64,000 bases of DNA. Source: Cellulosimicrobium cellulans. GTDB lineage: Bacteria > Actinomycetota > Actinomycetes > Actinomycetales > Cellulomonadaceae. A program made the position numbers and the translations under genes. Where the stretch lies: positions 3,286,001-3,350,000 of the forward strand of contig NZ_JAFBCN010000001.1 of assembly GCF_016907755.1 (NCBI RefSeq). The letters are read 5' to 3'. The notes beneath the pieces were generated by a model. The model had not been told where the DNA came from and searched no databases. It worked only from the letters and a program-made list of their open reading frames with translations. Shown here one piece after another: positions 1 to 64,000 of the stretch. Position 1 is the first letter of the stretch. Every line of letters starts with the position of its first letter.

Positions 1-175
1 CGTAGGTGAACGCAGGCACGAGCGCCTGAGGGAACAGGTACCACCGCATGGTCGCCTCGGCGAACGTCAGGAACACCATGGCCAGAGCGTTGACGGCCAG
101 GGGCAACGACGTCGCGTGCCGGACCGCGCGTTGCTGCGCCTGGATCGCTGCCACGTACTCCGGTGCGCTGGTCAT
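1..175 (-). CDS. Partial small membrane protein (C-terminus off the window)
   Basis: Reading from an ATG at 175 toward the window edge gives 58 residues beginning MTSAPEYVAAIQAQ and continuing into a hydrophobic stretch (about residues 27-45, rich in L, A, V, F), then MRWYLFPQ. This looks like the first transmembrane segment of a membrane protein, but it is too short to assign a family. The gene is cut by the window start, so its length is unknown. Upstream of the ATG there is only a weak purine stretch. The 238 bases between this start and vsr contain no convincing gene; they probably hold divergent promoters for this gene and for vsr. The call rests on an uninterrupted frame with a plausible N-terminus and hydrophobicity only. 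Confidence 0.45.
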   Translation of the reverse strand, partial: MTSAPEYVAAIQAQQRAVRHATSLPLAVNALAMVFLTFAEATMRWYLFPQALVPAFTY

Positions 176-413
176 GGATTCACTCGGCCTGACCGAGCAA
201 GTGTCGTCAACAAGCCGCGCGGCCCGGACCTACAACGACGCAGCCAGCCACGTGAGACGTCCTCTAAACCTCGCTTACGCCATCATCTGCTGGCGCAAAC
301 TCCCCGGCTAACCATTCTGAAACGAGCTCTCATAAGCCTTCCTCGGGTTGGGCCTTCGCGAGGACTTCCTCGGAACGCCACGCAGACACCCCCGCGCGCG
401 CCAGGATGGGGGT

Positions 414-848
414 ATGGCTGATCACCTCAGCAGAGAGGGCCGCTCACGGAACATGGCCGCGATCCGGGCGAAGGACACCAAGCCGGAGCTCGCACTGCGC
501 CTGACACTCCGGCAGGCCGGTGCGACTGGATACCGCGTGCACCGCAGGGACCTGCCGGGTCGGCCCGACATCGCCTTCATCCGTTGGAAGGTCGCCGTGT
601 TCGTCGACGGCGTGTTCTGGCACGGGCACCCGGATCACTGGAACCCGGCGAAGGCGTCCTCCGACTATTGGCGGCAGAAGATCGCGCGCAACATCGAGCG
701 GGACCGGGCCGCTGACACAGCCCTTGCGGAACTCGGCTGGCGCGTGATCAGGGTGTGGGACGTCGACGTCCGTGCCCGGCCCGGCGAGTGTGTGCAACAG
801 GTTATCCAAGCGCTGCGAGAGGCAGGCAAGCCGCTAGCTGGGGCCTGA
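414..848 (+). CDS. vsr: Very short patch repair endonuclease (Vsr)
   Basis: Vsr nicks DNA 5' of the T in T:G mismatches that arise when 5-methylcytosine deaminates, and so accompanies C5 methyltransferases such as the one at 5,744-6,769. The 144-residue protein begins MADHLSREGRSRNM and carries the family signatures RSRNMAAIRAKDTKPE (residues 11-26), DLPGRPD with catalytic Asp52, GVFWHGH with His70 and His72, NIERD and LGWRVIRVW. ATG 414 is preferred over the in-frame ATG 348 because homology starts there and a purine-rich GGATGGGGG lies just upstream. Where many Vsr proteins have cysteines in the zinc-binding stretch (GCFWHGC type) this one has GVFWHGH, so zinc binding may differ. It converges on the minus-strand gene ending at 864, only 15 nt away. 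Confidence 0.9.
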   Translation: MADHLSREGRSRNMAAIRAKDTKPELALRLTLRQAGATGYRVHRRDLPGRPDIAFIRWKVAVFVDGVFWHGHPDHWNPAKASSDYWRQKIARNIERDRAADTALAELGWRVIRVWDVDVRARPGECVQQVIQALREAGKPLAGA

Positions 849-863
849 GCCGCGAGACCTCCG

Positions 864-1697
864 TCACCAGGCCGGGACCCGGGCCGCCGCATCGTCCCCG
901 AGCTGGGGTACCCCGCTGACGATCACCCCGGCGGGGACCTCGAGCTTAACCGCCTCCCAACTCCCGAACGGGCTAGCATCGCCGGGGACGTTCGCGTCGA
1001 TCCACTCGCGCGGAACGTGTCCTACCCCGGCGATCTCCATCTCAGGGGTCAGCCGGACGGTCACGAACAACCAGCGGCTGTCCCGGACCATCACGCCGTA
1101 TTCGTGCCGCGACAGGTACGCGGTGAAGCGCCCGGAGCGCGTCGTGGACTTCACCTCCAGGTGCGCCGTGACTGCGCCGTGGGCGAAGGCGATGTCGTAG
1201 CCGAATCCGTCAGACCACGCCGCCACGTGGTCGACGCGGGCACCCGGGCACTCCCCGAGGAGGGCCACGAGGGCCCCCTCCCCGGCCGCCCCCACTTGCT
1301 CACGGGCAGCCGTGTCGACCTTGCCCCAGCTCGACATGACTTGCCCAAACACCTCGTCGGCATCCAGCCCGAGCGCAACTCCCACAGACACGATGTCGGA
1401 GGGCAGCTCGTCCGGCGAGCGGACAAGCTGGTCGGCGTCCTGCACCCACGGCGGCGCCACCCGCTCGAAGATCGTGCTCAGCACCCTTGTCGCCGGTGGC
1501 ACCTGCGATCCCCGGTGCTCGAGGAGTCCCAGGTCCTTCAGCCAGGTCAGGGCGGTCGCGTACTGGGTGGGTGTGAGTTCGCTGTACTGCTCGTGCGTGG
1601 TGAGCAGAGCCTGTGCGCGCGGGATGCCACCGCTCGACGGGAGTACCTCCAGCCAGCGCTTCGCAGCGAGCAGGACCGGCTCAGGAGGCAGGCGCAC
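864..1697 (-). CDS. DUF3883-like PD-(D/E)xK nuclease-fold protein
   Basis: A 277-residue protein with two parts. Residues about 1-130 are helical and resemble a winged-helix/adaptor region. Residues about 138-235 look like a DUF3883/Mrr-type nuclease fold: Glu140 in GAAGEGAL, Asp168 in GFGYDI and the E-x-K pair Glu181/Lys183 in LEVKSTT, followed by LSRHEY and a tryptophan-rich strand. DUF3883 domains occur at the ends of defence helicases and restriction proteins. The start overlaps the stop of the helicase gene by 17 nt, so it is almost certainly co-translated with it as the third gene of a ParB-like/helicase/nuclease operon. Likely role: nuclease or DNA-sensing subunit of the helicase. Seen: motif spacing. 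Inferred: activity and substrate. Confidence 0.7.
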   Translation of the reverse strand: MRLPPEPVLLAAKRWLEVLPSSGGIPRAQALLTTHEQYSELTPTQYATALTWLKDLGLLEHRGSQVPPATRVLSTIFERVAPPWVQDADQLVRSPDELPSDIVSVGVALGLDADEVFGQVMSSWGKVDTAAREQVGAAGEGALVALLGECPGARVDHVAAWSDGFGYDIAFAHGAVTAHLEVKSTTRSGRFTAYLSRHEYGVMVRDSRWLFVTVRLTPEMEIAGVGHVPREWIDANVPGDASPFGSWEAVKLEVPAGVIVSGVPQLGDDAAARVPAW

Positions 1698-3510
1698 GGA
1701 GGTGGCCCATCAGCGCCTCGAGGTCGCCGCGGTCGAGGCCGCCCCCGGCCGCGGGCTCCTCATCCAGATCAGCAAGCTGCTGCACGGCGGGGTCGTCGAG
1801 GATTCCGCCCATGAACGTGAGCTTGGCCGCCAGCCGCGCGGTGACGACCTCGTCGATCGTGCCCTCGGAGGCGAGCACCGTGATGCGCGTGGCAACGTCG
1901 TGCCGCAGCCCGAGGCGGTGGATCCGGTCAAGGCTTTGCAGGAAGCGTCCCGCGGCGAAGTCGCGGTCCACGTAGACGGCGTCGTGGCACTCGTGGTGGA
2001 GGCTTATCCCCTCGCCGAGCGTCGCGGGGTTGGACAGCAACACCATGCAGTCCGGATCGCTCTGGAACCGCCGGATCTGCTCCTCGCGATCCGGGGTGCC
2101 GCCGTGCACCATGGCAGGGCCGAACTGCCCGAGGATGCGCTGCAGGGTGTTGAGGCTCCGGATGAATGTCGACCACACCAGGGTCTTGCGCCCCTGCGCC
2201 GCGTTCTCGCGAACGATCGCGAGAACCTCGTGGTACTTCGGCGACATCTCGTAGGCCGGCAGGTCCTGCATCAGCTCGTAGAGCGACGATCCCTCCGGGA
2301 CCGCGAGCGGCGCTACCTGGTAGGCCAGCGGCTCGTACCTGGTCGTTCCGACCGTCAGCAGGGCAGGGCTGGTGGCCGCCATCAGCATGTAGATGAGGAT
2401 ACGGCCCAGCGCCTGGAAGTCACCCTCGGCGCCGGCCGCCCGTGCGGAGAACTGCCCCAGCAAGGCCTCGTAGATCTCGGCGTGGAGCGGCGGGAGCGGG
2501 ACGGTGCGGATCGATGTGTCCACAGGAGGCAGATCGAGTTCGCTCTTGGTCGTCCGGGTGAACAGGGGCTTGAGTGCGCGGCTGGCCGCGGAGAGGTCTC
2601 CGCCAGCCACCGCCCGCAGGACGCTCTGGCGTCCGGTGCCGGGCCAGACGAACCCGAAGAGGTTCTCGAGGTCCCGGACGCCATTCGGGGCTGGCGTCCC
2701 GGTGAGAATGAGCCGCCGCCGTGCGCGTGGGCCCAGCGCCAGGCAGGCAGCTCCGTACGCGCCTTCCGCGCCGAGCTTCATCCGGTGCGCCTCATCCAGG
2801 ATGATCATGGACGGCCGCTCGGTCAGCCAGCGCCCGAGCGAGGTGACGAGGTTCGGCAGCCGCTCGTAGTTCACGATGATCGCGTCCGCAGTCCCAGACG
2901 GGACACCGTCCGAGACCTCCATAACGAGCGGCGGCTGGAGGCACTCGGTATTCTCCTCCTCCCACGCGCCGTAGGCAGATTTCGGCCCGACGATGAGCAG
3001 CCGCTCGATGCCATCGTGGTGGCGCAGTGCCTGATACACGGCCAGGCCGACCCGGGTCTTGCCGGCACCCGGCACCGAGAAGTTCGCCCCGTGCCGCAGC
3101 GACAGCAGCTTCGCGATGTCGCGGCGCTGGAATGCTGTGAGACCGCCGGTCCACGCCGGGCCAAGGAGCCCAGGAAGGACATCCTCGCTGACCGCGGGCG
3201 GCGCCTCCGGGGAGTCCAGCCGCGCCGACACGGTCTGCGCGTCCTGCAGCGAGTCCACAACCAACGCCTCAAGCTGCGGGTCCCAGGCGACCTGGCCGTC
3301 ATCCTTGTGGGGCCACCGGTTCAGCACGCCCAGATTGGTCAGAAGGTCGTCGAGCTCCACTTCGACGCTGCCCGGCGTGCGCTGGGTGCTGGACTGGAAG
3401 CCGACAGCCAGCCGGCGGAGATCACCCTCCATGCCTGGACGCGCTGTGAGTCGCGCTCGCGTCACCTCGGACGCGAGCCCGATGGCGAGGCTCGGGGCGT
3501 CGCTTGCCAT
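1681..3510 (-). CDS. SNF2-family DEAH helicase/translocase
   Basis: A 609-residue superfamily 2 ATPase. Walker A is SVPGAGKTRVG (GAGKT at 148-152), Walker B is ILDEAH (239-242), motif III is LTGTPAPN, and the C-terminal lobe has VWSTF and the arginine-finger region QSLDRIHRLG. This is the SNF2/Rad54-type arrangement used in defence systems to translocate on duplex DNA. The first ~120 residues match no family I recognise. The ATG at 3510 overlaps the stop of the ParB-like gene as TGATG; a longer upstream frame (to 3687) is read through the other gene and is rejected. It overlaps the DUF3883 gene downstream, so all three probably form one complex. DISARM DrmD is also SNF2-like, but this protein is shorter and lies outside the drm operon. 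Confidence 0.8.
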   Translation of the reverse strand: MASDAPSLAIGLASEVTRARLTARPGMEGDLRRLAVGFQSSTQRTPGSVEVELDDLLTNLGVLNRWPHKDDGQVAWDPQLEALVVDSLQDAQTVSARLDSPEAPPAVSEDVLPGLLGPAWTGGLTAFQRRDIAKLLSLRHGANFSVPGAGKTRVGLAVYQALRHHDGIERLLIVGPKSAYGAWEEENTECLQPPLVMEVSDGVPSGTADAIIVNYERLPNLVTSLGRWLTERPSMIILDEAHRMKLGAEGAYGAACLALGPRARRRLILTGTPAPNGVRDLENLFGFVWPGTGRQSVLRAVAGGDLSAASRALKPLFTRTTKSELDLPPVDTSIRTVPLPPLHAEIYEALLGQFSARAAGAEGDFQALGRILIYMLMAATSPALLTVGTTRYEPLAYQVAPLAVPEGSSLYELMQDLPAYEMSPKYHEVLAIVRENAAQGRKTLVWSTFIRSLNTLQRILGQFGPAMVHGGTPDREEQIRRFQSDPDCMVLLSNPATLGEGISLHHECHDAVYVDRDFAAGRFLQSLDRIHRLGLRHDVATRITVLASEGTIDEVVTARLAAKLTFMGGILDDPAVQQLADLDEEPAAGGGLDRGDLEALMGHLRAPAS

Positions 3511-4916
3511 CACCTGGACCGGACGGCGTCGAGGAGCCAAGCTACGCCTTCCCCGGGCGCCGTGAACGTGCGGCCGGCCTGACGGGCGAGGATCTCCAGG
3601 CTCTCGCGGAGGACGATGAGGGCGTCGTCGAACGCCTCCTCGTCGAGCGCACGCTTGGCCTTCGCCTCCGCGAACTCGTTCGCGCACTGGGTCACATACT
3701 CTGCCGCGTCGGTCAGCCGCTCGGGTACCTGGGTCTGCCGCTTGACCAGTTCTGCGTTCTGCCCGGCCAGCTTCACAGCGAAGTCGAACGTCTCGCGTGC
3801 CTGCTTCACCACGGCAGATGCCCTGGCGACATCCTCCGGTGTCGCGCTCTTGCCATCACTCGCGATCGCCTTGGCGCGCAGAAGCTGGTCCGTGAGCGCT
3901 TCCGCTGCAGCCGAACTGCTGCTCTGACCCGGCAGGATCGCCCCGTGGATCCCCGGCACCGACAAGGGCTCCGCAGAGGCCACGCTGGGCTTGAGCTCCT
4001 CGGGGAGACGGCGCTCGAGGTAGCGGGTGTGGAAGTCCTCCTCGGCGAGTCGCAGGGACGTCTTCGGGTAGTCGAGCAGCACCATCGCGAGGCGCGACTG
4101 CTTGAGGCGGTTCGCGGCGTCGGAGTCGGTCGTAGCGAGCTTGGTGTAGTCGCGGTGGAGCTCGCGCAGCTTCTCCTGGTGCTGCTCGAAATCGATCAGC
4201 CGCAGGGAGGCGCCGTCAGCGGTCTTGCTGCGGTCGATCGCCTCGAGGATGAGTGCGTACACCCAGCGGTCCCGCTGGAGGGTCGCCAGCTTGATATTGA
4301 AGTCCTTGGCGACGTCGGCCTCCGAGCGCCCGCGGGCGAGCTCCTCGTCGATCGCGATCAGCCGGTTGATGTAGGAGTAGTCGCGCCGACGGTCCTTGCG
4401 GAGTTGCAGGGAGAGCTCGACATCGTTGATGTCCTGGCGCGAGGTGTCCTCGGGCAGGACGCCGACCCTGATGTTCGCGACACCGAGCTCCTTCAGCGCA
4501 GCGGCTCGGGTATTACCGTCCACGAGGATCCCGTGCGGGCTGACGATGCCCGGCTCACGCTGCCCGGAGTCGTCCAGCTCGTCCATGAGGGCGATGAAGT
4601 CGGGGTCGGTCTGGTCAGGGTTGGAGGGCCTCTGCTTGAGCAGGTCGCGGAGGTAGTCCTGGGCCTCCTGCCCCCAGGGGTCCTCGTCGAGGTTCTCGTT
4701 CCGCTCGGGGTCCAGCGTGCGCTGGGCGCGAATCCGGTGGGTGTCGGGGTTGAAGTAGAGCATCTCGACGGGCATCGAGATCACGTAGAGGTGCCGCTGC
4801 TCGCCGCGCCAGTCGATCGTGACCTTGGCACCGTCCTCAACCATCGCCTGCTTCAGCCGCTGGCTGATAATCTGCCTGATCTCCTCCCCCTTGGGAGGGA
4901 TGCCGAAGCCGGCCAT
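3510..4916 (-). CDS. ParB/sulfiredoxin-fold protein
   Basis: A 468-residue protein. The ParB-type motif HGILVDGNTRAAALKELG sits at residues 129-145 (GNTR at 134-137), followed by a helical HTH-like stretch (RRDYSYINRL, ADVAKDF) and a long charged C-terminal half. ParB/Srx folds bind CTP or ATP, and some act as nucleases. Away from a ParA gene they are found in defence and phage loci rather than chromosome segregation. ATG 4916 follows GAAGGAGAG with good spacing and is preferred over an upstream in-frame start at 4982. It is the first gene of the minus-strand operon ParB-like / SNF2 helicase / DUF3883 protein, transcribed divergently from the HNH-like gene at 5038. Function in the system is unknown. 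Confidence 0.7.
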   Translation of the reverse strand: MAGFGIPPKGEEIRQIISQRLKQAMVEDGAKVTIDWRGEQRHLYVISMPVEMLYFNPDTHRIRAQRTLDPERNENLDEDPWGQEAQDYLRDLLKQRPSNPDQTDPDFIALMDELDDSGQREPGIVSPHGILVDGNTRAAALKELGVANIRVGVLPEDTSRQDINDVELSLQLRKDRRRDYSYINRLIAIDEELARGRSEADVAKDFNIKLATLQRDRWVYALILEAIDRSKTADGASLRLIDFEQHQEKLRELHRDYTKLATTDSDAANRLKQSRLAMVLLDYPKTSLRLAEEDFHTRYLERRLPEELKPSVASAEPLSVPGIHGAILPGQSSSSAAAEALTDQLLRAKAIASDGKSATPEDVARASAVVKQARETFDFAVKLAGQNAELVKRQTQVPERLTDAAEYVTQCANEFAEAKAKRALDEEAFDDALIVLRESLEILARQAGRTFTAPGEGVAWLLDAVRSR

Positions 4917-5037
4917 GGAGGCTCTCCTTCTTGCTCGTGTTCGCGGCGAAAACTGGATCCCGCGCATCCTTGCAAAGGGCACCGACAGTTCTCAACAGAT
5001 CAGTAGGGTGAACGCCGTACGAGGGAGGCACAGCTCA
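4917..5037. promoter_or_regulatory. Divergent promoter region between two defence transcripts
   Basis: These 121 bases separate the ParB-like gene (minus) and the HNH-like gene (plus). Both start codons have good Shine-Dalgarno sequences: GAAGGAGAG before ATG 4916 and GAGGGAGG (5021-5028) before GTG 5038. Promoters for both transcripts must lie here or just inside the flanking genes. I see no clear -35/-10 pair or operator. Confidence 0.5.
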
Positions 5038-5730
5038 GTGCAGCAGCCAGCATGGGACGACCCGAGTGCGGGAGGGGCCATGATCCGCGGAGCGCTGTGG
5101 CTCGTGCAGATCATCGGCGAGGGCAACACCTTCACGAAGAACCAGCTGCGGGATGCCTTCCCAGGAGTTTCCCAGGTGGACCGCCGGATCCGGGACCTCC
5201 GCGACTACGGGTGGGTCGTGTACTCCAGCGCCGAGGACGCCACCCTTCTCCGCGAGGACCAGCGCTTTGTGAAGGCCGGCGTTCCTGTCTGGGACCCCAG
5301 GGCTCGGCGTGCGAACGCACCTGAGAAGGCCATGAGCGCCAAGGAGCGCCAGGCGGTGCTCGCCCGTGACGGGCACATGTGTACGCTGTGCGGCATCGCC
5401 GGCGGCGAGCCCTATCCCGACGACCCAATTGTGACTGCAGTGCTGGCAGTGTCCCGGCGCGCCGTCGTCTCGGACGACGGGCGGGAGAGCCAGGCACTGG
5501 TGACCGAGTGCAAGAGGTGCCGGTCCGGCGACGCCCCCGCGCCGCTGGACGCTCAGGGTGCGGTCGCCGCGGCCACTGACCTGAGCCCGGGCGAGCTGCG
5601 ACGGCTGCTCCGGTGGATGGAGCGGGGCCGCCGGGGCGCTACCGAGCTCGACCGGGCCTGGGCGGCATACCTGCGTGTGCCTCCCGACGAGCGAAGGCAG
5701 GTCGGGGAGCGGCTCCGCGAGGCCCAGTAG
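5038..5730 (+). CDS. HNH-like zinc protein with N-terminal winged helix
   Basis: A 230-residue protein starting at GTG 5038, nine bases after a strong GAGGGAGG. Residues 15-70 look like a winged helix (NQLRDAFPGVSQVDRRIRDL, DYGWVVY). Residues about 100-163 look like a degenerate HNH/zinc module: Cys115-x2-Cys118 in HMCTLCG and Cys158-x2-Cys161 in TECKRCRSGD. The central His-x2-Pro segment of active HNH nucleases is missing; VLAVSRRAV stands at the corresponding place. It may therefore bind DNA without cutting, or use a diverged active site. It ends 13 nt before the convergent methyltransferase gene. Winged-helix/HNH proteins are often the restriction partner of C5 methyltransferases, so it may be a second effector beside the NaeI-family enzyme. 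Confidence 0.6.
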   Translation: MQQPAWDDPSAGGAMIRGALWLVQIIGEGNTFTKNQLRDAFPGVSQVDRRIRDLRDYGWVVYSSAEDATLLREDQRFVKAGVPVWDPRARRANAPEKAMSAKERQAVLARDGHMCTLCGIAGGEPYPDDPIVTAVLAVSRRAVVSDDGRESQALVTECKRCRSGDAPAPLDAQGAVAAATDLSPGELRRLLRWMERGRRGATELDRAWAAYLRVPPDERRQVGERLREAQ

Positions 5731-5743
5731 CGGGACGCCGTCC

Positions 5744-6769
5744 TCAGGCAGCACCTTCCGACGCGATGCGGCTGTCCCGGGAAGCCCATCCGGGCTCGAG
5801 CGCGTCGCGGATCGCGATTCCCATCGCCCGCGCCACTGGTGGCGGGAACGCGTTGCCCATCGTCTTGTACGCGTTGGTCTTCCGAAGGACCTCGTCGATC
5901 TTCCATGTGTCGGGGAAGCCCTGGATGCGCGCGGCCATCCGCACGTTGAGCTTGAACGGCTTGCCTTCAGGCCAATTGGGTTCCGGGGCAACCCCATGGT
6001 TAGCCAGGCCGAGCCCGTCAACGCCGAGGCGCAGCCACTGCGCCCTCGCCCGGGTGGGGCCAAGATCGGCGCCGCCATGCTTTTCGGAACCGCCGACGAG
6101 CGTCGGCGCGATGGCAGTCGCCACCTCGGTGGCCCAGCGCTCGGCACCCTGCCAGCCGTTCGCCGCGACGAGGTCCTTGAGTGCCTCACCCACCGTGACG
6201 CGCGACCCGGCCGGGGTGACGGGTTCCGGCCAGACGAAGCGCTCGCGGTCCTGCGCGTCACGGAACGCCACGAGCACCGAGCGGGGCCGCAGCTGCGGAA
6301 CGCCGAAGTCGGCCGCGTAGACCATCTTCCAGACGGGGTCGCTGTAGCCGAGCTCCTCGAGCCGGTCGATTGTCTCCTGCCGCCAGCCCGCGAACTTGTC
6401 GTCCATGAGGCCCCTGACGTTCTCAAACATGGCGGCCCGCGGCCGGACCTCTTCGACCATGCGGAGCGCCTCGGGCCACAGGTTCCTACTGTCGGAGGCG
6501 CCCAGCTGCTTGCCCGCCTTCGATGCCGGGGTGCAGGGCACGCCGCCCGCCACGAGGTCGATGTCGTGGCCTCGGAATTCACGGAAGTCGACGTCGCGCA
6601 CGTCCTTACGCTCGACGCGCCACCCGGGCTCGTTCGCCTCGAGGATCTTGCATGCTGGCTCCCAGTACTCAACGAGCAGCTTGTGCTCGTAGCCCGCCTG
6701 CTCTAGGCCGAGCGCCTGGCCACCGGCACCCGCGCAGATTTCAATCGAGGTGAGGGAGCGGCTCGTCAT
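5744..6769 (-). CDS. dcm: DNA (cytosine-5-)-methyltransferase
   Basis: A 341-residue C5 methyltransferase that transfers a methyl group from S-adenosylmethionine to cytosine. Motif I is EICAGAGGQALGLEQAG (10-26), motif IV GGVPCTPAS with catalytic Cys79, motif VI FENVRG (Glu117), motif VIII region QLRPRSVLVAFR, and motif X GNAFPPPVARAMG near the C-terminus with IQGFPDTWKI just before it. The ATG at 6769 gives the canonical N-terminus. The target-recognition region is short, so the recognition site cannot be read from the sequence. NaeI-family nucleases are often paired with methylases of GCCGGC-type sites; that is a guess here. It is divergent from the NaeI-family gene (137 nt gap), and Vsr in the same island supports real 5mC formation. 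Confidence 0.92.
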   Translation of the reverse strand: MTSRSLTSIEICAGAGGQALGLEQAGYEHKLLVEYWEPACKILEANEPGWRVERKDVRDVDFREFRGHDIDLVAGGVPCTPASKAGKQLGASDSRNLWPEALRMVEEVRPRAAMFENVRGLMDDKFAGWRQETIDRLEELGYSDPVWKMVYAADFGVPQLRPRSVLVAFRDAQDRERFVWPEPVTPAGSRVTVGEALKDLVAANGWQGAERWATEVATAIAPTLVGGSEKHGGADLGPTRARAQWLRLGVDGLGLANHGVAPEPNWPEGKPFKLNVRMAARIQGFPDTWKIDEVLRKTNAYKTMGNAFPPPVARAMGIAIRDALEPGWASRDSRIASEGAA

Positions 6770-6906
6770 AGCCGTAGCCTACGGTCCGCGGGCCAGATCC
6801 CGAGCAGGCACGCCGTCGAACACATGTTCGATACATCGGGAAGGCCTTCTTGAGTCCAGCCGGGATTCGGGTCACGCCGACGCGGGTGTTGCACTAGCCT
6901 CGCCAG

Positions 6907-7854
6907 GTGCCGCCAAGACCGCCAGCCGTGACACCCGGGTCCATGTGCCAGCCAGATATGCGGAAGGGCGTCCGGGCGCCGGCCCACGTGATCCTCGATC
7001 CTCAGCAGGACTCGGAGCTCCAGGCGGTCTACCAGTGGCTGACGGCGCAGCCGGTCGAGGACCTCCTCCGGATCGCAGCCGATGACGCCGTGCAGTACGT
7101 GCTCGACGGGGCGCGCACGTGGCGGTTCGACCTGCTAGACCCGCGCGTCGACTCCGACGAGCGGTCGTCTGTGGGCACCAAGCTCCAGTACCACGTCATC
7201 GAGCGCCTCGGCCTGCAGAAGGTACCGCCCCTGGACACGGAGATAGCCGGGGTGCCCGTCGAAATCAAAGGCACCGTCAAGGACGCCACCGCGCCCTGGA
7301 TGATCCCGCGGGAGGGCCAGTGCCAGGTCACCCTGATGATCCGGATCGACCCGAAGGCCCACAGGTTCGCCGCGTGGCTCATGCGCACCCATCGGGCATG
7401 GCTCAGCGGCGGGAAGGGCAACCAGGACCTGAAGCGGTCGCCCCTGGTCGGCCCATTCAGGGCGTATGCCCTGCCGGTAGTGACGTGGGCCGACCTGCCG
7501 CCGCAGCCGCTGAAGCTACTCACGCTCAGCCAGCTCCAGACCGTCTTCGGGACCGACGGCCTCCGGAAGCGGGCCACGGCGCTGTTCCGGTTCCTGCCCG
7601 AGGTCGTGATCCCGCGGTCGGCACTGGCAACCGTCGGTGCCAACCTGGACGACCCCATGAAGCGGATCCGCGAGGCGAAGCAGACGCTCCGCGACCACCA
7701 TGACCTCATCGTGCTCGTAGGCAAGTGGGTCGACGAGCGGGCGGCAGCCCGCACCTTCGGGCACGTGATCGGTCCCGAGGACTGGGTTGCAGTCCCGCTG
7801 GCACGCTTTCTCGCTACCGGAATCACCGTGCCGCCGCTACGGCTCAAGGCTTGA
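6907..7854 (+). CDS. NaeI-family type II restriction endonuclease
   Basis: A protein of up to 315 residues matching the NaeI family. The core reads YVLDGARTWRFDLL (65-77), SSVGTKLQYHVIERLGLQ (87-104), LDTEIAGVPVEIKGT (109-123) and WMIPREGQCQVTL. This parallels the NaeI-family pattern in which an acidic residue, Asp-(x)8-Asp/Glu-x-Lys, forms the active site: Glu99, Asp110, Glu119, Lys121 here. The usual D-x-K is E-x-K, which PD-(D/E)xK nucleases tolerate. The C-terminal half would be the topoisomerase-like/effector DNA-binding domain. GTG 6907 is the longest start; ATG 6943 or 6958 are also possible and neither has a clear Shine-Dalgarno sequence. The gene is divergent from the C5 methyltransferase, as expected for a restriction-modification pair. 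Confidence 0.75.
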   Translation: MPPRPPAVTPGSMCQPDMRKGVRAPAHVILDPQQDSELQAVYQWLTAQPVEDLLRIAADDAVQYVLDGARTWRFDLLDPRVDSDERSSVGTKLQYHVIERLGLQKVPPLDTEIAGVPVEIKGTVKDATAPWMIPREGQCQVTLMIRIDPKAHRFAAWLMRTHRAWLSGGKGNQDLKRSPLVGPFRAYALPVVTWADLPPQPLKLLTLSQLQTVFGTDGLRKRATALFRFLPEVVIPRSALATVGANLDDPMKRIREAKQTLRDHHDLIVLVGKWVDERAAARTFGHVIGPEDWVAVPLARFLATGITVPPLRLKA

Positions 7855-7988
7855 GAATCTGTCCCCAGAGGCTGGCAGGCCCAGTGCCCACGGCCCCCAT
7901 CGATGGGTGACGCCGAACTCGGCGTGAGCTCGGCACCATTGAGAAGACCGTCGAGGGGTGTCCAGGCTGCGTCATACCGGGCCGTGAA

Positions 7989-8349
7989 TTACGCGTCGGT
8001 CTCCTGGTCGACGATCGGTAGGTCGAACTCGTGTAAACACTTCATGCAGCGGAAACGCGGCGTCAACTTCTTCCGCGGCGCGATGCGGGTCAGCCGACAA
8101 TTCGGGCACCGTCGGACGAGCTTGAGTCCCTTCGACGTCGTGATCTCTTCAATGACCGAGACGCCGAGCAGCCTCTCCTTGTCCCAAGAGCGCGATCGGA
8201 TCGCCAACCTGCAACTTCTTGTGGTTGGGTACCCTAGAGCCCCAGGAGTAGGCGTCGATCTGGTCGTCGTAGCAGGCGTTGCCGCCGTGCCCACGGATAT
8301 CACCGGCTGCCATGAGCAACCAGGCACGCGGGGTAGGGCGGCTCTCCAT
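7989..8349 (-). pseudogene. Broken HNH-endonuclease-type gene (N-terminal PUA/EVE-like and zinc modules only)
   Basis: From ATG 8349 the frame reads MESRPTPRAWLLMAAGDIRG, then VPNHKKLQVGDPIAL. This is the N-terminal module commonly found in front of a zinc ribbon and an HNH nuclease domain. After IAL the frame drifts into nonsense. Deleting one A of the pair at 8186-8187 restores W-D-K-E-R-L-L-G-V-S-V-I-E-E-I in the next frame, followed by the zinc ribbon CPNC ... CMKC (about 8025-8110) and stop at 7989. The HNH domain that should follow is absent. The gene is thus both frameshifted and truncated. A sequencing error could explain the frameshift but not the missing domain. It lies between the two defence clusters and may be debris from island exchange. 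Confidence 0.7.
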
Positions 8350-8449
8350 GGCTACAGTTTTCCACGACAGCGTCGCGTTGCCCGCGCAGCCGTCTGCCTT
8401 GCCGGTCGCGGTTCCTACGCACGGCATGAACCACGACCGGCCGCTTCAG

Positions 8450-10372
8450 TCAGATCTCGAGGTTCGAGAAGTAGCCGAGCGTCGGGTCCGCGAACGTCCC
8501 GACCACCATGCCGCGGTCGAGGAAGCGGTTGAACTCCTCGCAACTCGTCTCCGGAAGCAACGCGCATCCGTGACAGGCCGCCATGTTGCATGAATCGGGA
8601 CCTTGCCCCCTCTCGCCGGCGTCCATGCACACCGGATCGGTGGAGCACCACTGCGCGTCTCTGACGGCAGCGCCGACGACTGCCCGGAGTTTCTCGGGCC
8701 GCGCCATGCGAACGAGCCCGCCCATGGTGCCCTCCGAGTCGCCGGCCGCTGTGTAGATGAGCAGGCCGGCCATTTCGCGACCGGGCATAGTCGACGCGTA
8801 CAGGCGCTCCCGAAGCGATGCCGAGCTGTAACCGCACTCGAACACAAGCTCGTTGATGAGCAGGTGTCCAAGGGTGTGAAGGAGGATGAACCGCGGGCTC
8901 AGCACTCGCTCTTGAAGGCCCCGCTGCGTGGCAACATGGCCGTACTGCTTGGCAATCTTGTCCGCGCGCGCTTGGATCTCGGCGCGACTCTCCCAGCGGG
9001 ACAGCTCATCTCGATCGAGTTCCACGTAGATGCCCTCGCCCTTGACGACATAGGCCGGGAGCCAGTCCTGAAGAGGCGGGAGGGAGTCGCGACGGAGCAG
9101 CGCCTTCCCCTCGCTCAGCTTCAGCACGTCGTCGCGGACACGTGTGAATCCTCGCAGGGCCCGCGTCTCGCGAAGCACGTTGACAGACCGAACGCGGCCG
9201 AGGTGGCGGCGCAGGCCATCGTCAATCCCGGGATCCTTCCCGGCGAGGAAGTCGTCCTTAGGCTCCTCCCTGATCTTCAGATACTCGGGGTGTCTCCACT
9301 CGTCATCTCCGGTAAGAAGTTCCGATTCACCAGATGACTCAGCGGACTCCGGCTTGGGGGTACCTACGCCGAAGAAATCGAGGTAGCCGGCCCACAACTC
9401 CTCGTCAGTGATCGGCCTGAACAGCTCTGCCGGCACGTTCCGCTCGAGAGACTTGCGGAGCATCTCGATAGTCACGGAACCCTCAAACGCATCGTGGAGC
9501 GTGCGCAGCGTCGTGCTGACGGCGGGGTGACGCAGCAGCTCATGCATCTCGGCCGAGACCGCGCCCTCCACGCGGGGCAGGTAGATGGAAGACTCCACCT
9601 TCGGGAAGTAAACGTTGCCTGCTGCACGCAGGGCACCACGAATCGGCTGGTCGCACGGGCCATTTTTTTCGGCTAGCCAAGGCCGCGCCCCGGGGCAGTA
9701 GTACGGCTCGGATGGGCCGACGAGACGTTCCGTGAGCGCGGTGCTCTCGTTCCCCGAGACGTCCCGAGACGGTTCCGTAATGCCGCGGAGCGAGCGCTCC
9801 TTGCCGCACTTGTCGCACTTGACGACCTGGCCTTCAAGGCCTCCACCGCCTCGGGAGGTGAGCCGGAGGACGCCCGCACACCCCGGCTGATGGGAGTGGT
9901 GAACCCACTTGTCGAAGGGAAAGTCGTCGAGGTGACCCTTGCTGCAGATCGCGACGAACGGCACCTGCGCCATCTTTGGCTTGTACTTCCAAGTCGCGTG
10001 CGACGAGTCCTTGCACTCCTCTTGCTGGCGCATTGTGAGGGTGCTCTTCTTGAGCCGCTTGCAGTACGGACAGAAGCACCAAAGAGGGAAGCGCAGCACC
10101 GGAACCGTCAGTTTCACGTTGCGCTGATCGGTGCCGGACCCTGAGTACCGGTAATCCGGCGGCAACCGGAACTCAGAAACGCGCAGGCGGGACTCAAGCC
10201 TCCAGTCATGTTCCTGATACTCCTCGAGCGCCAGGATGCTCCCTGTGTGATCGAACTCGTACCAGTGGTCGAGGCCAGCGGTGATGACCGATGTGCCGTT
10301 GACTAGAACGCTCATCGCGCCGACGCCGAACGGCGTGACGAGCTGCGCTCGTCGCATGTTCCCCGTACTCAC
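8450..10372 (-). CDS. drmB: DISARM-type protein DrmB (DUF1998)
   Basis: A 640-residue protein with DrmB hallmarks: the N-terminal MRRAQLVTPFGVGAM, several zinc-binding pairs (CFCPYC near residue 90, CDKCGKE near 190), and the C-terminal DUF1998 domain with LHTLGHLLINEL, CGYSSASLRERLY, EGTMGGLVRMARPEKL, GQGPDSCNMAACHGCALLP and SCEEFNRFLDRGM. In DISARM, DrmB works with the helicase DrmA against incoming phage DNA. The start is GTG 10372, overlapping the drmA stop as GTGA. It is the last gene of the five-gene operon 18,018-8,450. No phospholipase D gene (drmC) follows it; the next sequence downstream is the broken HNH gene. Family assignment is strong; the role in this variant is inferred. Confidence 0.9.
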   Translation of the reverse strand: MSTGNMRRAQLVTPFGVGAMSVLVNGTSVITAGLDHWYEFDHTGSILALEEYQEHDWRLESRLRVSEFRLPPDYRYSGSGTDQRNVKLTVPVLRFPLWCFCPYCKRLKKSTLTMRQQEECKDSSHATWKYKPKMAQVPFVAICSKGHLDDFPFDKWVHHSHQPGCAGVLRLTSRGGGGLEGQVVKCDKCGKERSLRGITEPSRDVSGNESTALTERLVGPSEPYYCPGARPWLAEKNGPCDQPIRGALRAAGNVYFPKVESSIYLPRVEGAVSAEMHELLRHPAVSTTLRTLHDAFEGSVTIEMLRKSLERNVPAELFRPITDEELWAGYLDFFGVGTPKPESAESSGESELLTGDDEWRHPEYLKIREEPKDDFLAGKDPGIDDGLRRHLGRVRSVNVLRETRALRGFTRVRDDVLKLSEGKALLRRDSLPPLQDWLPAYVVKGEGIYVELDRDELSRWESRAEIQARADKIAKQYGHVATQRGLQERVLSPRFILLHTLGHLLINELVFECGYSSASLRERLYASTMPGREMAGLLIYTAAGDSEGTMGGLVRMARPEKLRAVVGAAVRDAQWCSTDPVCMDAGERGQGPDSCNMAACHGCALLPETSCEEFNRFLDRGMVVGTFADPTLGYFSNLEI

Positions 10373-13300
10373 AGAATCTCGTCTCCCAGTTCGGCGTCGG
10401 CCATCGCATACGCCTGCGAGATCTGCAGGCGGCACTCCGCATCAACGTTGCGCATGCTCGTCGGGACATCCCAGATTGGCGTCTTCGCATCAAGGTCAGG
10501 GAGGGTGCCCGCGTACCGCATGAGCCCCTGCTTCGGGTTGCCGCCGATCACGTTCGCCTCCCACTCCGTCCGTTCCCAGGCCTCCCACTGTTGGGATCGC
10601 TTGGCGGCAAGGATGTCGAGGACGGGCAACTCGCCTTCGTCAGCGATCTCCGCCCGCGTCCGAAGGAGCTCAATCGCCGCGTCGTACTCCTCGCGAGGAA
10701 ATGGGTACGGCTCAGCGGTGGGCGCAACTTGCCTGATGTAGGCCACGGCAGCTCCGTGAAGTGCTCGCCGGAGCACCGGAGTGGCGAATGGCGTCACCGA
10801 GGTTGGTTCGACCTGTGCGTACAGCTGCTGGTGGTATGTCCTGAACCGTTCGTAGTGGCTTCGGTCACGAGGCTTTGCGGCACCGTATATGGTGATGACC
10901 AGGCCCGGACTGACTTCTGGCTTTCGCCCGACACGACCACTCACCTGGATGTACTGCGCCGTGGTCTTGGGCTGTCCGACAATCGTCATGAGCCCAAGGC
11001 GGTCGATATCTACGCCGACCTCGATGATGTTCGACGCAAGGCAGATGTCGACGCACGAGTCATCATCGACACGAATCTGCAGTTGCTCGATGGCCTTAGG
11101 GATCTCGTCGCTCCGTCGACGCGAGGTCAGTTCCATCGTGTTCCTGGGCCAGCGCGGATCGATCTCGTCACGACGACGGAGGGCAGTGAGGTAGTCGGGG
11201 ACGTCCGACTCGAGAAGGGAAACGGTGTTCCCGAGCTCGCGAAGGCTGTTTAGGAAGTTGAGATTAGTCCAGTAGCCGTCGCGGTCAGCCTCGGAGATCG
11301 AAGCGCCGGCCTGGAGCGTCGACGCCGCTACGCGGACCTGGACCGTCTGCATGGACCCAAGCGAGGAGCTCATCACGCCGAGGTAGCGCCGCCCGGGTGC
11401 TGGTGACCCATCCGACTGGGCCTCCGGCTCAGCGAAGAACGAACGACCTTCCTCAAGTCCGTGGGGTGGAAACAACGCCACCTCCGTCCTGCCGAACAGG
11501 CCGCGTATCTGGTGCTCGTAGCGACGCACAGTTGCGGTTGACGCAATGATCTTCGGGGCAACTGGCGCCGGACCACGCCTATCGGTACAGAGCTCATCGA
11601 TCACCGGCTCATAAAGCCCGACCATCGATCCCAGCGGCCCGGAGATCAGGTGCAGCTCGTCCTGGATGATCACACTCGGTGGCGAGACCTCACGGACGCC
11701 GTCGTCGCCGAGGCCGAAGATGCGCCGCGCCTCTGGCCTCCAGGCCATCATGGCGAACTTGTCGACAGTTCCAATGATGATCGATGGACGCACAGCGTAG
11801 ATGTCTTCATCGACGACGTGAACCGGCAGCCCCTTACGTCCCGTGAACCGACAAGCCGGGTCGATGCACCGGAGTACCACCTTGGTTCCGACCTGCTCGT
11901 AACCGATCACCTCCTGCTGACTGCCCTTCTGCTTTGTGCCCATCTGGGCACCGCACCAGGGGCAGCGCAGCAGCAGGAACTTGTTCTGGGCCTGTGGGCT
12001 GCGTCTGAGCTGCTTCAGCGAATCAACCGCTTGGGTCCACCGGTTCGGTGTGGATGATCCACCGAGCCAGATTCCGATCCCGAATGGCGTATCGCCCAAC
12101 TTTTCGGGGGCCTTCGAGCGCAGGTCCTCGAGCACGCAGACCAGTGCTGACGCCCGCAGGAACTGCTGTGCAGTGAGCAGCCGGAGTGTGTACCTCATCA
12201 GTGTGTCAGTGCCCGCGTCGTCCTTGTTGCGGAGACGACGGGCGAGCAGGGAGACGGCCGAGGCGCCGAGGTATGCCTCGGTCTTGCCTCCGCCCGTCGG
12301 AAAGTAGATGAGATCGACGAGCTCGCGCGCAGCGTGAGACGGATCAATCAACTCGGGCAGGCTCGCCAGGATGAAGCCAATCTGGAACGGGCGCCACTGA
12401 CCCTGACCGGGCTGAGGAGCCGCCGCCGGGTGCGCGCCAGCGACGCGCCAGATCTTGTCCTTCCCCTGCTCCACCTCGCGGAGTGGCAACCGCGACCGCA
12501 CCTGCTGCTGGAGCATCGCCTCGTTCGCGAGTTTGAAGGCGTCGCTCGCTAGGGATGGCGTCGTGACGAGCTTCCAGCCTTCCACCATGCGACAGAGCGC
12601 TTCCCTACAACGACGAACGTGGTCGCGTGCCGCTGGGTGGAAATGCGCCGGGAGGTCGTCTATCTGACCCTCAAGTCCACCGATCCACTCCTCGTATAGT
12701 CGCAGCACGGTCTCAACCTGCTCGCGGCCGTCATCGCTGCCAGCGGCGAGTGCTGCCATGCTCACCGTCACCGCGCGGCGATTTGAACCTTCTCCGATGT
12801 ACACGTTTGGAGTCAGGCTGACTACCTCATAGACGGGGATCGGGTCCGCTTCCACCCAGGCGCTCGAAGTGCTGGCCTCGGAAGTTGGATCGGCCCACGA
12901 TGCCGCGCACCCATGCCCAATTGCATATGTCAGCTTGTGCCTGTAGAGGAGCGCGATCGATTGCTCCTCGTCATCCCCCTCTGGCTGTTCGACGTCCGGG
13001 TAGGGCTCGATCGCCAGGCCTTCTCCAGCCGACGCACGGAAGCTGACTTGGAACAGAGCGCTCGCCGAACCGCTTCCGACTGTCTGGTTGGCGACAGCAA
13101 CCGTCACCAGCCGCAGGTCATGGCCAGCTTCGCCTGGAACGGGGCGGCTGAAGACCTGAGTTATCGGCTTTAGTCGCGGCTGCTCTGGTCCCGAAGCCAC
13201 GGACATCGGGATGTTCATCAGCTTGTTGACGGATCCAAGCAACAAATCGGCGGGAACGGATCCACTGATCACGAACGGGACCCTGACCCACCAGTCCTGA

Positions 13301-13842
13301 GCTCGGGCGACCCCCGGGATCTCCGCTGCGACTTTGTCGTAGTAAGCGCCACGGACTTCGATGTTGAGGGCGCCTCCCGCCGAAACGCGACATTTGAACG
13401 ACACCGCCATCGCGGACGGCTTGAAGTGATTAGCGTCTGAGAGATCGAAGTCGTCCGAGTCTGGCTCGTCGGAGCGAGGCGTGCCCTTCAGCCCCGTTGG
13501 CTCGACGGACGGGTCCTCCGGGCTATTAGCGAGCCCCGGTACCCAAGACACATCGATGTCGGGAATGCCAGTCGCCGGCTCCGCGATGGACGTCCCGCTG
13601 GCTGCTGCTCCGCTGTAGAGAACTCCGATGCCGTATCGCTTCAGCGGCTCCGTCTGCGTGAGAATTTCCTCAAGAGTCGTTGCGTCGTGAAACACACCGC
13701 GGCTCTCCTCGGCGGTGGGGAACTTCACCTTCCTGACCGAGCAGTCGATAGGCTTGCCCTGCGGCCCCTGGCCCGAAATTGGGCCGAACAGCTCCCGCCG
13801 TACGGCGTCCTCGACGATCTGTCGTGCCTCAATCCCCGTCAT
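10369..13842 (-). CDS. drmA: DISARM-type helicase DrmA
   Basis: A 1,157-residue superfamily 2 helicase. Walker A is YFPTGGGKTEAYLG (about 510-523), Walker B is the DrmA-type IIQDELHLISGPLGSMVG (about 723-740), motif III STATVRR, motif V SNIIEVGVDIDRLGLM and motif VI QYIQVSGRVGRK (about 960-971). A zinc module (CPWCGAQM ... CIDPACRF, about 629-660) is inserted between the lobes. The ~500-residue N-terminus matches the long non-catalytic region of DrmA. ATG 13842 overlaps the preceding stop as ATGA, and its own stop overlaps drmB. DrmA with DrmB forms the DISARM core that grips phage DNA. It sits in an operon with a NERD helicase and two unknown proteins rather than DrmC/DrmMI/DrmMII. Confidence 0.9.
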   Translation of the reverse strand: MTGIEARQIVEDAVRRELFGPISGQGPQGKPIDCSVRKVKFPTAEESRGVFHDATTLEEILTQTEPLKRYGIGVLYSGAAASGTSIAEPATGIPDIDVSWVPGLANSPEDPSVEPTGLKGTPRSDEPDSDDFDLSDANHFKPSAMAVSFKCRVSAGGALNIEVRGAYYDKVAAEIPGVARAQDWWVRVPFVISGSVPADLLLGSVNKLMNIPMSVASGPEQPRLKPITQVFSRPVPGEAGHDLRLVTVAVANQTVGSGSASALFQVSFRASAGEGLAIEPYPDVEQPEGDDEEQSIALLYRHKLTYAIGHGCAASWADPTSEASTSSAWVEADPIPVYEVVSLTPNVYIGEGSNRRAVTVSMAALAAGSDDGREQVETVLRLYEEWIGGLEGQIDDLPAHFHPAARDHVRRCREALCRMVEGWKLVTTPSLASDAFKLANEAMLQQQVRSRLPLREVEQGKDKIWRVAGAHPAAAPQPGQGQWRPFQIGFILASLPELIDPSHAARELVDLIYFPTGGGKTEAYLGASAVSLLARRLRNKDDAGTDTLMRYTLRLLTAQQFLRASALVCVLEDLRSKAPEKLGDTPFGIGIWLGGSSTPNRWTQAVDSLKQLRRSPQAQNKFLLLRCPWCGAQMGTKQKGSQQEVIGYEQVGTKVVLRCIDPACRFTGRKGLPVHVVDEDIYAVRPSIIIGTVDKFAMMAWRPEARRIFGLGDDGVREVSPPSVIIQDELHLISGPLGSMVGLYEPVIDELCTDRRGPAPVAPKIIASTATVRRYEHQIRGLFGRTEVALFPPHGLEEGRSFFAEPEAQSDGSPAPGRRYLGVMSSSLGSMQTVQVRVAASTLQAGASISEADRDGYWTNLNFLNSLRELGNTVSLLESDVPDYLTALRRRDEIDPRWPRNTMELTSRRRSDEIPKAIEQLQIRVDDDSCVDICLASNIIEVGVDIDRLGLMTIVGQPKTTAQYIQVSGRVGRKPEVSPGLVITIYGAAKPRDRSHYERFRTYHQQLYAQVEPTSVTPFATPVLRRALHGAAVAYIRQVAPTAEPYPFPREEYDAAIELLRTRAEIADEGELPVLDILAAKRSQQWEAWERTEWEANVIGGNPKQGLMRYAGTLPDLDAKTPIWDVPTSMRNVDAECRLQISQAYAMADAELGDEIL

Positions 13843-15536
13843 GCTGCACCTCCAAGTGCTGCTCGGTACGTGCCTGCCTCGATGTAGGCGACGAGGCGAT
13901 CCGTCGCTCGGGTGAGTGCGACATACAGGACAGAGTCAAAGTTGGCCACAGACCCGTTATCCAGATCTGTCACGACGACGGCGGGTGCGTCCAAGCCCTT
14001 GAAGGAATGGACGGTTCCGAACCGAACTCTGCCGGGTTTCGCCGGACGCCCGTTTATCGGCTGCAATACCTGTCGAAGCCAAGGGTCGGTTGCGAGGCTC
14101 GCGGTCGAACAGTCTCGCAGGGGGCTCAGGACCACGATCTCGTTGAGGTCATATCCCTCGTCCTTGAGCATCCTGAGCGTTACCACCAGGTGGGACTGCT
14201 GCTCGTTGCTGTCCTTATACGAGATGAGCGTCGGATCAACGCCATCGTCCTGTCGGCGGAATCTCCGGTACCCAGGGTTGAGGCCTGAGAAGAGATTGAC
14301 CTGGTACCCGATCCTCGGCAGGTTCCGACAGTTCTCAGTGAGGCGCATATGAACGAGGTGGGGTGCGCGAGCGCGCAGTGTGTCTCGCCCGTCAGCGGCA
14401 GAGAACAGAGCCTGACGCTCGAAGTCTCCAAACGCGAGGATGCGCCCACCAGCGAGACCACCCTCGACTATCAGGTCAAGCACGTCGAGATAGCGCTCAG
14501 ACACCAGGTCCTGGACCTCATCCACGACGAGGAAGTCGCTGGCTGGCTCGTCGGTCGCAAGTAGAGCCTCAATGGCCCGGTCCGGAAGCTCTTCCTCCCA
14601 GTAGGTCGAATCGGCGTTCGGCGGAGCAGTCTCGCCAGCGAGACGAAGCAACTCTTGGTGGAAGGTGCCGACACGAAGGCCCGACAGGGTAGACATCTCA
14701 GTGGCGAGGTGCACGCCGAGGAATCGGTTGAAGCAGAAGAGTTGCCCATTGCTCCCTTGGGCGACTTCGCGCCGAGCTGCTTCAGCGGCCAGAAAAGTCT
14801 TGCCGGAGCCCGCGGGACCCGTGAAGAGAACGGCGTGGTTGTCAGACATCGAGTCCAACGCCTGATACTGCTCCTCGACAAACTCCACGAGTTGCTCGCG
14901 GCGGGCGCGTCGGACGTCTCCGTGAACAGCAGCGATCTCGAAGCGCGGCCGCAGTGCCGATACCACGCGGGCCGCCAGGTCCGCCGACGGACCGGTGCCG
15001 TACGCGGCGTACCCGCCGCGCTTCTCACGCAGATGGAGTGCGCCAGCAGTGAGCGTCCGACGGACCGCTTCTGCGGCATCGATCCGCAGGTCCTCGGAGT
15101 CGAGGACCTGCCAGGGATGCCATTCGACCGACTCTGGAAGCGTTGTACGCGCGCGCACATGCGTGAACCAGACCGAGTAGGGCATCGCGACGTGATCGAG
15201 ATCAATGCCCTTGCGCTTGAGATAGCCGCCGATCGAGTACCTGGCCTCGCGTGCTTGCTCGAACGGTCCTCGCTTCTTTGGTGCGTCGTTGCCGAGCACC
15301 CATAGGCCGTCATCACGTCGCCTGACGGCTAGGTGCGACTTCACCTCGATGACGAGGATGCCAGCGTCGGGTGCGACCACAACAAAGTCAGCCTCGCCCT
15401 CGACCTGGTGCGTGTGACGTGCGATGCCCATTGAATGCAAGACGACCCAGTCGTCCGTAGCACGGTCAGTCGCGAGCGCTGTGTAGAGCGCCTTCTCGCC
15501 CGGGGGCGCATCCTCCGGGCAGAACGCGGGGATCAT
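13839..15536 (-). CDS. NERD-domain nuclease/superfamily 1 helicase
   Basis: A 565-residue protein. Residues about 1-130 form a NERD (nuclease-related) domain: EGEADFVVVAPDAGILVIEVKSH shows the D ... E-x-K core typical of this PD-(D/E)xK-like family. Then comes a UvrD/Rep-like helicase: Walker A FTGPAGSGKTFLAAEAA (about 236-252), Walker B FLVVDEVQDL (about 331-340), and late motifs GTVHSFKGLDAPAVVV and LYVALTRATDRLV. ATG 15536 gives a 4-nt ATGA overlap with the upstream gene, matching all other junctions, and is preferred over the in-frame ATG at 15545. Its stop overlaps drmA. It may supply the nuclease activity that phospholipase-D-like DrmC would provide in classical DISARM; that is an inference. 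Confidence 0.82.
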   Translation of the reverse strand: MIPAFCPEDAPPGEKALYTALATDRATDDWVVLHSMGIARHTHQVEGEADFVVVAPDAGILVIEVKSHLAVRRRDDGLWVLGNDAPKKRGPFEQAREARYSIGGYLKRKGIDLDHVAMPYSVWFTHVRARTTLPESVEWHPWQVLDSEDLRIDAAEAVRRTLTAGALHLREKRGGYAAYGTGPSADLAARVVSALRPRFEIAAVHGDVRRARREQLVEFVEEQYQALDSMSDNHAVLFTGPAGSGKTFLAAEAARREVAQGSNGQLFCFNRFLGVHLATEMSTLSGLRVGTFHQELLRLAGETAPPNADSTYWEEELPDRAIEALLATDEPASDFLVVDEVQDLVSERYLDVLDLIVEGGLAGGRILAFGDFERQALFSAADGRDTLRARAPHLVHMRLTENCRNLPRIGYQVNLFSGLNPGYRRFRRQDDGVDPTLISYKDSNEQQSHLVVTLRMLKDEGYDLNEIVVLSPLRDCSTASLATDPWLRQVLQPINGRPAKPGRVRFGTVHSFKGLDAPAVVVTDLDNGSVANFDSVLYVALTRATDRLVAYIEAGTYRAALGGAA

Positions 15537-17059
15537 TCGAGCCACTGAGCACCTGCATCCTCGAAGGGAACCCGGGCGTCATGGCGCATCTGGATCTCCT
15601 TAAACGGCGCGATAGCCAGGATCTTCGTCGCAACGATCGGCCGCGCACCCTCTGACGTCGTGAGCGCCAACTGGAGGTGGCCCGTCGACTCGAGGCCGCT
15701 GAGGTCGGCCGCCGCCACGGCAGCCTCCAGCCCTCTCCGAACAGCCGCGTTCGCCTTGTGTACCGCATGCCGCAGCTTCGTCGCGTTCCCAAGGGTCGGC
15801 TCAGCTGAGACGCCGAGCCAGCGAAGCGTTAAGCGCATGTCCTCATCACGGTTGGGACGTACGAAGCTCGGGTCGGTCCACGCGCGAGCCTGCTCGCTCG
15901 CCTTCACGCCGAGCTTCGAGAGCCGCCGAACGACCTCGCCCTTGCCGAGGTCATCGAGGCGACGCGCGAGCGCACATTTCCAGGCGGCCTGCGTCTCGGC
16001 GATACCGTCCGCCGCGCTTCCCAACTCCCGCAACGCCGACTCGTAGAGGGCACCTCGCTCTCCGGCGCCGATCCGCAGGAGCAGGTAGGTACCGGGCCTG
16101 ACCGACGACACCTCCGTGTACGTAACACGTTCTCGCGCGGGTTGGCGCGGCTCAAGCGTTCGGATCCGCTCTCCGTCATCCAGCCACATGGCGAAGCCGC
16201 CTGCAAGCAGCACCTTCCGAGCCTCGACTTCGTCAACACCTGGGGGTCGCGTGGCGGTCTTTCTTTCGCCCCAGACCGGCTCGGGCAGTAGGTCGTCCTC
16301 GACGGCTGATTCCTCACCGTCGACGCGCCCGCCGTCTGGCGCGGCCTGAACACCGCTAGTGAAGTGCCGGGGTCGGATGCGGATGGCCCCTTCGGCGTAC
16401 TCAGCGATCGCGGAGGCAGGAACGGTCCGGTCACGGAACCACTCGGGAAGCAGGAACCCCAACTCGCCGGTCACGGGAGCCGTAACGAGTGAGGAACGGA
16501 AGAAGCGAGGCGGCCCGACAGCGTACGTGACCTCGCGGTCCGGCTGCCGACGTTCAAGATCGCCGGGGGTCAGCACGAGCGCTCCATGCGGTGCGAGCCA
16601 CTCGTGCATCGCTGCCTGCGCAGCTCCATTCATTGCAACGACCACGCAGTTCTCTACCACAACCTCCTCGATAGACTCGAGCAGCAAGCAGCCCACGGGA
16701 GGGTCGCTCACAGCGACAGCCTCGGCAGACATTCGCAGCTCATCAATCAGCCCCAAGTCAGCGACTGCGCCTCGCAATCGCCTGCACTGATCAATCACCT
16801 TCGCGACGGCTTCAGGCAGTGCTGGGTTGACCGCGATGGGCGCCGGATGCGCAAGCATCTTCCATCGAAGCGATTTTGCTGCACCGATGAGGTCGTCCCA
16901 GAGCCCGTGCCCATCGTCGCTAGCAACGCGCAGGAGCGATCGGACCGTCGAGTTGAACGCAGCGCCCGTTGGGTCGCCGACGCTTATGATCTCTAGTCCA
17001 TTCCGGGTCAGGTCGGCGACTGCCCGGTACCGCTGGTTGAGCAGTGCGACGGTTGTCAC
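15533..17059 (-). CDS. Unknown protein of the drm operon (possible DrmE C-terminal-like)
   Basis: A 508-residue protein without a motif I can name. The N-terminal half has mixed alpha/beta stretches (VVVENCVVVAMNG, HGALVLTPGDLERRQ). The C-terminal third has a pattern of spaced tryptophans and charged helices (AAWKCALARRLDDLGKGEV, KASEQARAWTDPSFVRPN) that resembles the C-terminal part of DrmE-like DISARM proteins as I remember them; a profile comparison is needed to confirm. GTG 17059 overlaps the preceding stop as GTGA, and its own TGA overlaps the NERD helicase start. Together with the preceding 320-residue protein the combined length (~830) is near that of a DrmE-type protein, so the two genes could be a split DrmE. 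It has no membrane segment or signal peptide. Confidence 0.55.
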   Translation of the reverse strand: MTTVALLNQRYRAVADLTRNGLEIISVGDPTGAAFNSTVRSLLRVASDDGHGLWDDLIGAAKSLRWKMLAHPAPIAVNPALPEAVAKVIDQCRRLRGAVADLGLIDELRMSAEAVAVSDPPVGCLLLESIEEVVVENCVVVAMNGAAQAAMHEWLAPHGALVLTPGDLERRQPDREVTYAVGPPRFFRSSLVTAPVTGELGFLLPEWFRDRTVPASAIAEYAEGAIRIRPRHFTSGVQAAPDGGRVDGEESAVEDDLLPEPVWGERKTATRPPGVDEVEARKVLLAGGFAMWLDDGERIRTLEPRQPARERVTYTEVSSVRPGTYLLLRIGAGERGALYESALRELGSAADGIAETQAAWKCALARRLDDLGKGEVVRRLSKLGVKASEQARAWTDPSFVRPNRDEDMRLTLRWLGVSAEPTLGNATKLRHAVHKANAAVRRGLEAAVAAADLSGLESTGHLQLALTTSEGARPIVATKILAIAPFKEIQMRHDARVPFEDAGAQWLE

Positions 17060-18018
17060 AGCGCCACCGTGAACGAAATGCCCTCGACACCCGCCGGCGC
17101 GCTCCAGCCGAGGTCGCGGCTCAATGACACCGGCGTACCACGAGTGTTCCGCAGCTGAATGAGGATCTCGGCGGCGGAGTCGTCGGCAACTGAGCGGTCG
17201 ATAACACAGATGATCACAGGGGCCTCTATCTCTGCCGTGTACTTGATCGCACCCGAACCGTCCAAGACGACCGCCTCGACGTCCGACGGCAGCGGCAGCT
17301 GTTCAGCGAACTTTGCCGCCGAGTAGAGCCGCGTTGCCCATGTTGCGGCTCCTTCATCGTCGGGGAGAACGATGTCTGCAAGGGTGCCGTAGCCGACAAG
17401 ACTTCCATTCGTACGACGCTCTGCCGCCTGGTACGCCTGTGCACGCGTCGGCGCCATCACAAGTCCAGGCTCGGTGCTTACAAAAGCCGACAGGTCCTCT
17501 CGCAGCCATGCCTTCGTGCCGACGACAGCCAGATCAGCAATCGGGGCCGATAGCCGCGAGTCCCATGTCTCTTCAAGACGCGCGAGCACCCCAAGGGTTC
17601 CGGGCACCGGCTTTGGGCTCCGTCTTGGCGTCTCGGTAGCTGGCGCCGGAGAAGCGGCGACGATGACCTGCGCGAGCAGGGTGGGTCCACGCAACTGGAC
17701 GCGGGATGAGGTCCGGCTTGCGTCGACCCTGACGAGAGTGTCGTGAATGACCTCGGTTTTCGTGACTAGACGTACAGCGGAGTTGCTTGGCAACGACCTG
17801 AGGACATCAACTGGGTCATCGGCATGTAGAGCGGGGTTGGTCATCGTCCAGCCACACGCAACGAGAGCCGCAGCGAACTCCCGGCGCGGGACGGAGACCG
17901 CAACGATCAGCTGCCGACCGCGGTTGCACTCGACGTAGCGGCGCGTCCTTGTGCCAAGGGCGAGCATTGGGCCGATCCACTCCGCCGGGACGGCAGGGAC
18001 CGTCGGATCATCCGTCAT
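17056..18018 (-). CDS. Unknown first protein of the drm operon
   Basis: A 320-residue protein starting MTDDPTVPAVPAEWIGPM at ATG 18018; an upstream extension to 18168 is possible but looks unlike protein. No catalytic motif is recognisable. It contains alternating strands (RQLIVAVSVPRREF, VRLVTKTEVIHDTLVRVDA, PTLLAQVIVAASP) and a middle section with LVMAPTRAQAYQAAERRTNG and IVLPDDEGAATWATRLYSA reminiscent of a sensor/receptor or phosphotransfer-like fold. The stop overlaps the next gene as GTGA, so it is translated with the 508-residue protein. About 210 bases upstream separate it from the preceding gene on the same strand, so the operon promoter probably lies at 18,019-18,228. No promoter motif stands out. 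Confidence 0.55.
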   Translation of the reverse strand: MTDDPTVPAVPAEWIGPMLALGTRTRRYVECNRGRQLIVAVSVPRREFAAALVACGWTMTNPALHADDPVDVLRSLPSNSAVRLVTKTEVIHDTLVRVDASRTSSRVQLRGPTLLAQVIVAASPAPATETPRRSPKPVPGTLGVLARLEETWDSRLSAPIADLAVVGTKAWLREDLSAFVSTEPGLVMAPTRAQAYQAAERRTNGSLVGYGTLADIVLPDDEGAATWATRLYSAAKFAEQLPLPSDVEAVVLDGSGAIKYTAEIEAPVIICVIDRSVADDSAAEILIQLRNTRGTPVSLSRDLGWSAPAGVEGISFTVAL

Positions 18019-18228
18019 CGCCAGGAGTCTGGCGGCACGGCGCTCCCCGCCAGACGTGTGCATCGGCGACTTCGCCCCAGGCATGAGCACCACTGCTAAA
18101 CCCGTACCCCTCAGCAACCTGCCAGTGTGATGCTCCAGACAATACTGACGACTGCCTATCGGCGGCACAGTACCAACGGGTGAAACTGTGCAGGTCAGCG
18201 CGAGAGACCCCTCGCGACGAATCGCCCG

Positions 18229-19644
18229 CTACATGGGCGGAAGTGCCACTACATGGGTCTGCGACTTGCCGCCTTGGCGCAAAGGGATGTCGCCATACCG
18301 ACGAAGCCTGTCCTGCTCGCGCGACATCTCGACGACCTTCGTGAACCGGTCGCGCCGCGGCCCGCCCTCCACTGGCATCGACACCTCCGTGGCCGGCGCC
18401 AACGCCTTCACTGCCGTAAAGAGGTTCGGGTGGTTGCGGCCGTCGATCGGCTCGTACTTCCGCACCGCTCGCCGCACACCGCCAACGCCGACTCCTGACA
18501 GTGAAAGTTCGTTCCAGACGAAGTACCGCCGCTGATCGATGCCCTGCCTGACCCGAACGGCAAGGCACGCGTCGGTCATCGTGAAGAGCCGACGCAGCCA
18601 CGCGAGCTGGTCACCGCTGACTGGCTCCCCCGTTCCGACAGCGTCTTCCATCGCGCGCTGCGCGGCTTCAGCGTCCACGACGGCGCCCAGGCCACGGCCA
18701 GCGGCGCCTGCCACGCGCTCCATTAGCATCCCGAGGAGCTTCTGATAGTTCTCGGCGCGCCTCGCGAATTGGATCGCCAGGTCGTGGGCCTCGACCGCCT
18801 CAGCCGCCCTAGTGACGAGAGCGGACACCAGCCGCTGCGCGCGTACGATCGCGATCAGCGAGTCCACGGACGGAAACTCAGCCCCGAGCCCGACAAGCAG
18901 GTTGTGCTGGGCCGCGATCGCGCCATCGAACCCGAACGGGTAGGGCATCCGCAGGAGCGCCGACAGTGGCCGGTACCCAAGCCGGTCGACGGCGCTGGCT
19001 TCGGCGTCGGTGACGCCCGCCGCCCACTGGCTGCAGAGCTGCGCGGCGGACAGCGCGGAGTCGACGAGGTGAGGCACCTTCGTGGAGAACGAGTCCTGCC
19101 ACTTCGACTTCGTGCTGAGGCGCTGCCAGCCGGGTAGCGGGAAGTACCGGGCGTCGAGCGCTATCAGCGCCCAGGTGAGGTCAGCGGCGTCTCGCAGCAG
19201 GACGCGTGCGTCGTCGAACCGGACCCTGTCGGCGACGGCGGGCAGCTCGCGCTCGCGTCCGGTCATCGCGGCCACCGCGGCTCTGCGCCACGTCTCGGTG
19301 AGTCGGGTGTCCTGCACCGCGGCGAGCTCGGCGGCGTTCACGCCGCGCCCGCCGGGAAGTGCATCCGTCCTGGGCTGGTCCGTCCGAAGCCAGTGCAGCA
19401 GGCGGTGCGGTGTCTCCCAGCCGTCGATGACGTGGACGGGTGTCGCAGCCTCGGTGACCGCCAGCGCGTAGTCCCAGATCACCTTGCGATAGCGCAGGAT
19501 CCTCGCCGTCGCGGCGGCGCGTTCCCCGGCCGTCGTCGTCGCCTTGCGGTTGCCGTTGGCGCCGCCGAGGTAGAACGACGGTCGGCGCATAGCGAGGAGT
19601 TGCGTCATCGACGCATGCAGCGCACTCGTGACCTGGCCGTACAT
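18229..19644 (-). CDS. Unknown helical protein coupled to the integrase-like gene
   Basis: A 471-residue, mostly helical, alanine- and arginine-rich soluble protein starting MYGQVTSALHASMTQL. The ATG at 19644 overlaps the stop of the integrase-like gene as TGATG, so translation is coupled. I looked for the catalytic residues of a tyrosine recombinase (Arg ... His-x-x-Arg ... Tyr) that could continue the truncated integrase and did not find them. There is a long coiled-coil-like middle section (VSALVTRAAEAVEAHDLAIQ, ENYQKLLGMLMERV). A longer upstream frame (to 20109) is a shadow of the integrase-like gene. The protein could be an accessory recombination or island-maintenance protein, or an unrelated defence component; nothing seen decides this. 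Confidence 0.6.
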   Translation of the reverse strand: MYGQVTSALHASMTQLLAMRRPSFYLGGANGNRKATTTAGERAAATARILRYRKVIWDYALAVTEAATPVHVIDGWETPHRLLHWLRTDQPRTDALPGGRGVNAAELAAVQDTRLTETWRRAAVAAMTGRERELPAVADRVRFDDARVLLRDAADLTWALIALDARYFPLPGWQRLSTKSKWQDSFSTKVPHLVDSALSAAQLCSQWAAGVTDAEASAVDRLGYRPLSALLRMPYPFGFDGAIAAQHNLLVGLGAEFPSVDSLIAIVRAQRLVSALVTRAAEAVEAHDLAIQFARRAENYQKLLGMLMERVAGAAGRGLGAVVDAEAAQRAMEDAVGTGEPVSGDQLAWLRRLFTMTDACLAVRVRQGIDQRRYFVWNELSLSGVGVGGVRRAVRKYEPIDGRNHPNLFTAVKALAPATEVSMPVEGGPRRDRFTKVVEMSREQDRLRRYGDIPLRQGGKSQTHVVALPPM

Positions 19645-20294
19645 CACGCACGGTCCAGAGCCGGGTGGGAGGTGTGTTCGGGGTTGTTCTCCCACTCGCG
19701 GTCGAGGACATCCCGGATCGAGAGGACGGCGCGGTTGTCCAGATCGAACGCGCAGAGCGCGGTGATTGCGGCGCGGGCCGCCGCGTAGTGCACGGGCGGG
19801 GAGCTCGTGGCCGGCTGCTCGGCTGAGGGCCGGTTCATCGGGTCGTGCAGCGAGTCGAGGACCTGCAGCACGAACCAGTAGTCGGTCAGGCTGGTCGCCG
19901 GAACTGTCTTGGCCAGTGCGACGAGGTGCGTGCGCGCGATGCCGTAGAGCAAGTAGTTGCGCCCGATCGACGGCTCGACATACACCGCCAGCCACCGGAC
20001 GTAGTTGCGGCGCGTCGCGGGAGCCAGCGTCCGCGACTCGACGTACTCCGAGGCCCACGCCGACAGCGTCAGCTTGCGCACGACCTCGCGCTGGTTCGGC
20101 GGACGCCACTCGCTGCGGTCGACGAGCTTGCGCTCCTCCACGAGCCAGATCTGCGCGGAGAGCTTGTCGCCGAACGTCCGGGTGTACCGCTTGCCGTCCG
20201 GTCCCCAGTAGCGAGCCCGGGCACCGATGATCTTGTTGTTGGTCTTGCTGCGCCGAGACTCAACGGAGCCAAAGCCACCCTTAGGCACGGTCAC
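19644..20294 (-). CDS. Integrase-like protein lacking the catalytic domain
   Basis: About 216 residues. The N-terminus (VTVPKGGFGSVESRR, GARARYWGPDGKRYTRTF, SAQIWLVEERKLVDRSEW) is the AP2-like arm-binding domain of actinobacterial tyrosine integrases. The next part (LTLSAWASEYVESRTLAPAT, RRNYVRWLAVYVEPSIG, LVALAKTVP) is the SAM-like core-binding domain. The catalytic domain (Arg, HxxR, Tyr) should follow but is missing; a different helical segment ends at the TGA overlapping the next start. GTG 20294, seven bases after GGAAGG, is preferred; an upstream TTG at 20426 would add 44 unlikely residues. The gene abuts the 3' end of tRNA-Val, as functional integrases do. Either a decayed integrase, or a protein that has kept only DNA binding. 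Confidence 0.65.
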   Translation of the reverse strand: MTVPKGGFGSVESRRSKTNNKIIGARARYWGPDGKRYTRTFGDKLSAQIWLVEERKLVDRSEWRPPNQREVVRKLTLSAWASEYVESRTLAPATRRNYVRWLAVYVEPSIGRNYLLYGIARTHLVALAKTVPATSLTDYWFVLQVLDSLHDPMNRPSAEQPATSSPPVHYAAARAAITALCAFDLDNRAVLSIRDVLDREWENNPEHTSHPALDRA

Positions 20295-20341
20295 CACCGC
20301 CTTCCAGACGGTAGGTGCGCGGTGGATGTCGCGAGTCCCGT

Positions 20342-20409
20342 GGGGCTGTGGCGGGGCTGTGGCGGGGCTGTAGAGCCCCACGAGGGTCCTTTTCGGTCCG
20401 CGAGGGTCC
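20342..20409. repeat. Short tandem and direct repeats between integrase-like gene and tRNA-Val
   Basis: An 11-base unit GGGGCTGTGGC is repeated about 2.5 times at 20342-20370, ending in a six-base-pair hairpin GGGGCT-GTAG-AGCCCC (20364-20379). Then CGAGGGTCC occurs at 20381-20389 and again at 20401-20409, 20 bases apart on the same strand. Pairs of short direct repeats next to the tRNA attachment site are typical of integrase arm-binding sites. This assignment is a guess from position. Confidence 0.45.
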
Positions 20410-20459
20410 ACGAAGCCCATCAGCAAACGTGCAGGTCAGAGAGGAAACACCCCTGGTGG

Positions 20460-20533
20460 TGGGCCCGGAGGGACTCGAACCCCCGACATCCACGGTGTAA
20501 GCGTGGCGCTCTAACCAGCTGAGCTACAGGCCC
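20460..20533 (-). tRNA. tRNA-Val (anticodon UAC)
   Basis: Read on the minus strand this is a complete cloverleaf: acceptor GGGCCTG pairing with CGGGCCC, D-arm TAGCTCAGCTGG, anticodon stem CCACG/CGTGG around loop CTTACAC (anticodon TAC), T-arm with GGTTCGAGTCC. The discriminator A and an encoded CCA follow (20457-20459). The 3' end faces the defence island, making it the probable attachment site. Confidence 0.95.
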
Positions 20534-20662
20534 TGGAACAGCGGAGCACAGCCTACCGGGTCGGGACCTCGCCACCGGCCACACCGCGGCGCCACGACCC
20601 GACACGAGGACCGCCGTCTGCCCTCGCGCCCGGTGAGGCCCCCCACCGCGCGGCGCGCAGCG

Positions 20663-21160
20663 TCAGAGCTGTTCCAGCGCCCGCCGGTAGCCGTCGAGGT
20701 CGCGGCGCTGCCCGCGCGGGTTGACGACGGACCAGCGCACGATCCCGTCGGCGTCGAGCAGGAAGGAGCCGCGCAGTGCGAGGCCGTTCTCCTCGTCCAG
20801 CACGTCATAGGCCCGGGCGACGTCGCCGTGGGGCCAGAAGTCGGAGAGGAGGTCGAACTCGAAGCCCTCCTGGGCCGCCCACGCCTTCTGCGTGAAGACC
20901 GAGTCGCACGAGATGCCCAGCAGCGTGACGCCGGCGGCCTCGAAGTCCTCGAGGTTGTCGCGCAGCTCGCAGAGCTCGCCCGTGCAGATCCCGGAGAACG
21001 CGAACGGGTAGAACACGAGCAGCACCGGCCCGCCGCGCAGGTCGGCGAGGTGGACGGGGGTGCCGTGCGTGTCGGGCAGCGTGAAGTCGGGTGCGGGGTC
21101 GCCCGGCCCGGGCGGCGCGGCCCGGAGGTCGGCGACGCCCTCGTCAGCGACCGCGGCCAC
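20663..21160 (-). CDS. Peroxiredoxin (AhpE/BCP type)
   Basis: A 165-residue thiol peroxidase that reduces hydroperoxides in the cytosol. PGDPAPDFTLPDTHG (19-33) and VLLVFYPFAFSGICTGELCELRD (46-68) give the thioredoxin-fold active site: Thr/Cys59 is the peroxidatic centre in the FSGIC motif, and Cys64 five residues later could be the resolving cysteine. Cys-rich loops are otherwise absent. The C-terminal half (GISCDSVFTQKAWAAQEGF, LLDADGIVRWSVVNPRGQRR) is typical of AhpE. Its start overlaps the DUF3052 stop by 17 nt, so the two genes are co-transcribed; this pair beside aceE is common in actinobacteria. Start at 21160 gives an extra ~15 residues before the fold; an internal GTG is possible. 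Confidence 0.88.
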   Translation of the reverse strand: MAAVADEGVADLRAAPPGPGDPAPDFTLPDTHGTPVHLADLRGGPVLLVFYPFAFSGICTGELCELRDNLEDFEAAGVTLLGISCDSVFTQKAWAAQEGFEFDLLSDFWPHGDVARAYDVLDEENGLALRGSFLLDADGIVRWSVVNPRGQRRDLDGYRRALEQL

Positions 21161-21557
21161 GGGTCCCGAGCTTCGTCGCGGACCAGTCGGGCGCGATGGC
21201 GAACGTGCTCGTCGCGTGCAGCCCGGCCGTGGTCGCGGCCTCCTGGATGTCGTTGTGGCCCACGTGCCCCGACCGTCCCGGCTTGGGCGTGAGCACCCAG
21301 ATGAGGCCGCCGTCGTCGAGCACGGTCTGGACGTCCACGAGCAGGTCGGTGAGGTCGCCGTCGTCCTCGCGGTACCAGACGATCACACCGTCCGTGACGT
21401 CGTCGTAGTCCTCGTCCACGAGCTCGCCGCCGACGAGCTGCTCGAGCTCACCGCGCAGGTCGTCGTCGACGTCCTCCGACCAGCCGAACTCCTGCACCAC
21501 GTTGCCGGGCGCGAACCCCAGGCGGTCCGCCCCGATGGGTCCTGCGGTCTCGGTCAC
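21144..21557 (-). CDS. DUF3052 family protein
   Basis: A 137-residue acidic protein of the actinobacterial DUF3052 family: LGFAPGNVVQEFGWSEDVDDDLR (14-36), DVTDGVIVWYREDDGDLTDLL (53-73), GGLIWVLTPKPGRSGHVGHNDIQEAATTAGL and a final SATKLGTRGRGR. It has a Rossmann-like alternation but no known catalytic motif; function is unknown. GTG 21557 follows GAAAGGAAC and matches the family's usual length; the longer frame to 21752 is rejected. It is the first gene of a two-gene transcript with the peroxiredoxin and is divergent from aceE. Confidence 0.82.
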   Translation of the reverse strand: MTETAGPIGADRLGFAPGNVVQEFGWSEDVDDDLRGELEQLVGGELVDEDYDDVTDGVIVWYREDDGDLTDLLVDVQTVLDDGGLIWVLTPKPGRSGHVGHNDIQEAATTAGLHATSTFAIAPDWSATKLGTRGRGR

Positions 21558-21986
21558 TGTCGTGTCGTTCCTTTCCTCGTCCTGTGCGTCCGTGCGGCGG
21601 GCCCGACGCGCGGGCGGACGCCCGCGCGCACGACGACCTGCCGTGTCTGGCAAAGGTAGCCCACCGGAGGATCCGTTGCTTGGCAAGGTCCCGCCACGGA
21701 CGCCCGGTCCGGTACGTGGCACCCGGCCCGTCGTCGGGCACCGTACCCGCACGACGCCGGGAAGCCTCCCTGCGGGGCCGTGTCGCCGAAATCACGCCCT
21801 CTTGACCACCCGATGGTGTGACTTACGCGCGCGTTGTGAACACAATGGGTAGACCACCCTGGTCTCGTGAAGAGGCGCGGTCGCCACCAGCGGCCGCGGC
21901 CGCGTGCCCGGAGTGGCCCCAAGACGGGTGTCGGCCGTGTACCGCGCGGCCGTGCGCCCGGCATCCGACGAGATATGAGGTTGCTG
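21558..21986. promoter_or_regulatory. Divergent intergenic region upstream of aceE, no gene seen
   Basis: These 429 bases separate DUF3052 (minus) and aceE (plus). I see no small gene with a convincing start. Candidate promoter elements for aceE are TTGACC at 21802-21807 and an AT-richer stretch around 21820-21850 that includes a palindrome (separate entry). The GC-rich first half contains several short inverted repeats and presumably the DUF3052 promoter and leader. Confidence 0.4.
21834..21845. promoter_or_regulatory. Palindrome TTGTGAACACAA upstream of aceE
   Basis: TTGTG-AA-CACAA is a perfect inverted repeat with five-base arms, about 140 bases upstream of the aceE start and just downstream of a possible -35 (TTGACC). 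Its position suits a repressor or activator site controlling pyruvate dehydrogenase. The regulator is unknown. Confidence 0.4.
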
Positions 21987-24749
21987 GTGGCTTCGTACGA
22001 CGAGACCGGACCGCTGATCAACGGTCTGCTCAGCCAGGTTCCGGACTTCGACCCCGCCGAGACCGGCGAGTGGGTCGAGGCCCTCGACGGCCTGATCGAC
22101 GACCGCGGGGGCCCGCGCGCCCGCTACGTCCTGCTGAACCTGCTCAAGAGGGCCCGGGAGCGCAACGTCGCCGTCCCGACCTCCTTCACCACGCCCTACG
22201 TGAACACGATCGGTGTGCACGAGGAGCCCTACTTCCCCGGCGACGAGGCGCTCGAGCGCCGCTACCGCTCGTGGATCCGCTGGAACGCGGCCGTCATGGT
22301 GACGCGCGCGCAGCGCCCCGGCATCGGCGTCGGCGGTCACATCTCCTCCTACGCGTCGGTGGCGACACTGTACGAGGTGGGCCTCAACCACTTCTTCCGC
22401 GGCAAGGACCACCCCGGCGGCGGCGACCAGGTCTACTTCCAGGGCCACGCCTCCCCCGGCGTGTACGCGCGCGCGTTCCTCGAGGGTCGCCTCTCGGCGG
22501 ACCAGCTCGACGGGTTCCGCCAGGAGAAGTCGCACGCGGGCGGCGGCCTGCCGTCGTACCCGCACCCGCGCCTCATGCCCGACTTCTGGGAGTACCCCAC
22601 GGTCTCCATGGGTCTCGGCCCGGCGAGCGCGATCTACCAGGCGTGGACGGACAAGTACCTGCACAACCGCGGGATCCGCGACACGGAGCAGCAGGACGTG
22701 TGGGCGTTCCTCGGCGACGGCGAGATGGACGAGCCGGAGTCGCGCGGCATGCTCCAGCTCGCGGCGCAGCAGCAGCTCGACAACCTGACGTTCGTCGTGA
22801 ACTGCAACCTCCAGCGCCTCGACGGCCCGGTGCGCGGCAACGGCAAGATCATCCAGGAGCTCGAGGCGCAGTTCCGGGGTGCGGGCTGGAACGTCATCAA
22901 GGTCATCTGGGGCCGTGAGTGGGACGTCCTGCTCAACGCGGACAAGGACCGCGCCCTGGTCAACCTCATGAACGTCACGCCCGACGGCGACTACCAGACG
23001 TACCGTGCGGAGTCCGGCGCGTTCATCCGCGAGCACTTCTTCGGCCGCGACCCGCGGACCAAGCAGCTCGTCGAGAACATGACCGACGACGACATCTGGA
23101 ACCTCAAGCGCGGCGGCCACGACTACCGCAAGATCTACGCGGCGTACGCGGCGGCACGCGCCCACACGGGCCAGCCGACCGTGATCCTCGCGCACACGGT
23201 CAAGGGCTACGGCCTCGGCTCGACCTTCGCCGGGCGCAACGCGACCCACCAGATGAAGAAGGTCGGCCTCGCCGACCTCAAGACGCTGCGCGACTCGCTG
23301 CGCATCCCGATCACGGACGAGGAGCTCGACGCCAACCCGTACGAGCCCCCGTACTACCACCCGGGCCCCGACGCGCCGGAGATCCAGTACCTCCTCGGTC
23401 GTCGTCAGCAGCTCGGCGGGTTCGTGCCGGAGCGCCGCTCGTCGCCCAAGCCGATCACGCTGCCAGGCGACAAGTCCTACGAGATCCTCAAGAAGGGCTC
23501 TGGCCAGCAGGAGATCGCCACCACGATGGCGTTCGTCCGGCTCCTCAAGGACCTCATCAAGGACAAGGAGTTCGGCAAGCGCATCGTGCCGATCATCCCC
23601 GACGAGGCGCGTACGTTCGGCCTGGACTCGATCTTCCCGTCGGCGAAGATTTTCAACACCCAGGGCCAGCACTACCTCGCCGTGGACCGGGAGCTCATGC
23701 TGAGCTACAAGGAGTCCGAGGCCGGCCAGATCATGCACACCGGCATCAACGAGGCCGGTTCCGCGTCCGCGTTCCAGGCGGTCGGCACGTCCTACGCCAC
23801 GCAGGGCGAGATCATGGTGCCGTTCTACATCTTCTACTCGATGTTCGGCTTCCAGCGCACGGGCGACCAGTTCTGGGCGGCGGGCGACCAGCTCACCCGC
23901 GGGTTCATCGTCGGGGCGACCGCGGGCCGCACGACGCTGACCGGCGAGGGCCTGCAGCACGCCGACGGCCACTCGCCGCTCATCGCGGGCACGAACACGG
24001 CCATGGTCCAGTACGACCCGGCCTACGGGTACGAGATCCGCCACATCGTGCGCGACGGCATCGAGCGCATGTTCGGCCCCGGCGAGCACGGCGTCGGCGC
24101 GGACGGGCGCGACCAGAACGTCATGTACTACCTCACGGTGTACAACGAGCCGATGGTCCAGCCGGCCGAGCCGGAGGACGTGGACGTCGAGGGCATCCTC
24201 AAGGGCATCCACCGCCTCTCCGTCGGCGAGGGCGACGGGCCGCGCGCCCAGATCCTCGCCTCGGGCGTGGGAGTCCCGTGGGCGCTGGAGGCGCAGCAGC
24301 TCCTCCACGACGACTGGGGCGTGGCGGCCGACGTGTGGAGCGTGACGAGCTGGAACGAGCTGCGCCGCGACGGCCTCGCCGCCGACCAGGCCGCGTTCCT
24401 CGACCCGGCCGCCGAGCCGCGCGTCGCGTACGTGACCGAGAAGCTGTCCGGCCTCGAGGGCCCGTTCGTCGCGACGAGCGACTACGACCACCTCGTGCCC
24501 GACCAGATCCGCAAGTGGGTCCCGGGCGACTACGAGGTGCTCGGGGCCGACGGCTTCGGGTTCTCAGACACGCGCGCGGCGGCCCGCCGGCACTTCAAGA
24601 TCGACGGCCCGTCCGTCGTCGTGCGCACGCTGCAGGCGCTCGCCAAGCAGGGCAAGGTCCCCGCGGACGCGTCCGCCCAGGCGATCGAGAAGTACCGCCT
24701 CATGGACGTCACCGCCGGCACGTCCGGCAACGCGGGCGGCGAGGCCTGA
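21987..24749 (+). CDS. aceE: Pyruvate dehydrogenase E1 component, homodimeric type
   Basis: AceE decarboxylates pyruvate with thiamine diphosphate and hands the acetyl group to the E2 lipoyl domain, feeding acetyl-CoA to the TCA cycle and fatty-acid synthesis. The 920-residue length is normal for the homodimeric enzyme. Near residues 242-272 stands the ThDP motif [12 protein letters not shown] ... NLTFVVNCN. Other landmarks are [19 protein letters not shown], the [15 protein letters not shown] active-site loop, and [18 protein letters not shown] in the C-terminal half. GTG 21987 preceded by GAGG (21977-21980) is my preferred start; ATG 21975 is four residues longer, and ATG 21867 would add an arginine-rich tail not seen in the family. 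E2/E3 genes are not adjacent, which is usual in actinobacteria. Confidence 0.95.
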
Positions 24750-24767
24750 CGGTCCCCGCCCGGTAGC

Positions 24768-24811
24768 ACGACGTCGGCCGGTCACCCTGCGGGGCGGCCG
24801 GCCGTCGTCGT
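24768..24811. terminator. Bidirectional terminator-like hairpin after aceE
   Basis: ACGACGTCGGCCGG (24768-24781) pairs with CCGGCCGTCGTCGT (24798-24811) with one mismatch, around a 16-base loop. It lies between the convergent ends of aceE (24749) and the minus-strand gene ending at 24876. No T-run follows, as is usual in high-GC actinobacteria. Confidence 0.6.
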
Positions 24812-24875
24812 ACGGGCAGGTGGGCGGCCCGACGGCGCGGCAGCGGTCCCGCCGCATCCTCGCCCGGGGGGGTGG

Positions 24876-25562
24876 TCAGGTGCCGGCGCGGTGCTGCTCG
24901 GCCTGCGCGACGGTGCGCTCGAGGTCCGCGCGCAGGGACGCCACGCCCTGGGGGTCGCCGTACTCGACGAGCGACTCCAGGTGGTGCCGTGCCTCGAGGG
25001 GACGGTCGGCGTCGATCGCGGCGAGGACGAGCTGGCGCCCGACCTCGGGCTCGTGCTCGCGCGCGCGCCAGTGCCCGACGCCCAGGCCCAGCGCCTCGAC
25101 CGGCAGGCCCGCCGTGCGCAGCACCTCCATCGACTGCGCGAGCGCACGCCCCGACGGGTCGCGCTCGGCGGCCGTCGCGAACCGGCGCAGCGCGGCCTCC
25201 TGGTCGTCGTCGAGGGACAGGCGCCCGAGCTCGACCAGGGGGTACCACCCCTTGGGGTGCCCGGCGAGCTCCTCCGCGAGCGCCCAGACCGCGAGGTCGG
25301 CGGCGCGCTGCTTCTCCGTGTCGTCCACGGGTGCGGCGAGCGGGTCGTCGGTGGCCGGGCCCTCGGCGGCGCGGCGCCGGACCAGCTCGGCGAGCGCCCG
25401 GAACGCGCGCTCGTCGTTGGGGTCGTCGACGAGCATCGCCCGCAGCGCGTCCTCGTGGACCGTGTCCCCGCGCTTCTCCCCGGACCGCGGGCGGCGCGTG
25501 CCGACGGTCGACGCGGACGTCGGCCGACGCATGAGCTGTCGGAGTCGGGGCATGAGGGCCAT
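24876..25562 (-). CDS. Hypothetical TPR-like helical protein
   Basis: A 228-residue protein with a basic, low-complexity N-terminus (PRLRQLMRRPTSASTVGTRR) followed by helical pairs that resemble tetratricopeptide units: NDERAFRALAELVRRRA, DLAVWALAEELAGHPKGW, LVELGRLSLDDDQEAALRRF, GRALAQSMEVLRTAGLP and PLEARHHLESLVEYGDP. There is no signal peptide, membrane segment or catalytic motif. The gene converges on aceE across a hairpin and is divergent from fasR (120 bases). Proteins of this kind are common single-copy hypotheticals in actinobacteria; a scaffold role is a guess. The ATG at 25562 gives the whole helical series. Confidence 0.65.
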   Translation of the reverse strand: MALMPRLRQLMRRPTSASTVGTRRPRSGEKRGDTVHEDALRAMLVDDPNDERAFRALAELVRRRAAEGPATDDPLAAPVDDTEKQRAADLAVWALAEELAGHPKGWYPLVELGRLSLDDDQEAALRRFATAAERDPSGRALAQSMEVLRTAGLPVEALGLGVGHWRAREHEPEVGRQLVLAAIDADRPLEARHHLESLVEYGDPQGVASLRADLERTVAQAEQHRAGT

Positions 25563-25682
25563 GTCCCGACCCTAGCGGGTCGTCCGGACGCTCACCCAGC
25601 GGCCCGGGTCGGGCGCCGTCGAGCCTCGCGTGCACGAGCGCATTTGTGGACTGTCCACAAGCACGGACCGTATGCTCGGCGC

Positions 25683-26882
25683 GTGACGGCCACCCCCAGG
25701 ACGCCCGCGAGCGCGTCCGCCCCGAGCGGCCCGACGGGCAACGCGGACAACCTCCAGCGCCTGCGCGACGGGAGCGGCCTGCTCATGTCGGCCGCGCTGC
25801 GACGCCTGGACGACGAGATCCCGTGGTACCGCGAGCTGCCGGCCGAGGACCGCTCGTACGTGGGGCTCGTGGCGCAGTCCGGCATCACCGCGTTCGTCAC
25901 CTGGTACGCGGACCCGCTGGCCCCGCCGCACGGCGTGAGCGACATCTTCGCGGCCGCGCCCCCCGAGCTGACGCGCTCGATCTCCCTGCAGAACACGCTC
26001 CAGCTGGTCCGCATCGTCGTCGAGGTCGTCGAGGCGTACTCCGACCAGCTCGCGGCCCCCGGGGGCGAGCGCGACCTGCGGGAGGCGGTCCTGCGCTACT
26101 CGCGCGAGGTCGCGTTCTCCGCCGCCGAGGTCTACGCGCGCGCCGCCGAGGTGCGCGGCGCGTGGGACGCGCGTCTCGAGGCCCTCGTGGTCGACGCGCT
26201 GATCCGCGGCGACGGCGACGACTCGCTGCGCTCGCGCGTCTCGGCGCTCGGCTGGGGCGGGCACGGCCCGACCCTGGTCATGGCGGGCACGATCGCCTCG
26301 ACGCTCGACGAGGTGCGCACGGCCGAGCTGCGGCGCGCGACGCGGCGCGCGGCGGGCGACGCGCTCGTGGGCATCCACGGCGACCGCCTCGTGCTCGTGC
26401 TCGGCGGGGAGGGCGACCTGCAGGCCGCGGCCGCGTCGCTCCTGCCGCGGTTCGGGCCCGGTCCCGTCGTCATCGGCCCGACCGTCCCCGGCCTGGAGGA
26501 GGCGGCGCGCTCCGCCCAGGCGGCGCTCGCGGGCCTGCGCGCCGCGCCGGCGTGGCCCCAGGCGCCGCGCCCGGTCCTCGCCGACGACCTGCTGCCGGAG
26601 CGCGTGCTCACGGGCGACACGACCGCGCGCCGCACGCTCGTCGCGCAGGCGTACCGGCCGCTCGCGGAGGCGACGGGGTCGGTGCTCGAGACGTTGTCGG
26701 CCTATCTGGGCACGGGCCGGTCGCTCGAGGCGGCCGCCCGCTCGCTGTACGTGCACCCCAACACGGTGCGCTACCGCCTGCGCAAGGTCTCCGAGATCAC
26801 CGGGTGGGACCCGCTCGACGCGCGCGAGTCGTTCGTCCTGCAGGTCGCGCTCGCGCTCGGGCAGCTCTCCACGACGCGCTGA
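25683..26882 (+). CDS. fasR: PucR-family transcriptional regulator of fatty-acid synthesis (FasR)
   Basis: A 399-residue regulator immediately upstream of fabD, the position of FasR, which activates the fabD-fabH-acpP-fabF operon in Streptomyces. The N-terminal two thirds form the sensor and GGDEF-like regions (LRRLDDEIPWYRELPAEDRSYV, FAAAPPELTRSISLQNTLQL, VGIHGDRLVLVLGGEGDLQ). The C-terminus is the PucR helix-turn-helix, about residues 335-385: VLETLSAYLGTGRSLEAAAR, SLYVHPNTVRYRLRKVSEIT. GTG 25683 is taken as start because homology begins a few residues later and the preceding sequence is non-coding. The 131-base gap to fabD should contain its binding site, though I cannot point to a defined operator. 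Confidence 0.85.
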   Translation: MTATPRTPASASAPSGPTGNADNLQRLRDGSGLLMSAALRRLDDEIPWYRELPAEDRSYVGLVAQSGITAFVTWYADPLAPPHGVSDIFAAAPPELTRSISLQNTLQLVRIVVEVVEAYSDQLAAPGGERDLREAVLRYSREVAFSAAEVYARAAEVRGAWDARLEALVVDALIRGDGDDSLRSRVSALGWGGHGPTLVMAGTIASTLDEVRTAELRRATRRAAGDALVGIHGDRLVLVLGGEGDLQAAAASLLPRFGPGPVVIGPTVPGLEEAARSAQAALAGLRAAPAWPQAPRPVLADDLLPERVLTGDTTARRTLVAQAYRPLAEATGSVLETLSAYLGTGRSLEAAARSLYVHPNTVRYRLRKVSEITGWDPLDARESFVLQVALALGQLSTTR

Positions 26883-27013
26883 GCCCACTCGTGCGCGGGG
26901 ACCGGCGGACGCGCCCGCTCTCGGCACCCTTGTAGGTTCGGCACAATCACCCTCCGCAAGGTTGGTGCGGGTCGTGACGTGGCACGAGAGCCCCGGGACG
27001 GCACAGTTGACGG

Positions 27014-28003
27014 GTGCTCGCCGTCTTGTGCCCTGGACAGGGCTCCCAGTCCCCCGGAATGCTCGCCCCCTGGCTCGAGCTGCCCGGCGTCGCCGACCAG
27101 GTCGCCGCGTTCGGCGAGGCCGCGAGCCTCGACCTGCGCGCGCACGGGACGGAGTCCGACGCCGACACGATCCGTGACACCGCGGTCGCCCAGCCGCTCA
27201 TCGTCGCGTCGTCGCTCGTCGCGCTGCGGGCGATCCTCGACGGCCGGGACACCGCGGACGTCGTCGACGTGACCGCGGGCCACTCGGTGGGCGAGCTCGC
27301 CGCCGCCGCGGTCGCGGGCGCGCTGACCGACGTCGGCGCGGTCGGGCTCGTCGCGCACCGCGCGCGCGCCATGGCCGCGGCCGCCGCCGCGACGCCCACG
27401 GGCATGAGCGCGGTCGTCGGGGGCGACCCCGAGGAGGTGCTCGCCGCGATCGAGGCCGCGCACCTGTGGCCCGCCAACGTCAACGGCGGCGGCCAGGTCG
27501 TCGCCGCCGGCGCGCTCGACCACCTCGCGGCCCTCGCCGAGAACCCGCCCGCCAAGGCGCGCGTCATCCCGCTCCAGGTCGCCGGGGCGTTCCACACGCC
27601 GTTCATGCAGCCCGCGCTCGAGGAGTTCGAGCCGGTCGCCGCGTCGTGGGACGTCGCCGACCCGCGCCTGCCGTTCCTCTCGAACGCCGACGGCGAGTCG
27701 TACGCGACCATCGACATCGAGGGCAGCACGTCCGGCAAGGCGCGCGACGTCGTCCGGCGCCTCACCGCGCAGATCGCCGCACCCGTGCGCTGGGACCTGT
27801 GCCAGGAGACGCTCGCCGAGCTGGGCGTCACCGCGATCCTCGAGCTCGCGCCGGGCGGCGTCCTCACGGGCCTCGCGCGCCGCACGCTCAAGGGCGTGGA
27901 GTCGGTGGCCGTGAAGTCGCCCGACGACGTCGAGGCGGCCCGCGACCTGATCGCCCGCCACTCCGTCGTGGGCGGCGCGCCCGCCCCGGGCGACGACGCG
28001 TGA
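27014..28003 (+). CDS. fabD: Malonyl-CoA:ACP transacylase
   Basis: FabD moves the malonyl group from CoA to the acyl carrier protein, supplying extender units for type II fatty-acid synthesis. The 329-residue protein has PGQGSQSPGML at residues 7-17 and the nucleophile elbow TAGHSVGELAAAA (Ser about 91). Further signatures are NVNGGGQVVAAG, PLQVAGAFHTPFMQPA with the catalytic His, and LAPGGVLTGLARR. GTG 27014 is the start. It is the first gene of the fab operon; its stop overlaps the fabH start as GTGA, implying coupled translation. FasR, directly upstream, is the expected activator. Confidence 0.95.
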   Translation: MLAVLCPGQGSQSPGMLAPWLELPGVADQVAAFGEAASLDLRAHGTESDADTIRDTAVAQPLIVASSLVALRAILDGRDTADVVDVTAGHSVGELAAAAVAGALTDVGAVGLVAHRARAMAAAAAATPTGMSAVVGGDPEEVLAAIEAAHLWPANVNGGGQVVAAGALDHLAALAENPPAKARVIPLQVAGAFHTPFMQPALEEFEPVAASWDVADPRLPFLSNADGESYATIDIEGSTSGKARDVVRRLTAQIAAPVRWDLCQETLAELGVTAILELAPGGVLTGLARRTLKGVESVAVKSPDDVEAARDLIARHSVVGGAPAPGDDA

Positions 28004-29007
28004 GCGGCGTGACGCTGCGCCAGGCCACCGGCCCGGCGTACTCGCGGATCCTCGCGATCGGGGGCGTGCGCGGCGAGAACGTCGTCACGAACGACGACGT
28101 CGCCGGGCCGATCGACTCGTCCGACGAGTGGATCCGCCAGCGCACCGGGATCGTGACGCGCCGTCGCGCCGGGGCCGAGGTCGACGTGCTCGACCTGTCC
28201 GAGGCCGCGGCGCTCGACGCGCTCGCCCGCGCCGGGCTCCAGGGCTCGGACATCGACGCCGTCATCGTCTCCACGGTCACGTACTTCCACCAGACGCCCG
28301 CGGCCGCCGCGGTGCTCGCCGAGCGCCTGGGGGCCACGCCCGCCGCCGCGTTCGACGTCTCCGCCGCGTGCGCCGGGTACGCGTACGCGATCGCGCAGGC
28401 CGACGCCCTCGTGCGCGCCGGCACCGCGACGCACGTGCTCGTCGTCGGCGCGGAGAAGATGAGCGACTTCATCGACCCGACCGACCGGTCGATCTCGTTC
28501 CTCCTGGGCGACGGCGCGGGCGCCGCGATCGTCGGCCCGTCGGACACCCCCGGCATCGGCCCCACCGTGTGGGGGTCCGACGGCGGCAAGGCCCAGGCGA
28601 TCCGCCAGACGCACGCCTGGTCGGACCTGCGCGAGGACCCGTCGCTCGGCTGGCCCACGCTGCGCCAGGACGGGCAGAGCGTCTTCAAGTGGGCCGCGTT
28701 CCAGATGGCGCCCGTCGCGGCCAAGGCCATGGCCGAGGCCGGGGTCACGCCCGGCGACATCGGCGCCTTCGTGCCGCACCAGGCGAACATGCGCATCATC
28801 GACCAGATGATCAAGCAGCTCCAGCTCCCCGACACCGTCGCGGTCGCCCGCGACATCGCAGAGACCGGCAACACGTCGGCCGCCTCGATCCCGCTCGCCA
28901 CGCGTCGTCTGCTCGACGAGGGCCAGGTCCGCTCCGGAGACCTCGCGCTCCAGATCGGGTTCGGCGCCGGGCTCGTCTACGCCGCGCAGGTGGTCGTCCT
29001 GCCGTAA
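28000..29007 (+). CDS. fabH: 3-oxoacyl-ACP synthase III
   Basis: FabH starts fatty-acid chains by condensing a short acyl-CoA (branched or acetyl) with malonyl-ACP. The 335-residue protein shows the thiolase-fold triad: Cys about 122 in VSAACAGYAY, His about 259 in FVPHQANMRI and Asn about 290 in ETGNTSAASIPL. The N-terminal ILAIGGVRGENVVTN and SDEWIRQRTGI are also family-typical. GTG 28000 overlaps the fabD stop by four bases. A 164-base gap separates it from acpP, within which I see no gene. Actinobacterial FabH usually accepts branched starters, so it shapes the iso/anteiso membrane composition; that is family knowledge. Confidence 0.95.
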   Translation: MSGVTLRQATGPAYSRILAIGGVRGENVVTNDDVAGPIDSSDEWIRQRTGIVTRRRAGAEVDVLDLSEAAALDALARAGLQGSDIDAVIVSTVTYFHQTPAAAAVLAERLGATPAAAFDVSAACAGYAYAIAQADALVRAGTATHVLVVGAEKMSDFIDPTDRSISFLLGDGAGAAIVGPSDTPGIGPTVWGSDGGKAQAIRQTHAWSDLREDPSLGWPTLRQDGQSVFKWAAFQMAPVAAKAMAEAGVTPGDIGAFVPHQANMRIIDQMIKQLQLPDTVAVARDIAETGNTSAASIPLATRRLLDEGQVRSGDLALQIGFGAGLVYAAQVVVLP

Positions 29008-29171
29008 GGGAGAATCACCCTGGACGGACGGCCGCCCTCCCCACGCGGGGGGACCCACGCCGTCGGCGGACCCGTCCGTCGCACGCACCGTCTACCGCTG
29101 TACCGCCCGGGACACCCACCGGGCACCGCCACCGGGACCGGTCGCCGCCGGCCCCACGACAAGGAGAAACC

Positions 29172-29420
29172 ATGGCTTACACCGAGCAGGAAGTCCTCGC
29201 CGGCCTCGCCGAGATCGTCGCCGAGGAGACGGGTCTGCCGACCGACGCCGTCGCGCTCGAGAAGTCCTTCACCGACGACCTCGACATCGACTCGCTGTCG
29301 ATGATGACGATCGTCACGCACGCCGAGGACAAGTTCGGGGTCCGCATCCCGGACGACGAGGTCAAGAACCTCACGACGGTCGGCGACGCCGTGTCCTTCA
29401 TCACGGGCGCCCAGGCCTGA
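29172..29420 (+). CDS. acpP: Acyl carrier protein
   Basis: An 82-residue acidic four-helix protein that carries growing acyl chains on a 4'-phosphopantetheine arm attached to Ser41 of DLDIDSLSMM. Flanking signatures are IVAEETGLPTDAVALEKSF and AEDKFGVRIPDDEVKNL. The ATG at 29172 follows AAGGAG (29161-29166), the best Shine-Dalgarno sequence in the operon, in line with the need for much more ACP than enzyme. A hairpin downstream (29449-29481) may raise its relative level further. Third gene of fabD-fabH-acpP-fabF. Confidence 0.96.
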   Translation: MAYTEQEVLAGLAEIVAEETGLPTDAVALEKSFTDDLDIDSLSMMTIVTHAEDKFGVRIPDDEVKNLTTVGDAVSFITGAQA

Positions 29421-29448
29421 GCACGCCCCGCCTGCCCCGCAGGCCTGC

Positions 29449-29481
29449 GGGCGGGTCGGCGTCACCCACGCCGGCCCGCCC
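29449..29481 (+). terminator. Intercistronic hairpin between acpP and fabF
   Basis: GGGCGGGTCGGCGT (29449-29462) pairs with ACGCCGGCCCGCCC (29468-29481), one G-T pair, loop CACCC. It lies between two genes of the same operon and ends 38 bases before fabF. Likely a partial terminator or mRNA-stabilising stem that favours acpP over fabF expression. Confidence 0.55.
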
Positions 29482-29519
29482 GTCCTCCCGCCCCCGCCTC
29501 ACCCCACCCGAGGAGCACC

Positions 29520-30764
29520 ATGTCCGCCGCTACTGAAGTCGTCGTCACCGGCCTCGGCGCCACCACGCCGCTCGGCGGCGACGTGCCCTCGACCTGGGCC
29601 GCGGCGCTCGCCGGCGAGTCCGGCGCCCGCACCCTCGACAACGACTGGGCGGAGCGCTACGAGATCCCGGTGACCTTCGCCGCGACCCTCAAGGTGGACC
29701 CCGCCGAGGTCCTCGCGCGTCCCGAGATCAAGCGCATGGACCCGTCCACGCAGTACGCCATCATCGCCGCGCGCGAGGCGTGGGCCGACGCGGGCAGCCC
29801 CGAGGTCGACGGCGACCGGCTCGGCACCGTCGTGTCGTCCGGCATCGGCGGCATCTGGACCACGCTGGACGGCTGGGACACGTTGCGCGAGCGCGGCGCC
29901 CGCCGCATGCTCCCCATGACCGTGCCCATGCTCATGCCCAACTCCCCCACCGCCTACGTGTCGCTCGAGCTCGGCGCCCGCGCAGGCGCCCACGCGCTCG
30001 TCTCGGCGTGCGCGTCCGGGGCCGAGGCGATCGGCTACGGCGTCGACATGATCCGCGCGGGCCGCGCGGACGTCGTCGTCGCGGGCGGCACCGAGGCGAC
30101 GATCCACCCCATGCCTATCGCGGCCTTCGCCGCCTCGCGCACGCTCTCGCTGCGCAACGACGACCCGCAGGGCGCGTCGCGCCCCTACGACGTCGACCGC
30201 GACGGCTTCGTCATCGGCGAGGGCTCGGGCGTCGTCGTCCTGGAGAGCGCGGAGCACGCCGCCGCGCGCGGCGCCCGCGTGTACGCGCGGCTCGCCGGCG
30301 TCGGCCTGTCCTCCGACGCGTACCACATCACGTCTCCCGACCCGGACGGTCGCGGCCAGGTCGCCGCGATGCGCCGTGCGATCGAGGAGGCCGGGGTGAC
30401 CGGGCGCGACGTCGTGCACGTCAACGCGCACGCGACCTCGACCAAGGTGGGCGACCTCACGGAGACCCGCTCGATCCGCTCCCTCCTGGGCCCCGACACG
30501 GACCACGTGCTGCTGTCGGCGACCAAGTCGATGACCGGGCACCTCCTCGGTGGCGCGGGCGCGCTGGAGTCGATCTTCACGATCAAGGCGGTCGCCGAGC
30601 GCCTCGCTCCCCCGACGATCAACGTCGCGAACCCCGACCCGGAGCTCCAGGTGCCGCTCGTGCGCGACACCCCGGCGCCGCTCCCGACGGGCGACATCGT
30701 GGCGGTGAACAACTCGTTCGGGTTCGGCGGCCACAACGTCGCGCTCGCGGTCGCGAGCGTCTGA
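29520..30764 (+). CDS. fabF: 3-oxoacyl-ACP synthase II
   Basis: FabF elongates acyl-ACP by condensation with malonyl-ACP. The 414-residue protein has the Cys-His-His triad of this class: Cys about 163 in VSACASGAEAIG, His about 303 in HVNAHATSTKVGD and His about 340 in SMTGHLLGGAGA. The C-terminal NNSFGFGGHNVALA is diagnostic. The ATG at 29520 follows GAGGAGCACC. It is the last gene of the fab operon, followed 14 bases later by a strong terminator. Confidence 0.96.
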   Translation: MSAATEVVVTGLGATTPLGGDVPSTWAAALAGESGARTLDNDWAERYEIPVTFAATLKVDPAEVLARPEIKRMDPSTQYAIIAAREAWADAGSPEVDGDRLGTVVSSGIGGIWTTLDGWDTLRERGARRMLPMTVPMLMPNSPTAYVSLELGARAGAHALVSACASGAEAIGYGVDMIRAGRADVVVAGGTEATIHPMPIAAFAASRTLSLRNDDPQGASRPYDVDRDGFVIGEGSGVVVLESAEHAAARGARVYARLAGVGLSSDAYHITSPDPDGRGQVAAMRRAIEEAGVTGRDVVHVNAHATSTKVGDLTETRSIRSLLGPDTDHVLLSATKSMTGHLLGGAGALESIFTIKAVAERLAPPTINVANPDPELQVPLVRDTPAPLPTGDIVAVNNSFGFGGHNVALAVASV

Positions 30765-30777
30765 GCAGCCTTTCCTC

Positions 30778-30819
30778 GAGCCCCGGGGCGACGGCCGAGC
30801 GGCCGTCGCCCCGGGGCTC
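30778..30819 (+). terminator. Strong terminator of the fab operon
   Basis: A perfect 19-base-pair stem, 30778-30796 with 30801-30819, around loop GAGC. The arms read GAGCCCCGGGGCGACGGCC and its complement. It starts 14 bases after the fabF stop. No T-run follows. Confidence 0.85.
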
Positions 30820-30870
30820 GTGCGCGCCGGAGGCCGGACGATCCGGACGCCGAGGTCTCGGCTCCTGAGA

Positions 30871-30884
30871 TGGACGATCGTCCA
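30871..30884. promoter_or_regulatory. Palindrome TGGACGATCGTCCA upstream of the surface-protein gene
   Basis: A perfect 14-base palindrome in the 327-base gap between fabF and the surface protein (30765-31091). It is 207 bases upstream of the GTG start. Size and symmetry suit a dimeric repressor such as a TetR-type protein. No regulator gene is adjacent. Confidence 0.4.
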
Positions 30885-30910
30885 GATCGTTGCGATTTCA
30901 CCCATCCCTT

Positions 30911-30922
30911 TTGTCCGGACAA
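30911..30922. promoter_or_regulatory. Palindrome TTGTCCGGACAA upstream of the surface-protein gene
   Basis: A perfect 12-base palindrome 40 bases downstream of the first one, again in the only A/T-containing part of this gap. Core TCCGGA occurs once more nearby (30841-30847 region and 30932-30938 as half-sites ATCCGGACGC). It is probably an operator; the regulator is unknown. Confidence 0.4.
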
Positions 30923-31034
30923 GCCGCGCCAAATCCGGACGCAGCACCCCGCCCTGCCGCCGCCCGTCGGCTTTCACCCCGCGCCTCCTGTCACCCGTCG
31001 AGCACGCCTCCGTCCCATCGCCGACCCTGTGGGC

Positions 31035-31058
31035 GTGATGTGGCGCCTGCCACATCAC
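31035..31058. promoter_or_regulatory. Inverted repeat GTGATGTGGC-N4-GCCACATCAC before the surface-protein gene
   Basis: Perfect ten-base arms (31035-31044 and 31049-31058) around GCCT, 33 bases before the GTG start. The core GATGTG-N8-CACATC recurs at 58300-58319 upstream of the WXG100/lipase gene. It could be a protein-binding operator or a hairpin in the 5' leader. Confidence 0.5.
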
Positions 31059-31091
31059 CACCTCGAGGCAGGCGAGCGGAAGGACAGGCAC

Positions 31092-34000
31092 GTGACCCGA
31101 ACGGCGAGACATCTCTCCACCCAGGCACCACCCCGCTGGAGGCGAGCGACGGCGCTCGCGGCGGTAGGGGGTGTCGTCGGCGCCCTGACCTTCGCGGGAG
31201 GGATCGCCGCGACCGCCGCCCCGACGGACGACTCGGAGGGCAGCGGGCAGTTCCTCAGCGGCACCGTCGCCGGGCTCGACCTCGCGACGATCGCGGCGCT
31301 GGATGGTGCCGTGGCCGAGAACCCGTCCGGGGCGAACCCGGTCGTCACGAACCCCCTGGCCGCCACGGTCTTCCAGTCGCTCGGGATCGACCTGACGGGC
31401 ACCCTGCAGCTGCTGGGTCCGAACGGCATCCTGCAGCTCGGTGCGGTCAACCAGTACGGCGAGGCGAACGACGACGGCTCCGCACGGGCCGCCTCGGGCG
31501 CGGTCTCGGACCAGGGCGCGATCTCGGTCGGCGGCAGCGAGGAGTTCCCGTCCGACGCGCAGCTCAACCTCACACAGCTCCTCGGCCCCGGCTTCGAGTC
31601 GGTCGTCGCGGACCTCGACCTGTCGCTCGGCGCGCTGTCCGCGACGGCGGAGGCGACTGGCGGCGCGGCACCGACCGGCGACTACCAGATCGCCGGTGCG
31701 ACCCTCACGCTCGACAGCCCGGCCGTCTCGGGCATCGCCACGGCGGTCGACGACGAGGTCGTCCCGCTCGTGGACGGCGCCGTCGGACAGCTCGTCGGGA
31801 CCGACGGGCTGCTCGCCCAGGCGCTGAACGGGATCGGAGCGCTCGCCCAGGTGCTGACCGTCCTCGGCGGGGACCTCGAACCCACGGTCGCGATCGACGT
31901 CGACCTCGACAGCGCCCTGGCGCCCGTGCTCGACCAGGACTTCGGCGACGAAGGCGTCGTGATCAACGTCGGCGACGGGACCGTGACGGTCGACCTCGAC
32001 ACGATCCTCGGCGGCACCGGGTCGCTGAACGGGTTCGACCCCAACACCGAGGTCCTCGACGACGCCGCGATCAACGCGATCCTCGACGGGCTCAGCGCGG
32101 CCCTCGACGACCTCACGACAGCGCTCGTCGGAGCGGTCGACACGGCGCTGCACGCCGCGAGCCTGACGCTGACGGTCGAGGCCGTCGTCGACAACCCGGT
32201 GCCCCTCGCCCCGGACCTCCTCAACCTGGCCATCAACCTCGACACGACCGTCGGCGACGTGGTCGACGGGACGGTCGACCCCGCCGACGCCACCATCACG
32301 ATCGCGCTCACCGGCGTGCCGCTCACGCTCCCGCTGGGCGACCTCGTCAGCGCGCTGGCCGGTCCGCTCGACACGGTGCTGTTCGCCGACGGGACCGGAC
32401 TGGTGAGCACGCTCGCCGGGACGATCACGTCGGAGGTCACCGGTCCCGTGCTCACCGCGCTCTCGCCGGTCTTCGAGATCCTCACGGAGGTCGTGAGCCT
32501 CGTCGTCAACGTCCAGGAGCCCGAGCCGTCCGTCGCCGACGCGACGTTCACGCAGCGCGCCCTGACCCTGTCGATCCTCGAGGTCGGGACGGGCACGGGC
32601 CTCGCGGAGCTCCACCTCGCGTCGGCGACCGTCCGTGGCTCGACGGTCGCGGCGATCACCCCGGCGGTGACCGTCGACCCGGCGTCCATCCCGGCAGGCA
32701 CGCCGACGACCGTCACCGGCACGGGCTACACGCCGGACTCCACGGTCACGGTCGAGATCCGCGACGGCGAGGGCACGGTCATCACCACACTGACCGACGT
32801 CCCCACCGACGCCGACGGCGGTTTCACCACTCCCGTCACCGTCCCCGTGGACACCGCCCCGGGCGACTACACCGTCGTCGGCATCGACGACACCACCTCC
32901 ACCGAGGCCGAGACGGCTCTCGCCGTGACGGCGGCTGCGCTCACGCCCTCCGTGACGGTCGACCCGACCACCGCCAACCCCGGTGACGACGTCACCGTCG
33001 ACGGCACGGGCTACACCCCCGACTCGACGGTCACCGTCGAGATCCGCGACGAGAGCGGAGCGGTCGTCGCCACCCTGGGCGACGTCCCCACCGACGGCGA
33101 CGGGAACTTCACCACCCCGATCTCCGTCCCCGCGGGCACCACCCCCGGCGACTACACCGTCGTCGGCATCGACGACACGACCTCGACCGAGGCGGAGACC
33201 CCGCTCACCGTCGAGGCAGCCGCCCTCACCCCGGCGGTGACTGTCGACCCGACCACCGTTCCGGCAGGCACCCCGACGACCGTCACGGGCACGGGCTACA
33301 CGCCCGACTCGACGGTCACGGTCGAGGTCCGGGACACGACTGGCACCGTCGTCGCCACCCTGAGCGACGTCCCGACCGACGGTGACGGCGGCTTCACGAC
33401 GCCCATCACCGTCCCCGCGAACACCACCCCCGGCGACTACACCGTCGTCGGCATCGACGACACCACCACCACCGAGGCGGAGACCCCGCTCACCATCGAG
33501 GCAGCCGCCCTCACCCCGGCGGTGACGGTCGACCCGACGACGGCCGTTCCGGGTGACCAGGTCACCGTCGACGGCACGGGGTACACCCCCGACTCGACCG
33601 TCACCGTCGAGATCCGCGACGAGAGCGGAGCGGTCGTCGCCACCCTGGGCGACGTCCCCACCGACGGCGACGGGAACTTCACCACCCCGATCTCCGTCCC
33701 CGCGGGCACCACCCCCGGCGACTACACCGTCGTCGGCATCGACGACACGACCTCGACCGAGGCGGAGACCCCGCTCACCGTCGAGGCAGCCGCCCTCACC
33801 CCGGCGGTGACCGTCGACCCGACCACCGTTCCGGCAGGCACCCCGACGACCGTCACGGGCACGGGCTACACGCCCGACTCGACGGTCACGGTCGAGGTCC
33901 GGGACACGAGCGGCACCGTCGTCGCCACGCTCACCGACGTCCCGACCGACGGCGACGGCGGCTTCACCAGCCCCATCACCGTCCCGGTCGACACGACACC

Positions 34001-35120
34001 GGGCGACTACACCGTCGTCGGCGTCGACGACACGACCTCCACCGAGGCCGAGACGCCCTTGGTCGTGGAAGCTGCGGCGATCGAGCCCGCACTCACCGTG
34101 GACCCGGCCACCGCCAACCCCGGTGACGAGGTCACCGTCGACGGCACGGGCTACACCCCGGACGCCACGGTCACCGTCGAGATCCGCGACGGCTCCGGCA
34201 CCGTCATCGCCACCGTCGAGGACGTCGCGACCGACGGCGACGGGGCGTTCACGACACCGGTCACCGTCCCCGAGGGCACCACCCCCGGCGACTACACCGT
34301 CGTCGGCATCGACGACACCACTTCCACCGAAGCGGAGACCCCGCTCGGCGTCGGGGGCGTCGGGGTGTCCGAGCCGACCGTCACGGTCGACCCGACCACG
34401 GCGAACCCCGGCGACGAGGTCACCGTGACGGGGGAGGGCTGGCCGCCGAACACCACGGTCACGGTCGACCTGGTCGACGAGGACGGCGACGTCGTCGCGA
34501 CGGTCGACGTGGAGACCGACGACACGGGGAGCTTCACCACCCCGATCACGGTGCCCGACGACGCGACGCCGGGCGACTACACCGTGCACGCGTCCGACGA
34601 CGCCGGGAACGAGGCGGAGGCGCCGCTCACGGTCGTCGCCGCCGGTGACAGGGCCCTGGTGTCGTCGTTCGTCACGCCTCGCGTGCTGCGCGGCGCGGAG
34701 CAGACGTTCGTCGCGTCGGGCTTCGAGCCGGGCGAGTCGGTCCAGGCCGTCATCAACTCGGAGCCGCTGATCCTTCCGGTGGCGACCGCCGACGCGAGCG
34801 GCCAGGTCAGCTGGACGTTCGTCGTCCCGGCCGACTTCGAGGTCGGACCGCACACGGGCACGGCGACGAGCGTCGACGTCGGCGACTCCACGGTCGCGTC
34901 GTTCGAGGTCTACCTCACGCCCACGGGCGGCGACGGACCGGGCAGCTCCGGCCCCGGCTCCGGCTCCGGCTCCACCCACGCGGGCAACGGGAGCGGGTCG
35001 GACTACCTCGCCCGGACCGGCACCGACGACCTGGGCCTGTTCCTGGTCGCGGCGCTGCTGCTCGTGGCCACCGGCGCCGTCGTCCGCCTGCGCGCGCACC
35101 GCGCACGCCGCGCGGGCTAG
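31092..35120 (+). CDS. LAxTG-anchored repeat-containing surface protein (choice-of-anchor G type)
   Basis: A 1,342-residue exported protein. The N-terminus has a basic stretch and hydrophobic core (ATALAAVGGVVGALTFAGG) ending near residue 42, a signal peptide. Residues about 45-515 resemble the choice-of-anchor G domain (FLSGTVAGLDLATIAALDGA, AVNQYGEANDDGSARAASGA, VSDQGAISVG). Residues about 522-1185 are seven Ig-like repeats of ~95 residues with VTVDPTT, GTGYTPDSTVTVE and TPGDYTVVG. After a diverged eighth domain and a Gly/Ser linker comes the sorting signal: LARTG (about 1306-1310), a hydrophobic segment and RAHRARRAG. LAxTG is used by class E sortases of high-GC actinobacteria. GTG 31092 follows GGAAGGACAGG. 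Likely adhesin or wall protein; ligand unknown. Confidence 0.85.
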   Translation: MTRTARHLSTQAPPRWRRATALAAVGGVVGALTFAGGIAATAAPTDDSEGSGQFLSGTVAGLDLATIAALDGAVAENPSGANPVVTNPLAATVFQSLGIDLTGTLQLLGPNGILQLGAVNQYGEANDDGSARAASGAVSDQGAISVGGSEEFPSDAQLNLTQLLGPGFESVVADLDLSLGALSATAEATGGAAPTGDYQIAGATLTLDSPAVSGIATAVDDEVVPLVDGAVGQLVGTDGLLAQALNGIGALAQVLTVLGGDLEPTVAIDVDLDSALAPVLDQDFGDEGVVINVGDGTVTVDLDTILGGTGSLNGFDPNTEVLDDAAINAILDGLSAALDDLTTALVGAVDTALHAASLTLTVEAVVDNPVPLAPDLLNLAINLDTTVGDVVDGTVDPADATITIALTGVPLTLPLGDLVSALAGPLDTVLFADGTGLVSTLAGTITSEVTGPVLTALSPVFEILTEVVSLVVNVQEPEPSVADATFTQRALTLSILEVGTGTGLAELHLASATVRGSTVAAITPAVTVDPASIPAGTPTTVTGTGYTPDSTVTVEIRDGEGTVITTLTDVPTDADGGFTTPVTVPVDTAPGDYTVVGIDDTTSTEAETALAVTAAALTPSVTVDPTTANPGDDVTVDGTGYTPDSTVTVEIRDESGAVVATLGDVPTDGDGNFTTPISVPAGTTPGDYTVVGIDDTTSTEAETPLTVEAAALTPAVTVDPTTVPAGTPTTVTGTGYTPDSTVTVEVRDTTGTVVATLSDVPTDGDGGFTTPITVPANTTPGDYTVVGIDDTTTTEAETPLTIEAAALTPAVTVDPTTAVPGDQVTVDGTGYTPDSTVTVEIRDESGAVVATLGDVPTDGDGNFTTPISVPAGTTPGDYTVVGIDDTTSTEAETPLTVEAAALTPAVTVDPTTVPAGTPTTVTGTGYTPDSTVTVEVRDTSGTVVATLTDVPTDGDGGFTSPITVPVDTTPGDYTVVGVDDTTSTEAETPLVVEAAAIEPALTVDPATANPGDEVTVDGTGYTPDATVTVEIRDGSGTVIATVEDVATDGDGAFTTPVTVPEGTTPGDYTVVGIDDTTSTEAETPLGVGGVGVSEPTVTVDPTTANPGDEVTVTGEGWPPNTTVTVDLVDEDGDVVATVDVETDDTGSFTTPITVPDDATPGDYTVHASDDAGNEAEAPLTVVAAGDRALVSSFVTPRVLRGAEQTFVASGFEPGESVQAVINSEPLILPVATADASGQVSWTFVVPADFEVGPHTGTATSVDVGDSTVASFEVYLTPTGGDGPGSSGPGSGSGSTHAGNGSGSDYLARTGTDDLGLFLVAALLLVATGAVVRLRAHRARRAG
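32658..34649 (+). repeat. Seven tandem ~285-base repeats encoding Ig-like domains, with a recent 570-base duplication
   Basis: Units begin at about 32658, 32943, 33228, 33513, 33798, 34083 and 34371; the first five are exactly 285 bases. Units alternate between two types, one with NPGDDVTVDGTGY/DESGAVVATL and one with PAGTPTTVTGTGY. Bases 33029-33342 and 33599-33912, offset 570, differ at a single position in about 314, so units 2-3 and 4-5 arose by a very recent two-unit duplication. The last two units are diverged. The tract is a candidate for length variation between strains. Confidence 0.9.
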
Positions 35121-35124
35121 GCGC

Positions 35125-35174
35125 ACCACGACCGAGGGCGCCTGCCGGGATCTCCCGGCAGGCGCCCTCGGTCG
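35125..35174. terminator. Bidirectional terminator between surface-protein gene and DUF3145 gene
   Basis: A perfect 24-base-pair stem: 35125-35148 pairs with 35151-35174 around two central bases (functionally a four-base GATC-type turn). It begins four bases after the surface-protein stop and lies 27 bases before the convergent DUF3145 stop. Confidence 0.88.
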
Positions 35175-35201
35175 TGTCGTGGGGGTGGTGGAGGCGCGGC
35201 G

Positions 35202-35702
35202 TCAGCCGACGCGGTGGAGCCAGCGCACCGGGGCGCCGGCACCGGCGTAGCGGAACGGCTCGAGCTCGTCGTCCCACGCCTTGCCGAGCGCCAGGTGCAG
35301 CGCGTCTCGCATGGCCCAGGGCTCGCTCACCTGCTCCAGCGCGGCGCGGATCCGGTCCTCGGGGACCACGATGTTGCCGTGCACGTCGGTCTGGGCGTAG
35401 AAGATGCCGAGGTCGGGAGTGTGCGACCACCGGCCGCCGTCGACCCCGTGGCTGGGCTCCTCGGTGACCTCGTAGCGCAGGTGGGACCAGCCGCGCAGCG
35501 CGGAGGCGAGCTTGGCGCCCGTGCCCTGCGGGCCCTGCCACGAGTACTCGGCCCGGTAGAGGCCGCGCGCGGCGGGCTGCTCGGTCCAGTCGAGCGACAC
35601 GCGCACGCCGAGGACGTTGCCCGCGGCCCACTCCATGTGCGGGCACAGAGCACGCGGTGCTGAGTGCACGTAAAGAACACCGCGGGTGATGGCACCGGCC
35701 AT
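35202..35702 (-). CDS. DUF3145 family protein
   Basis: A 166-residue actinobacterial protein of unknown function: MAGAITRGVLYVHSAPRALC (1-20), HMEWAAGNVLGVRVSLDWTEQPA, YRAEYSWQGPQGTGAKLASALRGW, and FYAQTDVHGNIVVPEDRIR. Members are usually found close to the fabD-fabH-acpP-fabF cluster, as here, separated only by the surface-protein insertion. ATG 35702 follows GGGAGGC and gives the family's standard N-terminus; the longer frame to 35762 is rejected. No membrane segment. Function in lipid metabolism is often suspected from context but unproven. Confidence 0.88.
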   Translation of the reverse strand: MAGAITRGVLYVHSAPRALCPHMEWAAGNVLGVRVSLDWTEQPAARGLYRAEYSWQGPQGTGAKLASALRGWSHLRYEVTEEPSHGVDGGRWSHTPDLGIFYAQTDVHGNIVVPEDRIRAALEQVSEPWAMRDALHLALGKAWDDELEPFRYAGAGAPVRWLHRVG

Positions 35703-35874
35703 GTCTGCCTCCCTAGGTCGAGGTTGCGTCTTCCCCAACGTCCTCACCGAGGGTGGTGTCACAGCACGTCACACGGTACGTCGCGGCGTGTCTTGTGCCC
35801 ATCTTGCACGATCCGGCGCGTTCGCGCGACAGATTCGCCGGGCGAGCCCGGAGGTCGTCAGGCGCCGCGCGTCG

Positions 35875-36369
35875 TCACAGGTGCTCGCGCAGCTCCCGCA
35901 TCGCCTTCTTGCGCACGGAACGGTCGAGCCGGTCCAGGTACAGCATCCCGTCGAGGTGGTCGCACTCGTGCTGCAGGCAGCGCGCCATGAGCTCGGTGCC
36001 CTCGACGACGACCTCGTTGCCGTCGAGGTCCGTCCCCACGACGCGCGCGTACCAGGCGCGCCGCGTCGGGTACCAGAGGTTGGGGACGGAGAGGCAGCCT
36101 TCGTCACCGTCCTGGTAGTCGTCGGAGAGCTCGACGATGCGCGGGTTGAGCACGTACCCGATCTCGTCGTCGATGTTCCACGAGAAGGCCCGCAGGTTCA
36201 CGCCGATCTGGTTGGCGGCGAGGCCCGCGCGGCCCTCGTGGTCGACGGTCTCGACGAGGTCCGCGACGAGCGAGCGCACACGGTCGTCGATGGTGGTGAT
36301 CTCGTCGCAGGGGGTGCGGAGCACGGGGTCCGGGATGGTCCGGATCTCTCTCATCGCCATGGGCGCCAT
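35875..36369 (-). CDS. def: Peptide deformylase
   Basis: Def removes the N-formyl group from nascent proteins using a divalent metal. All three family motifs are present: [12 protein letters not shown] (motif 1, near 47-58), EGCLSVP (motif 2, Cys about 92, metal ligand) and QHECDHLDG (motif 3, near 133-141, both His ligands and catalytic Glu). The protein is 164 residues from ATG 36369, or 161 from ATG 36360 (MAMREI); either is plausible. A much longer upstream frame is a shadow of the DUF1206 gene. It is followed on the same strand by DUF3145 after 172 bases with no gene in between. Confidence 0.93.
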
Positions 36370-36428
36370 TCTTCCATGCGCACGACGACGGACCGCCGGG
36401 TCCACGACCCGCACGCCTGGGGCCCGCG

Positions 36429-37235
36429 TCACATGCGGGCGTACCGGGCGCGAGCGAAGGAGTAGAGCCCGTACGCCGCGAAGCCGAGCCCGACGGCGAC
36501 GAGCAGCACCGCGCCGAACGGCTGGGCCGCGAGGGTCGCGAACGCGGCGTCGAGCCCGCCCGCCTGCTCGGGGTCGTGCTGCACGGCTGCCACGACGAAG
36601 AGCGCGCCGAGCACGCCGAGCGCGACCCCCTTGGCGACGTAGCCCACCCGGCCGAGCGTCACGACGGCGCGACCGACGTTCCCGCCCGTGCCGCCCTCGA
36701 GGTCCTCGAGGAACTTCTTCCGCCAGCCCTTCACCACGTGGTACACGCCTGCGGCGACGATCCCGACGCCGACGGCGCCCACGAGGAGCACGCCGCCCGG
36801 CTTCTGCATGAGCGTCGCCGTCATGCTCTCCTCCTGGCCGGAGCCGCCCGCGGACCCGTTCACGACCTGCACGGCGAGCACGCCGAGCGCCAGGTAGAGC
36901 ACCGCCTTGCCGGCGGCCTTGAGCCGGTCGGACGTCTCGGCCGCGCCGCTGATCGCCACGGTGAGCTGCCACAGCGCGAGCGCGGCGAACGCCACGACGG
37001 CGAACCAGAGCAGGACGGTCCCGCCCGGCGTCTGCGCGATGGCGGTGAGCGCGCCGGTCTGGTCCGCCTGCTCGCTCGACGTCGAACCGGTCGCCACCTG
37101 CACGGCGAGCACCCCGACCACGAGGTGGAGCAGGCCGCTCACGGCGTACCCGGCACGGGCGAGGATCTCGAGCAGCCTGCTGCCCCGCGCGCCGCGTGCC
37201 GCCGCCTTGCCCGTCGAGCTGATGCTCGGTGCCAC
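36429..37235 (-). CDS. DUF1206 family membrane protein
   Basis: A 268-residue integral membrane protein with six predicted transmembrane segments in three similar pairs, the DUF1206 architecture: [23 protein letters not shown] (26-48), [91 protein letters not shown] and [21 protein letters not shown]. Each pair starts with G-Y or K-A and ends in a cluster of charges. GTG 37235 follows GGAGGTCCA, an excellent Shine-Dalgarno sequence. Function is unknown. It is divergent from the acyltransferase gene (142 bases). Confidence 0.85.
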
Positions 37236-37377
37236 TGGACCTCCTCGGTCGTCGGGACGCCGCCCCCAGCGCGCCGCCGGGTTCTCCGGCCCGGACACAG
37301 TGCCAGCACCGCGCCCCGCACGCACGCCGAGCGCCGACCTCGGGAAGCTCAGATCACGGTTTGGTAACGTGCCTCGG

Positions 37378-38490
37378 ATGCCCACGACGAACCCGCGCCT
37401 CGCCGTGCTCGACGGACTCCGGTTCACCGCCGCCGCGGCAGTGCTCGTCTACCACTTCGTCGCCGTCAACCACCACGCGTGGGGCGAGCGGACGAGCGAC
37501 TCCCTGCCGGGCGTGCAGGGCGTCGCCGCGTACGGCTCGTTCGGCGTCCAGCTCTTCTTCGTGGTCAGCGGCTTCGTCATCCTCATGACGGCCTGGGGCC
37601 GCGACGTCCGCGGCTTCGTCGCCTCGCGAGCCGGCCGGCTGTTCCCCGCGTACTGGGCCGCCGTGCTCCTCACGCTCGCCCTGCTCGTCCTCGTGATCCC
37701 TGGCCGGCGCGACGTCGACCTCCCGCAGGCGGCCGCCAACCTCACCATGGTCCAGCGCGCGTTCGGGATCCCCGACCTCGAGGCCGTCTACTGGACGCTC
37801 TGGTCGGAGCTGCGGTTCTACGTCCTCGTCGGCCTGCTCGTCGCCGTCGGCCTCACCCGGGCACGGGTGCTCGCGTTCGTCGTGCTCTGGCCCGTCGCGG
37901 GGGCGATCGCCACGCAGGCGGGCTCCGGCCTCGTCGCGACCGTCCTCGTCGCGCCCGACGCCCCGCTCTTCGCCGGCGGGATGGTGCTCTACCTGCTCAC
38001 GCGGGAGCGCCGGTCACCGGTCCTCTGGCTCGCGCTCGCCCTCGACGTCGTCCTCGCGGCCGCCGTGTCGGGCCGGATCCAGGCGGCCCGCATCGAGAAC
38101 AGCACCGACGTCGTCGTGTCCCCCGCCGTCGGGTGGGTCGCCATCGTCCTGTGCTTCGCCGTCGTCGCCGTCGCGACGCTGACCCCGCTCGCGCGAGTCT
38201 CGTGGGGCTGGCTCACCGCGCTGGGCGCGCTCACCTACCCGCTCTACCTCGTGCACGCGTCGTGGGGGCGGTGGGTGATCGAGTCGGTGCACCCGTACCT
38301 GTCCCGGGCCGCGACGCTCGCCGTCGCGGTCACCGCGTGCCTCGCGCTCGCCTGGGTGGTCCACCGCGCCGTCGAGCGTCCGCTCGGCCCGCGGCTGCGC
38401 CGCGCCCTCGACCGCGACCTCCGGCGCGACCGTGCCCGCCCGGGCGGGCACGTCCCCGCCCGTCAGGACGAGCCGGTCGCGGCCAGGTAG
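37378..38490 (+). CDS. Acyltransferase family 3 membrane protein
   Basis: A 370-residue protein with about ten transmembrane segments of the acyltransferase-3 (OafA/NodX) family, which O-acylates sugars of the cell envelope or exopolysaccharide. Signatures: RLAVLDGLRFTAAAAVLVYHF (7-27) with the conserved R-x10-H pattern, GSFGVQLFFVVSGFVILM, and SRAGRLFPAYWAAVLLT. The C-terminal TYPLYLVHASWGRWVIES and HRAVERPLG are also typical. ATG 37378 starts the homology. Its 3' end overlaps the convergent DUF488 gene by 28 bases. Substrate cannot be inferred; no glycosyltransferase is adjacent. Confidence 0.85.
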   Translation: MPTTNPRLAVLDGLRFTAAAAVLVYHFVAVNHHAWGERTSDSLPGVQGVAAYGSFGVQLFFVVSGFVILMTAWGRDVRGFVASRAGRLFPAYWAAVLLTLALLVLVIPGRRDVDLPQAAANLTMVQRAFGIPDLEAVYWTLWSELRFYVLVGLLVAVGLTRARVLAFVVLWPVAGAIATQAGSGLVATVLVAPDAPLFAGGMVLYLLTRERRSPVLWLALALDVVLAAAVSGRIQAARIENSTDVVVSPAVGWVAIVLCFAVVAVATLTPLARVSWGWLTALGALTYPLYLVHASWGRWVIESVHPYLSRAATLAVAVTACLALAWVVHRAVERPLGPRLRRALDRDLRRDRARPGGHVPARQDEPVAAR

Positions 38491-38822
38491 TCCCGCAGCA
38501 CGACGGCCTGGTTGTGCTCCTCGTCGCGCGCCCCGTACACGAGCGTCACCACAGGGTGCTGCCCGACGACGTCCCGCAGCTCCCCCACCGCGTCGCCGTT
38601 CGCGTCGAGCTCGGCCCGGTACCGCTCGGCGAACTCGTCGAACAGCCGCTCCTCGTGGTGGAACCACCGCCGCAGCTCGGTGGACGGCGCGACCTCTTTG
38701 AGCCAGAGACCCACGTGCGCCTTCTCCTTGCTCTCGCCGCGCGGCCACAGCCGGTCGACGAGCACGCGGAACCCGTCGCCGTCCTCAGCCGGCTCGTACA
38801 CCCGCTTGATGTGGATCGTCAT
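38463..38822 (-). CDS. DUF488 family protein
   Basis: A 119-residue protein of the DUF488 family: IHIKRVYEPAEDGDGFRVLV, DRLWPRGESKEKAHVGLWLK, ELRRWFHHEERLFDEFAERY, VTLVYGARDEEHNQAVVLRDYL. The conserved D-R-L-W-P-R-G and YGARD motifs are intact. Function is unknown; the family is widespread and sometimes linked to stress or nucleic-acid repair. Its end overlaps the acyltransferase gene by 28 bases on the other strand, so the two transcripts are antisense at their 3' ends. Confidence 0.88.
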   Translation of the reverse strand: MTIHIKRVYEPAEDGDGFRVLVDRLWPRGESKEKAHVGLWLKEVAPSTELRRWFHHEERLFDEFAERYRAELDANGDAVGELRDVVGQHPVVTLVYGARDEEHNQAVVLRDYLAATGSS

Positions 38823-38907
38823 GACGCCATGAGACCGCTGCCCGCGCCGGAACGCACGTCGATCCCTGCGCCCGCCGGACGACCCGCGGCGGTATGCTCA
38901 CCGGCGC

Positions 38908-38981
38908 GCCCCGTTAGCTCAGCTGGTCAGAGCAGGAGACTCATAATCTCTCGGTCGCGGGTTCAAGTCCTGCACGGGGCA
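38908..38981 (+). tRNA. tRNA-Met (anticodon CAU)
   Basis: Complete cloverleaf: acceptor GCCCCGT/ACGGGGC, D-arm TAGCTCAGCTGG, anticodon stem GGAGA/TCTCT with loop CTCATAA, T-arm GGGTTCAAGTCC, discriminator A. No initiator features are seen (three G-C pairs in the anticodon stem are absent), so this is elongator Met; tRNA-Ile2 (lysidine-modified CAU) is less likely. Confidence 0.9.
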
Positions 38982-39017
38982 CGGCTTCCGGGATCGGTCT
39001 GGCGGCACTACGCCGCA

Positions 39018-39866
39018 TCAATAGGTCACGACCACCGTCGGCGCATCCCGTCCCGGCGTGCCGGGGGTGTCGCCAGAGCTCGGCGTCGATCGGGCGGACG
39101 CGCCTCCCAGCGTGAGGTTGACGAAGGGCAGGCTGCCGGGCACGGAGAGCGTCGCCTCGGAGTAGGTCACCGATCCGCTCGGGAAGACGTTCAGGCGTGC
39201 GCCCCACGCCTTCAGGACGTGGTCGATCGGGTGGTAGCACCCCCCGGACCCGTCCGCCAGCCGCAGGACGGTGATCCCGACCGCCCGCAGTCCGTGCTCG
39301 TCCAGGCGCCACACGGGCCCACCGGAGTCGCCGGCGAGAGTCGTCGCCGTGTGACAGACGAGGACGCCGCCGTACTGCGGGTGGTACCCCCAGAAGGTGA
39401 TCCGCCCCTCTTGCCAGCCGCTCGTCGCACCCATCTTGCCGACCAGCGCGTCCCGGACCTGCGCGTTCGTCCGCAGGATGCCGGTCACCCTGCCGTCACC
39501 TGGCGTCGCGCCGGTGCGCGGGTCGACGACCACCTGGTACAGCCCCACACCGCCGGAGGCGCGGACCAGCGCCGTGTCGGTGTTCGGGTACGTCTTCGAG
39601 TAGGCGACGGCGCCCCAGGCCGCATCGGTGCCGAACACCGTGGTTCGCGGCGTGGCGCAGTGCGCGGCGGTCACCGGGAACGACCCGCTCGTCCCCGTGA
39701 TGGTGTAGGAGCCGGTGCACAGGACGCCGGAGCGAGGACCGCCGAAGTACATCGGGTGACCCGCCTGGTAGGAGTACGAGAGGGCCGCGCTCGGCATCGC
39801 GGCGAGCACGATGCACAGCAGCGCGACGATCGTCGTGACGAGTCCTGCAGCCGTCCTTGCGATCAT
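39018..39866 (-). CDS. Secreted trypsin-like (S1) serine protease
   Basis: A 282-residue exported protein. The N-terminus (MIARTAAGLVTTIVALLCIV then AMPSAALS) is a signal peptide with likely cleavage near residue 30. The chymotrypsin-fold triad is His69 in VTAAHC, Asp97 in NTDTALV and Ser181 in AGDSGGPV. Cys50/Cys70 and Cys171/the later GGCYH cysteine can form the two usual disulfides. There is no long propeptide as in streptogrisins, and the C-terminus is a Ser/Thr/Pro-rich tail. ATG 39866 follows GAGGGGACGACCC. It is a single gene between two tRNA genes, convergent with tRNA-Met, and is somewhat less GC-rich than its neighbours, compatible with later insertion. Confidence 0.85.
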   Translation of the reverse strand: MIARTAAGLVTTIVALLCIVLAAMPSAALSYSYQAGHPMYFGGPRSGVLCTGSYTITGTSGSFPVTAAHCATPRTTVFGTDAAWGAVAYSKTYPNTDTALVRASGGVGLYQVVVDPRTGATPGDGRVTGILRTNAQVRDALVGKMGATSGWQEGRITFWGYHPQYGGVLVCHTATTLAGDSGGPVWRLDEHGLRAVGITVLRLADGSGGCYHPIDHVLKAWGARLNVFPSGSVTYSEATLSVPGSLPFVNLTLGGASARSTPSSGDTPGTPGRDAPTVVVTY

Positions 39867-40004
39867 GGGTCGTCCCCTCGTTCGTGAACCTCGCTCCCTC
39901 GGATGCTCGCTGCCTTCGGGAGGATCGGCCAGCGGAGAGCCACCGAGAGCCGATCGGCCGGCTCGCGCGCCGGCCCGCACCCACCGAGCGGCTACGGTGG
40001 GTGC

Positions 40005-40520
40005 GTGTCCTGGTTCCGCCGCCCCGCGCTCCCCGACCCGGTCCGCCGCGCGCTCGACGTCCCGGCGAGCGATCGCGTGCTCGCCTCGGCCGAGCTGGCC
40101 GACGGCTCGTGGGCGGTCGCGACCCGCACCGAGCTCCTCACGAGCGACCCGACGGGCAGGGTGGTCGCACGACGCCCGTGGTCGGACGTGGACCGGGCGG
40201 GGTACGCGCCGGAGACCGCCACGATCACGGTCTCGTGGGTCGACGGCGCCCCTCCCCTGGCCCTCGCGCTGGCCGACGCGCGCCGCACGTCGCTCGCCCA
40301 GACGCTGCGCGAGCGCGTCCAGTCGTCGGTGGTCCTGTCGGAGACCGTGACGTTCGCCGCAGGGCTCACCGCCCGGGTCGCCGTGCGGCGGGACGGTGAC
40401 GGCGAGCTCTTCTCGCAGGTCGTCGCAGACCCGGGCGTCGACCTGACGGACCCGGAGGTCACCGCCCGCGTGGACGCCGCCGAGGGACGGGTCCGGTCGG
40501 CGTCCGGACTACCCCTCTGA
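40005..40520 (+). CDS. Hypothetical actinobacterial protein
   Basis: A 171-residue soluble protein: WFRRPALPDPVRRALDVPAS, DRVLASAELADGSWAVATRT, RRPWSDVDRAGYAPETATIT, VSWVDGAPPLALALADARR, LRERVQSSVVLSETVTFA and GRVRSASGLPL. The pattern of short beta strands in the first half looks like a PH-like or beta-propeller-like blade region; I do not recognise a named family. Comparable short proteins are often found just upstream of tRNA-Asn in Micrococcales. GTG 40005 is taken as start because the WFRRP segment begins there. No signal peptide or membrane segment. Confidence 0.7.
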   Translation: MSWFRRPALPDPVRRALDVPASDRVLASAELADGSWAVATRTELLTSDPTGRVVARRPWSDVDRAGYAPETATITVSWVDGAPPLALALADARRTSLAQTLRERVQSSVVLSETVTFAAGLTARVAVRRDGDGELFSQVVADPGVDLTDPEVTARVDAAEGRVRSASGLPL

Positions 40521-40575
40521 GCCTGCTAGAGTTTTCCCCGGTCGCTGCGGTGCACACCGTGGCAGCCATGATCGA

Positions 40576-40648
<73 letters not shown>

Positions 40649-40657
40649 CCTCGAGAG

Positions 40658-40692
40658 CTCGGCCCCGGACCGCACAGCGGTCCGGGGCCGAG
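40658..40692 (+). terminator. Terminator after tRNA-Asn
   Basis: CTCGGCCCCGGACCG (40658-40672) pairs perfectly with CGGTCCGGGGCCGAG (40678-40692) around CACAG; a short T-run (TCGTTTCT) follows. It ends the tRNA-Asn transcript. Confidence 0.85.
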
Positions 40693-40779
40693 TCGTTTCT
40701 CCCGCCCGGCCCGCACGTCGACGCGGCGCGGCGGGGGCGGCCGGGAATACGGGACCGTTGCCTGAGGCTTGCGTCTGTC

Positions 40780-42243
40780 GTGACCACGACGTCCTCCGCC
40801 GGGATCGGCCTGCGCTCCGAGCGCGGCCCCGTCCTCCTCGCGCTCATGCTGTCCACCGCGCTCGTCGCCCTCGACGCGACGATCATCGCGACGGCGTCGG
40901 CGACGATCGCGCGCGAGCTCGGTGGGTTCGCGCAGCTCCCCTGGCTCTTCTCCAGCTACCTGCTCGCGCAGGCGGTCGGGACGCCCGTCTTCGGCAGGTT
41001 GTCCGACGTCCTCGGTCGCAAGCGACTCATGCTGGCGGGGGTCGCCCTGTTCTTCCTCGGGTCCGTGCTGTGCGGGTTCGCGTGGTCGATGCCCGCGCTC
41101 GTCGCCGGCCGCGTGCTCCAGGGTCTGGGCGCCGGTGCGGTGATGCCCGTCTCCCAGACGATCGCCGCGGACATCTACACGCTCGAGGAGCGCGCGAAGG
41201 CGCAGGGCTACCTCGCGTCGGTGTGGGCGATCTCGTCCGTCGTCGGCCCGACGCTGGGCGGCGTGTTCTCGGAGTTCGTCAGCTGGCGCTGGATCTTCTT
41301 CGTCAACGTGCCGCTGTGCGCCCTGGCCGCGTGGATGCTGCACCGCCGGTACCACGAGTCCCCCCGCGAGGGTGCGCGCGAGCCCATCGACTACGTCGGC
41401 GCGGCGCTGCTCACCGCGGGCAGCACGCTCCTGCTGCTCGGTCTCCTCGAGGGCGGGTCCACGTGGGCGTGGGCCTCCCCCGCCTCGGTCGCGGTCCTCG
41501 GTGCCGCGGTCCTCCTGCTCGGCGTCTTCGCGGTGCACGCGCGCCGCACGCGCTACCCCGTGGTCGACCTCGCGATCCTGCGCCGGCGCGTCATCGGCGT
41601 CTCGACGGCCGTCTCGCTCCTCGTCGGGGTGATCGTCCTCGCGCTGTCCACGTACGTGCCGATCTACGCCCAGGGGGTCCTCGGCGTCGGGCCGCTCGTC
41701 GCGGGGTTCGCGCTCGCGGCGATGACGGTCGGCTGGCCGATCTCCGCCTCGAACGCCGGGCGTCTCTACCTGCGGATCGGCTTCCGCTGGACCGCCGTCA
41801 TCGGGTCGGCGCTCGTCCTCGCCGGCACGTCGCTCACGCTGCTGCTGGGCGCGTCGTCGTCGGTCGTCGCGGTCGCCGCGACGATGTTCGTCGTCGGCGT
41901 CGGGATGGGGCTGACCGCCGTCCCGACGCTCATCGCCGCCCAGTCGTCGGCCGCGTTCACGGAGCGCGGCGCCGTGACGGGCACCAACATGTTCGCGCGG
42001 TCGCTCGGGTCCGCGGTCGGCGTCGCGGTCTGCGGCGCGATCATCAACGCCCGCACCACGCTCGGCGCCGACGGCACGCCCGAGGGCCCCGGCCTCATGA
42101 GCGCGATCCACGTCGTGTTCGTCCTGCTCACCGCGAGCGCCGCGGTCCTCGTCGTCCTCGCGGCCCTCATGCCGCCGGACCGGCAGGCGGCGCGCGACCG
42201 CCGGGCGGCGACGACCGCCGCGACCGTGGACGCGACGGCCTGA
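40780..42243 (+). CDS. MFS multidrug exporter, DHA2 (EmrB/QacA) type
   Basis: A 487-residue proton-driven exporter with about 14 transmembrane segments. Family signatures: LSTALVALDATIIATASATIAREL (motif D1-type, TM1), GRLSDVLGRKRLML (motif A between TM2 and TM3), LVAGRVLQGLGAGAVMPVSQ (motif B with the conserved Arg) and WAISSVVGPTLGGVFSEF (motif C, antiporter). The following FVSWRWIFFVNVP is the DHA2 signature. GTG 40780 is the start, preceded only by weak purines. The gene ends 13 bases before the convergent dnaG stop. Substrates cannot be predicted; no regulator is adjacent. Confidence 0.9.
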   Translation: MTTTSSAGIGLRSERGPVLLALMLSTALVALDATIIATASATIARELGGFAQLPWLFSSYLLAQAVGTPVFGRLSDVLGRKRLMLAGVALFFLGSVLCGFAWSMPALVAGRVLQGLGAGAVMPVSQTIAADIYTLEERAKAQGYLASVWAISSVVGPTLGGVFSEFVSWRWIFFVNVPLCALAAWMLHRRYHESPREGAREPIDYVGAALLTAGSTLLLLGLLEGGSTWAWASPASVAVLGAAVLLLGVFAVHARRTRYPVVDLAILRRRVIGVSTAVSLLVGVIVLALSTYVPIYAQGVLGVGPLVAGFALAAMTVGWPISASNAGRLYLRIGFRWTAVIGSALVLAGTSLTLLLGASSSVVAVAATMFVVGVGMGLTAVPTLIAAQSSAAFTERGAVTGTNMFARSLGSAVGVAVCGAIINARTTLGADGTPEGPGLMSAIHVVFVLLTASAAVLVVLAALMPPDRQAARDRRAATTAATVDATA

Positions 42244-42256
42244 CCTCCCGGAGGGC

Positions 42257-44203
42257 TCAGGCGATCTCGCCCTCGCGCAGCGTGCGACGCTCGGCCTCGA
42301 CCGCGAGGAGCGCGGCGAACGCCTCCTGGTATGCGGCGAGGTCCGCCGCGGGGTCGAGGCGCTGCAGGCGGCTCTTCGCGTCGGCGACGCGGCGGGTCAG
42401 GCCGAGGTCGACGAGGCCACGGACGACGCCGGCGACGTAGCCGCCGACGACGTTCTCGCGGTCCTCGGGGAGCGGTGCGACGGCGAGCTCGGTCACGAGG
42501 CCGCGCACGGGCTCGGCGGCCTGCTCGACGACGGCCTCGACCCAGTGCCCGGCGCCGAGCGTCGCGCCCTCGCGCACCCCGCCCGCGGCGCGGATCGCGG
42601 CGTGGACGGCGCGCCAGGCCGGGACGGCGAACGCGTCCTCGCCGAGGTCGTCGAAGACGGGCGGGACGTGCTGGGGGTACTGCAGGACGGCGGCGAGAGC
42701 GAGGCGCTCACGGCGCGCCACGGGGTCGCGCGGGTCGGGTGCGGGGAGTGCCGGGACGGCGGGCTCGGGCTCCGTGCCCTCTCCGCCGGGGCGGGCGCCG
42801 TCAGGCCGCGACGTGCGGACCGGCCCGGGCGCGCTGCCGCGCTTGGCCGCCGCGGCGACCTCGCGCCGGACGCGCTCGGCGTCCATGCCGATCCAGCCCG
42901 CGAGCATGCGGGCGTACTCGGGACGCAGCGCGGCGTCGCGGATCCCGGCGACGACCGGGGCGGCGGCGCGCAGCGCACCGACGCGGCCCTCGGCGGTGTC
43001 GAGGTCGAACGTCGCGAGGGTCGTCCGGATGACGAACTCGAAGAGGGGCTGGCGCCCGTCGACCAGGGCGCGCACCGCGTCGGGGCCGCGCGCCATGCGC
43101 AGCTCGCACGGGTCCATGCCGCTCGGCTCGACGGCCACGAACGTCTGGGCGTAGAAGCGCTGGTCCTCGCCGAACGCGCGCACGGCGGCCTTCTGGCCCG
43201 CCGCGTCGCCGTCGAACGTGAACACCACCTCGCCCCCGACGGACGCGCCCGACGCGAGCTGCATGCCGCCCCCGGCGGTCGTGTCGCCGAGGAGACGGCG
43301 CACGATGCGCGCGTGGTCCGAGCCGAACGCGGTGCCGCACGTCGCGACGGCGGTCGTCACTCCGGACAGGTGCGCCGCCATGACGTCCGTGTACCCCTCG
43401 ACGACGACGACGCGCTTCTGCTTGGCGATCTCGCGCTTGGCGAGGTCGATGCCGTACAGCACGTGCGACTTCTTGTAGAGCGAGGTCTCGGGCGTGTTGA
43501 GGTACTTGGGCCCCTGGTCCTCGTCGTAGAGGCGGCGCGCGCCGAACCCGACGATCTCGCCGGTGACGTCGCGGATGGGCCACACGAGGCGCCCGCGGAA
43601 CCGGTCGTAGATGCCGCGCTGGCCCTGGCTCATGAGGCCGGAGGCGACGAGCTCGGGCTGCGTGAAGCCGCGCCCCTGGAGGTGCCGTTGCAGGTTGTCC
43701 CAGCCGGTGGGCGCGTACCCGACGCCGAAGTGCTCGGCGTCCGTGCGGTCGAAGCTGCGTTCGGCGAGGAACGCGCGGGCGGCCTGCGCGCCGGACGCGA
43801 AGAGCTGCTCGGAGAAGTACTGCGCGGCGACGCGGTGCGCCTCGAGCAGCCGCTGGCGCCGGCCCGGCTCCTCGCGGGGACGCTGCGGCCCGCCCGAGTC
43901 CTCGTAGCGGAGCTGGATCCCGACGCGGTCCGCGAGGTACTCGACCGCCTCGACGAACGTCAGGCCGTCGATCTTCTGGACGAACGAGATGACGTCGCCG
44001 CCCTCGCCGCACCCGAAGCAGTGCCAGCGCCCCACGCCGGGCCGCACGTGGAAGGACGGCGAGCGCTCGTCGTGGAAGGGGCACAGCCCCTTGAGCGAGC
44101 CGACGCCCGCGGTCTTGAGGGTGACGTGCGCGGAGACGATCTCGTCGATCCGTGCGCGGTCGCGGACGGCTTCCACGTCCTCGCGTCGAATCAGGCCAGC
44201 CAC
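42257..44203 (-). CDS. dnaG: DNA primase
   Basis: DnaG makes RNA primers for the replisome. The 648-residue protein has the CHC2 zinc-binding domain (Cys41, His44 in LCPFHDE; Cys62, Cys65 in HCFGCGEGGD), the RNA polymerase domain with SGRIYDRF-type motif QRGIYDRFRGRLVWPIRD, and the Toprim site VVEGYTDVMAAH (about 268) with later FDGDAAGQKA. The C-terminal DnaB-interacting part is degenerate, as usual. ATG 44203 gives MAGLIRREDV, the normal actinobacterial start. Next to dgt in many actinobacteria; here an AraC and VOC gene pair stands between. Confidence 0.95.
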   Translation of the reverse strand: MAGLIRREDVEAVRDRARIDEIVSAHVTLKTAGVGSLKGLCPFHDERSPSFHVRPGVGRWHCFGCGEGGDVISFVQKIDGLTFVEAVEYLADRVGIQLRYEDSGGPQRPREEPGRRQRLLEAHRVAAQYFSEQLFASGAQAARAFLAERSFDRTDAEHFGVGYAPTGWDNLQRHLQGRGFTQPELVASGLMSQGQRGIYDRFRGRLVWPIRDVTGEIVGFGARRLYDEDQGPKYLNTPETSLYKKSHVLYGIDLAKREIAKQKRVVVVEGYTDVMAAHLSGVTTAVATCGTAFGSDHARIVRRLLGDTTAGGGMQLASGASVGGEVVFTFDGDAAGQKAAVRAFGEDQRFYAQTFVAVEPSGMDPCELRMARGPDAVRALVDGRQPLFEFVIRTTLATFDLDTAEGRVGALRAAAPVVAGIRDAALRPEYARMLAGWIGMDAERVRREVAAAAKRGSAPGPVRTSRPDGARPGGEGTEPEPAVPALPAPDPRDPVARRERLALAAVLQYPQHVPPVFDDLGEDAFAVPAWRAVHAAIRAAGGVREGATLGAGHWVEAVVEQAAEPVRGLVTELAVAPLPEDRENVVGGYVAGVVRGLVDLGLTRRVADAKSRLQRLDPAADLAAYQEAFAALLAVEAERRTLREGEIA

Positions 44204-44259
44204 GGAGCGAGTCTATGCGCCCGGGCGGTGCCTCGGGGGTGGCTCGACGGCGTCGTCGG

Positions 44260-45189
44260 TCACCCGGGGTGCGCCGTCGCGCCCGCCCCGACGAGCGCGT
44301 CGCGCGACGCGGCGCAGCGTCGCGCGTACGCCCCGGGCGTGGACCCGGTCGCGCGCGCGAAGTCGGTACCGAGGTGCGCCTGGTCGTAGTACCCGACGGC
44401 GCTCGCGAGCGCCGCGAGGTCCTGGTCGGGGTCGGCGGCGAGCAGGTCGGCCGCGAGGTGCACGCGGTGGCGCTGCAGGGCCCACTTGGGGCTCACACCG
44501 ACGTACGCCGCGAAGAGCCGCTGGAGCGAGCGTGCGGAGGTCCCGACGACGGCGGCGAGGTCGGCGACGCCCGCGCCGGGCCCGAGGTCCCCGGCCACGA
44601 GAGCGGCGAACGCGCGGGCGACGCGATCGAGGTCGCGTGCCGTCCGCGCGTCGCGGACGCGGTCGGCCCGCGCCCGCAGCAGCGGCTCGACGCCGCGTGC
44701 GGCCTGCTCGTCCCGGCCGGCGACGGCGAGGGCGAGCGCGGCGGCGCCGGTGCGCTCCGCCGTCGGGCCGAGGAACGCGGCGGCGGGGAGCTGCACGCCC
44801 GGGTGCACGGCGTCCGCGTGCCCCAGCAGGACGCGGAACGCGCCTGGCCGCAGCTTGGTCCCCACGACGGCCCCCGACCCGGTCAGGGTGCGCTCGAACA
44901 GACCCGACGGGATGCCGTGCGCGACGTACCCCGTCGCCTCGGCGACCACGTTGGCGACGGGGTGCGGCACCAGGACCTGCGTGAACGACTCCCCCGGCGG
45001 CAGGTCCCAGCGCACGACCCAGTGCCGCTCGACGAGGTCCGCGAGGTCCGGCGCCGGCTCGACGCGCACGAGCTCGAACCCGCGCCGCGCGGCGGCGGGG
45101 TCGACGAGCCCCCGCAGGGACGTCGTCGGGCCGAGCTGGGACGCCGCCCTCGCGTCGGCGCGGTCCTGGGGTTCGAACACCTGTCGCAT
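44260..45189 (-). CDS. AraC-family transcriptional regulator
   Basis: A 309-residue regulator. The N-terminal ~190 residues are a DUF6597-like sensor (DLADLVERHWVVRWDLPPGE, THPVANVVAEATG-like VPHPVANVV, GTKLRPGAFRVLLG). The C-terminus carries two helix-turn-helices: VADLAAVVGTSARSLQRLFA and LAALASAVGYYDQAHLGTDF followed by TGSTPGAYAR. ATG 45189 follows GGAGGA. It is divergent from the VOC gene at 45274 with 84 bases between, so it probably controls that gene and itself. Confidence 0.87.
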   Translation of the reverse strand: MRQVFEPQDRADARAASQLGPTTSLRGLVDPAAARRGFELVRVEPAPDLADLVERHWVVRWDLPPGESFTQVLVPHPVANVVAEATGYVAHGIPSGLFERTLTGSGAVVGTKLRPGAFRVLLGHADAVHPGVQLPAAAFLGPTAERTGAAALALAVAGRDEQAARGVEPLLRARADRVRDARTARDLDRVARAFAALVAGDLGPGAGVADLAAVVGTSARSLQRLFAAYVGVSPKWALQRHRVHLAADLLAADPDQDLAALASAVGYYDQAHLGTDFARATGSTPGAYARRCAASRDALVGAGATAHPG

Positions 45190-45273
45190 TCCTCCAAGAC
45201 TGGCACGGCCCGCCGACACGAGCATGGTGGGACGGCCCGCACCCGACGCGGGCGCCCAGACGAGGAGGACCCC

Positions 45274-45726
45274 ATGGAGATGTCGGCACTGCACCCCAAC
45301 CTCACGGTGAGCGGCGCGCGCGAGGCGATCGCGTACTACGAGACGGCGCTCGGCGCCGAGGTGATCGACACGATCACGGCGGGCGACACGATCATCCACT
45401 CCGACCTGCGGCTCGACTCCCCCGCCGGGACGTCCACCTTCACGGTCGCGGAGGCGTTCCCGCCCGACTCCGTCGCGCCCGAGGCCGGGGCGCCGACGCA
45501 CGCGTCGTTCACGATCCCGGTCGAGGACGCCGACGCCGCGTACGCGCGGGCGATCTCCGCGGGCGGGTCGAGCATCGCGGAGCCCGCGGACTGGTTCGAG
45601 GGGTTCCGGCAGGCCGCGGTCCGCGACCCGTTCGGGCACCGCTGGTTCTTCGTGACCGTCGCGGACTCCGTGACGGCCGCGGACGTGCAGCGCGCCAGCG
45701 ACGCCTGGATGGCCGAGCAGGGCTGA
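45274..45726 (+). CDS. VOC (glyoxalase/PhnB-like) protein
   Basis: A 150-residue vicinal-oxygen-chelate protein resembling PhnB: MSALHPNLTVSGAREAIAYY (3-22), ALGAEVIDTITAGDTIIHSD, ASFTIPVEDADAAYARAISA and AAVRDPFGHRWFFVT. The paired beta-alpha-beta-beta-beta modules and the DPFGHRW end are clear. Likely metal-dependent enzyme or antibiotic/toxin-binding protein; substrate unknown. ATG 45274 follows GAGGAGG. Divergent from the AraC regulator. It converges on dgt. Confidence 0.85.
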   Translation: MEMSALHPNLTVSGAREAIAYYETALGAEVIDTITAGDTIIHSDLRLDSPAGTSTFTVAEAFPPDSVAPEAGAPTHASFTIPVEDADAAYARAISAGGSSIAEPADWFEGFRQAAVRDPFGHRWFFVTVADSVTAADVQRASDAWMAEQG

Positions 45727-45751
45727 GCCAGCCCTCCGACCCGACCGCGTC

Positions 45752-45780
45752 GCGCCCGTCGGCCTCAGGCCGGCGGGCGC
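45752..45780. terminator. Hairpin across the dgt stop, convergent with the VOC gene
   Basis: GCGCCCGTCGGCCT (45752-45765) pairs with AGGCCGGCGGGCGC (45767-45780), one G-T pair. It overlaps the dgt stop codon and lies 26 bases after the VOC stop, so it can end the VOC transcript and possibly dgt. Confidence 0.55.
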
Positions 45781-47096
45781 ACGAGGCGTGCGTGGAACTG
45801 CATCGCGGAGACGTCGGTCAGAGAGGCGACCTGGTCGACGACGACGCGCAGCCGGGCCGCGTCGTCGGGCGCTGCCTCCCAGTCCGCCGCGAACGACGGC
45901 TCGAGCGCGACGGGCGCGCGGTCGGAGAAGACGTGCACGAGGTCGGCGATGACCTCGCGCTGGCGCTGGTAGAGCGGCTCCTGCTCGCGCGGTGCCATGA
46001 CGTAGGCGACCGCGACGCCCTTGAGCACGAGGATCTCCGCGACCGTCTCGTCCGGGACCACGAGCCGCGCGGCGTACCGGGTGAGCGGACCGTCCCCGTA
46101 GAGGGCGCGGGTCGCGTCCTGGGCGGCCCCGGTGAACCGGCCGATGAGCTGGCTCGTCGCGTCCTTGAGCGCCGCGAGCGCGCGCCGCGACCCGTCGAAC
46201 CCGGTCACCAGATGACCCGTGCCCTGGAGGCGCGTGATCGCGGCGTCGAGCGCCGCCTCGTCGTACGCGGTGCCGTACCAGGAGTGGACCGCGCGCACGA
46301 CGCGGGCGCGCTCGTCGGCGTCGTCCAGCACCGCGAGCTCGATGCGCCCGCCCACGATCGCGTCCTCGACGTCGTGCACGGAGTACGACACGTCGTCCGC
46401 GAGGTCCATGACCTGCGCCTCGAGGCACTTGACCTGGCTCGGCGCGCCCGCGCGCAGCCAGTCGAACACGGGCCGGTCGTCCTCGTAGACGCCGAACTTG
46501 TGCGTCGGGCGACCGTCCGCGCGCAGCGGTGCCTCCCCCGCGCCCCACGGGTACTTCACGCTCGCGTCGAGGCTCGCGCGCGTGAGGTTGAGCCCGTACG
46601 AGCGCCCGTCCGCGTCGACGACCTTGGGGTCGAGCCGCGTGAGCAGCCGCAGGGTCTGCGCGTTGCCCTCGAACCCGCCGACGTCGACCGCGAGGTCCGC
46701 GAGCGCCCGCTCCCCGTTGTGCCCGAACGGCGGGTGCCCGAGGTCGTGCGCGAGGCACGCGGTGTCCACGATGTCCGGGTCGCAGCCGAGCGCCTTGCCG
46801 ATCTCGCGCCCCACCTGCGCGACCTCCAGCGTGTGCGTGAGGCGCGTGCGGACGAAGTCGTCGCTGCCCGGCCCGAGCACCTGCGTCTTGGCGCCCAGCC
46901 GACGCAGCGCGGACGAGTGCACGATGCGCGCGCGGTCGCGCTCGAACGGCGTGCGGGCCCGGGACTTCGCGGACTCGACGAACCACCGCTCGGTGTCGGC
47001 GTCCGAGTACGACGCCGTGCCCTCCTCGCCGCGCGCGGGCCGCGGGCCGGTCCCCACGACCGCGGGGTCGAACGCCTCCTGCTCGAACGTCTGCAC
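45765..47096 (-). CDS. dgt: Deoxyguanosinetriphosphate triphosphohydrolase-like protein
   Basis: A 443-residue HD-domain enzyme that hydrolyses dNTPs to nucleosides and triphosphate. The HD motifs are [20 protein letters not shown] (first His), [17 protein letters not shown] (His-Asp plus two more metal/active-site His) and [16 protein letters not shown] (final Asp). [17 protein letters not shown] in front is also typical. GTG 47096 after a G-rich stretch is chosen; in-frame sequence upstream looks non-coding. Actinobacterial dgt commonly lies next to dnaG, here with two genes between them. Confidence 0.92.
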
Positions 47097-47177
47097 GGCC
47101 CCCAGCGTAACGAGGCCCGTCGGGCGTGGCGGGACCCGCGTGGAGGCGCACCGTCGGTGTGCCGGGGGCTCGTCACG

Positions 47178-47237
47178 CCGAGAAGGGAGTCCTTGCCCTC
47201 GATCCGAGCCGCTCAGGGGCAAGAAGTCCCTTCTCGG
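47178..47237. repeat. Large imperfect inverted repeat between dgt and the 47274 gene
   Basis: CCGAGAAGGGAGTCCTTGCC (from 47178) and GGCAAGAAGTCCCTTCTCGG (to 47237) pair over ~20 bases with two mismatches, spaced by about 20 bases. It lies between the divergent starts of dgt and the next gene, where a terminator is not expected. It could be a chromosomal repeat element, an attenuator or a small-RNA hairpin. Confidence 0.5.
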
Positions 47238-47273
47238 CGGCGCGCTGCCGGGCTGGGGCGTAGCCTCGCGCAC

Positions 47274-47705
47274 ATGGGTGCAGCGCACGCGCTCGAGCTG
47301 CGAGCCGTCACCGTCGACGGCCTGGTCGAGGTCGTCCCGTACGTGGACGGCCGCTCGCTCGTCGACCTCGTCGGACGGCACGAGTCGGCGTCCGGGTACT
47401 CCCCCGCCGGCGCGTACGGCGGGCTGGTCCCCGCGTTCTTCCGGTACGGCGACGCCGCGCACCAGTGGTACGGGCGTGGCCGGACACCTGCGGGCGGGCA
47501 CGCGTGGGTGCTCGCGTGCGACTGCCACGAGGCGGGGTGCTGGCCGTTCGAGGTGACCGTCGCCGCCGACGCGACGACGGTCACCTGGCGTGACCTCACG
47601 CAGCCGTTCCGGCCCGAGTGGGACTACTCCGCGCTCGGTACGTTCACGTTCGATCGCGCCCGGTACGACGACGCGGTGCGCCAGGTCGCGCACCTCTTCG
47701 CCTGA
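47274..47705 (+). CDS. Hypothetical protein
   Basis: A 143-residue soluble protein: [81 protein letters not shown] Cys-x-Cys-x4-Cys cluster ([10 protein letters not shown], about residues 80-89) may bind metal. The tryptophan/aromatic-rich beta pattern resembles small actinobacterial proteins without named function. The ATG at 47274 is preceded by no clear Shine-Dalgarno sequence. It converges on the GH13 gene with 48 bases between. Confidence 0.65.
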
Positions 47706-47753
47706 CCCGCCGGAGCGCCGGGCGACCCCCCTGCGGCCGCCGGGACACGCGGC

Positions 47754-49604
47754 TCAGCCCAGGCGCCACACCCCGACGGCCGGGCCGTCGCCCGCGAGGC
47801 GGGTGCCGCCGTCGTGCCGGGCGAGGTCCAGCGTGCCGTGCAGCCGCTCCGCCTCGCCCGACCCCACGAGCGCGGGGTGCAGGGTGACGCCGTCCCACGG
47901 CGCGCGGGCGAGCGCGACGAGCACGCGCTCGCCGGGCGTCTCGCGCAGGTAGACGAGGGCGTCGTCGTCCACGTGCACCCAGCGCAGGCCGCCGTGCCGC
48001 AGCGCCTCCGAGCGGCGTCGCACGGCGATCAGCGCGCGGTACAGGTCGAACGTCGCGGCGTCCCAGCGGCCGGAGCCTGCGCCCGTCGTGCCCGCGTCGT
48101 CCCACGGCATGGTCGCGCGCCCGTGCTCCCCGTTCAGACCGGTGAGCCCCACCTCGTCGCCCGCGAAGACCACCGGCGTGCCGGGGTAGGTGAGCAGGAG
48201 CGTCGCCGCGACCTCGACCATCTCGCGCGAGCCCACGATCGAGCGCAGGCGGGGGGTGTCGTGCGAGCCCAGCATGTTCCACTGCGACGCCGTGACGCGC
48301 CACGGCAGCACGGCGTCGAACTCGCGCATGGTCGCGACGACGTCGCGTCCCCCGCGCCGCGGCGTGCGCACCGGCAGCCCGAGGTAGGGCACGGGCGAGT
48401 CCGCGGGCGACAGCCACGTCCAGGCAGGCCGCGTGAACGCGGAGTAGTTCATGTTCGCGTGCCAGCCGTCGCCCGCGAGGTCGCCCGACGCGTCGTGGAA
48501 GTGCTCCGCGACGAGCGCGGCCTCGGGGTTCGCGGCCCGCATGGTCGCGCGCAGTCGCCGCGCGACCTCGAGCGTGCGGTCCTCGGCGCCGAACCGGCCG
48601 GTCATGTTCGCGACGTCGATGCGCCAGCCGTCGAGGCCGAACGGCTCGCCCAGGTAGCGGCCGACGACGGAGCCGGGCCCGTCGATCATCCGCGCCCCGA
48701 GCTCGGCCGAGCCGTGCGACAGCTTGGGCAGCGACGCGTGCTCGAGCCAGCCCACGTACCCGGGCTCGCCGTCGGTCCAGTAGTAGAAGTCGCGCTCCGG
48801 CGCGGCGGGGTCCGCGAGCGCCCGCGCGAACCACTCGTGCCCGGCGCCCGTGTGGTTGGTCGTGAGGTCGCCCATGACGCGCAGCCCGCGCGCGTGCGCG
48901 GCGCGGATCAGCGAGGCGTAGGCGGCGTCCCCGCCGAGCAGCGGGTCGACGTGGTCGAACGTGCTCGCGTCGTAGCGGTGGTTGGAGCGCCCAGGGAAGA
49001 CGGGCGTCGTGTAGAGGGTCGTCACTCCCAGTGCGACGAGGTGGTCGAGCCGTTCCTCGACGCCGGCGAGGTCGCCCCCGTAGTACTGCGTCCCGACGTC
49101 GGGCCCCGACCCGTGCGGCTCGTCGCCCCAGGCGGCCGGGACGGCCCACTCCGGGAGCGGGCGCCCGTCGGCCGCGGCCGACCGGGCGAACCGGTCCGGG
49201 AAGACCTGGTAGACGACGCCGTCGCGCATCCACGCGGGAGCTCCCTCGTGGACCGTGAGGCGGAAGTCCGCGGCGTCGGGCACGTCGCGGTCCCACACCC
49301 CGCGGCCGTTGAGCCAGCGGTACCCGGCCGCGCCCTCGTCGAGGAAGAACCGGTACCCCGTCTCGGGGTTGTGCACGAGCACCTCGGCGACGTACCAGTC
49401 CTCGTGCTCGTCCGAGCGGTCGAGCCGCGCGGGGGCGAGGCGGGGCTCGCCGTCGCGCACGGTGCGCAGCCACACGTCGCGCACGCCCACCGACCGGGGC
49501 ACGCGCACGCGGACGGGGACCGTGTCCCCGAGGGCGGGCACGCCCTCGGGGACGTACAGCGCCGAGCCGTCGTGGTGCGGGACGGAGGTCGCGACGTCAC
49601 GCAC
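47754..49604 (-). CDS. GH13 alpha-glucosidase/maltodextrin-hydrolysing enzyme
   Basis: A 616-residue intracellular GH13 enzyme. Residues ~1-120 are an N-terminal beta domain (CBM34-like, as in maltogenic amylases/neopullulanases). The TIM barrel starts at DGVVYQVFPDRFARS (127-141); catalytic residues are the Asp nucleophile in GWRIDVANM, the acid/base Glu in ALVAEHFHD and the transition-state Asp in LGSHDTPRL. No signal peptide, so it acts on imported maltodextrins. It starts five bases after malG, as the last gene of the malEFG-GH13 operon. The start codon at 49604 is GTG. Substrate range (maltodextrin, pullulan or cyclodextrin) cannot be told from the sequence. Confidence 0.9.
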   Translation of the reverse strand: MRDVATSVPHHDGSALYVPEGVPALGDTVPVRVRVPRSVGVRDVWLRTVRDGEPRLAPARLDRSDEHEDWYVAEVLVHNPETGYRFFLDEGAAGYRWLNGRGVWDRDVPDAADFRLTVHEGAPAWMRDGVVYQVFPDRFARSAAADGRPLPEWAVPAAWGDEPHGSGPDVGTQYYGGDLAGVEERLDHLVALGVTTLYTTPVFPGRSNHRYDASTFDHVDPLLGGDAAYASLIRAAHARGLRVMGDLTTNHTGAGHEWFARALADPAAPERDFYYWTDGEPGYVGWLEHASLPKLSHGSAELGARMIDGPGSVVGRYLGEPFGLDGWRIDVANMTGRFGAEDRTLEVARRLRATMRAANPEAALVAEHFHDASGDLAGDGWHANMNYSAFTRPAWTWLSPADSPVPYLGLPVRTPRRGGRDVVATMREFDAVLPWRVTASQWNMLGSHDTPRLRSIVGSREMVEVAATLLLTYPGTPVVFAGDEVGLTGLNGEHGRATMPWDDAGTTGAGSGRWDAATFDLYRALIAVRRRSEALRHGGLRWVHVDDDALVYLRETPGERVLVALARAPWDGVTLHPALVGSGEAERLHGTLDLARHDGGTRLAGDGPAVGVWRLG

Positions 49605-49608
49605 GCGG

Positions 49609-50565
49609 TCAGCCCTTCACGGACCCGGCGGTGAGCCCGCCGACGATGTACTTCTGGAGGAAGAGGAACAGCACGAGGATCGGGATCGCGGCGAGCACGG
49701 CACCGGCGGCGAACAGGCCCCACGGCGCGTTGCGCTCGTCCGACGCCCACTGGTACAGGCCGACGGCGAGCGTCAGCTTCTCGGACGACTGCAGCACCGT
49801 CTTGGCGATGATGAACTCGCCGTAGGTCCCGACGAACGAGAGCAGCCCCACGACCGCGAGGATCGGCGCGACGAGGCGCAGCACGATCGTCCAGAAGATC
49901 TGCGCGTGCGTCGCCCCGTCGATGCGGGCCGCCTCGTCGATCTCGCGCGGCACGGTGTTGAAGAACCCGTACATGAGGAACGTGTTCACGCCCAGCGCGC
50001 CGCCCAGGTACACCATGATCAGCGCGAGGTGGTTGTCCGTGCCGAGCGCCGGGAACACGTCGCCGAGCGCGAGCAGCAGCAGGAAGATCGCGACGACCGC
50101 GAGCATCTGCGGGAACATCTGCACGAGCAGCAGCGTGGTGAGCGTCCCGCGGCGTCCCGAGAAGCGGAAGCGCGAGAACGCGTACGCGGCCGCGCCGCCC
50201 ATGAGCACGGTCCCGACCGCCGTGACGGACGAGACGAGCAGCGAGTTGACGAACCAGCTCGGGAAGTCCGTGCCGAACAGCTCGGCGTAGTTGGCGCGGT
50301 CGACCGTGCGGAACAGGTCGTTCGAGCCCGTGAGCGTGCCGCCCGGGTTGAGCGACGCCGAGAGGACGTACAGCAGCGGGATCACGCAGTAGACGATCGC
50401 GACGACGCCCACGACGTGGCGCCAGCCGACCTCGGACCACCAGCGCCGGCCACGCGGGCGGCTCGTGTCGCGCAGCGGGGTGGAAGGTGTGCCCGCGCCC
50501 GAGCCGGGGCGGGACGACGTGGCGCTCGCGGGCGTGCCGGGCGCCGTGACGGTCAGGTCGCTCAT
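49609..50565 (-). CDS. malG: Maltose/maltodextrin ABC transporter permease MalG
   Basis: A 318-residue permease with six transmembrane segments. The EAA loop that docks to the ATPase is EIDEAARIDGATHAQIFWTI (about 205-224). TM1 follows the basic stretch RRWWSEVGWRHVVGVVAIVY. The first ~45 residues are a Ser/Thr/Pro-rich cytoplasmic tail. ATG 50565 is two bases from the malF stop, so the genes are translated together. The ATPase (MsmX/MalK-type) is not in the cluster; in actinobacteria it is usually a shared subunit encoded elsewhere. Confidence 0.92.
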   Translation of the reverse strand: MSDLTVTAPGTPASATSSRPGSGAGTPSTPLRDTSRPRGRRWWSEVGWRHVVGVVAIVYCVIPLLYVLSASLNPGGTLTGSNDLFRTVDRANYAELFGTDFPSWFVNSLLVSSVTAVGTVLMGGAAAYAFSRFRFSGRRGTLTTLLLVQMFPQMLAVVAIFLLLLALGDVFPALGTDNHLALIMVYLGGALGVNTFLMYGFFNTVPREIDEAARIDGATHAQIFWTIVLRLVAPILAVVGLLSFVGTYGEFIIAKTVLQSSEKLTLAVGLYQWASDERNAPWGLFAAGAVLAAIPILVLFLFLQKYIVGGLTAGSVKG

Positions 50566-50566
50566 G

Positions 50567-52171
50567 TCACAGCTCCTCGAGGGTGCGGGTCCGGCGGAAG
50601 CCGAGCCACGAGATCAGTCCGACGATGACGAAGATGAGCAGCGAGACCGCGCTCGCGAGCCCGTACTGCTTGATGCCCGAGTCGAACGCCACGGAGTAGA
50701 CCATCGAGATGAGGATGTCCGTCGACCCGACGAGGATCGGCGAACCCTCGAAGTTCGGCCCGCCGCCCGTGAGCATGTAGATGAGCGTGAAGTTGTTGAA
50801 GTTGAAGGCGAACGACGAGATGAGCAGCGGCGCGACCGAGATCATCAGCAGCGGCAGCACGATCGAGCGCACCGTGCGCCAGCGGCTCGCGCCGTCCATG
50901 CGGGCCGACTCCAGGACGTCCGAGGGGATCGACTGGAGCGCACCCGTGCAGATGAGGAACATGTACGGGAAGCCGAGCCACAGGTTGACGCCGAGGACGG
51001 AGAGCTTCGCGAGCCACGGGTCGGTGAGCCACGGGATCTCGGCGCCGCCGAGCAGGACCTCGTTGACGAACCCGAACCGCTCGTTGAGCATGCCCTTCCA
51101 CACGAGCGCCGCGAGGAAGCCCGGGAACGCGTACGGGAGGATGAGGAGCGCCCGGTACACCTTGCGACCGCGCACACGGGGGTCGTTGAAGGTCATCGCG
51201 AGGAAGAGCCCGAGCACGAACGTCGATGCGACGGACACGAACGCGAAGACGAAGGTCCACACGAGGATCTGCAGGAACGGCCCGGAGACGCGGTCGTCGG
51301 TGAAGATCTTGGTGAAGTTCTCGAACCCGACGCCGACGCGCCAGCCCGGCGTGAGCGCCTCACCCTCGGCGGAGACGAAGCTCCCGCGGTCGTCGGGCGT
51401 GTAGGTCGTGCCCGTCTCGGTGTTCGTGAAGGTGTCGGTGGCCTCGTCGTACTGCAGCACGGGGAGGAAGACGTAGGAGACGGAGCCGTCCTGCGTCCGC
51501 AGGCCGCCGTCCGCCGGGTCGTCGGAGACCGGCACGCGCAGCTGCGTGATCTCACCCGACCGGGCGGCGATCTGCGCGAAGTCGAGGACCTCGTAACCGT
51601 CGACCGCCACGACGCGGTCACCCTCGGCCTCGCCGTCCGCGGGTGCGAGCGGGGTCTCGGCGTCGCCGACCTCGACCTCGCCGTCGCGCACGACGGCGAA
51701 CGCGAGATCGTCCCCGGACGTCACCACGGTGAGGGGGTACGCCTCCGAGCCCTCGACGCGCCGCTCGTTCTGCGCGGAGATCGCCTCGATGGCGTCGGTC
51801 TTCGTCGAGTTGTGACCGTCGCCGTAGTTCGTGAAGGCGACGTAGCCCGTGTAGACCATGACGAAGAGCTGGTACACGAGCAGGAGCAGCAGGCCCGGGT
51901 AGAGGTACTTCGCCGGCACCATCCGGCGCGAGAAGTACACCCAGTCGGCGACGGCGACCGCGGCGACGAGCACCGCGACGATGCCCCACGAACCCACGGC
52001 GGCCGCCGTCCACACCCCGTACAGGCCGAGGGCGTTGACGAGGGCCATGAGGACGAGCTTCACCCAGAACCCCGGGCTCATCTGCCGCGCGTGCGACTCG
52101 TTCCGTGGCGCGTCGTCGACCCCTGTGCCCGTCGGGCTGGTCGGCCTCGGCGCCGTGTCCTGCTTGCTCAT
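50567..52171 (-). CDS. malF: Maltose/maltodextrin ABC transporter permease MalF
   Basis: A 534-residue permease. Transmembrane segments near 35-110 are followed by a large extracytoplasmic loop (about 115-265; ISAQNERRVEGSEAYPLTVV, LQYDEATDTFTNTETGTTYT) comparable to the P2 loop of E. coli MalF that contacts the binding protein. The C-terminal part has the EAA loop LESARMDGASRWRTVRSIVL. ATG 52171 follows GGAGAGAGCGCA; the longer frame to 52252 is rejected. A hairpin between malE and this gene (52252-52282) should lower its expression relative to malE. Confidence 0.92.
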   Translation of the reverse strand: MSKQDTAPRPTSPTGTGVDDAPRNESHARQMSPGFWVKLVLMALVNALGLYGVWTAAAVGSWGIVAVLVAAVAVADWVYFSRRMVPAKYLYPGLLLLLVYQLFVMVYTGYVAFTNYGDGHNSTKTDAIEAISAQNERRVEGSEAYPLTVVTSGDDLAFAVVRDGEVEVGDAETPLAPADGEAEGDRVVAVDGYEVLDFAQIAARSGEITQLRVPVSDDPADGGLRTQDGSVSYVFLPVLQYDEATDTFTNTETGTTYTPDDRGSFVSAEGEALTPGWRVGVGFENFTKIFTDDRVSGPFLQILVWTFVFAFVSVASTFVLGLFLAMTFNDPRVRGRKVYRALLILPYAFPGFLAALVWKGMLNERFGFVNEVLLGGAEIPWLTDPWLAKLSVLGVNLWLGFPYMFLICTGALQSIPSDVLESARMDGASRWRTVRSIVLPLLMISVAPLLISSFAFNFNNFTLIYMLTGGGPNFEGSPILVGSTDILISMVYSVAFDSGIKQYGLASAVSLLIFVIVGLISWLGFRRTRTLEEL

Positions 52172-52251
52172 TGCGCTCTCTCCGGTCTCTGGCGGCCGTC
52201 GGTGGCCGTCCTGCGCGGCGCCGCGGGATCGCGTTCCCGTGACGCGTGGCA

Positions 52252-52282
52252 CGAGGCCCCGCCCACGACGGGCGGGGCCTCG
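52252..52282 (-). terminator. Intercistronic hairpin between malE and malF
   Basis: CGAGGCCCCGCCC (52252-52264) pairs perfectly with GGGCGGGGCCTCG (52270-52282), loop ACGAC. It starts 17 bases after the malE stop in the direction of transcription and 81 bases before malF. Such stems let the binding protein be made in excess over the permeases. Confidence 0.75.
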
Positions 52283-52299
52283 CTACGACGCTGCGGGGA

Positions 52300-53529
52300 T
52301 CAGCCCGCGTCGATCGCCGACTGGATGTTGTCGACCATCGTCTGCCACGCGGCAGCCGGGTCGGCGGCCTGGCCGGAGATGATCTGGACCTCGGTGACGC
52401 CCCAGAACTGCCAGACCGAGCCCATCTCGGGGATCGACGGCATCGGCGCGGTGCCGGCGGCCTCCGCGAACTGGGTCATGATCGGGTCGGTGATCATCTC
52501 GGCCGCGGCGGTGAGGGCCGGGGCGCGGCCGCCCGCCTGGGCGAGCTCGAGCTGGACGTCCTGCGTGCCGAGGAAGTTCACGACGAACTCGTTCGCCAGG
52601 ACCGCGTTCTGCGTCTTGGCGCTGATGAACGCACCCTGCACGCCGACGAACGGCATCGCGGGCTCGCCGCCCGCGCTCGGGACCGGGAGGACGGAGATGT
52701 CCATGCCGGCGTCGGTGAACTCCGTCGCGTACCAGGGACCGGTCACGATGTACGGCGACTGGCCGTCGAGGAACGCCTGCTTGGCCTTCTCGCCGTCGAT
52801 CGCCGGGTCGAGCACCTTCTCGGCGCCGAGCTTGGCGAGGTAGTTCGCGAACGCGGTGCCCTGCTCGCCACCCAGGCCGAGCTCGGTGCTGTAGGAGCCG
52901 TCCTCGTTCTGGACGAAGACCGGGGCGCCGAACGACGTCTGCAGCGGGTACAGGTGGTACGCGTCGCCCTCGTCGCCCTGCTGGATGATGATCGGGTACT
53001 GCGCGCCGGTCGTCGCGTTCTGCGCGACGAGCTCGTCGAACGTCGCGGGCGTCTCGCTCGCGAGCTGGTTGTTGCGGACCAGCGCGATGTTCTCGACCGC
53101 GTACGGCACGCCGTAGACGGCGCCGTCGTAGGTGAACGCCGAGACGGAGACGTCGGAGAACTCGGCGGCCTTGTCGCCGAGCTCGACGGGCTGGACGACG
53201 CCGTTCGTCACGAACTCGCCGGTCCAGTCGTGCGCGCCGATGACGACGTCGGGGCCCTTGCCCGTCGGCACCTGCTGGACGAACTCCTCGCGGATGTCGC
53301 CCGAGGCCTTCTGGACGAGCTTGACGTCGACGCCCTTCTCCTCCTTGAACTGGGCGGCCAGCTCCTTGAAGACGTCGATGCGGGTCTCGTCGACCCACAC
53401 GGTGAGAGAGCCGGTCGACGAGGTCTCCTCCGGCTCCGTGGTGCTGTCGTCGCCGCTGTCGCCGGACGAGCAGGCGGCGAGCGCCAGCGTCGTGGTCAGC
53501 GCGGCGGCAAGAAGGATGCTCCGTCGCAT
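52300..53529 (-). CDS. malE: Maltose/maltodextrin-binding lipoprotein MalE
   Basis: A 409-residue solute-binding lipoprotein. The signal peptide ends in the lipobox LALAAC (Cys20), and a Ser/Asp/Glu-rich linker follows. The mature domain resembles maltose-binding proteins: GSLTVWVDETRIDVFKELAA, VPTGKGPDVVIGAHDWTGEF, YGVPYAVENIALVRNNQLA, PYIVTGPWYATEF and KTQNAVLANEFVVNFLGTQD. ATG 53529 is the first codon of MRRSILLAAAL. It is the first gene of the malEFG-GH13 operon; two LacI-type operators lie at 53629-53666 upstream. Confidence 0.92.
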   Translation of the reverse strand: MRRSILLAAALTTTLALAACSSGDSGDDSTTEPEETSSTGSLTVWVDETRIDVFKELAAQFKEEKGVDVKLVQKASGDIREEFVQQVPTGKGPDVVIGAHDWTGEFVTNGVVQPVELGDKAAEFSDVSVSAFTYDGAVYGVPYAVENIALVRNNQLASETPATFDELVAQNATTGAQYPIIIQQGDEGDAYHLYPLQTSFGAPVFVQNEDGSYSTELGLGGEQGTAFANYLAKLGAEKVLDPAIDGEKAKQAFLDGQSPYIVTGPWYATEFTDAGMDISVLPVPSAGGEPAMPFVGVQGAFISAKTQNAVLANEFVVNFLGTQDVQLELAQAGGRAPALTAAAEMITDPIMTQFAEAAGTAPMPSIPEMGSVWQFWGVTEVQIISGQAADPAAAWQTMVDNIQSAIDAG

Positions 53530-53628
53530 CGGGTCACTCCAAGCGTGTGGTGAGGGGTGGTGGTCCGACTGACCGAGGGGTCGTGCCGGGCCCTGATGCG
53601 ACGACGGTAGAGCGCGAGGTGGCACAGA

Positions 53629-53642
53629 TGCAAGTCGTTGCG
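53629..53642. promoter_or_regulatory. LacI-type operator O1 (TGCAAGTCGTTGCG)
   Basis: TGCAA-GTCG-TTGCG is a 14-base palindrome with one mismatch in the outer base pair. It lies 100 bases upstream of malE and 24 bases (centre to centre) from O2, about two helix turns, in the divergent malE/lacI promoter region. Likely bound by the LacI regulator encoded at 53770. Confidence 0.7.
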
Positions 53643-53652
53643 GTAACTTTCA

Positions 53653-53666
53653 TGCAACGCTTTGCA
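53653..53666. promoter_or_regulatory. LacI-type operator O2 (TGCAACGCTTTGCA)
   Basis: TGCAA-CGCT-TTGCA has perfect five-base arms and the CG-containing centre typical of LacI/GalR operators. With O1 it occupies the 240-base gap between malE and the regulator gene, so it can control both. Confidence 0.75.
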
Positions 53667-53769
53667 GGGCGCCGTCCGGCGCCCACCCGCCTCCCCGGCC
53701 GACGAGTTCGCGCGCCTCCGCACGGAGATTCGCGGCTCGCCGGTCGGACGACCAGGACGAGGAGGTCCG

Positions 53770-54828
53770 GTGTCCCCTACGCTTCCCCATGTGCGCACCC
53801 GTCTCAGCGATCTCGCCGCCCAGGCCGGCGTCTCCACCGCGACGGTCTCGCGCGTCCTGAACGGGAAGCCCGGCGTCGCGAGCGAGACCCGCCAGGCGGT
53901 CCTCGCCGCTCTCGACGTGCTGGGCTACGAACGCCCCTCGACGCTGCGCACCCGCTCGGCCGGCCTCGTCGGCCTCGTCGTCCCGGAGCTGACGAACCCC
54001 GTCTTCCCGGCGTTCGCCCAGACCATCGAGTCGGTGCTGTCGGAGCACGGGTACACCCCGCTGCTGTGCACGCAGTCGCCCGGCGGCACGACCGAGGACG
54101 ACTACGTCGACATGCTCATGGACCACGCGGTCGACGGCATCGTGTTCGTCTCCGGCCTGCACGCCGACACCCAGGCGAGTCACGAGCGCTACGAGCGACT
54201 GCGCAGCCGCGGCATCCCGATCGTGCTGGTCAACGGGTTCGCCGAGGGCATCGACGCGCCGTTCGTCTCGCCCGACGACGTCGCGAGCGTCGAGCTGTCG
54301 GTGCGCCACCTCGTCTCGCTCGGGCACCGCAGCGTCGGGCTCGCGATCGGTCCCGACCGGTTCGTCCCCGCCCGGCGCAAGCTCGCGAGCTTCGCCGACT
54401 CGCTCGTGCGCCACGGCCTCGTGACCGACGCGTCCGAGGCGGCGCAGCACGTCGTCGTCACGCTGTACACCGTCGAGGGCGGGCAGGCGGCGGGCGGCGA
54501 GCTCATCGACTCCGGCCACACCGCGATCGTCTGCGGCTCCGACCTCATGGCGCTCGGCGCGATCCGCGCAGCCCGCTCGCGCGGCCTGCGGGTGCCCCAG
54601 GACGTCTCGGTCGTGGGCTACGACGACTCGCCGCTCATCGCCTTCACCGACCCGCCGCTCACCACGGTGCGCCAGCCCGTGAACGCGATGGCGCACGCCG
54701 CCGTCAGCGCGCTGCTCACCGAGATCGAGGGCGAGCGCGCCCCGCGCACCGAGCTGCTGTTCCAGCCGGAGCTCATCGTCCGCGACTCCACGGGCGCCGC
54801 TCCCGCGACGGGTTCGCCCACCGCCTGA
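53770..54828 (+). CDS. malR: LacI-family repressor of the maltodextrin regulon
   Basis: A 352-residue regulator. The N-terminal helix-turn-helix and hinge read TRLSDLAAQAGVSTATVSRV (about 9-28) then LNGKPGVASETR. The sugar-binding core follows: LVGLVVPELTNPVFPAFAQ, DGIVFVSGLHAD, HRSVGLAIGPDRFVPARRKL, AIVCGSDLMALGAIRAARSR and VPQDVSVVGYDDSPLIAF. GTG 53770 follows GGAGG at 53761-53765. The gene is divergent from malE across two operators and in line with the GH13 gene at 55011, preceded by a third operator. It therefore probably represses the whole cluster in the absence of maltodextrin; the inducer is an inference. Confidence 0.88.
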   Translation: MSPTLPHVRTRLSDLAAQAGVSTATVSRVLNGKPGVASETRQAVLAALDVLGYERPSTLRTRSAGLVGLVVPELTNPVFPAFAQTIESVLSEHGYTPLLCTQSPGGTTEDDYVDMLMDHAVDGIVFVSGLHADTQASHERYERLRSRGIPIVLVNGFAEGIDAPFVSPDDVASVELSVRHLVSLGHRSVGLAIGPDRFVPARRKLASFADSLVRHGLVTDASEAAQHVVVTLYTVEGGQAAGGELIDSGHTAIVCGSDLMALGAIRAARSRGLRVPQDVSVVGYDDSPLIAFTDPPLTTVRQPVNAMAHAAVSALLTEIEGERAPRTELLFQPELIVRDSTGAAPATGSPTA

Positions 54829-54904
54829 CGGCAGCACGACGCACGCCACGGCGTCGACGACCCACCCCGCCGGCCCGCCGGACCGGGCGCCGTCGTCCCG
54901 CCAC

Positions 54905-54918
54905 CGCAAGCGCTTACA
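54905..54918. promoter_or_regulatory. LacI-type operator O3 (CGCAAGCGCTTACA)
   Basis: CGCAAGCGCTTACA contains the perfect centre AAGCGCTT and resembles O1 and O2 (GCAA ... TT-C-A). It is 93 bases before the GH13 start at 55011, in the 182-base gap after the regulator gene, and should place the glucosidase under the same repressor. Confidence 0.7.
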
Positions 54919-55010
54919 CTCGATGGAGGGTCGGCGTCACCCCCGCTCCGCCTGCGAGTGAATCCCCCCTGAAGAACCCCGACACCCCGCACGTGAGGAC
55001 CGACAGCTCG

Positions 55011-56840
<1,830 letters not shown>

Positions 56841-56855
56841 CGGGCGTCACCACGG

Positions 56856-56888
56856 CGGCCGGGCCCCGCGGGAGCGGGCGCCCGGCCG
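56856..56888. terminator. Terminator-like hairpin after the GH13 glucosidase gene
   Basis: CGGCCGGGC (56856-56864) pairs with GCCCGGCCG (56880-56888) with further pairing inside the loop. It lies between convergent stops at 56840 and 56889 and may serve both strands. Confidence 0.5.
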
Positions 56889-58250
56889 TCAGTCCGTCCG
56901 GCGCACGACCACGTCGACGGCCCTCGCGCCGGCCACGGACCCGCCCAGGAAGCCCCGCTCCCGCAGCCGCTCCTCCGCCGCGAGGAGCGCGAGGTCCTGG
57001 CTGGCCGCGACGGAGGCGCCATAGCCCTGGTGCGCGTGGTTGGCCGCCACGTCCCACCAGTCGCCCGGGCTCGGGAGCGTGACGGTGACGTGCTGCGGGC
57101 TGCGGTCGACGACGCCCGGCAGGCCGGGCAGGACCGGGACGTCCGGCCGGCCGGGGCTCGGGACGTACAGCGCACCTTCCAGGTCGAGCCGGGGCACCAG
57201 GTCGTTCGCGTGCTGGAGCGCGAGCACCGAGACACGGGGGTCGACGACGACGCCGTCGACGGGCGCCCCGAACGTCACCACGTCCGTCACGGAGAAGCGC
57301 GACACGATCGCCGGGTCGCTCGCGAGCTCGGCGACCGTCAGACCGCCCTGGGAGTGCCCGACGAGCAGGACCTCCGCACCGGGCGGGACGCCCGCGACCC
57401 GCATCGCCAGCTCGACCGCCGCGGTCATGGTCGAGGTCCCGCCGCCGGCCGAGACGAGGTTGCCCGTGAGGTCGACCGGGTTCGCCCCGGCGCGCGGGTC
57501 CCACGGCTGCGTGCCCGGGACGCTCACGATCACGCGGGGCCCGGAGGGGGTGTCGAGAGTCGTCAGGCGTACGACGCCGTCCCCGGCACCGTACGCGTCC
57601 GTCACGCCGCCGATCAGGTCCTCCACCGCTGTGGGCACCCGGACCTCGCCGCGCGGCAAGACGGCCGGGTCGCCCACGGACGGGTCGCCGTCGTCGAAGA
57701 GGTTGGTGGCGTGACCGGTCAGCGTGGTGGCGAGCGCGCCGCCGAGCGCGCCCCAGAGCCTGAGCTGCGAGGCGACCACCGCCGACGTCCGGGGCCAGCT
57801 CCCCTCGAGCACCGAGCCGCCCGTCGCGTCCCAGAGCTGGTCGACGGACTCGCCCACGTTGAGCCAGTCGTCGACCGCCGCGTCCCACCAGCCGGCAGCG
57901 CCGGGCGGTGCCGCGCGCGGCGCGCGGTCCTCCGTGGGGACGGCAGGACCCTCCGCGCGCGGGACGTCGTCGGGCGGTCCGCCCGGCGCCGACGCGGCCT
58001 CCTGCGCGTCCGCGTCCCCCCGGACGCCGCGCGAGGCGTCCCGCAGCGTCGCGGCGGCCCGCCCGATCAACGGCGCGAGCTCACCGCTCCACCGCGAACG
58101 GAACGCGTCCATGTCCGGCCCGAGACCGAACGACCCCGCCAGGCGGGCGTCGAGCTGCGTCCTCGTGTCCTCCAGGAGCCTCGCGCCGTCGTCGAGCGCG
58201 GCGGCGAGACGGCGCACGGCCGTGACGTCCATCCCCCACGTCGTGCTCAT
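56889..58250 (-). CDS. WXG100-like domain fused to a lipase-type alpha/beta-hydrolase
   Basis: A 453-residue protein. Residues ~1-95 look like a WXG100/ESX-type helical hairpin (VTAVRRLAAALDDGARLLED, DAFRSRWSGELAPLIGRAAA with an S-R-W-S-G turn). After a Pro/Ala-rich linker comes an alpha/beta-hydrolase: nucleophile elbow LLVGHSQGGLTVAEL, Asp in HANDLVPRLD and a His in the ANHAHQGYG region. ESX-fold fusions to hydrolases are often exported effectors or cell-wall enzymes in actinobacteria. ATG 58250 follows GAGGAGG. No Sec signal is present, consistent with type VII export. The motif GATGTG-N8-CACATC lies 50-70 bases upstream. Confidence 0.72.
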   Translation of the reverse strand: MSTTWGMDVTAVRRLAAALDDGARLLEDTRTQLDARLAGSFGLGPDMDAFRSRWSGELAPLIGRAAATLRDASRGVRGDADAQEAASAPGGPPDDVPRAEGPAVPTEDRAPRAAPPGAAGWWDAAVDDWLNVGESVDQLWDATGGSVLEGSWPRTSAVVASQLRLWGALGGALATTLTGHATNLFDDGDPSVGDPAVLPRGEVRVPTAVEDLIGGVTDAYGAGDGVVRLTTLDTPSGPRVIVSVPGTQPWDPRAGANPVDLTGNLVSAGGGTSTMTAAVELAMRVAGVPPGAEVLLVGHSQGGLTVAELASDPAIVSRFSVTDVVTFGAPVDGVVVDPRVSVLALQHANDLVPRLDLEGALYVPSPGRPDVPVLPGLPGVVDRSPQHVTVTLPSPGDWWDVAANHAHQGYGASVAASQDLALLAAEERLRERGFLGGSVAGARAVDVVVRRTD

Positions 58251-58299
58251 CGGCCTCCTCCGGGGAGCGGCGCCGCGCCGGGCAGGCCCTCGCCGTGCT

Positions 58300-58319
58300 G
58301 ATGTGACGTCGGCCACATC
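58300..58319. promoter_or_regulatory. GATGTG-N8-CACATC motif upstream of the WXG100/lipase gene
   Basis: GATGTG (58300-58305) and CACATC (58314-58319) with an eight-base spacer, 50 bases upstream of the ATG at 58250. The same arms and spacing occur at 31037-31056 before the surface-protein gene. Both genes encode cell-surface or exported proteins, so a shared regulator is possible. Confidence 0.5.
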
Positions 58320-58370
58320 GCTCGGGACGCTAGCAGCGCCCCGGCGGCAGTGACATGGAGAGGACTCCCC

Positions 58371-59051
58371 TCACGCCCGGGCGACCCCCGAGGCGAACGC
58401 GGCCCGCACGACCTCCGCGGCGAACGCCGCGTCGTCGCCGTAGTCCGGGGAGCACACCACGACGCCCGGGCCGACGAGCCGCCACCAGGGTCCCGCCACG
58501 GCGACGACGAGCACGGCGCCGCGCACCGCCCCGGCCCCGACGCCGTGAGCGCGTGCCACGTCCGCGGCGAGCACGGCCAGCTCACGGTGGTCGTCCGGAG
58601 TCACCCGTCGAGGCAGCGCCCCCGCGGGGGCCGCCTCGCGCCCCGAGAGATCGCGGCGCGCGTCGGGGAAGAGGGCCGCGACGGCGGCACGCAGCGCGGG
58701 GACGTCGCCGAGCGCGGCGAAGCCGGGCGGGGCGCCGATCGCCTCGTGCACGACGCCGCGCTCGCGCACCCACGCGAGGAACGGACCCGCACCCGCGGGC
58801 GCCTCCACGAGGTGGCCCTCGCCGGCGAACGCGACGGCGGCACGCCACCACACGGCCCAGCGGCCGGCGGCCGCCGCGCGCTCGTCGTCCGCCAGCAGAC
58901 CCGACCGGTCCGGCGGCCGCGGGACCGCACGGGGAGGGACGTCGTCGCCCGGGGCGACGAGCCCGAGCGCGTCACGGAACCAGAGCAGGAGGTCGAGGTC
59001 GTGACCGTCCGTCGCGGACAGGCGCCACGACGGCTCGCCCGCACGCTGCAT
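58371..59051 (-). CDS. Hypothetical protein
   Basis: A 226-residue, alanine-rich soluble protein: WRLSATDGHDLDLLLWFRDA, DDERAAAAGRWAVWWRAAVA, EAPAGAGPFLAWVRERGVVH, VTPDDHRELAVLAADVARAH and the ending VVVCSPDYGDDAAFAAEVVR. Tryptophan-rich alternation suggests a small alpha/beta domain; no motif or family is recognised. It lies on the same strand between the WXG100/lipase gene and dus, 33 bases after the dus stop, so it may be co-transcribed with dus. Start at 59051 (ATG) is uncertain. Confidence 0.6.
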   Translation of the reverse strand: MQRAGEPSWRLSATDGHDLDLLLWFRDALGLVAPGDDVPPRAVPRPPDRSGLLADDERAAAAGRWAVWWRAAVAFAGEGHLVEAPAGAGPFLAWVRERGVVHEAIGAPPGFAALGDVPALRAAVAALFPDARRDLSGREAAPAGALPRRVTPDDHRELAVLAADVARAHGVGAGAVRGAVLVVAVAGPWWRLVGPGVVVCSPDYGDDAAFAAEVVRAAFASGVARA

Positions 59052-59084
59052 CGCCGCGTCCCCCTCTCGCCCGCCGGACCGCCG

Positions 59085-60317
59085 TCAGCCGCCGGAGACG
59101 CTCAGCTCGGCCTCGCGCAGGCGCTCCTCGTGCTCGGCGTCGAGCTCGCGCGAGTCGAGCCAGCCGTAGGGCAGGTGCGGCGTCTTGGGCGACCCGGCGC
59201 GACCGCGCTGGCCCTCGGCGGCCTCGCCGGGGTAGGGCGCGTCCTGGTCGAGCGCGTCGAGGTGCCCGCGCAGCTCGTCGAGCGTCGAGACCATCGCGAG
59301 CGCGCGGCGTGCGTCGCCGCCGACCGCGTAGCCCTTGAGGTACCAGGCCATGTGCTTGCGCAGGTCGCGCATGCCCTTGCCCTCGTCGCCGTCGAAGTAC
59401 TCGATCATGAGCTCGCCGTGGCGGTAGATCGTGTCGGCCACCTCGCGCAGCCCGGGACGCACGCGCTCGGGGCGGCCCGCGAACGCGGCCGCGAGGTCGG
59501 CGAACAGCCACGGCCGCCCCTGGCAGCCGCGGCCGACGACGACGCCGTCGCAGCCCGTCTCCTGCACCATGCGGACGGCGTCCTCGGCGGACCAGATGTC
59601 GCCGTTGCCGAGCACGGGCACTCTCGTCACCGCCTCCTTGAGACGGGCGATCGCGGTCCAGTCGGCGGTGCCGGAGTAGTGCTCGGCGGCCGTGCGCGCG
59701 TGCAGCGCGACCGCGGCGACGCCGAGGCCCTCGGCGATCCGGCCAGCCTCGAGGTAGGTGAGGTGGTCGTCGTCGATGCCCTTGCGCATCTTCACGGTGA
59801 CCGGGACCCCGTACGGGCGCGCCGCCTCGACCGCGCCCCTCACGATCGCCGTGAACAGGTCCCGCTTCCAGGGCAGGGCCGCTCCCCCGCCCTTGCGCGT
59901 CACCTTGGGCACCGGGCAGCCGAAGTTGAGGTCGACGTGGTCGGCGCGGTCCTCGGCGACGATGATGCGCACCGCCTCGCGCACGGTCGCCGGGTCGACG
60001 CCGTACACCTGCGCGGACCGTGGCGTCTCGTCCGCGCCGAACGTCACGATGCGCAGCGCCTCGGTGTTGCGCTCCACGAGCGCGCGGCTCGTCACCATCT
60101 CCGCCACGTAGAGACCGGGGTCGTCGCCGCCGCTCGCGCCGGCCTCACGGCACAGCGTGCGGAAGGCGCGGTTCGTCACGCCCGCCATCGGCGCGAGCAC
60201 GACCGGGGTGTCGACGACGATCGGACCGATCTGCAGCGGCGCGAGCAGCCGACCCGTGCCAGGGTCGGCGGCGGTCGTCGTGCTGAGGACGGTGGCGGGA
60301 GCAGTCACGCGCTCCAT
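59085..60317 (-). CDS. dusB: tRNA-dihydrouridine synthase
   Basis: An FMN-dependent enzyme that reduces uridine to dihydrouridine in the tRNA D-loop. The 410-residue protein has a TIM barrel with VVLAPMAGVTNRAFR (39-53), RIVTFGADETPRSAQVYG, VDLNFGCPVPKVTRKGGGAA with catalytic Cys, PVTVKMRKGIDDDHLTYLEA, LHARTAAEHYSG, VLGNGDIWSAEDAV and GVVVGRGCQGRPWLF. ATG 60317 gives the normal start; upstream frame is non-coding. The C-terminal helical domain ends EERLREAEL. Confidence 0.93.
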   Translation of the reverse strand: MERVTAPATVLSTTTAADPGTGRLLAPLQIGPIVVDTPVVLAPMAGVTNRAFRTLCREAGASGGDDPGLYVAEMVTSRALVERNTEALRIVTFGADETPRSAQVYGVDPATVREAVRIIVAEDRADHVDLNFGCPVPKVTRKGGGAALPWKRDLFTAIVRGAVEAARPYGVPVTVKMRKGIDDDHLTYLEAGRIAEGLGVAAVALHARTAAEHYSGTADWTAIARLKEAVTRVPVLGNGDIWSAEDAVRMVQETGCDGVVVGRGCQGRPWLFADLAAAFAGRPERVRPGLREVADTIYRHGELMIEYFDGDEGKGMRDLRKHMAWYLKGYAVGGDARRALAMVSTLDELRGHLDALDQDAPYPGEAAEGQRGRAGSPKTPHLPYGWLDSRELDAEHEERLREAELSVSGG

Positions 60318-60432
60318 TGTCCCATCCGGTCGGAGCCCCGCGGCGAGCGCCTCTGAGCGAGCGAGTGGACGCGACCCGTGTGACGGTGGGGAGGTCCGGC
60401 AATCCAGGCCGGACACGGACGAAAGGGACGAC

Positions 60433-60591
60433 ATGCCTCTCTGGCTCATCCTGGTCATCGTCGGCGCCGTGCTGCTCATCCTCGGTGTCGCCATCGAAGC
60501 CGCGAAGATCCTCATCTGGATCGGCATCATCGTGCTGGTCGTGAGCCTCGTGGTCGGCCTGCTCAACCGAGCGAAGGGGGCGGCCCGCTAG
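60433..60591 (+). CDS. Small hydrophobic membrane protein
   Basis: A 52-residue protein: MPLWLILVIVGAVLLILGVA, then AAKILIWIGIIVLVVSLVVG and a basic end RAKGAAR. Two adjacent hydrophobic segments make it a hairpin membrane protein of a type common in actinobacteria (often annotated as small stress or phage-shock-like membrane proteins). ATG 60433 follows GAAAGG. It is divergent from dus and convergent with glyS across a strong hairpin. Function unknown. Confidence 0.75.
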   Translation: MPLWLILVIVGAVLLILGVAIEAAKILIWIGIIVLVVSLVVGLLNRAKGAAR

Positions 60592-60631
60592 CGCGAGGCC
60601 GCAGGGGGCGACGCGTCCCGGACGACGCGAC

Positions 60632-60664
60632 GGAGGGGCGGGACCGCGACGGTCCCGCCCCTCC
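60632..60664. terminator. Bidirectional terminator between small membrane protein gene and glyS
   Basis: GGAGGGGCGGGACC (60632-60645) pairs perfectly with GGTCCCGCCCCTCC (60651-60664) around GCGAC, between convergent stops at 60591 and 60712. Confidence 0.8.
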
Positions 60665-60711
60665 TGCGTGCCCGGCGCGCGGACGCTCCCGGCGCGCGAC
60701 CGGAAAGGCGG

Positions 60712-62118
60712 TCAGGCGCCGAGCAGGTGCCCGGCGAGGTACTCGGTGACCTTGTCGAGCGCCACGCGCTCCTGGGCCATCGGGTCGCGGTGCCGGATCG
60801 TCACGGCCTGGTCGTCGAGCGTGTCGAAGTCGACCGTGATGCAGAACGGCGTGCCGATCTCGTCCTGGCGGCGGTACCGGCGGCCGATGGCGCCGGCGTC
60901 GTCGAAGTCGACGTTCCAGTACTTGCGCAGCTCGGTCGCGAGGTCCTTCGCCTTGGGCGAGAGCTGCTCGTTGCGGCTCAGCGGCAGCACGGCGGCCTTG
61001 ACCGGCGCGAGGCGGTGGTCGAGGCGCAGGACCGTGCGCGTGTCCACGCCGCCCTTCGCGTTCGGCGCCTCGTCCTCGGTGTACGCCTCGACGAGGAACG
61101 CCATGAGCGAGCGCGTGAGGCCGGCGGCCGGCTCGATGACGTACGGGACCCAGCGCTCGTTCTTCGTCTGGTCGAAGTACGACAGGTCCTTGCCCGAGTG
61201 CTCCGCGTGCGTCTTGAGGTCGAAGTCGGTGCGGTTCGCGATGCCCTCGAGCTCGCCCCACTCCGAGCCGGAGAAGCCGAAGCGGTACTCGATGTCGACC
61301 GTGCGGGTCGAGTAGTGCGAGAGCTTCTCCTGCGGGTGCTCGTACAGGCGCAGGTTGTCGCGCGCGATGCCGAGGTCGACGTACCAGTCGGTGCGCGTGT
61401 CGATCCAGTACTGGTGCCACTCGGCGTCGGTGCCCGGCTCGACGAAGAACTCCATCTCCATCTGCTCGAACTCGCGCGTGCGGAAGATGAAGTTGCCGGG
61501 CGTGATCTCGTTGCGGAACGACTTGCCGATCTGGCCGATGCCGAACGGCGGCTTCTTGCGGCTCGCGCCCATGACGTTCGCGAAGTTCACGAAGATGCCC
61601 TGGGCCGTCTCGGGGCGCAGGTAGTGCAGCCCCGACTCGTCCTCGACCGGGCCGAGGTGGGTCTTGAGCATCATGTTGAAGTCGCGCGGCTCGGTCCACT
61701 GCCCGCGGGTGCCGCAGTTGGGGCACACGATCTCGGCGAGGCCACCCTCGGGCGCGCGGCCCTTCTTCTCCTCGAACTCCTCGATCATCTGGTCCTCGCG
61801 GAACCGCTTGTGGCAGTGCAGGCACTCCGTGAGCGGGTCGGTGAAGACGCCGACGTGGCCCGAGGCGACCCAGACCTGGCGCGGGAGGATGACGGAGGAG
61901 TCGAGGCCCACGACGTCGTCGCGGCTGGTGACCATCGCGCGCCACCACTGCTTCTTGATGTTCTCCTTGAGCTCGGTGCCGAGCGGCCCGTAGTCCCAGG
62001 CGGAGCGGGTACCGCCGTAGATCTCGCCCGACGGGAAGACGAACCCGCGCCGCTTGGCGAGGGAGACGACGGCGTCGAGACGGGCGGTGGGCGAGGGCGC
62101 TGCGGCCACGGACATCAC
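60712..62118 (-). CDS. glyS: Glycine-tRNA ligase (dimeric, eukaryote-like type)
   Basis: A 468-residue class II aminoacyl-tRNA synthetase that charges tRNA-Gly. It has the N-terminal [20 protein letters not shown], a zinc-binding insertion (CLHCHKRF ... CPNCGTRG, about 100-135), class II motif 2 [20 protein letters not shown], and motif 3 region [14 protein letters not shown]. The C-terminal anticodon-binding domain includes [13 protein letters not shown] and [22 protein letters not shown] 62118 is the start (MMSVAAAP); ATG 62115 is also possible. It is divergent from the zinc-uptake operon (152 bases). Confidence 0.95.
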
Positions 62119-62234
62119 TCCTGGTGCTCACGGCCCCGCACGTGGCTCGTGGGGGCTGGACGGGTGGGCGACGCCCGCACGGGCGCCGACCGACCAGCGT
62201 ACCCGGCCGTGACCCGCCTCACCGGGAACGGTTT

Positions 62235-62249
62235 TGACATTCATTCTCA
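62235..62249. promoter_or_regulatory. Zur-type operator before the zinc-uptake operon
   Basis: TGACATTCATTCTCA (reverse strand TGAGAATGAATGTCA) matches the actinobacterial Zur box pattern (TGA ... AATGA ... TCA type), 21 bases before the ATG at 62271. TTGACAT at its left end could be a -35 element overlapped by the box. Zur repression under zinc sufficiency is expected. Confidence 0.7.
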
Positions 62250-62270
62250 AGAAGGCGGACACTGGTACCC

Positions 62271-63263
62271 ATGCACCGCTCCCCCGCCCGGCGCCGTCGC
62301 GCCCTCGCCACCACCGCCGTCGTCGCCACGGCCGCGCTCGTCGCGGCATGCTCCCCCGGTGACTCCCCCGGCGACGGCGGCTCCGGCGACGACGGGCGGC
62401 TCCAGGTGCTCGCGTCCTTCTACCCGCTCCAGTACGTCGTCGAGCAGGTCGGCGGCGAGCACGTCGACGTCTCCAACCTCACGCCGCCCGCCGCCGAGCC
62501 CCACGACCTCGAGCTCGCGCCCGCCCAGGTGCGCGCGATCGGCGACGCCGACCTCGTCGTCTACCTCTCGGGCTTCCAGCCCGCGGTCGACGAGGGCATC
62601 GAGCAGCGCGCGCCCGAGCACGTCGTCGACGCCGCCGAGTCCGCCGGGCTCGAGGAGCACCCCGGCGGCGAGGGCGAGCACGCCGACGAGAGCGCGGAGG
62701 AGCACGCCGAGCACGCGGACGAGTCCGGGGACGGTCACGACCACGGCGCGACCGACCCGCACTTCTGGCTCGACCCGACGCGCCTCGCCGCCGTCGGGGA
62801 CGCCGTCGCGGACGAGCTCTCCACGATCGACCCCGACCACGCGGACGACTACGCAGCCGGCGCCGCGGCGCTCACGGCGGACCTCGACGACCTCGACGCC
62901 GAGTTCGCCCAGGCGCTCGCGCCCTGTGCGGGAGCGACGCTCGTGACGTCGCACGAGGCGTTCGGCTACCTCGCGGAGCGCTACGACCTGCACCAGGTCG
63001 GCATCACGGGCATCGACCCCGAGGCCGAGCCGTCGCCCGCGCGCCTGCGCGAGGTCGGGGAGATCGTCCGCGAGAACGGCGTGACCACGATCTTCTTCGA
63101 GACGCTCGTGAGCCCCAAGGTGACCCAGACGCTCGCCGACGACCTCGGCGTGCAGACCGCGCTCCTCGACCCGATCGAGAGCCTCGCGGAGGGTGCGACG
63201 GACTACCGTGAGGTCATGGAGTCCAACCTCGAGGCGCTCACCTCCGGTCTCGTCTGCTCATGA
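62271..63263 (+). CDS. znuA: Zinc ABC transporter substrate-binding lipoprotein
   Basis: A 330-residue cluster A-I metal-binding protein. The N-terminus has a basic start and lipobox VAAC (Cys about 27). The fold begins at LQVLASFYPLQYVVEQVGGE (about 44-63). Metal ligands are the His in AAEPHDLELAP and DPHFWLD, a His in SHEAFGYLAE and Glu/Asp in FFETLVSP. The loop 120-163 is rich in Glu/His/Asp (GEHADESAEEHAEHADE, DGHDHGATDPH), the zinc-collecting loop of ZnuA. ATG 62271 is the start. Overlaps the ATPase gene by four bases and is preceded by a Zur-type box. Confidence 0.92.
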   Translation: MHRSPARRRRALATTAVVATAALVAACSPGDSPGDGGSGDDGRLQVLASFYPLQYVVEQVGGEHVDVSNLTPPAAEPHDLELAPAQVRAIGDADLVVYLSGFQPAVDEGIEQRAPEHVVDAAESAGLEEHPGGEGEHADESAEEHAEHADESGDGHDHGATDPHFWLDPTRLAAVGDAVADELSTIDPDHADDYAAGAAALTADLDDLDAEFAQALAPCAGATLVTSHEAFGYLAERYDLHQVGITGIDPEAEPSPARLREVGEIVRENGVTTIFFETLVSPKVTQTLADDLGVQTALLDPIESLAEGATDYREVMESNLEALTSGLVCS

Positions 63264-64000
63264 CGGGCGCAGCGGAGCTCGTCGCCGCGCGCGACGTCCA
63301 CGTGACCCTCGGCGGGAGCGAGATCCTGCGCGGGATCGACCTGACCGTCGGCGCGGGCGAGGTCGTCGCGGTCCTCGGCGCCAACGGGTCGGGCAAGTCG
63401 ACGCTCGTGCGGGCGCTCGTCGGGATCGTCCCGCTGTCCCGGGGCTCCGTCGACCTGTTCGGCGCACCGCTCGGACCCCGCCTGCCGTGGCAGCGGCTCG
63501 GCTACGTGCCGCAGCGCGTCGCCGCGCCGTCGGGCATGCCGTCCACGGCCTCCGAGGTCGTGGCCTCCGGCCTCCTCGGTGGCGGCCGCCTCCGGCTCCC
63601 CCGCGGCTGGCGAGCGCGCACGGTCGAGGCGCTCGACCTCGTCGGGCTCGCCGACCGCGCGGACGACTCCACCGCCGAGCTGTCGGGCGGCCAGCAGCAG
63701 CGCGTGCTCATCGCGCGCGCCCTGGTGCGCCGCCCCGAGCTCCTCGTCCTCGACGAGCCCGTGGCGGGCGTCGACAAGCCCAGCCAGGAGGCGTTCGCCG
63801 CGACCATGACGCGCCTCGTCGGCGACGGGCTGACCGTGCTCGTCGTCCTCCACGAGCTCGGGGCGCTCGCCCCGCTCATCGAGCGTGCCGTCGTGCTGCG
63901 GCACGGTCGCGTCGTGCACGACGGCGCCCCGCCCCGCGCGTCGTCGACCCACGCGGGCGCCACGCACCAGCACCTGCACCCGCACGAGCCCGCGGACGCC
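63260..64000 (+). CDS. znuC: Zinc ABC transporter ATP-binding protein (3' partial)
   Basis: At least 247 residues of a metal-uptake ATPase; the window ends before the stop. Walker A is VLGANGSGKSTLV (about 41-53), Q-loop GYVPQRV, signature ELSGGQQQRVLIARAL, Walker B LLVLDEPVAGVD and switch VVLHELG. The C-terminal part has a His-rich tail (HAGATHQHLHPHEP) common in ZnuC. ATG 63260 overlaps the znuA stop as ATGA. A permease gene (znuB) should follow outside the window. Confidence 0.92.
   Translation, partial: MTGAAELVAARDVHVTLGGSEILRGIDLTVGAGEVVAVLGANGSGKSTLVRALVGIVPLSRGSVDLFGAPLGPRLPWQRLGYVPQRVAAPSGMPSTASEVVASGLLGGGRLRLPRGWRARTVEALDLVGLADRADDSTAELSGGQQQRVLIARALVRRPELLVLDEPVAGVDKPSQEAFAATMTRLVGDGLTVLVVLHELGALAPLIERAVVLRHGRVVHDGAPPRASSTHAGATHQHLHPHEPADA

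Follow-up and report, generated by a model that had tools for sequence, protein, structure and literature searches.

The window analysed (64,000 nucleotides of Cellulosimicrobium cellulans DNA) carried a five-gene operon that we interpret, with a probability of roughly three in four, as a variant of class 2 DISARM with the order drmE1-drmE2-NERD helicase-drmA-drmB and an adjacent C5 methyltransferase, working by the mechanism proposed below. Judged from sequence comparison, the conserved bacterial cluster to which it belongs is very probably a DISARM-related system of defence against viruses. Class 2 DISARM consists of DrmE, DrmA, DrmB, DrmC and DrmMII, and class 1 of DrmD, DrmMI, DrmA, DrmB and DrmC.

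All five genes lay on the minus strand. The first two, U1 (320 aa, 17056-18018) and U2 (508 aa, 15533-17059), are taken here to encode the N-terminal and C-terminal halves of a split DrmE. They were followed by a NERD nuclease fused to an SF1 (UvrD-like) helicase (565 aa, 13839-15536), with PF08378 and PF13538 both above cut-off. Then came a short form of DrmA, an SF2/YprA-family helicase (1157 aa, 10369-13842), and DrmB, its DUF1998/MZB zinc-binding partner (640 aa, 8450-10372). According to the coordinates and start sites, a 4-nt overlap (GTGA or ATGA) joined every neighbouring pair. These positions and overlaps agreed with an earlier note on this DNA.

The identities given there to the NERD helicase, DrmA and DrmB were upheld by Pfam, PADLOC or NCBIfam. 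DrmB scored 433.6 bits with NF038324 (cut-off 240). DrmA scored 685.6 bits with the PADLOC DrmA model and 826.5 bits with NF038325, the cut-off of which is 950. Although below this threshold, it was clearly homologous to DrmA in sequence. In PDB sequence searches, the two proteins matched the DrmA of 7s9v_A (E 2.5e-136) and the DrmB of 7s9v_B (E 1.4e-65), respectively.

Scanning of genome contigs with a NERD-helicase alignment retrieved 63 loci. In profile searches, drmA directly followed the NERD helicase in 52 of them; the flanking DNA available for the other 11 (three on contigs shorter than 10 kb) contained no drmA. U1 and U2 were separate in 48 of the 52 drmA-bearing loci, some with broken frames, L018 having the most. 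One long gene replaced them in three (L066, L068 and L075), and the contig end cut the locus in one (L028). DrmB was present in 51 of the 52 (partial in L068), L025 ending before it.

The hosts included Actinomycetota, Pseudomonadota, Chloroflexota, Myxococcota, Bacteroidota and Zixibacteriota and, on plasmids, also Cyanobacteriota and Deinococcota. This survey showed the operon to be real, conserved and widespread, and such recurrence of the gene order in several phyla is not expected by chance. U2 was matched in 4 of 296 genomes of the class, the window's own genome counted, and in three plasmid records, one of Rhodococcus opacus and two of Nostoc HK-01. The R. opacus plasmid pROB02 carried the full five-gene set, adjoined by NaeI, Vsr, HNH and C5 methyltransferase genes. 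Of 16 further genomes from the genus, 15 had no DrmA match at E 1e-50; that in the remaining one was partial, with 33% identity. A scan of viral contigs yielded a single distant NERD helicase, without DrmA.

The three single long genes passed the NCBIfam DrmE model NF038316 (cut-off 80) with 181 (L066), 539 (L068) and 175 bits (L075). Direct family scans of U1 and U2 with Pfam, PADLOC and NCBIfam gave only a sub-threshold match to DrmE_C. Below the cut-off, the DrmE model was also matched by U2 of Nostoc (positions 393-802, E 3.6e-18) and of L012 (positions 301-789, E 7.8e-7); the U1 proteins tested against it gave no match. The curated model for single-gene DrmE had no match in the window's own genome. 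In a DrmE search over 396 genomes of the phylum, three had a match, one of them above the cut-off, and the window's genome was not among them.

Profiles of U1 and U2 were then compared with four DrmE proteins (those of L066, L068, L075 and L077, the last at 262.9 bits). U2 aligned to DrmE 361-888, collinear and near full length (P 4e-23, probability 99.5%), and U1 to DrmE 72-325 (P 7.7e-5, probability 61.8%). With a wider set of U1 sequences, the probability was 51.7%, and 64.7% against the N-terminal part of DrmE alone. Reversed-profile controls gave P 0.32 (U1) and 0.67 (U2), wrong-half controls P 0.32 and 0.2, and the NERD helicase profile P 0.14.

An 801-aa protein of L088 was rejected as a DrmE. 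It had no NCBIfam family, and U2 did not align with it; the comparison was accordingly run again after removing it. With L088 included, U1 had scored lower (probability 3.9, P 0.011; 15.4, P 0.0017). Its label in the DrmA tree, fusedE_noNERD, is to be disregarded.

From the profile matches, gene position and gene order, we read U1 and U2 as DrmE encoded as two genes; the assignment is firm for U2 and moderate for U1. This would place the system with class 2 DISARM. The earlier note had regarded the two proteins as new components replacing DrmC and methyltransferases. Read as DrmE halves they would not have that place, and this view was rejected.

In its AlphaFold model, U1 had a RecA1-like fold and a part resembling an Sm-like barrel, with no P-loop; there was no GKT at the P-loop position. 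The model of U2 had a RecA2-like domain with inserted helices, followed by the DrmE C-terminal region. These models suggested two RecA-like folds without a P-loop, i.e. a dead helicase, a reading that depends on a second structural comparison by VIA-align. Foldseek gave neither protein a PDB match at E <0.001, and a PDB sequence search with U2 returned nothing convincing.

A quick tree of DrmA was made with 67 rows, several of them long. The rows were DrmA pieces above 1000 bits and 13 plasmid rows hand-picked from 87 records, L018 among others being left out. The split-DrmE rows formed a single clade (53 rows, SH-aLRT 99), the sister of which was three rows with a fused DrmE and NERD. Priestia L081, with three DrmE pieces and no NERD gene, fell inside the split-DrmE clade. 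On this tree, the DrmE split was apparently of single origin.

The NERD nuclease residues D50, E64 and K66 and the helicase residues K246, D339, E340 and R543 were invariant in 53 of 53 rows in a column count that left out L065 and L071 (NERD match split over frames). L047 and L063, which nearly duplicate L046 and L037, were dropped from the motif counts as well as from the methyltransferase counts below. The invariance suggested that the nuclease and helicase activities are probably both intact. The column count supersedes a regular-expression motif test, which was too strict (NERD E-x-K 36/54, Walker A 44/54). A PDB sequence search with the NERD helicase gave no match.

No DrmC or PLD match was found among ten window proteins (PADLOC/NCBIfam; nine also with Pfam) and five further ones. 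For the relatives, 142 of 263 flanking ORFs (120-950 aa, within 1.25 kb) were picked from loci other than the window, L007, L008, L047 and L063. They contained no PLD family with more than one member in the best 25 of 51 families. These results supported the NERD-SF1 helicase as the operon's sole nuclease candidate. Of the distinct DISARM-like type that had been proposed for this DNA, the conserved arrangement, the lack of a detected DrmC, the NERD domain as nuclease candidate and a C5 methyltransferase as possible partner thus stand, but the two supposedly new proteins read as a two-gene DrmE.

The NERD helicase also occurred in other positions. It followed drmB in Nostoc and also in two Rhizobium plasmids and one Azospirillum plasmid, where a UvrD-family helicase took the position of DrmE. 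In the plasmid loci L082, L083, L084 and L086, this position next to DrmA-DrmB was likewise filled by a UvrD-family helicase, and in three of these four a NERD helicase came after. Such loci may represent a further DISARM arrangement that has no name so far. Elsewhere in the window's genome there was a second gene for a NERD helicase (4710535-4710810, L001).

The C5-cytosine DNA methyltransferase that had been noticed 1.7 kb downstream of the operon was real (5744-6769, minus strand; PF00145, E 2.6e-59). Between it and the operon sat a gene absent from the earlier note, encoding a NaeI-family restriction endonuclease (6907-7854, plus strand; PF09126, E 2e-26). The two presumably form an ordinary type II R-M pair, and the methyltransferase, shared with the NaeI-type enzyme, is the probable self-marking partner of the operon. 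Its best models were DruM2/MTase_II; PADLOC DruM2 gave 410 bits versus 106 for the best DrmMII. V1133 of the window DrmA aligned with Serratia DrmA V1296 (position counted on the PDB chain), the residue proposed for methylation sensing in the part of PMC9142583 available.

A C5 methyltransferase was present in the examined flanks of 42 of the 55 non-redundant operon loci, and in 24 of the 55 it lay on the same strand less than 500 nt from the operon. As a control, it was found at none of 12 NERD-helicase loci without DrmA, some of them short. As background, just 16 of 29 related whole genomes had any PF00145 gene. Self/non-self discrimination without an operon methyltransferase, as had been supposed, is therefore not the rule. 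The alternative that the operon borrows the C5 methyltransferase fits the window, where this enzyme is paired with the NaeI-type endonuclease.

The matches listed for the 142 flanking ORFs included 32 C5 methyltransferases, 6 AIPR, 6 Vsr, 2 NgoMIV and 1 NaeI. In BLAST clustering, a Vsr family was found at 27 and a NaeI-like family at 11 of 57 loci, a set from which L010 was excluded, its contig being taken for that of L043. Direct phmmer searches found NaeI-like relatives at 8 of the 57. Enzymes of the NgoMIV and MvaI/BcnI types flanked some operons.

Perfect direct repeats of 43 bp bounded 25.7 kb containing the operon, the NaeI-type pair and downstream genes. One copy (20455-20497) included the 3' end of tRNA-Val (20457-20533), and the other lay 5.2 kb outside the window. 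We read this segment at tRNA-Val as an integrated island. Between tRNA-Val and the operon (18229-20426) were a 260-aa ORF and the protein directly upstream of U1. The ORF, the only integrase-like fragment noticed, reads like an N-terminal piece of an integrase and had no Pfam or PADLOC match; the protein had no relatives among the NERD-helicase loci compared.

A second recurring module lay beside the operon (336-5730), parts of which recurred near L027, L029, L035 and L036. It contained an HNH-like protein (so called after a similar annotated gene of R. opacus), a ParB-like protein (a reading without a Pfam match), an SNF2 helicase (1684-3510), a 281-aa protein and Vsr (336-845). The SNF2 protein scored 55 bits with ZorD, 45 with DpdE and 29.6 with DrmD. 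In Pseudomonadota and Myxococcota, a family of about 700 aa occurred near the operon (L048, L053, L056, L061, L062, L070 and L072), and its member in L056 is an AIPR abortive-infection protein.

Other explanations were weighed. The operon might assist a resident type II R-M system, for instance the NaeI-type one, by a task such as processing cut DNA, and provide no independent defence. This would suit the recurrence near the operon of the family BLAST-linked to the window's NaeI-type protein, and of NgoMIV- and MvaI/BcnI-type enzymes at other loci. We consider it unlikely, as the examined flanks of the remaining 46 loci showed no NaeI-like gene, and at many loci a C5 methyltransferase immediately precedes U1. 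It also appears quite improbable that the NERD helicase hitch-hikes within the operon as a gene with a defence or repair role of its own. The relatives without drmA in the DNA available would be expected of such a gene, as would the alphaproteobacterial plasmids and Nostoc, in which it does not precede drmA. On the other hand, its overlap of 4 nt with each neighbour in the window, the unchanged order around it across phyla, and its repeated association with drmAB in different orders argue for a joint function.

The view of the earlier note, a wholly distinct DISARM-like type with two new components, which would then have no relation to DrmE, is highly improbable. The curated DrmE model accepts the single-gene forms found in this slot, U2 matches DrmE collinearly over nearly its full length, and in the DrmA tree the clade of fused forms is sister to that of split ones. 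These points outweigh the failure of U1 and U2 to pass the PADLOC, NCBIfam or Pfam DrmE models, and the probability of only 52-65% reached by U1 alone. For U2, this view is already largely refuted.

For the class 2 DISARM variant that we prefer, the following mechanism is proposed. DrmA-DrmB would load onto invading DNA that is unmethylated and has free 5' ends, as described for Serratia DISARM in the available part of PMC9142583. DrmE1 and DrmE2 would pair into one catalytically dead helicase core, which may hold the DNA or regulate DrmAB. The NERD-SF1 helicase would be recruited as motor and nuclease to degrade the DNA, taking the place of DrmC. Cytosine methylation by the neighbouring methyltransferase (in the window, that of the NaeI-type pair) would label host DNA as self.

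A wider combined proposal is more speculative, and we judge the odds to lean against it. DrmE would be a dead SF2-type helicase workable as two polypeptides; the lineage would read 5-methylcytosine from exchangeable methyltransferases, including those of resident R-M systems of the GCCGGC type (which we take to be the site of NaeI and NgoMIV); and the NERD-SF1 motor nuclease would be the executioner replacing DrmC.

We know of no function for DrmE. With DrmE in two and a readable pseudo-helicase fold, this lineage lets its role be tested, which was left to future work in the available part of PMC9142583. According to the same part, DrmC is dispensable and often missing, which leaves the DISARM nuclease unsettled; the invariant NERD active site and the lack of a detected DrmC let this question be tested too. 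Since the PADLOC and NCBIfam DrmE models miss U1 and U2, such systems may well be misfiled.

Among known systems, TALON, in the part of PMC12458937 available, pairs a YprA-family helicase (ARMADA-like) with a NERD nuclease and has TPR-CSD and TBP genes. The operon shares the YprA-family helicase and the NERD nuclease. Its helicase, in contrast, is DrmA with DrmB, and no TPR, CSD or TBP family was found among the scanned window proteins, and the operon was thus rejected as a TALON. The plasmid loci L082, L083 and L084 likewise combine DrmA, DrmB and a NERD helicase, but with a UvrD-family helicase in the DrmE slot, NERD after DrmB, and DrmA in another clade.

Class 1 DISARM (e.g. L091-L093 as annotated) has the DrmA-DrmB core in common with the operon. 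The operon differs in lacking DrmD, the MmeI-like methyltransferase and DrmC, and its DrmA falls in another clade. Neither DrmD nor the adenine methyltransferase DrmMI was found among the operon proteins with Pfam, PADLOC and NCBIfam.

The part of the literature searched described no split DrmE, no NERD-bearing DISARM and no named DISARM subtype with this gene set. With class 2 DISARM, the operon shares homologues of DrmA, DrmB and DrmE and a nearby C5 methyltransferase. It differs in the two-gene DrmE, the added NERD-SF1 helicase and the absence of a detected DrmC, and the window methyltransferase is closer to the DruM2/type II models than to DrmMII. Within class 2 DISARM, the split DrmE and the NERD-bearing arrangement appear to be new.
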